Assembly: GCA_009701575.1 (NCBI GenBank)
Contig: WLJX01000012.1
Span: forward strand, 1 to 38,780
Length of the DNA: 38,780 nucleotides
Direction: 5' to 3'
Origin: Actinomycetota bacterium
Lineage (GTDB): Bacteria; Actinomycetota; Actinomycetes; Nanopelagicales; Nanopelagicaceae
The notes beneath the pieces are model-generated. The model had not been told where the DNA came from. It did not search any database and worked only from the letters and a program-made list of their open reading frames with translations. The position numbers and the translations under genes were made by a program. This document shows positions 1 through 38,780 of this stretch, in pieces (within the stretch, counting starts at the first letter, position 1; each line of letters starts with the position of its first letter).

Positions 1-1164
1 GATTTCGCTGCAGACGTTCGAAACGATCCGACAAAGGCCGGTCGATTACCAGAACTACCAGCGCAATTAGAAGCACCGATTCGTAAAGTTAAAGAGGCGT
101 CAGCTGCAGTGGTTGCACTAATCAGCGCTGATTCGGATGTCATCAATCCAGATTCAATGGCCGAGCGCGCCCGAGTTAAAGGCGCAACAAATGAGGTGCA
201 ACAAACTGCAACCAAAATGTTGAAACCAAGTGGCCATCAAGTTATGTGGTTCGAGCCGACTTATTCCACACTTTATTTAGCGCCGCTATCGGTCTCACAA
301 GTATTGCGGGCAAATCTGCTTACTGATACTCCAGTAATTGCTACAAGTGCGACGCTGACAGTTGGTAAATCATTCGATGCAATTGCAAAATCTATCGGCT
401 TTGTTGTGGGCGGTTCCGAAGATGAAGATTCCGAGGATGAATTTGAAGCGGGCGAGATTGATCCCGCAAATGTTCAGATGCTAGATGTTGGTTCGCCCTT
501 TGATTTTGCGAAACAAGGTGCGCTCTATCTTCCAAAACATATTCCAGAGCCAGGTCGAGATGGGCCAAGCAAGGAAGCGCTTACTGAACTCGCTGAATTA
601 ATTGATGCTGCTGGTGGCCGAACCCTCGCACTATTTTCATCTTGGCGCGGTGTTGAAATGGCCGATGAATATTTACGTAAAGTCCTAGCCGAGTTAGAGA
701 TTCCAATTATTACCCAAAAGCGCGGCGATAGCGTTGGAACTTTAGTAGAACGCTTTGCTAAAGATCCCAAATCAATTTTGCTCGGCACTATTTCCTTATG
801 GCAAGGAATCGATGTTCCCGGACCTTCTTGCACACTTGTTGCGATCGACCGCATTCCATTTCCTAGACCCGATGAACCTGTAATGAGTGCGCGCGCTGCA
901 GAAGCAGATGCCGCTGGTGGCAGTGGTTTCATGCAAGTTTCGCTGCCCCGTGCCGCACTTTTGTTAGCGCAAGGAACTGGGCGGTTAATCAGATCGATTG
1001 ATGACCGGGGAGTTGTAGCAATTCTAGATTCGCGAATAGTTACAAAGCGCTACGGCTCAGTTCTTTTAAATTCAATGCCACCGTTCTGGCGAACAAGTGA
1101 TGGGGCGGTAATTCGCGAATCGTTAAAGCGATTAAATAAAGATTATCTTGAGGCGGGCCAGTAA
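1..1164 (+). CDS. dinG: DinG-like ATP-dependent DNA helicase, C-terminal part (5' end cut by window)
   Basis: The reading frame is open from base 1, so the gene starts upstream of the window; only the C-terminal part is present. Superfamily 2 XPD/DinG-type helicase motifs are visible: ATSATLT after the bridging region, then a C-terminal RecA-like domain with LFSSW, the stretch GTISLWQGIDVPG, IDRIPFPRP, and the arginine-finger motif QGTGRLIR. These match the actinobacterial DinG/YoaA family, which unwinds DNA 5'-3' during repair; Walker A and the Fe-S cysteines would lie upstream and cannot be seen. An acidic insertion (EDEDSEDEFEAGE) sits between the SATLT motif and the final domain. The 3' end overlaps the convergent NUDIX gene by 33 bp. 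Family assignment is firm; the exact paralog (DinG or YoaA type) is not. Confidence 0.9.
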   Translation, partial: DFAADVRNDPTKAGRLPELPAQLEAPIRKVKEASAAVVALISADSDVINPDSMAERARVKGATNEVQQTATKMLKPSGHQVMWFEPTYSTLYLAPLSVSQVLRANLLTDTPVIATSATLTVGKSFDAIAKSIGFVVGGSEDEDSEDEFEAGEIDPANVQMLDVGSPFDFAKQGALYLPKHIPEPGRDGPSKEALTELAELIDAAGGRTLALFSSWRGVEMADEYLRKVLAELEIPIITQKRGDSVGTLVERFAKDPKSILLGTISLWQGIDVPGPSCTLVAIDRIPFPRPDEPVMSARAAEADAAGGSGFMQVSLPRAALLLAQGTGRLIRSIDDRGVVAILDSRIVTKRYGSVLLNSMPPFWRTSDGAVIRESLKRLNKDYLEAGQ

Positions 1165-1626
1165 GGTCGGCCAAGTTTTTGCAAAGCTAGGATGTAAATT
1201 CTTCGCTACGACATCATCGAAGGCAACCCACTCGACTTGAAGTGATTCATCATTCTGTTCGTGGGCAATTAAATCTTTATGAGCAACTGAGATAACGGTG
1301 TCATAGGACCAGCCGTTGTGTTCGTCGATATAAGTTTCAATCGGATCAACTAAGTTAGTATGAATTCCAATTTCTTCTTCGGCTTCGCGCAGCGCCGCTT
1401 CAATTGCAGTTTCGTGTGAATCCCGAGCGCCACCAGGAATACCCCAAGTGTCTCCGTTGTGGACCCAAGGTGCGCGATGTTGCATCAAAATTGAGTTATC
1501 TCGAACTAGTAATAAACCTGCGGCGCCATTTAAACCCCAATGTCGGTTGCCACAGAGACATTCAACCCAACCATCACCATCTCTATGTGCCACGCCTCTA
1601 GGTTTACACAGGTTCGGCCTTTCCAC
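1132..1626 (-). CDS. NUDIX hydrolase
   Basis: A 164-aa protein with a perfect Nudix box GX5EX7REUXEEXGU: it begins at GGARDSHETAIEAAL and continues REAEEEIGI, in the middle of the protein. NUDIX enzymes hydrolyse nucleoside diphosphates linked to another moiety, using Mg2+ bound by the box glutamates; the substrate cannot be told from sequence. The N-terminal segment before the fold carries CKPRG, ECLCGNRHWG and NGAAGLLLV; the Cys/His pattern is suggestive of a small metal site but is not a recognised finger. The start is a GTG at 1626 without a clear ribosome binding site; a GTG a few codons inside (at VAHRDGDG) is an alternative. It is convergent with the helicase gene and divergent from the PKD protein gene with about 52 bp between. 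Confidence 0.85.
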   Translation of the reverse strand: MERPNLCKPRGVAHRDGDGWVECLCGNRHWGLNGAAGLLLVRDNSILMQHRAPWVHNGDTWGIPGGARDSHETAIEAALREAEEEIGIHTNLVDPIETYIDEHNGWSYDTVISVAHKDLIAHEQNDESLQVEWVAFDDVVAKNLHPSFAKTWPTLLARLKIIFI

Positions 1627-1678
1627 AATTTAAAACCAAAGGCCACCGCGGTAATTCTCGCCGTTCTATCTTCCGTGG

Positions 1679-2377
1679 GTGCCGCTATTAATCGCCTTTC
1701 TCCTGCTCGCCGCCGCAAGTCCTGCAGTCGCAGCCCAAAATTGCACAACAAGTGTTTGTGTAAAGGTTTATACCGATCCCAAGACTGGAAAGTTAATAAT
1801 TACTGCCAATAGAAATGGCAGTAGTTCCAGCCCTAAACCAGCGCCAACTCGAACCTGGAAACCACGGCCATATACGCCAAGACCCAAACCAACTTATACG
1901 CCACCACCAAAACCAAGAGTTATCGTCACAAAGAAGTTCACACCAAAACCAGTTGTGAAGTTATCGCTCTCAGATCAACTTGCACAATTAATTCCGGTTA
2001 AAGATATCTACCACCAACCAAGTGCTGGGGCACTGGTGCAAGTGCCGGTCAATTTTTGGACCACAACACCACCAACTTTTAAGACTTCAGTCGTGATGCT
2101 CGGTGTTCCAATCACTGTTTATCTAGCACCAACTTATCTCTGGGACTTTGGAGATGGCACAAAGTATTCAACAACTGCAAGAGGCGGGCCATATCCAGAT
2201 CGCTCAATAATGCATATCTATAAGAAGGCTGGAAGCTATTTGGCTTCACTAACTATTTCTTGGAGTGGCAACTGGCAAGCATCGGGTGCAACAAGTGCGG
2301 TAAGTGGCGGAGCCATTATTCAAACTCTCTATACCAATGTTCAAATCGCAAGTGCCCCTTCGAAGTATCTGAATTAA
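1679..2377 (+). CDS. secreted proline-rich protein with a PKD-like domain
   Basis: A 232-aa protein with a clear signal peptide (hydrophobic stretch PLLIAFLLLAAASPAVA, likely cleavage before AQN). It is followed by a proline/threonine/lysine-rich linker (residues about 50-95, PKP and PRP repeats), as in wall-spanning spacers, and then a C-terminal PKD-like beta-sandwich with the motif YLWDFGDGT and the closing strand HIYKKAGSYLASLTISW. PKD domains usually mediate extracellular protein or glycan contacts; no catalytic motif is visible. GTG at 1679 is the only usable start, since an in-frame TAA lies at 1652. No ribosome binding site is evident. The specific function is unknown. Confidence 0.75.
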   Translation: MPLLIAFLLLAAASPAVAAQNCTTSVCVKVYTDPKTGKLIITANRNGSSSSPKPAPTRTWKPRPYTPRPKPTYTPPPKPRVIVTKKFTPKPVVKLSLSDQLAQLIPVKDIYHQPSAGALVQVPVNFWTTTPPTFKTSVVMLGVPITVYLAPTYLWDFGDGTKYSTTARGGPYPDRSIMHIYKKAGSYLASLTISWSGNWQASGATSAVSGGAIIQTLYTNVQIASAPSKYLN

Positions 2378-2408
2378 CCAATACCAAACCTAAAAGAATG
2401 GATGCCTA

Positions 2409-2924
2409 ATGACCGAACTCCTAGATATCGAACTAACTCAACTTATTGAATTGGTTGAAGAGATAGATTACGAAGGATCTGATTACCTTTTCAAACAACG
2501 CGCAGGCGCCTTGGCCTTTAATGACTTAGTTGAAGCATTTGCCCGGGATGGAATTTGTAAGGATAAATCGCTAATCGCTTTGGTACTTGTGCGACTGCGA
2601 GATTTACAAGTTCGAGATTATGCAATGGGTATAACTAGCAATGAAAACATCGAAACTCTTTGGGAGATGTGGCGCTGGCTGCTTCAAATAACACCAGCAG
2701 GGTATGTAGCTCCTGCTGCCTCGCTATTTTCCGCAGTTAGTTATGAGAAAGGAGAACTAGCACTTGCATCAAAATCTTTAGATAAATCGCTTACCGATGA
2801 TCCAAGATATCCACTCGCGCTCCTTTTACGCCGAGTTTATGCCGCAGGTTGGCCACCTGAGAGTTTCATGGCAATGCGCAAGGATCTACATCCAAAGGTA
2901 TGTGCCGCACTTTTTAACGAGTAA
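2409..2924 (+). CDS. short DUF4192-type protein (C-terminal half only)
   Basis: A 171-aa soluble protein. The central LVRLRDLQVRDYAMG, followed by W..L at the sequence WRWLLQITPAGYVAPAA and the helix pair around KGELALASKSLDKSLTDDPRYPLALLLRR, matches the C-terminal half of the actinobacterial DUF4192 family as I recall it. Full DUF4192 proteins are roughly twice this length; the N-terminal half is absent here, with no upstream in-frame extension. The function of the family is unknown. It stands 31 bp after the PKD gene and 9 bp before ald, whose possible -10 box (TAACCT) includes this gene's stop codon. Confidence 0.6.
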   Translation: MTELLDIELTQLIELVEEIDYEGSDYLFKQRAGALAFNDLVEAFARDGICKDKSLIALVLVRLRDLQVRDYAMGITSNENIETLWEMWRWLLQITPAGYVAPAASLFSAVSYEKGELALASKSLDKSLTDDPRYPLALLLRRVYAAGWPPESFMAMRKDLHPKVCAALFNE

Positions 2925-2933
2925 CCTAAATAC

Positions 2934-4016
2934 ATGATTATTGGCATACCTAAAGAGATAAAAAATAATGAATTCCGCGTATCAGCAACTCCTCCTGGAG
3001 TTCACGCACTTGTAAAGGCGGGACATCAAGTTCTGGTTGAAGCTGGCGCAGGTCTGGGATCAGCAATTACCGATGCTGATTATGTTGCCGCCGGTGCCTC
3101 AATAATTGAAAACGTTGACGAGGTTTGGGCCAAGGCCGATTTAATTCTTAAAGTTAAAGAGCCAATCGCACCCGAATATCCAAGAATGCGTAAAGGCCAG
3201 ATTCTCTTCACCTACTTACACCTAGCCGCATCTCGCGAGTGCACAGACGCAATTATCAAATCTGGCACAACCGCAATTGCATTTGAGACTGTTGAATTAA
3301 ATGGCCAACTTCCACTTCTTGCCCCAATGTCAGAAGTTGCTGGTCGCATGTCAATTCAGGTTGGCGCAGCATCGCTTCAGAAATCAGCAGGCGGACGTGG
3401 GGTATTGCTAGGAGGAGTTCCTGGTGTTGCACCCGCAAAGGTTGTTGTTCTAGGTGGTGGCGTTGTTGGAGTTTCTGCCGCAACCATCGCCCACGGAATG
3501 CGAGCCGATGTCACAATTTTAGATCTTGATTTAAATCGATTGCGTTACTTGGATGAACTATTCAATGGCCAGGTAAAAACAATTGCATCATCAGCTTACG
3601 CAATTGAAGAACAATGCATAGCGGCAGATTTAGTTATCGGTGCCGTTCTTGTACATGGCGCAAAGGCGCCAAAGTTAGTTAGCGATGCTCTTGTCGCAAA
3701 GATGAAACCAGGTTCAGTCTTGGTTGATGTTGCAATTGATCAAGGTGGTTGCTTCGAAGGATCAAAGGCGACAACGCACTCTGACCCAACATTTAAAGTT
3801 CACAATTCACTTTATTATTGCGTAGCAAATATGCCTGGAGCGGTCCCTGCTACATCTACTGCTGCCCTTGCTAATGCCACTATTAAATATGCCTTAGCCC
3901 TTGCAAATAAGGGTTGGGAGCAAGCATGCGCAGATGACCCAGCGCTTGGTAAGGGTTTGAACGTGCACGAGGGCAAAATAAAGTACCAAGCAGTCGCTAC
4001 AGCGCACGGCTTGTAA
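2934..4016 (+). CDS. ald: alanine dehydrogenase
   Basis: A 360-aa NAD-dependent L-alanine dehydrogenase (usual length about 370), catalysing alanine to pyruvate plus ammonia and the reverse. The N-terminus [17 protein letters not shown] is diagnostic, with the substrate-site Arg after [19 protein letters not shown] follows. The Rossmann nucleotide-binding loop is [13 protein letters not shown] near residue 175, followed by the acidic end of the second strand (ILDLDLNRL). [21 protein letters not shown] and [18 protein letters not shown] are the family's late conserved blocks. It lies directly before a glutamine synthetase gene, which suggests linked ammonia metabolism. The ATG is 6 nt after the box TAACCT, a pattern compatible with a leaderless transcript (inference). 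Confidence 0.96.
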
Positions 4017-4051
4017 CAATCCCGTAACACGACTTTGGCAGTATCTGTCGC

Positions 4052-5365
4052 ATGACTTCCCACGGCGATGAAATAAGCAAGCAAGAAGAGTTCGTAATGC
4101 GCACTCTCGAAGAGCGCGGTATTCGATTTGTCAGACTCTGGTTCACAGATGTACTTGGCTTTCTTAAATCAGTTGCTATTGCGCCAGCCGAATTAGAGAA
4201 CGCCTTCCAAGAAGGTATTGGCTTTGATGGTTCTTCAATTGAAGGCTTCGCACGAATTACTGAATCCGATATGTTGGCAAAGCCAGATGCCGCAAGTTTC
4301 ACGGTGCTTCCTTGGCGCACCGCAAATCCAGGCGCTGCAAAAATGTTCTGTGACATCACGATGCCAGATGGTTCAGCATCACCAGCAGATCCAAGAAATG
4401 TTTTGAAGCGAATTTTGCGCAAAGCCGCAGATATGGGTTACACCTGTTACACACATCCAGAAATGGAATTCTTTTTATTTAAAAACACACCAGAGGAGAA
4501 CGTCCCGCCAATCCCAGTTGATTCAGCTGGATATTTCGATCAGACACCTTCTGCCGTCGGACATGATTTCCGTCGCCAGGCAATTACGATGCTTGAGGCA
4601 ATGGGTGTTTCAGTTGAGTTTTCACATCACGAAGGTGCGCCGGGACAACAAGAAATTGATTTACGCGATGCCGACGCGCTTACAACCGCAGATAACATCA
4701 TGACATTTCGACATGTCATTAAAGAGATTGCACTTGATCAAGGTTTCCATGCCTCATTTATGCCAAAACCATTTACTGATCACGCCGGTTCTGGAATGCA
4801 CACGCACTTCTCGTTATTTAAAGGGGAAGCAAATGCATTTCACGAAGAGGGCGCAGATCTGCAACTTTCTGCAGATGGAAGATCATTTATCGCAGGCATC
4901 TTGAAGCACGCCCGGGAATTCACTGCGATTACAAATCAATGGGTCAATTCGTATAAGCGATTAAGTGGCGGCGGTGAAGCGCCAGCACTTGTTGATTGGG
5001 GCCATAACAACCGGAGCGCACTTGTTCGAATTCCGGCATACAAGCCAAAGAAAGAGAACAGCACTCGAGTTGAAGTTCGTTCTCCAGATTCAGCATGTAA
5101 TCCATATTTAGCATTCGCAGTTATCTTGGCTGCAGGGCTTAAGGGAATTGAAGAGAAGTACGAACTTAAATCGACCAATAATCCAGAAACCCTTCCAACA
5201 AATCTTGAAGAAGCAATCGTGGCGATGGAATCAAGTTCATTGGTTCGTGAAGCTTTAGGCGCCGATGTCTTTGAATACGTTCTTCGCAATAAACGTGCTG
5301 AGTGGGCGGATTATCGTCGTCAAGTCAGCGCTTATGAGCTGAACCGATACCTGCCCGTCCTTTAA
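4052..5365 (+). CDS. glnA: glutamine synthetase type I, GlnA2-like
   Basis: A 437-aa GSI-fold ligase. N-terminal beta-grasp: FVRLWFTDVLGFLKSVAI and GIGFDGSSIEGFARI. Catalytic domain: HPEMEFFLF (metal-binding Glu), HHEGAPGQQEIDLR, GSGMHTHFSLF, NSYKRL, NRSALVRIP and the RVEVRSPDSACNPYLAFA block. The sequence is closest in pattern to actinobacterial GlnA2 and ends in AEWADYRRQVSAYELNRYLPVL. I do not see the adenylylation-loop tyrosine motif (NLYDLPP-like) of GSI-beta, so control by GlnE is unlikely. GlnA2-type enzymes may make glutamine, but in Streptomyces some GlnA-like paralogs glutamylate polyamines, so the substrate is not certain. It starts 35 bp after ald. Confidence 0.92.
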   Translation: MTSHGDEISKQEEFVMRTLEERGIRFVRLWFTDVLGFLKSVAIAPAELENAFQEGIGFDGSSIEGFARITESDMLAKPDAASFTVLPWRTANPGAAKMFCDITMPDGSASPADPRNVLKRILRKAADMGYTCYTHPEMEFFLFKNTPEENVPPIPVDSAGYFDQTPSAVGHDFRRQAITMLEAMGVSVEFSHHEGAPGQQEIDLRDADALTTADNIMTFRHVIKEIALDQGFHASFMPKPFTDHAGSGMHTHFSLFKGEANAFHEEGADLQLSADGRSFIAGILKHAREFTAITNQWVNSYKRLSGGGEAPALVDWGHNNRSALVRIPAYKPKKENSTRVEVRSPDSACNPYLAFAVILAAGLKGIEEKYELKSTNNPETLPTNLEEAIVAMESSSLVREALGADVFEYVLRNKRAEWADYRRQVSAYELNRYLPVL

Positions 5366-5375
5366 CTTGCGGTAA

Positions 5376-7112
<1,737 letters not shown>

Positions 7113-7132
7113 TTATCGCTACGGTATCGACC

Positions 7133-7864
7133 GTGGCCGTCTACCGTGATCAAGCAGTTGTTCTACGCACCCAGAAACTTGGGGAAGCAGATCGAATCAT
7201 CACGCTCTTTACAAAAGATCATGGCCGGCTTCGCGCCGTAGCAAAGGGTGTTCGTCGAACTAAATCTAAATTTGGTGCGCGTTTAGAACCAACCTCATAT
7301 GTTGATCTTCAACTTTATTCCGGAAAAACATTTGACATTGTCACCCAAGCCGAAGGAATTGAAAACTTTGGTGACGCACTTGCAATGGATTATAAAAATT
7401 GGACAACGGCGAATTCAATATTGGAGGCTGCCGAACGTTTCACTGAAAATGAACACGAGCCAGCGCTGCAACAATTCAATTTAGTAGTCGGGGCCCTGCG
7501 CGCTCTTGCACATGGAACATATGATTCCTCACTAATTCTCGATGCTTACCTACTTCGTTCACTTGGCGTCGCTGGCTTTGCGCCATCGATGACAACGTGT
7601 TCTAAGTGTGATGAACCTGGACCACATAAATATTTCTCACTTGTTGGCGGTGGCAGTGTCTGTGTCACTTGTAAACCATCTGCGGCTGCAACTCCAAGCC
7701 CTGAAACTTTGGAACTTATGGCTAACTTAATGACTGGTGATTGGAATAACGCAATTGAGAGCGATGCCAGATCTAGACGTGAAGCTTCGGGTTTGATTGC
7801 CGCATATTTGCAATGGCATATCGAGCGGGGTTTACGCAGCCTGCCATTAGTTGAGAGAATTTAG
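7133..7864 (+). CDS. recO: DNA repair protein RecO
   Basis: A 243-aa RecO, which loads RecA onto SSB-coated DNA in the RecFOR pathway. The N-terminal OB-fold begins [40 protein letters not shown], with [10 protein letters not shown] next. The helical C-domain contains a zinc site, CSKC (around residue 158) and CVTC. I chose the GTG at 7133, so the protein starts [13 protein letters not shown], as in the family; the frame is open further upstream but that extension overlaps leuA and has no family resemblance. It lies 20 bp after leuA and 2 bp before uppS. Confidence 0.93.
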
Positions 7865-7866
7865 CC

Positions 7867-8589
7867 GTGGCAATACCAAAGTTAAAAGCAGAACAGATTC
7901 CAAACCACGTCGCTGTCGTTATGGATGGCAATGGTCGTTGGGCCAAGAAACGTGGGCTACCAAGAACTGCGGGACACGAAGCAGGCGAAGCGGCGCTCTT
8001 TGATGTTGTGCAGGGTGCAATCCAAATCGGAGTTAAAGAGCTAAGTGCTTACGCATTTTCTACCGAAAATTGGCGGCGCTCACCCGAAGAAGTGAAATTT
8101 TTAATGGGTTTTAATCGTGATGTCTTGCGTCGTCGCCGTGATGAAATGAATGATCTCGGTGTTCGAATTCGCTGGGTTGGACGGCCACAGAAATTATGGG
8201 GAAGTGTAATTAATGAACTTCAGGAGGCCGAGGAGCTAACAAAGCGGAACAAAGTTTTAACGCTAAATATGTGTGTTAATTATGGGGGGCGTTCTGAACT
8301 AGTTGATGCGGTTCAAGATATCGCAACTGAAGTTTCAAAACGTAAGTTAAAACCGGGGCAGATTACGGAGAAGCTAATCTCGAAACATTTATACAATCCA
8401 AAGATGAGTGATGTGGATTTATTCCTACGTTCATCCGGAGAACAACGCACTTCGAATTTCTTGCCTTGGCAATCGGTTTATGCCGAGATGGTATTTATGG
8501 ATGTGCTCTGGCCAGATGTTGATAGAAGTACGCTCTGGAAGGCAATTGAAATTTACGCGGAACGCGATCGCAGGTTTGGTAAGGCTTAA
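7867..8589 (+). CDS. uppS: isoprenyl transferase (undecaprenyl/decaprenyl diphosphate synthase)
   Basis: A 240-aa cis-prenyltransferase that makes the C50/C55 lipid carrier for peptidoglycan and wall glycans. Conserved regions: [20 protein letters not shown] (catalytic Asp and phosphate-binding loop), [26 protein letters not shown], and [20 protein letters not shown] followed by [12 protein letters not shown]. The GTG start at 7867 follows the recO stop by 2 bp, indicating cotranscription. The gene is convergent with zur, with a single base between the two stop codons. Chain length (decaprenyl in mycobacteria, undecaprenyl elsewhere) cannot be decided from this. Confidence 0.96.
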
Positions 8590-8590
8590 A

Positions 8591-8956
8591 TCAACATTTC
8601 GGACAGAGGCCATAAATTTCTGCGGAATGCCCAACATCTCTAAAACCATGCTCACTAGCCATCGTCTTGGCCCACTTCTCAATTGCACCGCCAGGGATTT
8701 CAATTGCATCCCCGCACCCTTTACAAACTAAATGGTGATGATGGGTACCACCGCAAAGACGGTAAATAGATTCGCCATCATCTCTGCGCAATACATCAAC
8801 CATTTTGTCATCAGCTAGCGATTGCAGTGAGCGATAAACGGTAGTCAAACCAATGCTTTCGCCAGCACGTTGCATCAAGTGATATACCTCTTGCGCGCTA
8901 GCAAAACCACCAGCACGTTCGAGAGTGTTTAGTACCCGAGGATTAGAACGAGACAT
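8591..8956 (-). CDS. zur: Fur-family zinc uptake regulator Zur
   Basis: A 121-aa Fur-family repressor. The winged helix includes FASAQEVYHLM and GLTTVYRSLQSLADDKMVDVL; the metal-sensing part has THHHHLVCKGCGDAIEI and the terminal CPKC, giving the CxxC...CxxC structural zinc site. Assignment to Zur rather than Fur rests on three points: the sequence pattern (DVLRRDDGESIYRLCGG), the position beside uppS and glyS as for mycobacterial furB (zur), and the ZIP transporter gene 6 bp upstream behind a Zur-type operator at 9723-9743. It is transcribed after the ZIP gene, so it is probably autoregulated. Confidence 0.88.
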   Translation of the reverse strand: MSRSNPRVLNTLERAGGFASAQEVYHLMQRAGESIGLTTVYRSLQSLADDKMVDVLRRDDGESIYRLCGGTHHHHLVCKGCGDAIEIPGGAIEKWAKTMASEHGFRDVGHSAEIYGLCPKC

Positions 8957-8962
8957 CTTTTG

Positions 8963-9706
8963 CTATTCGCCTATATTTCCAACGATGAGCCACATTGCAA
9001 CTACACCAATTATTGTGGCTAGCATTGTTAATTTAGATGGATGGCGCGAATGGGCTTCTGGCAAAATATGCGAAGTTGCTAAGTAGATAACAAAGCCAGC
9101 AAAGGTTGCAAGATAGAGTCCAAGAATTGGATCGCTAATAGTTAAATAGGTTCCGAGGGCGGCACCAGAAATACGCATTACTGCATCTACACCAAGTAGA
9201 AGATATGCACGCTTGCTCCAGTGTCCACTCTTAATCAAAAGCGAAACCGTGTTGAGACCATCACTAAATGCATGTGCCAAAATTGCGATGAAAACTGCGA
9301 ATCCCAGTGCATTGCTAACTTGAAAGGCGAGCCCAAGTGCGATGCCATCTAGAAATACATGGCCACCCATTGCAAGTGCGCCCATAGTTCCTGCGATATT
9401 TACCGAGTGTTTGTGCTCATGCCCATAATCAGATTCGGCTGGTTCATGTGAACCAAATAACTGCTCAGCAAAATGCAGAGCTAGGAATCCACCAACAAAG
9501 GCGAGTGATACAACTGGAACGCCACCAAAGGCGTTTGTGTTTAGCTCGAAAACTTCTGGGAGCAAATCAAATGCGACCAATCCCAGAAGTAAGCCAGCTG
9601 AAAGTCCCAGAATTAGATGGAGACGATCTCGAGAGCGAACGGCAAGAAATCCACCGGAGGTAGTGGCTACGGCTGTTAGTGCGGCAAGTGCGATGGCTAT
9701 ATTCAT
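8963..9706 (-). CDS. ZIP-family metal (probably zinc) importer
   Basis: A 247-aa polytopic protein with about eight membrane segments. ZIP motifs are clear: [15 protein letters not shown] in TM4 and [13 protein letters not shown] in TM5, which form the binuclear metal site, and a His-rich loop between TM3 and TM4 ([15 protein letters not shown]). It should import Zn2+ (or Fe/Mn) across the cytoplasmic membrane. I chose the ATG at 9706 ([10 protein letters not shown]); a TTG 18 bp upstream would start the protein inside the operator and adds MCYGNA only. It is the first gene of a ZIP-zur operon, and the operator covers positions about 17-37 upstream of the ATG. Confidence 0.9.
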
Positions 9707-9722
9707 AGCGTTACCGTAACAC

Positions 9723-9743
9723 AAATGAAAATGATTTTCATTT
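9723..9743. promoter_or_regulatory. Zur operator (perfect 10-1-10 palindrome)
   Basis: The core TGAAAATGATTTTCA (9726-9740) is extended by AAA/TTT on each side to a 21-bp perfect inverted repeat around the central G at 9733. The core agrees with the 7-1-7 Zur box known from Streptomyces and mycobacteria. It lies 17 bp upstream of the ZIP gene start and about 100 bp upstream of glyS on the other strand, so it should repress ZIP-zur when zinc is plentiful and could also touch the glyS promoter. Confidence 0.88.
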
Positions 9744-9834
9744 CCACAAGAAAGGCCAGATCTGGGCGTGTTGGGGCGTTAAACTTGGCCCACGATTGCA
9801 ACGCTCGTTGCCTTTCGCCGACAGCCAGCCGGAT

Positions 9835-9840
9835 GGAGAA
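9835..9840 (+). promoter_or_regulatory. glyS ribosome binding site
   Basis: GGAGAA here, with GGAG six bases before the ATG at 9845, selects that ATG as the glyS start. The frame runs open back to 9725, but that ATG lies inside the Zur operator and the extra 40 residues have no family resemblance. Confidence 0.75.
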
Positions 9841-9844
9841 TTTA

Positions 9845-11224
9845 ATGGCCGCAGATCGTCTAGAAACAATTGTTAGCCTCGCAAAACGCAGAGGTTTTGT
9901 TTATCCATCATCAGAAATTTATGGCGGACTTCGCGCCTCTTGGGATTACGGCCCACTCGGAGTTGAGCTAAAAAATAACGTTAAGCGTCAATGGTGGCGT
10001 GCAATGGTTCAAGGTCGTGAAGATGTTGTTGGTTTAGATTCATGCGTAATTTTGGCCCGTGAAGTTTGGGAAGCATCAGGTCACGTTGAAACATTTAGCG
10101 ACCCGCTTACTGAATGTACTGAGTGCCATAAGCGATATCGCGCAGATCATTTAGAAGAAGCTTTCGAAGCCAAGAATAAGCGCAAGCCAGAATCTATGGC
10201 TGAAGTTAATTGCCCAAATTGTGGAAATAAGGGAAAGTTCACAGTGCCAAAGCAATTCTCTGGACTTCTAAAAACTTATCTTGGTGCCGTTGAAGATGAA
10301 TCAGGTCTTGCTTATCTTCGCCCAGAAACTGCGCAAGGAATTTTTATTAATTTTGAGAACGTAGCAACAACTTCTCGTAAAAAACCACCATTTGGTATCG
10401 GCCAAATCGGTAAATCTTTTAGAAATGAAATCACACCTGGAAACTTTATTTTCCGTACTCGTGAATTCGAGCAGATGGAGATGGAATTCTTCGTTGTTCC
10501 AGGCACCGATGAAGATTGGCATCAATATTGGATTGATACCCGTCTCGAATGGTACAAAGGTTTAGGCATTAATCCAGATCGTTTACGTTTGTTTGAGCAC
10601 CCTAAAGAGAAGCTCTCACATTATTCAAAGCGCACAGTTGATATTGAATATAAGTTTGAATTTAACGGCACTGAATGGGGCGAGCTTGAAGGTATTGCAA
10701 GCCGTACCGATTTCGATTTAAAGGCTCATAGCACCGCTTCTGGAAAAGATTTGTCATGGTTTGATCAAGAGAAGAATGAACGTTGGGTGCCATTTGTTAT
10801 TGAACCAGCGGCTGGTGTTGATCGATGTGCACTTACCTTCATGATGGATGCATATACCGAGGACGAAGCTCCTAATGCTAAAGGCGAGATGGAGAAGCGC
10901 GCTGTTATGAAGCTTGATCATCGCTTAGCGCCGATAAAAGTTGCTGTGCTTCCGCTATCTCGTAACGCAGATCTATCACCTAAGGCTCGCGATCTTGCCG
11001 CACAACTTCGCCAGAACTGGTCTGTAGATTTTGATGATGCCGGTGCAATCGGTCGTCGCTATCGCAGACAAGATGAAATCGGAACCCCATTTTGTATCAC
11101 GATTGATTTTGAAACTCTTGAAGATAACGCCGTAACTATTCGCGAACGCGACACTATGGCCCAAGAGCGAATCAGTATCGATCAAGTACAAAATTGGCTT
11201 GCGCCAAGGTTGCTGGGTTGCTAA
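9845..11224 (+). CDS. glyS: glycyl-tRNA synthetase
   Basis: A 459-aa class II alpha2-type GlyRS, the usual actinobacterial length. It starts [20 protein letters not shown], followed by [19 protein letters not shown]. Motif 2 is [25 protein letters not shown] and motif 3 lies at [16 protein letters not shown]; the anticodon-binding domain is the last 100 residues ([12 protein letters not shown]...). An insertion has two cysteine pairs, CTEC near residue 91 and CPNC near residue 123, the likely zinc site of this subfamily. Its placement next to the Zur operator therefore ties zinc to a zinc-containing enzyme, though control of glyS by Zur is not shown. The stop overlaps the chosen dus start. 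Confidence 0.96.
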
Positions 11225-12387
11225 CCACAAATCACAAGCCACTTGTTCTTCCAATTGCCAATGGTCAATTTGCGAACAACGAGGTGGTTTTAACGACCCC
11301 AGTTGTTCTTGCGCCAATGGCTGGTATTACCAATTCCGCATTTCGTACGCTCTGTCGCGAACAAGGCGCTGGACTTTTTGTTTCTGAAATGGTTACCGCT
11401 CGCGCTTTAATTGAACGTCATCCTGAAACGATGCGTTTGATTACACCAGGCAAAGGTGAGACTCCAAGATCTGTCCAGTTATATGCAGTCGATCCACGTG
11501 TTACTGGTATGGCGGTAAAGATGTTGATGGAAGAGAATTTAGCGGACCACATTGATTTAAATTTTGGCTGCCCAGTTCCTAAAGTAACTAGACGAGGTGG
11601 GGGATCTGCGCTTCCTTATAAGCAGACTTTATTTTCACAAATAGTGTCCGCCGCGGTAGATGCTGCTAAGCCATTTGGTGTTCCGGTCACAGTAAAGATG
11701 CGAATCGGAATTGATCCGCAGAATGAAACTTATTTAACTGCGGCAAAAGCTGCAGCAGATGCTGGAGTTGCTTGGGTTGCACTTCATGGCCGCTTTGCTT
11801 CGCAGATGTATGAAGGTAAAGCCGATTGGTCAGCGATTTCACGACTGGTTGAACATCTAGCACCAACTGGAGTTCCGGTATTAGGTAATGGTGATATTTG
11901 GTCTGGCGAAGATGGCGTGCGCATGATGAATGAAACCGGGTGTGCTGGCGTTGTTGTAGGCCGTGGTTGTCTTGGACGACCATGGTTATTTGGCGACTTA
12001 GTTGCAGCATTTAACGGTTCAGAATCGCGAATTACACCAACTCTTTTCGAGGTGCGCGACATTATTTATCGCCATGGTGAATTACTTGTTGAATTTTTTG
12101 AGTCTGAAGGACGCGCAATGCGTGATCTGCGTAAACATATGGCCTGGTATTTAAAGGGCTTCCGTGTTCCTCGCGAACTCAGGAGTAAATTCGGAATGGT
12201 CTCATCACTCGGTGAGTTGGAATATCTTCTTGCCCAACTTGAAGATCAACCATACCCAGTTGAAGTTGGCGAATCTCCAAGAGGACGCACAAGTCATGGC
12301 CGACCAGTTCACTTACCAGAAGGTTGGTTAGATGATCCATTTGATATTCCAGAGATAACTATCGACGATTCAGTTTCGGGTGGTTGA
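11218..12387 (+). CDS. dusB: tRNA-dihydrouridine synthase (DusB-like)
   Basis: A 389-aa FMN enzyme that reduces uridine to dihydrouridine in the tRNA D-loop. The TIM-barrel motifs are present: [28 protein letters not shown], the catalytic-cysteine block [44 protein letters not shown] and [14 protein letters not shown]. The C-terminal helical domain contains [11 protein letters not shown]. The start is uncertain: TTG at 11218 (overlapping the glyS stop, [13 protein letters not shown]) is chosen; TTG 11194 is in frame too. The last 50 residues ([12 protein letters not shown]...) form the tail usual in actinobacterial Dus. It overlaps the next gene by 4 nt. Confidence 0.93.
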
Positions 12388-13019
12388 AATTGTTCTTAAT
12401 TTTTAAATTGATAAAGCGCACAATCGCTTTCATCCTCTTGCTAATAATCGTGCTGCCACTTTATGCTGGCGGCAGAGTTTGGTACACGGCAAATCACACA
12501 ACACCAAAAGCAAGTGATGCAATTATTGTTTTAGGTGCAGCGCAATTCGATGGCGTACCAAGTCCAGTTTTAGAGGCAAGGTTGTTAGAAGCTAAGCGAA
12601 TATTTAACGCAAAGCTTGCGCCAAGAATTCTTACTGTTGGATCCAGAGCGCCAGGTGATCGCACAACTGAAGCAGCAAGTGGTTTCTATTGGTTAGTAGA
12701 CCACGGTGTTTCTAAAAAATTCGTGGATTCAATTCCATATGGTCGAGATACTTTGGCCAGCACAGAAAGCTACGTTGGAGTCATGAACAAATTGAATTTA
12801 AAGTCAGCAATAATTGTTACTGATCAATATCACTGCTTGCGTGCAATTACGATGGCCGAAAATCTTGGAATCACTGCAACATGCGCACCAACAAGAACTG
12901 GTCCTGCCTCAACCTCTAATTCGAGTTTTCGCTATCTAGTACGTGAAACGGGCGCATATTTGGCCTATGTCACCGTTGGACGGCATGGTATTCACCTGAC
13001 CGATCAAGTTAAGAATTAG
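12384..13019 (+). CDS. YdcF/SanA-like DUF218 membrane-anchored protein
   Basis: A 211-aa protein with one N-terminal membrane segment (about residues 13-30, TIAFILLLIIVLPLYAGG) and an extracytoplasmic DUF218 domain. Family landmarks: DAIIVLGAAQFDGVPSPVLEARL, ILTVGSRAPGDRTTEA, DTLASTESYVG and AIIVTDQYHCLRAITMAENLGI. Members (SanA, ElyC, YdcF) are linked to envelope integrity and lipid-carrier-dependent wall synthesis, but their chemistry is unresolved. The TTG start overlaps the dus stop codon, pointing to translational coupling. Being near uppS and muramidase genes fits an envelope role, but only loosely. Confidence 0.85.
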   Translation: MKLFLIFKLIKRTIAFILLLIIVLPLYAGGRVWYTANHTTPKASDAIIVLGAAQFDGVPSPVLEARLLEAKRIFNAKLAPRILTVGSRAPGDRTTEAASGFYWLVDHGVSKKFVDSIPYGRDTLASTESYVGVMNKLNLKSAIIVTDQYHCLRAITMAENLGITATCAPTRTGPASTSNSSFRYLVRETGAYLAYVTVGRHGIHLTDQVKN

Positions 13020-13043
13020 ATCAGGAGTTAGGGTTACGACACT

Positions 13044-14279
13044 ATGGTTCTAAAGGCAGCGGTCGAACATTCGGGCTACAACGATTTCGATCGTGCGCGC
13101 TTTTTAGATGAGCCAGCAAAGAGGTTAGGCCGTACTGAGTTTGCACGAGATCGCGCACGAATTATTCATTCATTTGCACTTCGTCGTTTAGCTGCGAAAA
13201 CTCAAGTTGCGGTCCCATGGGCCACAGATTTTCCACGCACCAGACTTTCGCACTCACTTGAATGCGCCCAAGTAGGACGCGAACTTGGTGCTGCACTCGG
13301 CGCAGATCCAGATTTAATGGAGGGCGCTTGTCTTGCACATGACATAGGCCACCCGCCATTTGGTCACAACGGTGAAGATGCGTTAAATGAAACAGCGTTA
13401 AGTTGTGGTGGCTTTGAAGGAAATGCCCAGAGTTTTCGGTTATTAGTTCGCCTAGAAGCAAAGACTGTTGATGCAGAAGGTATCTCACTTGGCTTGAATT
13501 TAACCCGCGCAAGTTTGGATGCAGCAACTAAATATCCCTGGCCTCGTGCCGAAAATGCAAGCAAATTTGGTGTTTACGACGATGATTTAAAGATATTTAA
13601 TTGGGTGCGTAAAGATGCACCAGTTGGAAGTCAATCCTTTGAAGCCCAAATTATGGATTGGTCAGATGATGTTGCCTATAGCGTTCATGATTTGGAAGAT
13701 GCACTAGTTTCTGGTCAAGTGAAACTGCACGATCTAACTAATGATTTTGCAGATATTTACAAAGATGCACAATCAAATAATTTAGCTGATATCACAATCG
13801 ATGAAGCGAAAGTTGCACTTGAGAATTTGCAGAAACTCTCGTGTTGGCCAAAAGAATATGATGGAAGTCATCGCGCACTTGCCAGATTAAAAGATTTAGC
13901 AAGCCAATTAGTTGGCCGATTCGCACGTGCCGCTGAAGAAGCCACGCGTGAACAATATGGTCCTGGTCAATTAACTAGATACAACGCTAATTTGGTGGTT
14001 CCTCGGGCTCAACATGTTGAAGTTGCTTTTCTAAAGTCGCTTGCAGGTTTCTACATTATCAACTCAGAACGCTCTGTAAAACGTTATGACAATGAGCAAA
14101 CTTTGATTCACGAGCTAGTGGCAGCAGTTTTAAAGGGCGCCCCAAACACTTTGGAATCTTTCTTCCTCCAAGATTGGCAACGTGCAACATCAGATAGCGC
14201 AAGATTGCGCGTGGTTATAGATCAAGTGGCTTCACTGACCGACCCAGGGGCGATCGCGCTAGCTGCGCGATTAAGATAA
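13044..14279 (+). CDS. dgt: deoxyguanosinetriphosphate triphosphohydrolase-like protein
   Basis: A 411-aa HD-domain dNTP triphosphohydrolase, which splits dGTP (or other dNTPs) to deoxynucleoside and triphosphate. HD metal ligands are visible: H70 in TRLSHSLECAQVGREL, H99-D100 in AHDIGHPPFGHNGEDALNE, and the later Asp in MDWSDDVAYSVHDLEDA. Its position immediately before dnaG is conserved in actinobacteria. The box TAGGGT lies 9 nt before the ATG, so the gene may have its own promoter despite following the YdcF gene by 24 bp. Confidence 0.94.
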   Translation: MVLKAAVEHSGYNDFDRARFLDEPAKRLGRTEFARDRARIIHSFALRRLAAKTQVAVPWATDFPRTRLSHSLECAQVGRELGAALGADPDLMEGACLAHDIGHPPFGHNGEDALNETALSCGGFEGNAQSFRLLVRLEAKTVDAEGISLGLNLTRASLDAATKYPWPRAENASKFGVYDDDLKIFNWVRKDAPVGSQSFEAQIMDWSDDVAYSVHDLEDALVSGQVKLHDLTNDFADIYKDAQSNNLADITIDEAKVALENLQKLSCWPKEYDGSHRALARLKDLASQLVGRFARAAEEATREQYGPGQLTRYNANLVVPRAQHVEVAFLKSLAGFYIINSERSVKRYDNEQTLIHELVAAVLKGAPNTLESFFLQDWQRATSDSARLRVVIDQVASLTDPGAIALAARLR

Positions 14280-14284
14280 GCGCC

Positions 14285-16120
14285 ATGGCTTCCGGTCGAA
14301 TTCGCGATGAAGATGTAACTTACGTTCGCGATAACAGCTCGATTGATGATGTTATTAGCGACTTCGTTCAATTAAAGGGCGCTGGTGGGGGACAGAAGAA
14401 AGGTCTCTGCCCATTTCATGACGAGAAGAGCCCTTCATTTCACGTAACTCCAAGTAAGGGTTACTTCCACTGTTTTGGTTGTGGTGTTGGCGGCGATGCA
14501 ATCGCATTCTTGATGAAGATTGATCATCTATCTTTCTCGGAATCTGTTGAACGTCTCGCCGATCGCATGGGATATACCTTGCGATATGACGGAACAAACA
14601 CGAATACCGGCCCAAGTATTAATCGCTCAAGGTTGGTTGCGGCAAATGTTGCTGCCATGAATTTTTATCGCGAACAGATTAACTTGCCGGGCACTGCCCA
14701 AGTTGGCCGTGATTTTTTGCAGAAGCGTGGCTTTGATAAGGCAGCAGCCGAATTGTTTAGCGTTGGCTATGCCCCAGATGAATGGGATGGCCTTTATAAA
14801 CACCTTAAAACTCTGGGATTTACCGATAGCGAATTATCACTCGCTGGTCTTACTAAAGATGGAACAAAGGGACCAATCGATAGATATCGCAACCGTTTAG
14901 TCTGGCCAATAAAAGATATCTCTGGTGATGTTGTTGGCTTTGGTGCCCGAAAACTTGTAAGTGATGAAGTTGATCAAGGTCCTAAGTATTTAAATACTGC
15001 AGAAACCCCGCTATATAAGAAGAGTCAGATTCTTTACGGTCTTGATATGGCGAAGAAAGAGATTGCCAAGAAGCGCCAAGTTGTAATCGTTGAAGGCTAT
15101 ACCGATGTAATGGCTGCGCACTTAGCCGGAATTACAACGGCCGTTGCAACTTGTGGAACCGCGTTTGGTGATGAACATATTCGAGTTATTCGTAGGTTGC
15201 TTATGGATGATGACGCTTTTCGAGGTGAAGTTATCTTCACTTTCGATGGCGATGCAGCAGGCCAGAAAGCGGCGCTCCGAGCATTTGGTGATGATCAGAA
15301 ATTCGTTGCCCAAACATTTGTTGCAGTCGAACCTTCGGGTATGGACCCTTGTGACCTTCGTATTGAATCTGGCGACGCCGCAGTTCGCGATTTAATCGCC
15401 CGTCGGGTTCCACTATTTGAATTTGCTATCAAGAGCGAGATTGCAAAGTACGATGTAAATGCCGCAGAAGGACGAGTCTCTGCGCTAAATCAAGTTGCAC
15501 CACTAATAGGAAAAATTCGAGATGCTTCGCTTCGTCCAGAGTATGCGCGTTTAGTTGCCGGCTGGCTTGGACTTGAGGTAGATATCGTTACAAGCGCTAT
15601 TAAGAAGAGCACGACTAGAAGTGTTCCATCACAAAATCTAGAGCCTGCGGTTCAATCTGAAGTTAATCTGCGCGATCCAATTTTGATGATGGAGCGTGAA
15701 GTATTGAAGATTAAATTGCAACATCCTGAGCTTGCCAAAGATTGGGCGCTACTCGAGAAGAATGCATTCACCTATTGGGCATATCACCAGCTTCGTACTC
15801 AACTAGATCAGATGCCTGAATTAAATATTCAGAAACTTTTAGAGACCAGTGAGAGTGAAGATATTCGCGCCCTTATTACTGAATTGACAGTCGAACCAAT
15901 TCGAACCGATCGCGAAATTTCCGAGCGATATATTGCAGCAATATTTGCGCGCCTGCGCGAGGTAGCGTTAAGCAGATCGATTGCAGAAATTAAATCAACG
16001 TTGCAACGTCTTAATCCAACTGAGAATGAGGCCCAATACAATGAGGTTTTTGGCGCCCTGGTTGCGATGGAGGCCGAGCGCCGAGTGCAGAAAGATGCTG
16101 CATTGGGTGAGTTAGGTTGA
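14285..16120 (+). CDS. dnaG: DNA primase
   Basis: A 611-aa DnaG, which makes RNA primers at the replication fork. The N-terminal CHC2 zinc domain has LCPFHDEKSPSFHV and YFHCFGCGVGGDAI (C42, H45, C63, C66). The RNA polymerase core includes YLNTAETPLYKKSQILYGL, and the TOPRIM fold follows with VVIVEGYTDVMAA (around 265) and FTFDGDAAGQKAAL (around 319). The C-terminal 170 residues form the helical DnaB-interaction domain. It starts 5 bp after dgt. Followed by tRNA-Asn. Confidence 0.97.
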   Translation: MASGRIRDEDVTYVRDNSSIDDVISDFVQLKGAGGGQKKGLCPFHDEKSPSFHVTPSKGYFHCFGCGVGGDAIAFLMKIDHLSFSESVERLADRMGYTLRYDGTNTNTGPSINRSRLVAANVAAMNFYREQINLPGTAQVGRDFLQKRGFDKAAAELFSVGYAPDEWDGLYKHLKTLGFTDSELSLAGLTKDGTKGPIDRYRNRLVWPIKDISGDVVGFGARKLVSDEVDQGPKYLNTAETPLYKKSQILYGLDMAKKEIAKKRQVVIVEGYTDVMAAHLAGITTAVATCGTAFGDEHIRVIRRLLMDDDAFRGEVIFTFDGDAAGQKAALRAFGDDQKFVAQTFVAVEPSGMDPCDLRIESGDAAVRDLIARRVPLFEFAIKSEIAKYDVNAAEGRVSALNQVAPLIGKIRDASLRPEYARLVAGWLGLEVDIVTSAIKKSTTRSVPSQNLEPAVQSEVNLRDPILMMEREVLKIKLQHPELAKDWALLEKNAFTYWAYHQLRTQLDQMPELNIQKLLETSESEDIRALITELTVEPIRTDREISERYIAAIFARLREVALSRSIAEIKSTLQRLNPTENEAQYNEVFGALVAMEAERRVQKDAALGELG

Positions 16121-16150
16121 TTGGGATAAGCCCCAAGCGTCAGATATAGT
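16121..16150 (+). promoter_or_regulatory. promoter of tRNA-Asn
   Basis: TTGGGA at 16121-16126 and TATAGT at 16145-16150 are separated by 18 bases, a plausible -35/-10 pair 14 bases before the mature tRNA 5' end. It begins right after the dnaG stop codon. Confidence 0.55.
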
Positions 16151-16163
16151 TCGCTCGTTACAA

Positions 16164-16236
16164 TCCCTCATAGCTCAATTGGCAGAGCAGCCGACTGTTA
16201 ATCGGCAGGTTCTTGGTTCGAGTCCAAGTGAGGGAG
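16164..16236 (+). tRNA. tRNA-Asn (anticodon GTT)
   Basis: A complete 73-nt cloverleaf. The acceptor stem TCCCTCA pairs with TGAGGGA; the D-arm is AGCTCAATTGGCAGAGC; the anticodon stem GCCGA/TCGGC encloses the loop CTGTTAA with anticodon GTT (Asn); the T-arm CTTGG/CCAAG surrounds TTCGAGT. The discriminator base is G and the following bases are CA then A, so a full CCA is not encoded. The next gene starts only 25 nt downstream, without a terminator between. Confidence 0.97.
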
Positions 16237-16261
16237 CAATCGCAAAAGTAGAAGGGTCGTC

Positions 16262-17143
16262 ATGATGGCAAATTACAGCCTTTCTAAATCATGGCAGAAC
16301 ACCCCAATCGGCGCCCGGATAATTCGCCTCTTTCTTGGTATCACTTTTATTTACGGTGGTTGGAATAAAGCTACTGATCCAGGTTTCTTAGATCCAAAGT
16401 CTGCGCATTACATCGGCGCACAAATTACGAGTTACCTTGATACCTCGCCACTTTCCTTCGCGCTAACTCATATGGTCGAACACGCAACAGTATTTGGCTG
16501 GCTTGTAATGCTCTCTGAATTCGCAATTGGAATTGCGACCCTTACAGGTATTGCTTTAGAACTTGCTGCACTTGGTGGCTTCTTCCTATCAATTACGCTC
16601 TGGTTAACCGCAACATGGACCGTCAAGCCATACTTTTTGGGAAGTGACACCGCATATGCGATTCTCTGGCTCGCGCTCTTCTTCTTAGTTCGCCAAAATA
16701 CAAAGGGTCGACGAGTAACTTCACTTCTGCCTGACCTAGGAGATCGCCGCGAGGTAATTCGAATTCTCGGGATAGCAGTTGCATCAGTTGCCGCAGTCTT
16801 TGTTGGCGGGAAATTTAAAACTTCAAATCCAACCCCAGAGACTGGAACCGCAATCGCAAAGTTAGTCGATTTCCCTGTCGGGTCTACAAAATCTTTCACT
16901 GCAGCAGATGGAACTGCAGCCATGTTATTTAGAACTAAAGCTGGCGTATTTGCCTATTCAACAATTTGCACCCACCAAGGATGCAGCGTCAGTTACAACT
17001 CAAATTCTAATCACTTGATCTGCCCTTGCCATGGTGCGCAATTTGACCCAGCAAATGGCGGCGCAGTCATATCCGGTCCAACAAAGATTGCTCTACCTAA
17101 AATTAACGTTGCCGTTAAAGGCACAGATATCGTTCAGATTTAA
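16262..17143 (+). CDS. DoxX/DoxD-type membrane domain fused to a Rieske [2Fe-2S] domain
   Basis: A 293-aa fusion. Residues about 18-155 form a four-helix DoxX/DoxD-like membrane domain (RLFLGITFIYGGWNKATDPGF near its start); a fifth hydrophobic segment (about 162-182, IRILGIAVASVAAVFVGG) leads to a C-terminal Rieske domain. The cluster ligands are intact: C236-T-H238 with C241 in CTHQGC, and C254-P-C256-H257 in CPCHGAQFD; C241/C256 should form the usual disulfide. DoxD is the small subunit of thiosulfate:quinone oxidoreductase, so electron transfer to quinone is a reasonable but unproven idea. GAAGGG at 16251-16256 is the RBS; the second ATG (16265) is an equally spaced alternative start. Convergent with galT, 7 bp apart. 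Confidence 0.85.
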   Translation: MMANYSLSKSWQNTPIGARIIRLFLGITFIYGGWNKATDPGFLDPKSAHYIGAQITSYLDTSPLSFALTHMVEHATVFGWLVMLSEFAIGIATLTGIALELAALGGFFLSITLWLTATWTVKPYFLGSDTAYAILWLALFFLVRQNTKGRRVTSLLPDLGDRREVIRILGIAVASVAAVFVGGKFKTSNPTPETGTAIAKLVDFPVGSTKSFTAADGTAAMLFRTKAGVFAYSTICTHQGCSVSYNSNSNHLICPCHGAQFDPANGGAVISGPTKIALPKINVAVKGTDIVQI

Positions 17144-17150
17144 TTACTAA

Positions 17151-18269
17151 TTAGAGTTTTACATCACGCATTTGTGCTGCAGATTGCTCAGGTTTCAAAT
17201 CCATAATAAAGGCTTGCATCGCAGATTCCGATCCTGCTAAATATTTTAATTTCCCGGGTGCGCGTCGGATACTTGTGATCTGCATATGCAATCCAAGAAC
17301 TTCACGCCCAACGTTTACGGGTGCTTGATGCCAAGATGCCATGTATGCCATCTCTATCCCAAAGACACCATCGAGTCGTTGTAGCGCTTCCTTCGCAACT
17401 TCGGCGAAAGCATCAGCGGCTTCATCGGATAAGGCGGCAAGATCTGGAACAAATTTCTTTGGGGCGATATGAATTTCGAAGGGATATCTCGATGCAAATG
17501 GCACATAAGCAATCCACTCACTATTTTGGGCCACGATGCGAACTTCATCTTTTAACTCGCGAGCAATAATGTCGGTGAGAAGCGGACGAGAGTGTTTTAC
17601 AAAGTGCTCAGTTGCAACTTTTAACATCTTTTCGACCCGGGGCGGCAGGTATGAGTAAGAGTAAATCTGACCATGTGGATGCTGAAGAGTCACACCAATC
17701 TCAACGCCGCGATTTTCAAAGGGAAAGATATGCACAATATGTGGCAACTTTGCAATTTCGCGAGTGCGATCACGCCAAGCTTCCATAACAATTCGCATCT
17801 GCTCTAAAGAGAGTGAACCAAAGTTCGCTTCATGATCATCGGTATAACAAAGAACTTCGCAGAAACCAGCGGCATCAACAACTGGAGTATCAAGACCATC
17901 GTATGCTGGCAATTTCCAATCACTTCCTGCAGGCGCTAGAGATGGTGACAGATTTTCAAAGACTGCGACCCCATAACTACTTTCCGGAATTTCTGAAAGT
18001 AGACCTGGTTTTGTTGGACAGAGTGGACACAATTCCTTTGGCGGCAAGAAGGTTCGTGATTGGCGATGTGCCGCCATAACAACCCACTCATTTGTAAGAG
18101 CATCTAAGCGAAGTTCGCCGAGTCCCGGTCGCTTCTCAACCGGCCGAGTATCAATTGCATCGCGCACGGTTGGCTTTGAATCGTAATAAGAGATTGTGCG
18201 CCCATCAGAAAGCTTGCGGTCTTGGCGAGTTATGCCATGACTAAGCGAGATCAGTTTTTCGCTGCTCAT
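17151..18269 (-). CDS. galT: galactose-1-phosphate uridylyltransferase
   Basis: A 372-aa GalT of the Leloir pathway (UDP-glucose plus galactose-1-phosphate to UDP-galactose plus glucose-1-phosphate). The HIT-like active site is HPHGQIYSYSYLPP, with the nucleophilic histidine in HPHGQ; the zinc-type CPLCP motif is at about residue 85 (ELCPLCPTKPG), and the second half holds FASRYPFEIHIAPKK and MASWHQAPVN. I start at ATG 18269 (MSSEKLIS); a TTG three codons upstream is possible. It stands 28 bp after the GH25 gene and is probably the last gene of the operon running from 23.1 kb. galK and galE are not in the window. Confidence 0.93.
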   Translation of the reverse strand: MSSEKLISLSHGITRQDRKLSDGRTISYYDSKPTVRDAIDTRPVEKRPGLGELRLDALTNEWVVMAAHRQSRTFLPPKELCPLCPTKPGLLSEIPESSYGVAVFENLSPSLAPAGSDWKLPAYDGLDTPVVDAAGFCEVLCYTDDHEANFGSLSLEQMRIVMEAWRDRTREIAKLPHIVHIFPFENRGVEIGVTLQHPHGQIYSYSYLPPRVEKMLKVATEHFVKHSRPLLTDIIARELKDEVRIVAQNSEWIAYVPFASRYPFEIHIAPKKFVPDLAALSDEAADAFAEVAKEALQRLDGVFGIEMAYMASWHQAPVNVGREVLGLHMQITSIRRAPGKLKYLAGSESAMQAFIMDLKPEQSAAQMRDVKL

Positions 18270-18297
18270 AATAGGCAACTCTATCTTTTAGATTCTT

Positions 18298-19587
18298 TTA
18301 ATTACGAATTTGCCCCGCGCACGCATCAACTGGTTGTGGGGCAGGCTTCTTAGTTGGCGATGGCTTAGGGGTTGGAGTTGGGCCTTGCGTAACCTCAAAC
18401 ATCACAGGTATCACAGAGCTTGCGTGAGTATTTGATTCATCAAAGTATTCGACAAAGCCCACGTAACTTCCGGCTTCAAGTCCGCTTATCTTCAGCGTCC
18501 ATCGCCCAGATGCCGAACGAATTACATCTTGAACGCCGGTCTTTATTAAGGAATCAGCAGATAAAAATCGCACACTTCCAGTAACAACAGGTGTTCCATC
18601 TGGTCTCACTGCATCAACAACAAAATCTGCAGAATCATTGGTGGTTAACGTAGAAGCACCTGAAATGAGCGTGGCTGTCGTTGTTTCGTTAAATGGAAGT
18701 AGATCAACAGCATCTGGTTGCCAAACACCTTTTGTAAGTGCATAGAACTTCTCTTCGCTACCGCCAAAAACATTAAGATCAATCCGTGAACTAGCAACTC
18801 CATATTTAGATCCCTTGCCACAAGATGTGTACTGCCAGATTTGATAATCAGCGGTGCAATCTGCCTTTGTCCATGAATGCGCGTAGCATCCAACGCTCTT
18901 CATTCCAGGATGATTTGCAGGTTCGGCGGGATGCTTACCGTAAGCGGCAATCCAAAGTGGATACTGCGCTAACTCTTTGGAACGAGACATCGCACTCTGC
19001 AAGAAATTGGGATAGGAATAAATAAATGGTTTGCGATTAGTTTTCTCTGTAACAGTTGCTAACCAAGTCTTTGCCCAAAGTGAAACCTGGCTTCTGCTTG
19101 CATATTTCTTACATACCCCCGCGATTTTACGAACACAATTAGTTTCAAGATCTAGCGCTACCGGTAAATCTTGTTCGGTATACCCTCCAATTTCACCAAG
19201 TCGCCAGATAACTTTCTGGGCTTGTGCTTTCGCATCAGCAATTATTTCAGCCTTTACCGTTGTATCCGGTAAGTATGAAAAATAATAGAAGCCGGTATAA
19301 AGACCTGCAGCATGTGCGGCGTCACGATCAGCAATTAAGTGTTTCTTGGCTGTTGCATCGGCGAGTGGTTGTGAGTCAGCGCCCTTAATCATCACAAATC
19401 TGACACCAACTTTCGCCATCTTCTCGAAATTTATTGGCTTGTCATATGGATGTTGCCACTTACTTATATCAACACCATGAATTCTATTTCCGGGTCCAGC
19501 CGTAACTAATTGCAGTGGACCAGCAGCAATTACGTTATTTGAAACTAGTGAGAGGCAGAGTGTTATAAGCAAGAAGAGGCGCTTCAC
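18298..19587 (-). CDS. secreted GH25 muramidase with C-terminal Ig-like domain
   Basis: A 429-aa protein: signal peptide (residues 1-22, LFLLITLCLSLVSNNVIAA), GH25 lysozyme domain (about 35-285) and an Ig-like beta domain (about 300-400), then a TPTPKPSPTKKPAPQP tail. The GH25 catalytic acids are apparent: D40 in HGVDISKWQ, and D146/E148 in VALDLETN; FYYFSY, FIYSYPNFL, PLWIAAYG and YQIWQYTSCGKG are typical strand ends. GH25 enzymes cut the MurNAc-GlcNAc bond of peptidoglycan, so this enzyme probably remodels the cell's own wall or attacks neighbours. Its start overlaps the 90-aa gene upstream by 4 nt. Confidence 0.92.
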   Translation of the reverse strand: MKRLFLLITLCLSLVSNNVIAAGPLQLVTAGPGNRIHGVDISKWQHPYDKPINFEKMAKVGVRFVMIKGADSQPLADATAKKHLIADRDAAHAAGLYTGFYYFSYLPDTTVKAEIIADAKAQAQKVIWRLGEIGGYTEQDLPVALDLETNCVRKIAGVCKKYASRSQVSLWAKTWLATVTEKTNRKPFIYSYPNFLQSAMSRSKELAQYPLWIAAYGKHPAEPANHPGMKSVGCYAHSWTKADCTADYQIWQYTSCGKGSKYGVASSRIDLNVFGGSEEKFYALTKGVWQPDAVDLLPFNETTTATLISGASTLTTNDSADFVVDAVRPDGTPVVTGSVRFLSADSLIKTGVQDVIRSASGRWTLKISGLEAGSYVGFVEYFDESNTHASSVIPVMFEVTQGPTPTPKPSPTKKPAPQPVDACAGQIRN

Positions 19588-19856
19588 GATTCGACAACCT
19601 CCAATTTCTTTCCCGTAACCTTTAATATGGCAGAAGTAAGTTTGGCAGTTTGTTCTGGTTTACGTGCGCTTTTAAAGTTGTGGTCGCCACTAAATTTTTC
19701 ACTATCGGCAAAGCTCACCTCCAAAATATCGCCCTCAAGTTTCACCAATCTGGCATCAAACCAGAGAAGCCAAGCGACGCGATCAACTTCTAAGACTGCA
19801 TCCAGAATTTGATTCCAAGACAATTTTAGAGTTTCCAGTGAGAATTCTGAGTTCAT
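19584..19856 (-). CDS. small stand-alone protein resembling the DnaX (gamma/tau) C-terminal domain
   Basis: A 90-aa protein lacking signal peptide and membrane segments. The pattern LSWNQILDAVLEVDRVAWLL, then LVKLEGDILEVSF, then KPEQTAKLTSAILKVTGKKLEV matches the domain near the C-terminus of actinobacterial DnaX (W..IL.AV...R..W.LL...A.V..L.G..L.V.F). No AAA+ part is attached. It sits between glcF (1-nt overlap) and the GH25 gene (4-nt overlap), so it is translated as part of that operon. Function is unknown; homology is judged by eye and should be tested with a profile search. Confidence 0.55.
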   Translation of the reverse strand: MNSEFSLETLKLSWNQILDAVLEVDRVAWLLWFDARLVKLEGDILEVSFADSEKFSGDHNFKSARKPEQTAKLTSAILKVTGKKLEVVES

Positions 19857-20902
19857 TATTTTTGGGAGATTGCAACGAGTTCAGCTAAATGAATAACCTT
19901 AGTTTTAACTCGAGCCCTGCGAAGTTCGGTAACAAGTTGGCGGGTACATCCAGGATTTACAGTTGCGATGTAATCAAGATTTAGGGCTTCAATTTCAGAT
20001 ACTTTCTGACTGACTACCTTGCGACTATTTTTCTTCTGCAATAGCGCGTAACTTCCAGCAGCGCCACAACAATCAGCGGCCCCTGGAATTTCAACATAAT
20101 CACCAAGTTGCTTCAATATTTCACGGGGCTCAGCGAAGACTCCCATTCCATTTCGCAGATGACAAGAATCTTGCAGTCCGACTCGGATTTTTCTATCCTT
20201 CTTAGAAATTGGTTTCAATTCAATTTCACGCTTTACCCACCACTGAGAAAACTCTTGAACTCGATCAGTTCCGATTACGGAAGATAGGTGTGCAGCACAA
20301 CCGCCTGCGGTAGTAAGAATTGTTCCTGGTAACTTTTCACCGAGTTGGCGCGCCATCTCTTTACCTTTATCAAGCTCACCATTGTGGGCATGAAGAGCGC
20401 CACAACATCCCTGATCTGATGAGCAAGACACTTCCGGAGCAAGTTTTGCAACAGCGCGGCTTACAGATGGAAATAGTCGGCGTTCAAAGCAGCCATACAT
20501 CAAATGTAAATCGCTCTGGGCGCTTCGACGCTTCGCCATCGGGGAAAATAAACCGAGAGCCCACATACCAATCTTTGAATCGACAATGAAAAATAGTCCG
20601 CGCACAATTAGTGGGCGATTCTTGCCCTGCCAAGTAATTTCGCGCATCTCTTCAAGTAGAACGCCATATTCAACGCCGGCGGGACAGACTGGTTCGCATG
20701 CGCGGCAACCAAGACAGAAGGAAGATTCCTGTAATAAATCTAGTGCGGGCAACTTGTCGTTCTGGACTGCGCGCATCAAAGTTATCCGACCGCGCGGTGA
20801 TGACTCTTCATTTCCAGTTAATTTGTATGTGGGGCAAGCAGGCAAGCAGTATCCGCAGGATATACAGCGATCTAATTTGTTTTGGCTAAATTTCTCTCTC
20901 AC
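19856..20902 (-). CDS. glcF: glycolate oxidase iron-sulfur subunit-like protein
   Basis: A 348-aa GlcF-type protein. The N-terminus has two 4Fe-4S motifs, CISCGYCLPACP (residues about 13-24) and CLGCRACEPVCPAGV (about 63-77). Two cysteine-rich CCG domains follow, with QGCCGALHAHNG and ADCCGAAGSY plus CHLRNGMG and NPGCTRQ. GlcF passes electrons from the FAD subunit GlcD to the quinone pool during glycolate (or other 2-hydroxyacid) oxidation. It overlaps glcD by 4 nt, which indicates coupled synthesis. No glcE is present in the window. A related lactate-type specificity cannot be excluded. Confidence 0.88.
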   Translation of the reverse strand: MREKFSQNKLDRCISCGYCLPACPTYKLTGNEESSPRGRITLMRAVQNDKLPALDLLQESSFCLGCRACEPVCPAGVEYGVLLEEMREITWQGKNRPLIVRGLFFIVDSKIGMWALGLFSPMAKRRSAQSDLHLMYGCFERRLFPSVSRAVAKLAPEVSCSSDQGCCGALHAHNGELDKGKEMARQLGEKLPGTILTTAGGCAAHLSSVIGTDRVQEFSQWWVKREIELKPISKKDRKIRVGLQDSCHLRNGMGVFAEPREILKQLGDYVEIPGAADCCGAAGSYALLQKKNSRKVVSQKVSEIEALNLDYIATVNPGCTRQLVTELRRARVKTKVIHLAELVAISQK

Positions 20903-22281
20903 GAGCCAATCCGTCCTGGATTTAAAATTCCAGCAGGATCAAATACTTTCTTAATATTTCGTTGCAATTGCATATTTGCAGTACCAATTTTTGCTTCTAG
21001 ATATGGCAACTTTGCGGACCCAACCCCATGTTCTCCCGTAATGCTGCCACCAAATTCGAGCGGGAGCGCAAAGATTTCAGCAAGTGCTAATTCAGCGGCC
21101 GCAACCTCTTTAGGATTATCTTTATCTAAAACTATTGTTGGGTGCAGATTTCCATCACCAGCATGCCCAAAAGTTCCAATCCGAAGTCCATGTTTCTTGC
21201 CAATACCTTCGATTCGATTTACAACTTCTGCCATCGCATTTCTTGGCACTGCAATATCTTCGAGAATAGATAGCGAACTCAATCTGGCAAGCGCTGGAAG
21301 TGAACATCTACGCGCATATAACAGAGCATCGGCAGCAGCAACATCAGCAGCAAGCGTTGCACCGCGACATCCAGTTGATGACTTCGCAATTTCTGCCATT
21401 TTAGAAACGCTCTGTTCAATAGAGATTGCATCGCCATCATCACCAAACAACAAGAGCGCTCCTGCTTTGGTATCTAAACCAAGATGAGCAAAATCTTCGA
21501 CCGCAACGACGCACGTGTTATCTAAGAATTCCAAGGTTGCCGGGAGAATTCCAGAAGTAATTATCTTTTCTACTGCCGCTGCAGCAGCCGCTAAATCTTC
21601 AAAGTAAGCGACACCATATTTAGATGCTTCGGGACGAGGTGCAAGTGCAACAATAATTTCAGTAAAGACCGCCAGTGTTCCTTCACTTCCAACCAATAAT
21701 CGGGTTACGTCATAACCAGCTACATCTTTTACTAAGCGCCCTCCAGTTCGAACAACTTCACCGGTACCTAGAACCGCTTCTAACCCCAGGATGTAATTTC
21801 GAGTTGTTCCATATTTAAGGCCGCGAAGTCCGCCAGCACTCGTAGCGACATTTCCCCCAATAGTTGAAACATTTCGTGATCCAGGGTCTGGCACAAAACG
21901 CAGGCCCTCTTTTTCAACTAACTGATCTAAGACTAAATTTGTTACCCCTGGTTGCACTACAGCAATCATTTCGGACTTTGAAACTTCTAAAATTTGATTC
22001 ATATTTGTCATGCTCATGACAATCCCACCATTTAGTGGAACTGTCGCCGCACATAAATTACTTCCGGCGCCTCTCGCAATAATTGGTGTCTTAGTATCGT
22101 GAGCAAACTTCACTATCTTTGCAACTTCTGCAGTATTTCTAGGAGCCACAATTACTTCGGGCAGACCATCAAACATTGGCGTTGCATCGCGGCTATAAGC
22201 CTGTAATGAAACCGCATCGCTGCGCACAACATCGCTGCCGACAAGGGCAGTTAATTTGGCGACTAAATCAGATACAGACAC
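20899..22281 (-). CDS. glcD: FAD-linked glycolate oxidase subunit GlcD-like
   Basis: A 460-aa FAD-linked 2-hydroxyacid oxidase/dehydrogenase of the PCMH type. FAD-binding blocks: IIARGAGSNLCAATVPLNGG, FVPDPGSRNVSTIGGNVATS (and AGGLRGLKYGTTRNYILG), and VGSEGTLAVFTEI; the C-terminal cap domain has FGHAGDGNLHPTIV, SITGEHGVGSAKLPYL and FDPAGILNPGRI. These fit GlcD, which oxidises glycolate to glyoxylate; D-lactate dehydrogenases of the same family are the alternative. Glycolate is a common product released by algae, which suits a freshwater heterotroph (inference). It starts 21 bp after nnrD. Confidence 0.9.
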   Translation of the reverse strand: MSVSDLVAKLTALVGSDVVRSDAVSLQAYSRDATPMFDGLPEVIVAPRNTAEVAKIVKFAHDTKTPIIARGAGSNLCAATVPLNGGIVMSMTNMNQILEVSKSEMIAVVQPGVTNLVLDQLVEKEGLRFVPDPGSRNVSTIGGNVATSAGGLRGLKYGTTRNYILGLEAVLGTGEVVRTGGRLVKDVAGYDVTRLLVGSEGTLAVFTEIIVALAPRPEASKYGVAYFEDLAAAAAAVEKIITSGILPATLEFLDNTCVVAVEDFAHLGLDTKAGALLLFGDDGDAISIEQSVSKMAEIAKSSTGCRGATLAADVAAADALLYARRCSLPALARLSSLSILEDIAVPRNAMAEVVNRIEGIGKKHGLRIGTFGHAGDGNLHPTIVLDKDNPKEVAAAELALAEIFALPLEFGGSITGEHGVGSAKLPYLEAKIGTANMQLQRNIKKVFDPAGILNPGRIGS

Positions 22282-22302
22282 GAGGTAATTAAACCATCGC
22301 CA

Positions 22303-23133
22303 CTAGGCAAGTACCTTGCGGATTGCCTCTGGAATGCAATCAATAATCATCGAAGCCGAGATTGGTCCACCTTTTGAGGCAAGACGAGCCGCGCGGTCAT
22401 GAATAAAGGAGGCAGTCGCTGCTATCTCCGCAAATCTATTTGCTGAACTCAATATTTCAATCTCATTGGTTGCAGCAATAGCGCCGATAATTCCGGCGAG
22501 CACATCACCAGAACCTGCGGTTGCAAGCCATGGAGTTGATTCAGGAAGTTCAATAATAATTTCATTATTTGCTACAACCGTTTTTGATCCTTTAAGTAAA
22601 ACTGTAACTCCCAAGATGTCGGCACATTCTTGGGCCCACCGTTTTGGATCATCTGAAATCTCATCAGCTGATACCGCAATTCCATACCTCCCAAGAAGTT
22701 TCGCTAACTCACCAGCATGTGGAGTTATCAAAGTTGGTTGCTCTAATTTATCTGCCAAATAAAGCGCGCCCGCATCCAAAATAGTTGGCACACTTTGTAA
22801 ACCAATTACTTTAAACCAACGATGACGAAGCCAAGTTGTATAATCATCAAATTTGTCGCTAACAATTCCAGATCCCGCAACCCATGCCGTTACAGCGCCA
22901 GGTTGCACGACAACTTCTGGAGATGAATGCAGAACAAGATGAGCAAGTCCGGATGAACTATAGAAACGAACCATTCCAACACCTGTTGCAACAGCAGCGC
23001 TGGTCGATAGAACAGCAGCACCTGGATATTGCGCAGAACCAGTTATAACCCCGAGTACACCTCTGGAATATTTATGGTCATATACCTTTGGAATTGCCAC
23101 ACATTTTTTGCTTTTTGCTTCGCTCCAGATCAT
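22303..23133 (-). CDS. nnrD: ADP-dependent NAD(P)H-hydrate dehydratase
   Basis: A 276-aa ribokinase-like repair enzyme that dehydrates damaged NAD(P)H hydrates. Family blocks: HKYSRGVLGVITGSAQYPGAAVL near the N-terminus (phosphate-binding), TLITPHAGELAKLLG in the middle, and WLATAGSGDVLAGIIGA with the catalytic Asp of the GSGD motif near residue 210. In many bacteria this domain is fused to an NnrE epimerase; here only NnrD is present and no epimerase is in the window. First gene of the minus-strand run; a TACTGT box lies 8 nt before the ATG. Confidence 0.92.
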   Translation of the reverse strand: MIWSEAKSKKCVAIPKVYDHKYSRGVLGVITGSAQYPGAAVLSTSAAVATGVGMVRFYSSSGLAHLVLHSSPEVVVQPGAVTAWVAGSGIVSDKFDDYTTWLRHRWFKVIGLQSVPTILDAGALYLADKLEQPTLITPHAGELAKLLGRYGIAVSADEISDDPKRWAQECADILGVTVLLKGSKTVVANNEIIIELPESTPWLATAGSGDVLAGIIGAIAATNEIEILSSANRFAEIAATASFIHDRAARLASKGGPISASMIIDCIPEAIRKVLA

Positions 23134-23180
23134 GCTTCAAACAGTAGTCCAATGTTCTAATCTCGCGTAGTGACCGCTGA

Positions 23181-23219
23181 TATAGTTCACGCTTATATAT
23201 TCTAAATTTTCAGGGGGAG
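23181..23219 (+). promoter_or_regulatory. promoter -10 box and strong RBS of the ABC/adenylation operon
   Basis: TATAGT at 23181-23186 is a good -10 hexamer; no convincing -35 stands 16-18 bases before it. A GGGGGAG ribosome binding site occupies 23213-23219, nine bases before the ATG at 23229. It is the strongest RBS I see in the window and sits in the 95-bp divergent gap to nnrD. Confidence 0.5.
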
Positions 23220-23228
23220 ATCACATAA

Positions 23229-24272
23229 ATGCGCGTTAGAAAAAATTTGATTCCAGCGCTTCTACTTCCCTTAATTTTGGTGTTGACTCCCGGAATTTCG
23301 AATGCAGATACAACGGCACCAGCTCTTGCGTGTGTTCAACCAGCATCAACTCCAAATGAAGTTGGAACGTTAATCTTGGCCGCACAAGTTCAACAATTGA
23401 CTTCCACGGAATGGGGAATCAGACAGGGTTGTTTCAAGAAGTATGGGCTAACCGTTAAGACAACTTCAACAACAAGTTCAACTATTGGAATCGCAGGCGT
23501 GATTAGTGGAACATATGACTTGGCAGCCACAAGTCCGGTCAATTTAATTCAAGCAAAAATAAATAGCGGATTCGCTGGAAAAATTATTGCTCCTAAACAT
23601 GGATATTCGACTGAAGAACTTGCACGGGCTAAGCGAGAGCCATTTTTCCCAAATGAATTGCTACTTCAGACTGCACTAATCGTGCGATCAGATTCAAGAA
23701 TCAAGAGTTGGAAAGACCTTGATAAGAAGAAAATCGCCACGCAAACTTTCCAGAGCGCAGATCATGCGGGTCTGCTTCTCGGCATGCGAAGTGAAGGGGT
23801 AAGGAATCCAAAGTCAGAAATTTTGTCCATGCCACCATCTCAAATGGTTGATGCATTAAAGCGCGGTGATGTTGATGCCGCTATCATGAATGATCCATTC
23901 GCAACACAGATGGTCTTAGATGGTGGCAGGATTATTGGGTACCCGCAAACTTTTTTTGCTGAACCCGGTTCCGCTGTTGTATTTTTTAGTTCGGCTGAAA
24001 TTATTAAGAATAAGTCCAAAGAGATGCGAATCTTTAGAAAGGCAACTTTGGAAATTAATAAGTTGTTGAACAAGCCTGAAAATGAGGCTTCATTCCGTAA
24101 GGTCGTTGTTGATATTACGAAAGTTACCCCTGAAGTGGCAGCGAAGACCCGGATGCCACTTATGATGGAGAAAAACGTGACTATTCCTGAAATTGCATAT
24201 ATCCCAAGTAAACTTAAGAAAGTCGGCTTCTTGAAGGGGCGCTTTGACCTAGGGCCACTATTTTTTAACTAA
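23229..24272 (+). CDS. secreted ABC-transporter substrate-binding protein, NMT1/SsuA-like (copy 1)
   Basis: A 347-aa periplasmic-binding-type protein. Signal peptide LIPALLLPLILVLTPGISNA with cleavage near residue 26. The start of lobe 1, LILAAQVQQLTSTEWGIRQGCFKKYGL, is typical of NMT1/SsuA/TauA binding proteins, followed by GIAGVISGTYDLAATSPVN; KDLDKKKIATQTFQSADHAGLLLGM and RGDVDAAIMNDPFATQM are the family's later landmarks. C35 and C68 are conserved in copy 2 and could form a disulfide; ALAC at 32-35 is not a consensus lipobox. It is close in sequence to the gene at 24287, so the pair arose by duplication. The ligand is unknown. Confidence 0.85.
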   Translation: MRVRKNLIPALLLPLILVLTPGISNADTTAPALACVQPASTPNEVGTLILAAQVQQLTSTEWGIRQGCFKKYGLTVKTTSTTSSTIGIAGVISGTYDLAATSPVNLIQAKINSGFAGKIIAPKHGYSTEELARAKREPFFPNELLLQTALIVRSDSRIKSWKDLDKKKIATQTFQSADHAGLLLGMRSEGVRNPKSEILSMPPSQMVDALKRGDVDAAIMNDPFATQMVLDGGRIIGYPQTFFAEPGSAVVFFSSAEIIKNKSKEMRIFRKATLEINKLLNKPENEASFRKVVVDITKVTPEVAAKTRMPLMMEKNVTIPEIAYIPSKLKKVGFLKGRFDLGPLFFN

Positions 24273-24286
24273 GGAGATAGCTTGAA

Positions 24287-25324
24287 ATGAGAAGATTTCG
24301 TGAGATTTGTGCCTCATTTGTAATTCTTGCGATAACAATTACAGCCACAAATACTGCGGTATCTGATACCCAAATCACTCTTGCTTGTGAATCGTCAGCT
24401 CCTGTAACTGAAATTGGTCGATTAACAATTGGTGCTTCGATCCAAAATTTGCCCTCGGTGGAATGGGGAATTCGACAGGGATGTTTCAAGAAGTATGGAT
24501 TGACGGTTAAATCTGCTCCTGTTGCAACATTCCCTCTTGGGCTTGCCGGATTGATAAGCAAAAGTTATGACCTTTATGGAACAACTCCAGTTAATTTCCT
24601 AAAGGCTATTGCAGATGGCACATTTAAAGGAAAAATCGTTGCGTCTAAATATGGTTACACAGCTCCCGAACTCGAAAGAGTTAAGCAGGAACCCTTATAC
24701 CCAGGCGAGCTTCTAATGGGAACGGCTCTTATAGTTAAGAAGAGTTCCAATATTTTTAGTTACAAAGATTTAGTGGGCAAGAAAATCGCGATTCTCTCCT
24801 TTCAGGGCGCGGATCACGCGGGGATTTTACTTGCGATGCGCGAGCTCGGCATAAGAAACCCAAAGATTGAATTTTTGGCGATGTCAAATACTCAAATGTC
24901 GGATGTGTTAAAGAATGGCGACGTGGATGCCGTTGTATCTGCTGATCCAATTGCCTCCCAAATAATTCATGATTTTGGAAGGTTAGTTGCCTATCCAGGT
25001 ATATATATGCAGGAGATTGGAACTGCCTTTGTTTTTATTACCTCTGAGGAAACTTCAAAGGAAAAGACATTAGCCCTCAGAGCTTTTCAAAAAGCTAATC
25101 TTGAAATAAATAGATTATTGAACAAGCCTGAAAATGAAGCGAGTTATCGGAAGACGCTATCGGAAGTCTCAAAAGTAAGCCAAGAAGTCGCGAATAAAGT
25201 TCGAATCACAGTTTTTTCGGAGAACAACGTAACTATTTCACAACTAGCCTACTTGCCGAGCAGGCTCAAAAAAGTAGGGTTCTATAAAGGTAGATTTGAA
25301 CTAGGGCCGGTCTTATTTAGGTGA
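24287..25324 (+). CDS. secreted ABC-transporter substrate-binding protein, NMT1/SsuA-like (copy 2)
   Basis: A 345-aa paralog of the preceding protein: shared EWGIRQGCFKKYGLTVK, SADHAG/GADHAG, LEINRLLNKPENEAS(F/Y)RK and a common end (LKKVGF.KGRF.LGP..F). Signal peptide at residues about 1-26. C34 and C66 match C35 and C68 of copy 1. Binding-cleft segments differ: copy 1 has NDPFATQMVLDGG where copy 2 has ADPIASQIIHDFG, and copy 1 has GTYDLAATSPVN where copy 2 has KSYDLYGTTPVN, so the two may bind related but different ligands. AAGGAG lies ten bases before the ATG. The stop overlaps the first permease gene by 4 nt. Confidence 0.85.
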   Translation: MRRFREICASFVILAITITATNTAVSDTQITLACESSAPVTEIGRLTIGASIQNLPSVEWGIRQGCFKKYGLTVKSAPVATFPLGLAGLISKSYDLYGTTPVNFLKAIADGTFKGKIVASKYGYTAPELERVKQEPLYPGELLMGTALIVKKSSNIFSYKDLVGKKIAILSFQGADHAGILLAMRELGIRNPKIEFLAMSNTQMSDVLKNGDVDAVVSADPIASQIIHDFGRLVAYPGIYMQEIGTAFVFITSEETSKEKTLALRAFQKANLEINRLLNKPENEASYRKTLSEVSKVSQEVANKVRITVFSENNVTISQLAYLPSRLKKVGFYKGRFELGPVLFR

Positions 25325-26094
25325 AACTGCTTCCAGTTCAAAGAAAATTCGTGAATATTGGACAGAACTACGCTTTAACTTTTGGTATCACAGCTGCACT
25401 TTGGGAGTGCGCCGCTCTTACCGTAAATTCTAGAAGTTTCCCTCACCTGAACTCTGTCTTGTTGGATTTACTTAATCTCATAAAGAATATTGATTTCTGG
25501 AAGAGTCTGATCGTAACTTTCAACTTAACCATAATTGGTTTTGTGATCGGGGCGCTATTCGCATTTGCACTTGGTCTAGCTACTGCATTGAACAAAAGGC
25601 TAAATCTCTTGTTGTCTTCGTCCATTAACTTTTTGCGCTCTATCCCATCAGTGGTTTTTCTACCCTTGTTGGTCGCATCAATCGGAGCGTCTGCGAGGAC
25701 GGCAATAATACTTACCGCACTAGTGGTTTCGCTAAAATTGGTAATCTTTGTGTCCAGAGGTGTCCTGGAAACCGAAATGGAACATATTGAATTTGCAAAG
25801 ATCTATCACTTAAGTACTTTCTCTAAAATTTGTAACATTTATATACCGTCTTTATTTTCGGTGGTAAGCACAGGATTTCGACTTTCAGCGTCAAGAGCTT
25901 TTGGCACTGTAATTGCTTCGGGCATAATTATTGGTACGCCTGGCTTGGGCCGAGATTTACTTTTCGCCGAATCAAATGCGGAGTACGAAAGAGTGTTTTC
26001 TTACGTAATCATTTTGGGCATTGTCGGAACGTTGATTTATGCGACCTTTAACGTAATTGAACGCCAGTTTATACATTGGCGCGTGAATATATGA
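25321..26094 (+). CDS. ABC-transporter permease, SsuC/TauC-like (permease A)
   Basis: A 257-aa inner-membrane protein with about six membrane segments. The SsuC/ThiX-type core is recognisable from NFLRSIPSVVFLPLLVASIGASARTAII. The EAA loop, which should dock on the ATPase, is degenerate (EHIEFAKIYHLSTFSKICNIYIP) and lacks the usual glycine. TPGLGRDLLF and the last two hydrophobic segments follow. The GTG start at 25321 overlaps the stop of binding protein 2. The protein probably pairs with permease B at 26076, which it overlaps by 19 nt. Confidence 0.85.
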   Translation: MKLLPVQRKFVNIGQNYALTFGITAALWECAALTVNSRSFPHLNSVLLDLLNLIKNIDFWKSLIVTFNLTIIGFVIGALFAFALGLATALNKRLNLLLSSSINFLRSIPSVVFLPLLVASIGASARTAIILTALVVSLKLVIFVSRGVLETEMEHIEFAKIYHLSTFSKICNIYIPSLFSVVSTGFRLSASRAFGTVIASGIIIGTPGLGRDLLFAESNAEYERVFSYVIILGIVGTLIYATFNVIERQFIHWRVNI

Positions 26095-26861
26095 AGAAGA
26101 AGGTTAATAGTATTTTTTGGACGTTATTGCTGCCCTCTTTTATCTTAATTTTCTGGGAGATAGTCTCTGGGTTCAAGCCAAATCCTTTCTTCCCACCACC
26201 TTCTAGAATTGCCGGCGCGATTCAGGAAGTCATTTCTATTGAATGGATTTTATCTTCAGTAAAACCTAGTTTCATTGTGCTCTTTGTTGGTTATTTCGTT
26301 GGAGCTATTTTGGGTCTTGTAATTGGATCGCTCTTGGGCGAATTTGTGAAGATGCGAATTGTTTTCCTACCAATTTGCAATTTCATAAGAAGTATTCCAA
26401 GTGTTGCCAAGGTTCCTTTGATTTTATCTATTATGGGATTGGGATTATCGACTCGAATTTCAACGGTAGTAATTGCCGTTTTGTTCCCCGTTCTCATGTC
26501 CACCGTGCGTGCGATAGCGGCTACGAGAAATGAGCTCCTGGATCTCAACAGAACACTTAAATTTGGAAGAATTAGAGGGTTAGTTTCGATTCGAGTTCCT
26601 GCCGCGATTGGTGAAATTCTCACCGGACTACACGCTAGCGTCCAAGTTGCAGTATTGGCGATGATCGTAAGTGAAATGTTGGGCTCTGGAGTTGGAATTG
26701 GCGCTTTCATTATTCAATCTCAATCTACCTTTAGAATAGCCAACATGTGGGTCGGAGTATTTATTGTCGGTTTAATTGGCCTTGCTCTGAATTACCTATT
26801 TATGAAGATTGAACGAAAAGTGGCCCCTTGGTACTTCAAATCTAAGGGTTTAATTGCATGA
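26076..26861 (+). CDS. ABC-transporter permease, SsuC/TauC-like (permease B)
   Basis: A 261-aa inner-membrane protein with about six membrane segments. Landmarks: WEIVSGFKPNPFFPPPSRI, CNFIRSIPSVAKVPLILSIMGLG, an EAA-like loop (LDLNRTLKFGRIRGLVSIRVP) and MLGSGVGIGAFII. Only moderately similar to permease A, so the transporter likely has a heterodimeric channel, whereas Ssu/Tau/Thi systems usually encode one permease that forms a homodimer. The start at 26076 overlaps permease A by 19 nt; the ATG at 26091 (MKKKVNSIFW) is a good alternative that would reduce this to 4 nt. The stop overlaps the ATPase start by 4 nt. Confidence 0.85.
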   Translation: MAREYMKKKVNSIFWTLLLPSFILIFWEIVSGFKPNPFFPPPSRIAGAIQEVISIEWILSSVKPSFIVLFVGYFVGAILGLVIGSLLGEFVKMRIVFLPICNFIRSIPSVAKVPLILSIMGLGLSTRISTVVIAVLFPVLMSTVRAIAATRNELLDLNRTLKFGRIRGLVSIRVPAAIGEILTGLHASVQVAVLAMIVSEMLGSGVGIGAFIIQSQSTFRIANMWVGVFIVGLIGLALNYLFMKIERKVAPWYFKSKGLIA

Positions 26862-27634
26862 AAGATAGAAGTAAACATATTGAAATCCTGAATCTCTCAA
26901 AGAGTTTTGAAAATAGTGGATCCGAGCTTAAGGTTTTAAAAAATATCTCACTGGATGTTAGTAGCGGTGAGTTCATCGCAATATGTGGGCGCTCAGGAGT
27001 TGGCAAATCGACGCTTATTAGAATGATTGCTGGACTAGTAAAACCAAGTTCTGGAACTGTTGCAATTGACGGTGATTTGGTAGTTAATCCGCCAAATTCG
27101 ATGGGTTTTGTAACTCAAGATTATTCCCGTTCACTACTACCATGGTTTTCAGTTGAAAAGAATGTAGCCCTACCTTTTAAAGCAAAGAACTTTTCAAAGC
27201 TAGAGAAGAAAAGAAAAGTAGAGGAAGTCTTGGAAGCAGTAGGTTTGGCCGATTTCGCCAAATTCTATCCTTGGCAGCTTTCTGGTGGAATGCAACAACG
27301 AGTTGCAATTGCCCGCTCTCTCGTCTTAGATCCTAAGTTACTTCTTCTCGACGAACCATTTGCCTCTGTCGATGCCCAGATTCGGTTGGAGCTTGAAGAC
27401 TTGATTGCAAATATTGTTTTACAGAAGAAAATAACAACGATAATAGTTACCCACGATATTGATGAAGCGATTTACTTAGCGGACCGAGTAATTCTCATAT
27501 CTGACTCTCCAGCGTCAGTATCAAAAATAATTCAAGTAAAATTGGCGCGCCCAAGAAGCCAGACTGAAACTAGATCAGATCCAAAATTCGTCAAGATGCG
27601 CACCCAGCTTTATGCATCTTTGAGAGGCAAATAA
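26858..27634 (+). CDS. ABC-transporter ATP-binding protein, SsuB/TauB-like
   Basis: A 258-aa ATPase with all motifs: Walker A GRSGVGKST near residue 43-51, Q-loop VTQDYSRSLLPWF, signature LSGGMQQRVAIARSL, Walker B LLLLDEPFASVDA, and H-loop THDIDEAIYLADRV. Pattern and length match the SsuB/TauB group. It energises the permease pair encoded just upstream. The stop is followed after one base by the TTG start of the first adenylate-forming enzyme, so transporter and enzymes are cotranscribed. Confidence 0.92.
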   Translation: MKDRSKHIEILNLSKSFENSGSELKVLKNISLDVSSGEFIAICGRSGVGKSTLIRMIAGLVKPSSGTVAIDGDLVVNPPNSMGFVTQDYSRSLLPWFSVEKNVALPFKAKNFSKLEKKRKVEEVLEAVGLADFAKFYPWQLSGGMQQRVAIARSLVLDPKLLLLDEPFASVDAQIRLELEDLIANIVLQKKITTIIVTHDIDEAIYLADRVILISDSPASVSKIIQVKLARPRSQTETRSDPKFVKMRTQLYASLRGK

Positions 27635-27635
27635 C

Positions 27636-29075
27636 TTGGATATATCTGGAATTCTTAATTTTTTTGCGAGTTTAAAACCTGACGCACTTGCACTTGTTGA
27701 CGATTCAAGTGAGATAACTTTTTCGCAATTAGATACAAATGTACGTCGAATAGCTCAACTACTTCAGATAAATGAAATCGACACCAGTAGTTTGGTTTGT
27801 ACGATGCTTCCATCGACCCTTGATTGGCAAGTAACTTTAGCTCTTCATATTCTTGGTGCTAGTTCATTCTCCAAGCCCGTAGGAAGCAGGCTCGATGAGG
27901 CCTTACGTCCAGATTGGCTAATTTCGACTCAATTAAATCCTGATTTTCCAGAAGATCGAACTTTCATAGTTGATTCGAATTTCGAAAAGGCAGTAAACCA
28001 AACGGATAAATTGAAGAGTGCTCCCGGATTCGCTTCACCCGATTTTCCAGCTAGGTATTTTTTCACAAGTGGGACTTCAGGTGCGGCAAAATATTTGGTG
28101 GTTACAGCAGAAAACCTGCTTGCAAAGATTAAGCATCAAGGAAGTAGCGAGTTAGTTGGAGATCGAGATGGCTTGAACTTATGGCAATTTGGTTCGACTC
28201 AAAGTTATCGAGTCGCACTCCGTTCTCTCAATGAAGGTAGAACTTTCTACACATCTGGGTACTACGACTACAGGTTGCCAAAGATTCTGAATAAATATCC
28301 CATCAGAACTATTTCTGGTTCCCCGATTCAAATAGGTTCAATGATTGATTCTTTGATTCAGACTGGAACAAAGGTACCTAGGGTGCGAAACGTGATTATG
28401 GGTGGAAGCGCCCCAACGCAACTTCAGATTAATCGAATTCGCCAGCACATGGATGCTCGAATTTATAACTCATATGGTTCAACGGAATTAGGTTTCGTTT
28501 CTATGCATGAAATTGTTGAGGGTAAAACCCTTGGTGGGATTATCAGTCCTGAAGTGAAACTTGAAATCGTAGATGAAAAAAATAGCGTGTTACCTAAAGG
28601 CGAAGTGGGAATCATCCGATACGCCAAGGCTAAAATGCCAAGGAGTTACTTCAATTCCGAAGCCGCCACTAACGAATATTTTCAGGACGATTTTTTCTAC
28701 CCAGGTGATTTGGGTTTTCTGGATCAACTCGGTCACTTGCACATCTCTGGCAGGACCAACGAAGTTATGAATCTTGGAGGGGTGAAGATAAGCCCAGAAA
28801 AAATCGAAAATATCGCACTTGGAACTCCAGGAGTTTTAGATGCCGCAGCTTTCCCGATGATCGATAACAAAGGTGTCATTAGGCTGGCGCTTGCATACGT
28901 TAAAGATTCCGTATTCATTAAAGAGGACTTGCAAGCCAGATACCAGAAAGAATTAACTGGAATTAACATTTCAAAATTTGTGGAAGTCGAAGAAATCCCA
29001 CGTAATGAAAATGGCAAAATACCGCGAGCAAATTTGGCCGAGATAATTTTCGGAAGCGGTCCAAGAAATGATTAG
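27636..29075 (+). CDS. adenylate-forming enzyme (ANL superfamily), copy 1
   Basis: A 479-aa acyl-adenylate-forming ligase. Core motifs: P-loop TSGTSGAAK (144-152), A5 YNSYGSTELGF (278-287), A7 YPGDLGFLD (355-363), A8 hinge SGRTNEVMNLGGVKISPEKI (371-390) and catalytic lysine K461 in NENGKIPR. These residues predict ATP-dependent activation of a carboxylate, then transfer to CoA or a carrier. The protein is shorter than most acyl-CoA synthetases (commonly 500-560 aa), mainly in the N-terminal domain. No fused carrier domain is present. The substrate is unknown; placement after an importer suggests it activates the imported compound or a product of it. TTG start; the stop overlaps copy 2 by 8 nt. 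Confidence 0.85.
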   Translation: MDISGILNFFASLKPDALALVDDSSEITFSQLDTNVRRIAQLLQINEIDTSSLVCTMLPSTLDWQVTLALHILGASSFSKPVGSRLDEALRPDWLISTQLNPDFPEDRTFIVDSNFEKAVNQTDKLKSAPGFASPDFPARYFFTSGTSGAAKYLVVTAENLLAKIKHQGSSELVGDRDGLNLWQFGSTQSYRVALRSLNEGRTFYTSGYYDYRLPKILNKYPIRTISGSPIQIGSMIDSLIQTGTKVPRVRNVIMGGSAPTQLQINRIRQHMDARIYNSYGSTELGFVSMHEIVEGKTLGGIISPEVKLEIVDEKNSVLPKGEVGIIRYAKAKMPRSYFNSEAATNEYFQDDFFYPGDLGFLDQLGHLHISGRTNEVMNLGGVKISPEKIENIALGTPGVLDAAAFPMIDNKGVIRLALAYVKDSVFIKEDLQARYQKELTGINISKFVEVEEIPRNENGKIPRANLAEIIFGSGPRND

Positions 29076-30495
29076 CGTTCATAAAAGATTGGAATTTTGG
29101 GCTGGTTTAAAGCCTAATGAACTTGCCTTTGTTGATGGCAAAAAAGAGATCACTTTTGCAGAGTTGCATATTCACACACTTCAGGTTGCAACTATTTTGA
29201 ATGAACTCGGCATTAGAAGGGGGGATTTAGTTTGCACGATGCTTCCTGCCTATTTAGACTGGCCAATAGTTCTTGCCCTTCAAATACTTGGTGCAACAAG
29301 CTTCGCAAAACCCACCACAGCGAACTTCGATTCCTATGCCGAACCAAGGTGGTTAATTGCCTCTAAAGAGCATTCACAATTTTCAACTCAAAATACGATA
29401 GTGCTGAACGAGAAAGTTGCAGAAAAAGTTAATGATGCCAAACTCTTCGTTCCAGAAGTCGAACCACATAATTTCACCCAACCAATTAGGTTGAGTTCCA
29501 CGAGTGGTACTACTGGTGAGTCCAAATACCTCAGATATTCTGCCGCGGAGATGCATCCAAGATTGGTAACGCCCAGTGGCGTGAATTTTTTGGGAAATGG
29601 AAAGTTTCTAAATCTGATGCTTTTTGGTGCTGCTCAAAGTTACAACTGGGCACACAGATGTTTGCTTGAAGGAAAGACTTTTTTTATGTCGGCATCAACT
29701 AATGAAAGTAATTTTGAATATTTACAAAAATATGGAATCGAAACTGTTTATGGTTCACCTCAACAAATATCTGCGCTTCTAGAAACTGCAGACAAATTCA
29801 GCCACAGTCTAGATGAAAAATATAATTTAGTTATTGGAGGAAGTGCTCCTTCAGGCAAGCTGCTTTCAAAGATTAGAGAAAAGCACAAATGCGCAATCTA
29901 TAATTCACATGGATCGGCAGAAACTGGCTTTATATCTATGTGTGATTTAACGGTCGAAAACTCCCCAGGTCTTATTATTCATCCTAATTCAGTAGTTCAA
30001 ATATTGGATGAGAATGACGTAGAATTTGGATTCGATAGGGTTGGGTATATTCGCTACAAAATTCCACATGCTTCTAATTCATATCTGAACAATCCAGAAG
30101 AAACAAAGAAAAGTTTCAAGGACGGATACTTTTATTCGGGCGACATGGGCTATAAGACAAAAGATGGTCGATTACACATAACAGGCCGCAGCAATGAAGT
30201 CATAAACTTTGGCGGAGTAAAGATTAATCCAGAACAGGTAGATGGATTAGTTCTTGCTGAAACTGGCGTACAAGATGCAGCTTCTTTCGCGTTGGATGAT
30301 GAGTCCGGAATTCCTAAGTTAGCGGTAGCACTTGTCGTGGATCACGAATTTGATGAAACAGCATTTTTAAGTTCCTTAAAGGCGAAATTCACAAGGGCAG
30401 TAATCGCTGAGATATTCAAAGTGAACTCAATTCCCAGAAATCCAAATGGCAAAATACTGAGACGTGAATTAAGCAAGAAGTTCAGCAGCAAATGA
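29068..30495 (+). CDS. adenylate-forming enzyme (ANL superfamily), copy 2
   Basis: A 475-aa paralog of the preceding enzyme. P-loop TSGTTGESK (145-153); A5 is altered to YNSHGSAETGF; A7 YSGDMGYKTKDG; A8 TGRSNEVINFGGVKINPEQV; catalytic lysine in NPNGKILRREL near 462. N-terminal landmarks shared with copy 1: LVCTMLP..LDW and LGA(S/T)SF(S/A)KP. All catalytic residues are present in both copies, so the pair may use two different acids or act in sequence; nothing here tells which. The ATG lies 8 nt inside copy 1, and the stop overlaps the next gene by 4 nt. Confidence 0.85.
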   Translation: MISVHKRLEFWAGLKPNELAFVDGKKEITFAELHIHTLQVATILNELGIRRGDLVCTMLPAYLDWPIVLALQILGATSFAKPTTANFDSYAEPRWLIASKEHSQFSTQNTIVLNEKVAEKVNDAKLFVPEVEPHNFTQPIRLSSTSGTTGESKYLRYSAAEMHPRLVTPSGVNFLGNGKFLNLMLFGAAQSYNWAHRCLLEGKTFFMSASTNESNFEYLQKYGIETVYGSPQQISALLETADKFSHSLDEKYNLVIGGSAPSGKLLSKIREKHKCAIYNSHGSAETGFISMCDLTVENSPGLIIHPNSVVQILDENDVEFGFDRVGYIRYKIPHASNSYLNNPEETKKSFKDGYFYSGDMGYKTKDGRLHITGRSNEVINFGGVKINPEQVDGLVLAETGVQDAASFALDDESGIPKLAVALVVDHEFDETAFLSSLKAKFTRAVIAEIFKVNSIPRNPNGKILRRELSKKFSSK

Positions 30496-31976
30496 TGATT
30501 ACAAAATACAAACGCGGTGCCGGAATTGCTTTGGTACTTGTACTTTGTGCTCTACCTATAGTTTGGCTGTCAGGCACCACTTGGGGTTCGACTACAGACG
30601 ATCTATTGCCAACGCTAATAAGTATTGAAAATTGGCGGCTTTTCTTCTGGGGATTTAGTCGCTTTGGAACACTTGTTCCGTTACTGGCAAAGCCCTTCAC
30701 GGATATGCGATCAAATCTGCTCTTCCAAAATTCTATTCACGCCGTCTCACTTATAGTTTTTGTTTATGCTCTTTCTCGAGTGTTCTATAGGAATAGAACT
30801 AAATCTGCGAATAGAACGCTCGTGTTTGTACTTCTTGTTTTTCTATTTTCAATAACTCACTTGGTCTATTTAGAACTTCTTATTTCGGGGTTACCTTATG
30901 CGGCGCCGCTTGGAATATTTGGGTTATCACTTTTGATTGTAAATTCGAATTTGAAAAGAATAATTATTGTTCCCATCTTGATCATTTTTACAGCAGTATC
31001 CTGTTGGGTGAATCCCCTAAACGGGTACTACTTGGCCCCACTTTTACTTGTATTCCTCTCGCTGAAAAAATTCAAGAATGTTTTCTACGAATTAACCCTT
31101 TCATATCTATTGGTTAATTTTGGGATTTTCTTTGTAATACTTGGTTTAGCTAATGGAGAAACAGGCGGAACTGTTACCCCAAATTTCCGTCCTTTCCAAA
31201 TTTATCACTGGTGGATTCTCCTATTTGCAATCCAAGGCTTCTTAGTATTGCGAGCGATAATTCGTCGAGAATTTAAGAAAAATCAGTTTAGCTATTTAAG
31301 CTTTCTTCTGACTTGGGTATCTATCTTTGCCCTCACAAGTCTTCGTCACATTCACAATAACGGAGAGGCAACTCGGTATTTCATAACTGCAGCATTTGTC
31401 TCGATGTGCATAACAATGAAGCTTCTCGAAGAACTTATATTTGAGATTGAATTCGTTCAAGTTAGGGTAACAAAATTCTTAGATTTCTTCTCGAAAAAAA
31501 GAGTTCTCTCCGCCTCAGTTCTGGCTTTATTACTTGCGAATGTCCTGATTAGCCAGAATCTAGTAAGTGACTTTCCCCTACAACAGCCGCAGAAGAAGTT
31601 GATGGGAGAAATTTTTAAGAGTAAATCTGAACCATATCGATTCGCTTCTGGTGATTTTTGGTACGCATGGACTACAAAAATTTATATGGATCGCCCTGAA
31701 GATATTTTTGTCACTGCCTGGGAATCCGAATTTCAATATGACACGGCTACAGATTCTAAGAAAGCTATTCAGTCCCGGCTCAAAGATGGCGACCTAGGGC
31801 TCTGTTTTGGCAAGGTTAGAACATGTGAGAGAGAGATTAGGACGGCTGCCTTCCGAATGTATGGCGCATTTAAAGTTGAAGTTAAGGTCACGGATTCGTA
31901 CCTTATTACTAAGGAACCAACTCTTGTTCATAGCTTGAGGCTAAGTATTACTTCGAAGAAAAGCGCGAATTTCTAA
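30492..31976 (+). CDS. polytopic membrane protein, GT-C-like
   Basis: A 494-aa membrane protein with about 10-11 hydrophobic segments in the first 360 residues and a soluble C-terminal domain of about 130 residues (after LVSDFPLQQPQKKL), probably outside the membrane. The first loop contains an Asp pair (STTDDLLP), the kind of acidic motif seen in lipid-dependent GT-C glycosyltransferases, but I recognise no specific family. It is the last gene of the operon and starts on the stop codon of adenylating enzyme 2, so a connected function is likely. Its last 29 bases overlap the convergent GT2 gene. Confidence 0.7.
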   Translation: MMITKYKRGAGIALVLVLCALPIVWLSGTTWGSTTDDLLPTLISIENWRLFFWGFSRFGTLVPLLAKPFTDMRSNLLFQNSIHAVSLIVFVYALSRVFYRNRTKSANRTLVFVLLVFLFSITHLVYLELLISGLPYAAPLGIFGLSLLIVNSNLKRIIIVPILIIFTAVSCWVNPLNGYYLAPLLLVFLSLKKFKNVFYELTLSYLLVNFGIFFVILGLANGETGGTVTPNFRPFQIYHWWILLFAIQGFLVLRAIIRREFKKNQFSYLSFLLTWVSIFALTSLRHIHNNGEATRYFITAAFVSMCITMKLLEELIFEIEFVQVRVTKFLDFFSKKRVLSASVLALLLANVLISQNLVSDFPLQQPQKKLMGEIFKSKSEPYRFASGDFWYAWTTKIYMDRPEDIFVTAWESEFQYDTATDSKKAIQSRLKDGDLGLCFGKVRTCEREIRTAAFRMYGAFKVEVKVTDSYLITKEPTLVHSLRLSITSKKSANF

Positions 31977-32706
31977 CTATTTTTAATTTGTGCAACATAA
32001 ATAGAGAAAGAATTTTAAGTGCACCATTCCCATATCGAATTGTCTGAATAATACTTATTGAAGAAGAGTCATCGCCATACCGCACCGGGATAGGAATATC
32101 ACCAATCCGAAGCCCTAGAGCACATGCTTGGACCAATAACTCTTGATCAAAGGCGAAGTTGTCGCTATTTGATTCGAACCTAATTTGATTTAGCGCTTTT
32201 GCCGAGTAGGCCCTAAGTCCAGAATGAAAATCGCCAAGATTCTGACCGAGTAAAACATTTTCAAAAATAGTTGAGAGCCGGTTTATTAGATATCGCCAAA
32301 CTGGCATTCCACCATCAAGCGCCTCTCGTCTAGTTCTGATTCTATTTCCTAAAACTAAATCACAATTGCCCAGCAAAATTAATTCGGCCATGATTAGGGC
32401 AACTCTTGAGTCATACTGATAATCGGCATGAAGCATAATTACGACTTCCGCGCCATTATCTAGTGCAAATTTATAGCCAGACTTTTGAGTAGCCCCGTAT
32501 CCGCTATTTTTCTCATGCGTTATGACATTCACACTATTTGCCTTAGCGACTTGGGAAGTATTGTCTGTGCTGCCATCATCAACAACTACAATTTTTGTTA
32601 ACTCACTTGGTAAATCCCTCAAAGTACTTTCAAGTGTTGCTGCTGAGTTAAATGCAGGAATAAAAACCCATATTTTTTCTAAATCAGCGTGAGTCATATT
32701 TCCCAT
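31948..32706 (-). CDS. GT2-family glycosyltransferase (DPM1/undecaprenyl-phosphate-sugar type)
   Basis: A 252-aa GT-A glycosyltransferase. WVFIPAFNSAATLESTLRDLP opens the fold, IVVVDDGSTDNT binds nucleotide, NSGYGATQKSGY continues the donor site, and LHADYQYDSR contains the DxD-like metal site. The later DFHSGLRAYS and DNFAFDQELLVQA fit the polyprenyl-phosphate mannose/glucose synthases. No membrane anchor is fused. It probably makes a lipid-linked sugar donor for GT-C enzymes such as the one at 33823 (inference). It is convergent with the membrane gene at 30492 and divergent from the epimerase gene. Confidence 0.88.
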   Translation of the reverse strand: MGNMTHADLEKIWVFIPAFNSAATLESTLRDLPSELTKIVVVDDGSTDNTSQVAKANSVNVITHEKNSGYGATQKSGYKFALDNGAEVVIMLHADYQYDSRVALIMAELILLGNCDLVLGNRIRTRREALDGGMPVWRYLINRLSTIFENVLLGQNLGDFHSGLRAYSAKALNQIRFESNSDNFAFDQELLVQACALGLRIGDIPIPVRYGDDSSSISIIQTIRYGNGALKILSLFMLHKLKIVRNSRFSSK

Positions 32707-32730
32707 TGCCGCAATCTACCCTCTACTTCA

Positions 32731-32747
32731 ATTCAAAGCCTTTGAAT
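32731..32747. promoter_or_regulatory. perfect 17-bp palindrome, candidate operator
   Basis: ATTCAAAG-C-CTTTGAAT is an 8-1-8 perfect inverted repeat in the 115-bp divergent gap between the GT2 gene (start 32706) and the epimerase gene (start 32822). The single-base centre makes an RNA hairpin poor and a dimeric repressor site more likely. No matching regulator is encoded nearby. Confidence 0.45.
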
Positions 32748-32792
32748 CCCTCATTTGGTATGGGATGATTCCTCGAGCCTAATAGTGGGCGG

Positions 32793-32817
32793 TATAAACC
32801 GAGTGAGTACATGGGGA
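32793..32817 (+). promoter_or_regulatory. -10 box and RBS of the epimerase gene
   Basis: TATAAA at 32793-32798 is a good -10 hexamer with no clear -35; GGGGA (32813-32817) lies four bases before the ATG at 32822. The palindrome at 32731-32747 ends 45 bases upstream of the -10 box. Confidence 0.45.
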
Positions 32818-32821
32818 TTCA

Positions 32822-33838
32822 ATGAGCAGTAAAAGACTTCTTCTTACTGGTGCATCTGGATTTGTCGGCAGTCATGTGCTGCGCCATGTACTAGTGAAAA
32901 CTGATTGGGAGATAGTTTGCCCAGTTACATTTTCGCACAAAGGATTACAGGACAGAATTCGACTATCTATAGCAGGCAACGAGGATCATTTAAAACGAAT
33001 AAAACTTGTTAAGTGTGATTTGGCCTATCCAGTATCTAGTCTTACCGCACAAGAAATTGGAAAAATTGATTATGTTCTTAACTTGGCTAGTGAGAGCCAC
33101 GTAGATCGAAGTATTTCTGAACCAGCAAATTTTATAATTAACAATGTTTCGCTAATTTGCAACTTGCTTGATTGGGCACGTATTGCCAATCCGGAGAAAA
33201 TTATTCATATCTCTACCGATGAAGTTTACGGCCCAGCGCCAATCGGTGCGGCCCATCGCGAATGGATAGATCAATACTTTCCAAGTAATCCATACAGCGC
33301 AAGTAAAGCTGCCCAGGAGAGCATTGTTTTCTCTTATTGGCGTACATACGGTTTACCCGTAATGATTACAAATACGATGAACTTAATCGGCGAAATGCAA
33401 GATCCTGAAAAATTTATACCGATGATTATGCGCCGAATCATTTCGGGTGAGAAGGTTTCAATTCATGGATCTCTCGCAGGAGAAATTGGAAGCAGGTTTT
33501 ATCTTCATGCTAGAAACCAAGCCGATGCACTGCTGTTTCTTCTCGATAAAGAATTTCCTAAGTATGGCGAGTCTGATAAACCAGCAAAATTTCATATTGT
33601 TGGCGAGCGAGAGATAAATAATCTGGAACTTGCCCAATTTATTGCCGATCACATGAAGCGGGAATTGAATTATGAAATTGTTGATTTTCACACCTCTAGA
33701 CCTGGACATGATTTGCGATACGCCTTAGATGGCTCATTAATTGCAAAGGCGGGATGGCGAGCCCCAGTATCTCTCTTCGATTCGCTTCGACGAACAATCG
33801 ATTGGAATTTAGCCCATCCGGAATGGTTAAAAATTTGA
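32822..33838 (+). CDS. NAD-dependent sugar-nucleotide epimerase/dehydratase (RmlB-like SDR)
   Basis: A 338-aa extended short-chain dehydrogenase. The NAD-binding loop LLLTGASGFVGSHVL starts at residue 6; LNLASESHVDRSI, the catalytic ISTDEVYG and the Tyr-Lys pair in NPYSASKAAQE are all intact, and RPGHDLRYALDGS is the C-terminal block seen in dTDP-glucose 4,6-dehydratases. It likely makes a modified nucleotide sugar for the surface glycan assembled by its neighbours. Substrate is not certain: RmlB is the closest pattern, but other 4,6-dehydratases or 4-epimerases share it. The stop overlaps the next gene. Confidence 0.88.
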   Translation: MSSKRLLLTGASGFVGSHVLRHVLVKTDWEIVCPVTFSHKGLQDRIRLSIAGNEDHLKRIKLVKCDLAYPVSSLTAQEIGKIDYVLNLASESHVDRSISEPANFIINNVSLICNLLDWARIANPEKIIHISTDEVYGPAPIGAAHREWIDQYFPSNPYSASKAAQESIVFSYWRTYGLPVMITNTMNLIGEMQDPEKFIPMIMRRIISGEKVSIHGSLAGEIGSRFYLHARNQADALLFLLDKEFPKYGESDKPAKFHIVGEREINNLELAQFIADHMKRELNYEIVDFHTSRPGHDLRYALDGSLIAKAGWRAPVSLFDSLRRTIDWNLAHPEWLKI

Positions 33839-35700
33839 GGTTTAAGAGCAACCTGGAAAATGCTCGCGAATTAAAGTGGCGAGTATCGATTGGCCTCCTA
33901 GTCCTTTTTTCGGGATTTACAAATCTATGGGGCCTAGCCAATGTAGCGCGAAGCGAATACTACGCAACAGTTCCAAAGAGCATGAGCAAGAATTTTGGTA
34001 ATTTCATCTTTGGAGCCATGGATCCAGGCGGTGTAATCACAGTCGATAAAATTCCAGGCTCATTCTGGATACCAGCAATTTTTGTAAAGCTTTTTGGGTT
34101 TAGTACCTGGGCTATTACGGTCCCAAATGCCTTAGCTGCAATAGCGGCAACACTGGTGATTACTTTTGTCGTTAAAAAGTACTATGGAATGACCGCTGGA
34201 TTGATTGCTGGGTGGATTCTAGCGACCAGCCCTATTGTTGTTGCGGTTGCTAGATCGAATCAACCTCAATCCATTTACTACTTGGCTACGGCAATCGCAA
34301 TTAGATATGCAGTAGTCGCACTTAAGGAATCAAGTAGGAAAGCTTTGATTTGGGCGGGCATTTGGATTGCAATCGCTTTTCATACTTACATGCTATTGGC
34401 CTGGGTACTTTGGCCACCTTTGATCATCGGCTATTTAGTAACTTCACAAAGTTGGAGAACTAAGTTAAAGGATCTTTCGTTAGCCGGTTCGATTTCTTTT
34501 CTGACTTCAGGATTTTGGATTCTGTTAGTTGCTTTAATCCCATCGTCACATCGACCTTATATTGGAGGTACAAATTCTAATTCTGGTCTGGAATTAGTTC
34601 TCGGATATAACGGACTCGGTCGATTTACTCAGAAGTTCGTTGCAGGCGCAGATGTTACCTCTCGCACATTTACCCCACCTTTTGGGGGAGAACCTAGTCC
34701 TTTTAGATTATTTAATGTCTTCTTAATTGGCCAAATAGGTTGGTTACTCCCGACAGCAATTGTGTCAATCGTTCTATTGGTTTATTTAAGACATAAAAGT
34801 CCAGAGTTTATCTTTGCAACCTCTTATTTAATAGTTCAATACCTCGTATTTTCAGCGGTAAAAGGTATGCACCAGTTCTATGTTTCCACAATGATTATTC
34901 CTATTGCATTGATTATCGTTATCGGTATCTATCAATTTGGAAAAGAAAATAGACCATATTTTATTATTACAGTATTAATGATCACGCTGGCTTGGGCTTT
35001 TCTAATCACACTTGATCTCAGAACTTATTTATTTCCAACACCGTTATTCCAAGCTGCGCTATTGATTGGTTTCTTGGTGATTAGCGTATTTTCATTTAGG
35101 AGAATTCCAGAGATCGCCTCCTCCGCCCTATTTGTTGGGGCACTCGTCTTTACTCCCGCGATTTGGTCTGTGGACACAGTTAAATTGTCTGATGCCTATA
35201 ATCCAATGGCAGGTCCTTCTTTCGCAGAGTTGGGCTTGGCTAATGCGCAAAAGGCTATGAATCGAGTCGGTGGACTTGTCGAGAAACAAGAGAAGAGAAA
35301 GGTTGCCGCAAAAGACGATAAGAAATTGATCGATTACATCCGCACCAAATCAGATTCAAAATTTGCCTTAGCAACGTTCACAGGTATGACGGCGGCGCGT
35401 TATATAACTGCCACCGAAGATTTTATCTACCCAATAGGAGGATTTAATGGGGAGGACCCAGATCCTACGCTCGCAAAGTTCAAGTCCTTGGTAGAAACTG
35501 GCTCAATTAGATTCGTTCTCACGAACGCTGGAAATTCTTTTAACCCAGAAGCTTCTGATCGGAAGAAAGATTATTCGAGAGGAAATAACGGGAGGGCGAA
35601 GACAGGCAATAAAGAATCGATTCAGAATTGGGTTAATCAGAACTGTGCCTTAGATCCATATTCGATTTACGCCGCTCGCTTACTTGATTGCAAGAAATAA
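33823..35700 (+). CDS. GT39/ArnT-type membrane glycosyltransferase
   Basis: A 625-aa polytopic protein with about 12 membrane segments followed by a soluble C-terminal part. The first extracellular loop carries the GT-C pattern MDPGGVITVDKIPGSFWIPA (acidic catalytic Asp and the DKxP motif), as in ArnT/PMT relatives that transfer sugars from polyprenyl-phosphate donors. The C-terminal domain, with DYIRTKSDSKFALATFTGM, AARYITA and PIGGFNGEDPDPTL, matches the tail of actinobacterial GT39 proteins. ATG 33823 overlaps the epimerase by 16 nt; TTG 33835, on the stop codon itself, is the alternative. The GT2 gene 1.1 kb upstream may supply its donor. Confidence 0.85.
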   Translation: MVKNLRFKSNLENARELKWRVSIGLLVLFSGFTNLWGLANVARSEYYATVPKSMSKNFGNFIFGAMDPGGVITVDKIPGSFWIPAIFVKLFGFSTWAITVPNALAAIAATLVITFVVKKYYGMTAGLIAGWILATSPIVVAVARSNQPQSIYYLATAIAIRYAVVALKESSRKALIWAGIWIAIAFHTYMLLAWVLWPPLIIGYLVTSQSWRTKLKDLSLAGSISFLTSGFWILLVALIPSSHRPYIGGTNSNSGLELVLGYNGLGRFTQKFVAGADVTSRTFTPPFGGEPSPFRLFNVFLIGQIGWLLPTAIVSIVLLVYLRHKSPEFIFATSYLIVQYLVFSAVKGMHQFYVSTMIIPIALIIVIGIYQFGKENRPYFIITVLMITLAWAFLITLDLRTYLFPTPLFQAALLIGFLVISVFSFRRIPEIASSALFVGALVFTPAIWSVDTVKLSDAYNPMAGPSFAELGLANAQKAMNRVGGLVEKQEKRKVAAKDDKKLIDYIRTKSDSKFALATFTGMTAARYITATEDFIYPIGGFNGEDPDPTLAKFKSLVETGSIRFVLTNAGNSFNPEASDRKKDYSRGNNGRAKTGNKESIQNWVNQNCALDPYSIYAARLLDCKK

Positions 35701-35730
35701 TTTGGTGAAGAGCACAAACTAAGTCCAATT

Positions 35731-35744
35731 ATCACCCAGGTGAT
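35731..35744. terminator. short inverted repeat between convergent genes
   Basis: ATCACCCAGGTGAT forms a 5-bp stem with a CCAG loop in the 64-bp gap between the convergent GT39 and membrane-protein genes. It lacks a T-run on either side, so termination is only a possibility. Confidence 0.25.
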
Positions 35745-35764
35745 GTGCCATTCAACCACTTTAA

Positions 35765-36616
35765 TTATTCACTTATTTTTTGGCGCTGTAAGAAACTGCC
35801 TATAAAAAGTGCAAGCCCAATCAACAATTCAATAATTCCACAAGTTAAAAATGGGGCAATAAGTGGATGCGTTGCGAGTGGCAACGCTTCGCGCGCTAAA
35901 GATTCAGTTGAAATACTCGCTTGATGCGCAATAAGCGAATCAACGACGAGGTAAACGGTAGTAAGTAACGCTCCTTCAAGAAAAATGATTAAACCAACCC
36001 AACGTAGCGCATCCTTTAAAGCCTTCGCAAAGATGGCGTATAAAAACAGCATAAGCAAGGAGAGTATAAAGAGCAAGATGACGGCGAGATTTAGGCCAGT
36101 TTTCACCTGAGAGATATTTGGCCCATCTTTCTGTACCTGCAACCTGATTGGATCTATCTTGTCTATTTCACTTTTTGCACTTGAGAATTGTGGATCAATA
36201 AACTTCAAGCTTTCAAATGCCAATCGCACGATGGGTCTTAAATCTACTGAAACTTCACTTTCCGAACCGCTTGTGTAATAAACATAAACACTATTTGAAA
36301 TTAGGTCTATCTGCTGATGCAACAAAGGATTCCCAAGCAGCTCTGTCACCGCTGCTGAAATTTGCGGGCCTTTCTTTATTAGAAGTTTGCGCTCCTCACC
36401 GGTTGCACCCTCGAGAGTCTTACTGACCAAATACTTACCCGCATTTTGCTTGAGGCTCTGGCTCTCCCAAAGGGTATGTGTAACTTTGTCTATCGGATTC
36501 CCAATACCTACTGCTAAAAAGAGGGATCCCAGAATTGAAAAAAGTGTTAGAAAGAGAACAAAGAACGCCATTGCTGGCACTGATCCAGCACGTTTTGCTC
36601 TGAAAAGATTTTGCAT
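35765..36616 (-). CDS. membrane protein of unknown function
   Basis: A 283-aa protein I do not recognise. One N-terminal membrane segment (about residues 15-37, AMAFFVLFLTLFSILGSLFLAV), an extracytoplasmic domain of about 130 residues (40-170) containing IDLISNSVYVYYTSG and VDLRPIVRLAFESL, then three membrane segments (about 172-195, 205-225, 250-272) and a short cytoplasmic tail. The layout (one TM, outer domain, three TMs) occurs in small sensory or assembly proteins, but no motif supports a role. It stands alone, convergent with the GT39 gene. Confidence 0.7.
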   Translation of the reverse strand: MQNLFRAKRAGSVPAMAFFVLFLTLFSILGSLFLAVGIGNPIDKVTHTLWESQSLKQNAGKYLVSKTLEGATGEERKLLIKKGPQISAAVTELLGNPLLHQQIDLISNSVYVYYTSGSESEVSVDLRPIVRLAFESLKFIDPQFSSAKSEIDKIDPIRLQVQKDGPNISQVKTGLNLAVILLFILSLLMLFLYAIFAKALKDALRWVGLIIFLEGALLTTVYLVVDSLIAHQASISTESLAREALPLATHPLIAPFLTCGIIELLIGLALFIGSFLQRQKISE

Positions 36617-36657
36617 AGTGAACCTTAGCGACTTATTGGCTTGCTATGTAAATACAC

Positions 36658-36673
36658 CTACCGAATTATGAGT
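36658..36673. repeat. 16-bp exact match to the anticodon arm of the tRNA at 37910-37983
   Basis: CTACCGAATTATGAGT here is identical to 37937-37952 inside the tRNA gene and in the same orientation. It lies in the 103-bp non-coding gap between two minus-strand genes. The match ends abruptly on both sides. It could be an attachment-site remnant of an element inserted at the tRNA, but no integrase is visible. Confidence 0.5.
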
Positions 36674-36719
36674 CGTTCTAATCTTGAATCTCAGCGTGCC
36701 TAGTTGTTTCTTGAATGTG

Positions 36720-37775
36720 TTATGGAGTCGTACAGGGAGGTAGATCTGTATCAAACGCATAAGGATCTATGAATTCCACTGTCCCAGGTATATCCACGCA
36801 AGTTAGTTGCGTAGTGTTGAAAGCATCAGCTCCAATGCTTATTAGATTTGGCGGCAAGACAATGCTTGAAATTGCAGTGTTATAAAACGCCCCTTGTCGT
36901 AAATGGGTAATACCACTTCCAAGCGTGACGCTCGATAATTTAGTTGAATCGGCGAAGAGATAGTTGCCAATCTCCGTAACTCCATCTCCAATATCCAAAC
37001 TAACAAGATCCGGCATTGTATTAAAAGCTTCGTTACCAATCGCTAGAACTGAATCGGGAATCACGATACTTGTTATGCCTGGACGGTGCCAGAAGGCTTG
37101 GCTGGCAATCTCTACGACAGAATCATTTATAACTAGTGAGCCCAGGCAATCAATTTGACCTGTTAAAACTCCGACTTCGTCCACCACATAGTAGCCACTT
37201 ATTCCACATGGAAACTCTCCGGCAAGGGAAATTGCTTCTAGCTCGCTGCTCTCAATTGTTATTCTGTAGATATCTGAAGCAAGCACCTCGGCTGAACCAA
37301 ATACTAAATTTACAGAGCTGTCAGTTCCGTCTTCACCGCTCGCACTTCCTTCACCATCATTACTTGAAAATGTCCCGTCGTTTGAAACCGATATTGTGTA
37401 ACTAGTGTTAATTAGGTCGCCATTTTCCTTGTACAACTTAATTAAAAAAGATTTACCCGCGCATCCATCACTTGACTCTGATTGATCTGTTGTATCGACC
37501 TGCGAGAGCATAAGTCCTGAAAACATGAAGGCACCAGGGTCACCATTTTCAAACTGCGAGTATGGGGTAATTAAAATTTCTGAATCACAAGCCGTTGTCT
37601 GGGCGACTCCTTGGCCGAATTCAACTGGATTATTGCTATTCAAATTAATACTTGCAGCAAGGGTTGAACCGAGTGCGATTACGCCAACAAGGGCGCTAAT
37701 ACCAAGAACCAACTTAAGGTTTTTGAGATTGCGAGGGGACTTAACTTCAAAATTACTAAAGTTAAGAAGAGACAT
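36720..37775 (-). CDS. secreted/anchored protein with BspA-type leucine-rich repeats
   Basis: A 351-aa protein. The N-terminal hydrophobic segment (about residues 23-42, LVLGISALVGVIALGSTLAA) is preceded by a 20-residue basic cytoplasmic stretch, as in long signal peptides or type II anchors. Residues 43-205 form a beta-rich domain (FGQGVAQTTACDSEILITPY, then an acidic SNDGEGSASGEDGTDSS linker). Residues about 212-345 hold roughly six LRR_5/BspA-type repeats of about 23 residues (IPDSVLAIGNEAFNTMPDLVSL, DGVTEIGNYLFADSTKLSSV). These repeats bind surfaces or proteins in other bacteria. It lies between the two copies of the 16-bp repeat and ends CTTP. Confidence 0.8.
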   Translation of the reverse strand: MSLLNFSNFEVKSPRNLKNLKLVLGISALVGVIALGSTLAASINLNSNNPVEFGQGVAQTTACDSEILITPYSQFENGDPGAFMFSGLMLSQVDTTDQSESSDGCAGKSFLIKLYKENGDLINTSYTISVSNDGTFSSNDGEGSASGEDGTDSSVNLVFGSAEVLASDIYRITIESSELEAISLAGEFPCGISGYYVVDEVGVLTGQIDCLGSLVINDSVVEIASQAFWHRPGITSIVIPDSVLAIGNEAFNTMPDLVSLDIGDGVTEIGNYLFADSTKLSSVTLGSGITHLRQGAFYNTAISSIVLPPNLISIGADAFNTTQLTCVDIPGTVEFIDPYAFDTDLPPCTTP

Positions 37776-37909
37776 AGCACCCTAATTTCGCTAATCGTTC
37801 GTACCGTTAATGTTTAAGAACTGAGAGCGGCAACCTGGTGGCTGAGGTCAATCAATAAATTCATAGTAGGGGTGCGTAGATACAAATACAATGAAATTAG
37901 ATCGATAAG

Positions 37910-37983
37910 TGGGGCGGGTCGGGCTCGAACCGACGACTACCGAATTATGAGTTCGGGGCTCTAACCAACTGAGCTACCGCCCC
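37910..37983 (-). tRNA. tRNA with CAT anticodon (elongator Met, or Ile2)
   Basis: A 74-nt cloverleaf on the minus strand. Acceptor stem GGGGCGG/CCGCCCC with discriminator A; D-arm AGCTCAGTTGGTTAGAGC; anticodon stem CCGAA/TTCGG with loop CTCATAA (anticodon CAT); T-arm GTCGG-TTCGAGC-CCGAC. CCA is not encoded. It lacks the unpaired 1-72 start of initiator tRNA (G1-C72 here is paired) so it is not fMet. Whether C34 is lysidinylated (tRNA-Ile2) or left as Met cannot be told confidently from this; Met is the default call. Confidence 0.93.
37937..37952. repeat. second copy of the 16-bp repeat (within tRNA-CAT anticodon arm)
   Basis: This is the tRNA copy of the exact repeat at 36658-36673. It spans the anticodon loop and the 3' side of the anticodon stem, a known class of target for tyrosine integrases. 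The two copies are 1,279 bp apart, in direct orientation. Confidence 0.5.
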
Positions 37984-38015
37984 AAAGTTTTTACGCTTTA
38001 GGTTTGGGTAAGTCT

Positions 38016-38618
38016 ATGCTAACTCGCGTGATGCACCGAATATCCGCAGTGATTTGCCTAATTTTAATATCGACCATGGTTCCTGCAAGCGCCGCTCCGG
38101 TTTATATCTTTCCAATTGATGGCTGCAAGACAACATATTCCAGGGCTCACCATGATTATCCTGCAACAGATATCTTGACGAAAAAAGGTTGTCACTTTGT
38201 GGCGCCAACTTCCGGGGTTATAGATGAAGTCAACGCGGTGGATACATATTCATGGAAAAACAATGACGGGGCAATTCGTGGCGGATTATCAATATCAATT
38301 ATTGGTGATGATGGTGTGCGCTATTACGGATCACACTTTTCAAAGATTTATAAGAAAGTTGTTCCTGGTTATCAAGTAGCTGCAGGGGAGTTGCTAGCGC
38401 TAGTGGGAACTTCGGGGGATGCAGCCGGACTTGCACCACATGTGCACTTTGGAATTTCTTGGCCGACTAAAGCAGGAATTTGGTGGGTGCGACGTGGTGA
38501 GATTTATCCGTGGAAATACTTGGATGCTTGGAAGGCTGGAAAAGATTTAAGTCCAGCGAAAGAAGTTTTTGCTAAATTGAGAAAAGTCGGAGAAGTTCCT
38601 AAACGAAATGGGTATTAA
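38016..38618 (+). CDS. secreted M23-family peptidase
   Basis: A 200-aa protein with signal peptide (residues about 8-26, ISAVICLILISTMVPASAA) and an M23/LytM-like domain. The zinc-site elements are HHDYPATDI (H45/H46 and D52) and APHVHFGIS (the HxH pair), with FVAPTSGVIDEV and GGLSISIIGDDGVRYYGSHF between. M23 enzymes cut peptidoglycan cross-bridges, although some actinobacterial members only regulate. I chose ATG 38016 because it gives a compact signal peptide; TTG 38004 and ATG 38031 are alternatives. It lies 32 bp from the tRNA, divergent, so both promoters share this gap. Confidence 0.88.
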   Translation: MLTRVMHRISAVICLILISTMVPASAAPVYIFPIDGCKTTYSRAHHDYPATDILTKKGCHFVAPTSGVIDEVNAVDTYSWKNNDGAIRGGLSISIIGDDGVRYYGSHFSKIYKKVVPGYQVAAGELLALVGTSGDAAGLAPHVHFGISWPTKAGIWWVRRGEIYPWKYLDAWKAGKDLSPAKEVFAKLRKVGEVPKRNGY

Positions 38619-38648
38619 AAAAGCCCCACCCGAAGGTGAGGCTTTCTA
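38619..38648. terminator. bidirectional terminator, strongest for the cold-shock gene
   Basis: Read on the minus strand, GCCTCACC-TTCG-GGTGGGGC forms a stem with one U-G wobble, capped by a UUCG tetraloop, extended by AAA/TTT pairs and ending in six T. On the plus strand the wobble becomes a C-A mismatch and the T-run is interrupted (TTTC), so it is a weaker terminator for the M23 gene. Confidence 0.9.
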
Positions 38649-38662
38649 TTGTTAATGGTTGA

Positions 38663-38780
38663 TTATGCAGGATTAACTGCGTCAGCCTGTGGGCCCTTTG
38701 GACCTTGAACTACTTCAAATGTCACGGCTTGACCCTCGTCTAGAGACTTGTATCCATTACCTTGAATTGCTGAGTAGTGA
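38663..38780 (-). CDS. cold-shock protein, C-terminal part (5' end cut by window)
   Basis: The minus-strand frame from the window edge to TAA at 38663 reads [20 protein letters not shown], then [18 protein letters not shown]. This is the C-terminal half of a CspA-family OB-fold protein: [13 protein letters not shown] contains the end of RNP2 and QGPKGPQA is the conserved final strand and tail. Cold-shock proteins bind single-stranded RNA and melt secondary structure. The protein is normally about 65-70 aa, so roughly half is missing outside the window. It is convergent with the M23 gene and followed by the strong terminator at 38619-38648. Confidence 0.93.

Follow-up and report, generated by a model that had tools for sequence, protein, structure and literature searches.

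The taurine-transporter (TauT) family of ABC importers includes the carboxylate importer OphFGH, which takes up phthalate (PMC3223731). In Rhodopseudomonas palustris, the ligands of solute-binding proteins (SBPs) of COG0715 had several carboxylic acid and/or amino groups, and a correlation was seen between the SBP profiles and the preference of the acyl-CoA ligase PimA (PMC3223731). Two gene neighborhoods of this organism (an ABC transporter beside pimFABCDE, and the p-coumarate SBP RPA1789 with the ligase RPA1787) join an SBP-dependent importer to an acyl-CoA ligase, which sits with its catabolic enzymes. An actinobacterial importer, PatDABC of Rhodococcus jostii RHA1, takes up phthalate and monoalkyl phthalate (PMC10973024). 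Compared with the present locus by its description, it is likewise an SBP-dependent ABC importer of carboxylates. We know of no adenylate-forming (ANL) enzymes in the PatDABC operon.

The locus analyzed here belongs to a small freshwater actinobacterium of the Nanopelagicaceae (acI). Members of this family rank with the most abundant bacteria of fresh water, and their genomes are strongly reduced; an accessory cassette of approximately 9 kb that only a few of them retain must therefore repay its cost. It shares an NMT1/SsuA-type SBP, BPD_transp_1 permeases and an NrtD/SsuB-like ATPase with the TauT-family systems SsuABC, TauABC, and OphFGH, but differs from them by a paralogous pair of SBPs, separate genes for two different permeases, and ANL enzymes in the operon. 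Compared to the R. palustris neighborhoods it has two or more ANLs, catabolic enzymes are missing from the operon, and specific secreted proteins accompany it in relatives. The combination of importer and ligase is of a kind already known; new is the diversified form that it takes here, confined to one lineage and accompanied by secreted proteins. We consider it about 50% probable that the cluster imports small organic (carboxylic) acids and activates them at once, as acyl-CoA.

All eight ORFs listed in the initial annotation are present on the plus strand at positions 23229–31976 of the window, which is the whole stretch of 38,780 nt (Table 1). Pfam searches at the curated cut-offs assigned seven of them to two NMT1-type SBPs, two BPD_transp_1 permeases, one ABC ATPase, and two AMP-binding enzymes. 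The junctions are, in gene order, a 14-nt gap, three overlaps of 4 nt each, a 1-nt gap, and overlaps of 8 and 4 nt, and the eight genes are tightly coupled in a single operon. The 19-nt overlap described earlier arose from picking TTG 26076 as start codon; TMD2 starts at ATG 26091, which forms an ATGA junction. Since genes one to seven are found again in other genera, the arrangement is beyond chance.

Table 1. Features of the importer-ligase operon and the surrounding island (positions in the window).
Feature	Position	Strand	Remarks
NAD(P)H-hydrate dehydratase (Carb_kinase), island boundary	22303..23133	-	Borders the system in G310 and G197 as well
Genomic island, 14.8 kb	23134..37908		GC ~0.41 vs 0.456 in flank
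SBP1, secreted NMT1/SsuA-type binding protein	23229..24272	+	Pfam; type I-like signal peptide; invariant Cys C35, C68
SBP2, paralogue of SBP1 (52% identity)	24287..25324	+	Pfam NMT1-type
TMD1, permease, BPD_transp_1	25321..26094	+	Pfam
TMD2, permease, BPD_transp_1	26091..26861	+	Pfam; ATG start, 4-nt overlap with TMD1
ABC ATPase	26858..27634	+	Pfam; motifs GRSGVGKS, LSGGMQQ, LLLLDEPF, THD
ANL1, adenylate-forming enzyme	27636..29075	+	Pfam AMP-binding; full catalytic motifs
ANL2, adenylate-forming enzyme	29068..30495	+	Pfam AMP-binding; 38% identity to ANL1
Polytopic membrane protein, ~10 TM	30492..31976	+	GT-C-compatible topology; coupled to ANL2 in window, outside conserved set
GT2 polyprenyl-phosphate-sugar synthase-like glycosyltransferase, island neighbor	31948..32706	-	Pfam/NCBIfam
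dTDP-glucose 4,6-dehydratase-like SDR, island neighbor	32822..33838	+	Pfam/NCBIfam
PMT_2/YkcB-type glycosyltransferase, island neighbor	33754..35700	+	
Secreted LRR_5 (BspA-type) protein	36720..37775	-	N-terminal VEFGQGVAQTTACD module common to relatives' operon-side secreted proteins
tRNA-Met(CAT), other island boundary	37909..37983	-	

Both SBPs exceeded the curated NMT1/NMT1_2 cut-offs (SBP1, 52.5 bits vs 24.7; SBP2, 38.5 vs 20.5), and the importer is complete with its two BPD_transp_1 permeases and an ABC ATPase carrying the Walker A, signature, and Walker B motifs. The equivalog and subfamily cut-offs of NCBIfam for known systems of this type (taurine, SsuA, nitrate, and SaoX) were missed by a wide margin by the SBPs (best score 65 bits vs 163.5), the permeases (85 vs 295), and the ATPase (234.9 vs 360). 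A structure model of the SBP built from seven sequences was poor (pLDDT 56).

The AMP-binding domain was found in the two ANLs with 88.3 and 83.9 bits (cut-off 29.9), and all seven full-length ANLs of the clade retain motifs A3, A5, A7, and A8 as well as the A10 lysine. Among solved single-domain structures, those nearest to ANL1 are CoA ligases, oxalate-CoA ligase included. With CoA ligases such as oxalate-CoA ligase, MenE, and 4-coumarate-CoA ligase the window enzymes share the catalytic motifs and length, but they are only remotely similar to them, have GRxNE at the hinge, and form a separate, lineage-restricted clade. They also carry small residues at the A4 position instead of the His or aromatic residue usual in CoA ligases, and CoA transfer is therefore not assured. 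Adenylation of the NRPS type is not indicated, as the position of PheA D235, the aspartate binding the alpha-amine, is occupied by A/T/R/G/R/G/G in the seven ANLs. No carrier-protein motif was found in the small ORFs of the loci, no acyltransferase or carrier protein stands beside the ANLs at any locus read, and no dedicated downstream catabolic gene accompanies them. Acyl-CoA dehydrogenases are encoded by all carriers of the system and also by non-carriers, and thus show merely that a sink exists. Identity at the pocket positions of the ANLs (0.27 vs 0.43, p 0.07–0.12) is suggestive but not significant, and pocket variability was rejected as proof of differing substrates.

A search of 296 Nanopelagicaceae genomes for the SBP and ANL clades recovered the SBP clade in five genomes of three genera and the ANL clade, lying together with it, in exactly the same five; assuming independent genomes, the chance of identical five-genome sets is 5e-11. 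Where contigs permit reading, the order SBP-TMD-TMD-ATPase-ANL is kept (G310, G221, and G292). The numbers of SBPs and ANLs rise together (2 + 2 in the window, 2 + 3 in G310), and the second SBP of G310 directly precedes an ANL. In both trees this adjacent pair, SBPb-ANLb, groups as sister to the adjacent pair of G197 (support 93/93 and 87/96), and one SBP-ANL pair was probably co-inherited by two genera, judging from trees that have modest support and leave most ANL forks open. The shared set of carriers, the kept order, the joint multiplication, and the pair common to two genera demonstrate that the link between importer and ligase is genuine. It had been proposed as a linked unit in the initial annotation, and transporter and ANL at unrelated loci in relatives, named there as a refuting case, were sought and not found; of the full order SBP-SBP-TMD-TMD-ATPase-ANL-ANL-membrane protein, the last gene did not recur at the four other loci. 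An importer in genus g6 (SBP identity 26%) and relatives at class level from three further families lack a clade ANL alongside and look like separate, ordinary importers. The viral contigs searched gave no match, and no description of the gene set was found in the literature searched, which lay mostly outside subscription journals.

In the proposed mechanism, the two secreted SBPs would capture small, related acids in the surrounding water and pass them to an ABC channel that both use (TMD1, TMD2, and the ATPase). Inside the cell, the ANLs would first adenylate each acid and then, most likely, transfer it to CoA, and acyl-CoA formation would trap the acid and supply the acyl-CoA metabolism of the cell. 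The specificity of each ANL probably corresponds to the ligand of one SBP, in which case a new SBP-ANL pair would broaden the range without a new channel. If the specificities were matched, each pair would name one dissolved acid of lake water and its enzyme, and the substrate would be testable from both ends. The secreted proteins that the relatives encode on the same strand probably assist at the cell surface, and the cluster together with these proteins would be a rarely seen version of a well-known way of uptake.

The operon forms one end of a genomic island in the window. The site is empty in two congeners (G008 and G014), where the dehydratase gene directly follows tRNA-Met, and the window sequence diverges from that of the relatives exactly at the tRNA 3′ end (CCCCAC followed by TT in the window vs CA). 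A search of the far end of the island for a directly repeated tRNA 3′ end found none (no common word of ≥9 nt). The same site is a hotspot in several genera, and the islands of the relatives are rich in surface-protein genes. From the importer-ligase cassette it would seem that nutrient uptake, too, and not surface glycans alone, moves between genera on tRNA-linked islands.

An ordinary nutrient importer with ligases, to which the secreted-protein genes are mere island neighbors at a shared hotspot, is a doubtful alternative. The hotspot itself agrees with it, as do the frequency of surface-protein genes in the family and the window, which has no member of the specific secreted subfamily and shares only the N-terminal module, carried by a protein at a distance of 5 kb. 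This subfamily, however, is exclusive to the loci considered here (four of the five carriers vs 0/291 non-carriers), and its genes immediately precede and follow the operon on the same strand, with gaps of ~50–100 nt. LRR_5 was rejected as a mark of all loci, because the common part is the N-terminal module and LRR_5 occurs in some neighbors only. A structure model of the secreted protein had a pLDDT of 35.

The restriction and close placement of the subfamily would also fit ANLs that serve the secreted proteins or make a small secreted product, the activated import modifying these proteins or being carried by them. We regard this as quite improbable, since the window does without the subfamily, secreted proteins and cytoplasmic ANLs are on opposite sides of the membrane, and the protein type is common in the family (N-terminal module in 53/296 genomes). 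Uptake and activation of acids for the cell is retained as the preferred reading. Its extension to a lineage-restricted, modular Gram-positive system of capture, import, and activation, in which secreted surface proteins, several SBPs on one ABC channel, and matched cytoplasmic ANLs diversify together on an island as exchangeable SBP-ANL specificity pairs, appears unlikely.

The membrane protein at the end of the operon is not part of the importer-ligase system; it was sought at the four other carrier loci and was absent, and only the window has the gene. The role assigned to it in the initial annotation, an envelope modification in which the imported, ANL-activated acid is put on a surface glycan or lipid with its help, is very improbable despite its overlap with ANL2, the sugar-modification genes next in the window, and the plentiful surface-protein genes in the islands of relatives, because the other loci do without it, acyltransferase and carrier protein are missing, and its sole, distant relative stands beside sugar-modification genes in a context free of transporter and ANL. 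Of the label "GT-C-like," the family assignment found no match in Pfam, NCBIfam, or PDB, and the topology is compatible with the 8–13 TM helices and the acidic motif in the first outer loop expected of GT-C, if not proof of it: hydropathy indicates ~10 TM segments, an Asp-Asp motif (TTDD) in the first outer loop, and a C-terminal domain of ~138 residues.

The best-supported reading of the system is that small carboxylic acids are imported through a shared ABC channel, into which paralogous secreted binding proteins (SBPs) would feed them, and that the imported acids would then be activated by matched adenylate-forming enzymes (ANLs). All eight open reading frames of the operon described in the initial annotation were present, and the domain classes were borne out above the Pfam cut-offs for two NMT1/SsuA-type SBPs, two BPD_transp_1 permeases (TMDs), an ABC ATPase, and two AMP-binding enzymes (ANLs). 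In gene order, the junctions consist of a 14-nt gap, three overlaps of 4 nt each, a 1-nt gap, and overlaps of 8 and 4 nt; the 19-nt overlap reported earlier vanishes when TMD2 starts at the ATG at 26091. The host genome (1.17 Mb, 79% complete) belongs to a member of the streamlined freshwater acI actinobacteria.

Coordinates of the features and gene orders at the carriers' loci
Feature or locus	Position	Strand	Content or gene order
NAD(P)H-hydrate dehydratase gene	22303-23133	-	
Island	23134-37908		
Operon	23229-31976	+	SBP1, SBP2, TMD1, TMD2, ATPase, ANL1, ANL2, membrane protein
Membrane protein gene	30492-31976	+	
Sugar-modification block	31948-35700		GT2, dTDP-glucose 4,6-dehydratase-like, PMT_2/YkcB
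LRR_5 protein gene	36720-37775		N-terminal module
Start of divergence	37905-37912		
tRNA-Met gene	37909-37983	-	
G310 (genus g4)			secreted protein, SBPa, TMD, TMD, ATPase, ANLa, SBPb, ANLb, ANLc, then secreted proteins
G221 (genus g16)			SBP, TMD, TMD, ATPase, ANL, secreted protein
G292 (genus g16)			secreted, secreted, SBP, TMD, TMD, ATPase, ANL start at contig end
G292, another contig			ANL C-terminal part at contig start, then secreted-protein genes
G197 (genus g16), one contig			secreted protein, SBP, ANL
G197, end of another contig			two further ANLs
L046 (compared DNA stretch), open frame	99-2912		amino-acid permease, flavin monooxygenase-like domain

All seven full-length ANLs have intact catalytic motifs, the A10 lysine among them. 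The position that we take to be that of the amino-acid-binding Asp in PheA, placed by alignment to linear gramicidin synthetase, is never Asp in these enzymes, which makes alpha-amino acids unlikely substrates. Among solved single-domain structures, ANL1 comes closest to oxalate-CoA and other CoA ligases, although each of these matches is remote. Since the loci contain no small ORF bearing a carrier-protein motif, CoA would most likely be the acceptor of the activated acid; acyl-CoA dehydrogenase genes occur in all five carriers, so that an acyl-CoA sink exists, and are found in non-carriers too.

G310 and G197 are joined in both trees, SBPb of the former with the SBP of the latter (93/93) and ANLb of the former with ANLa of the latter (87/96). 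The tree-matched genes directly adjoin each other in both genomes, and this one case lends moderate support to a co-inherited specificity pair. SBP1 and SBP2 of the window form a group of their own (94/93), pointing to a duplication in the window lineage. Two cysteines (C35 and C68 in SBP1), one shortly past the signal peptide and the other within a GCFKKYG motif, are invariant in 7/7 SBPs and may form a disulfide; a standard lipobox is absent from these proteins of a monoderm cell.

Linking an importer to a ligase is an already known strategy. Among the published precedents, the ligands of COG0715 proteins in R. palustris carried several carboxylic acid or amino groups, the taurine-transporter family includes a phthalate importer, and SBP preferences in R. 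palustris correlate with those of the PimA ligase (PMC3223731). The system here is unusual in that SBPs and ANLs multiply together around a single channel, catabolic partners are absent, and the secreted proteins are exclusive to it.

The close SBP clade (45-55% identity) occurs in five of the 296 family genomes, namely the window genome, G310, G197, G221, and G292, and an ANL profile search (E<=1e-60) recovered the identical five. A pattern-based scan of an 84,980-species genome collection yielded no further carrier species, and the viral contigs searched gave no match. The nearest SBP relatives in other families share 22-28% identity, and their importers have no adjoining ANLs of this clade. 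The system thus is rare, patchy, and lineage-restricted within the searched scope, as expected for a horizontally moving accessory module. Conservation of the gene order held for SBP-TMD-TMD-ATPase-ANL in G310, G221, and G292 (ANL start only) and failed for the membrane protein, which is absent from the other carriers' loci. For G197, whose contigs break at this point, the permease and ATPase genes could not be placed. Within each locus, operon and secreted-protein genes run in one direction.

In two relatives (G008 and G014) tRNA-Met directly adjoins the dehydratase gene, and in a third (G022) a small RbsD/FucU-type gene alone lies between them, whereas the window carries 14.8 kb of lower GC content (0.41 versus 0.456) at this site. 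The island starts exactly at the 3' end of the tRNA-Met gene, which is without the encoded CCA of three close relatives; divergence begins exactly there, making this the likely recombination point. In G310 and G197, too, the system lies next to the dehydratase gene, so that different genera use the same site; the junction is an insertion hotspot. No integrase among the annotated ORFs of the island and no direct repeat were found.

The membrane protein, translationally coupled to ANL2 in the window, had no family match at all; its GT-C-like label is a fair guess from topology. Its one relative, a G156 protein 26% identical to it in the C-terminal half, is encoded next to FkbM methyltransferase and DegT aminotransferase genes. 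A sugar-modification block follows the operon, and the 3' end of its first gene overlaps that of the membrane-protein gene by 29 nt. The membrane protein is more likely part of the island's glycan half.

A specific secreted subfamily adjoins the operon on its strand in 4/5 carriers (full-length profile scores 243-448 bits; next-best match in the 296 genomes 87 bits, N-terminal part only) and has no member in the window. Its N-terminal module (STLAANISLNxGxxVEFGQGVAQTTACD; more generally STLAANIxLNxGxxVEFGQGVAQTTxCD), for which no Pfam family was found, defines a wider family present in 53/296 genomes, all five carriers among them (1.6e-4 under the assumption of independent genomes). The window's copy lies in the LRR_5 protein at the opposite end of the same island. 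The C-terminal parts of module-bearing proteins, in the window and in five other stretches (L045, L046, L047, L048, and L074), are very unlike and the proteins often in tandem. One open frame of 937 aa in L046 reads as a permease joined to a monooxygenase-like domain, which may reflect either a gene fusion or the assembly.
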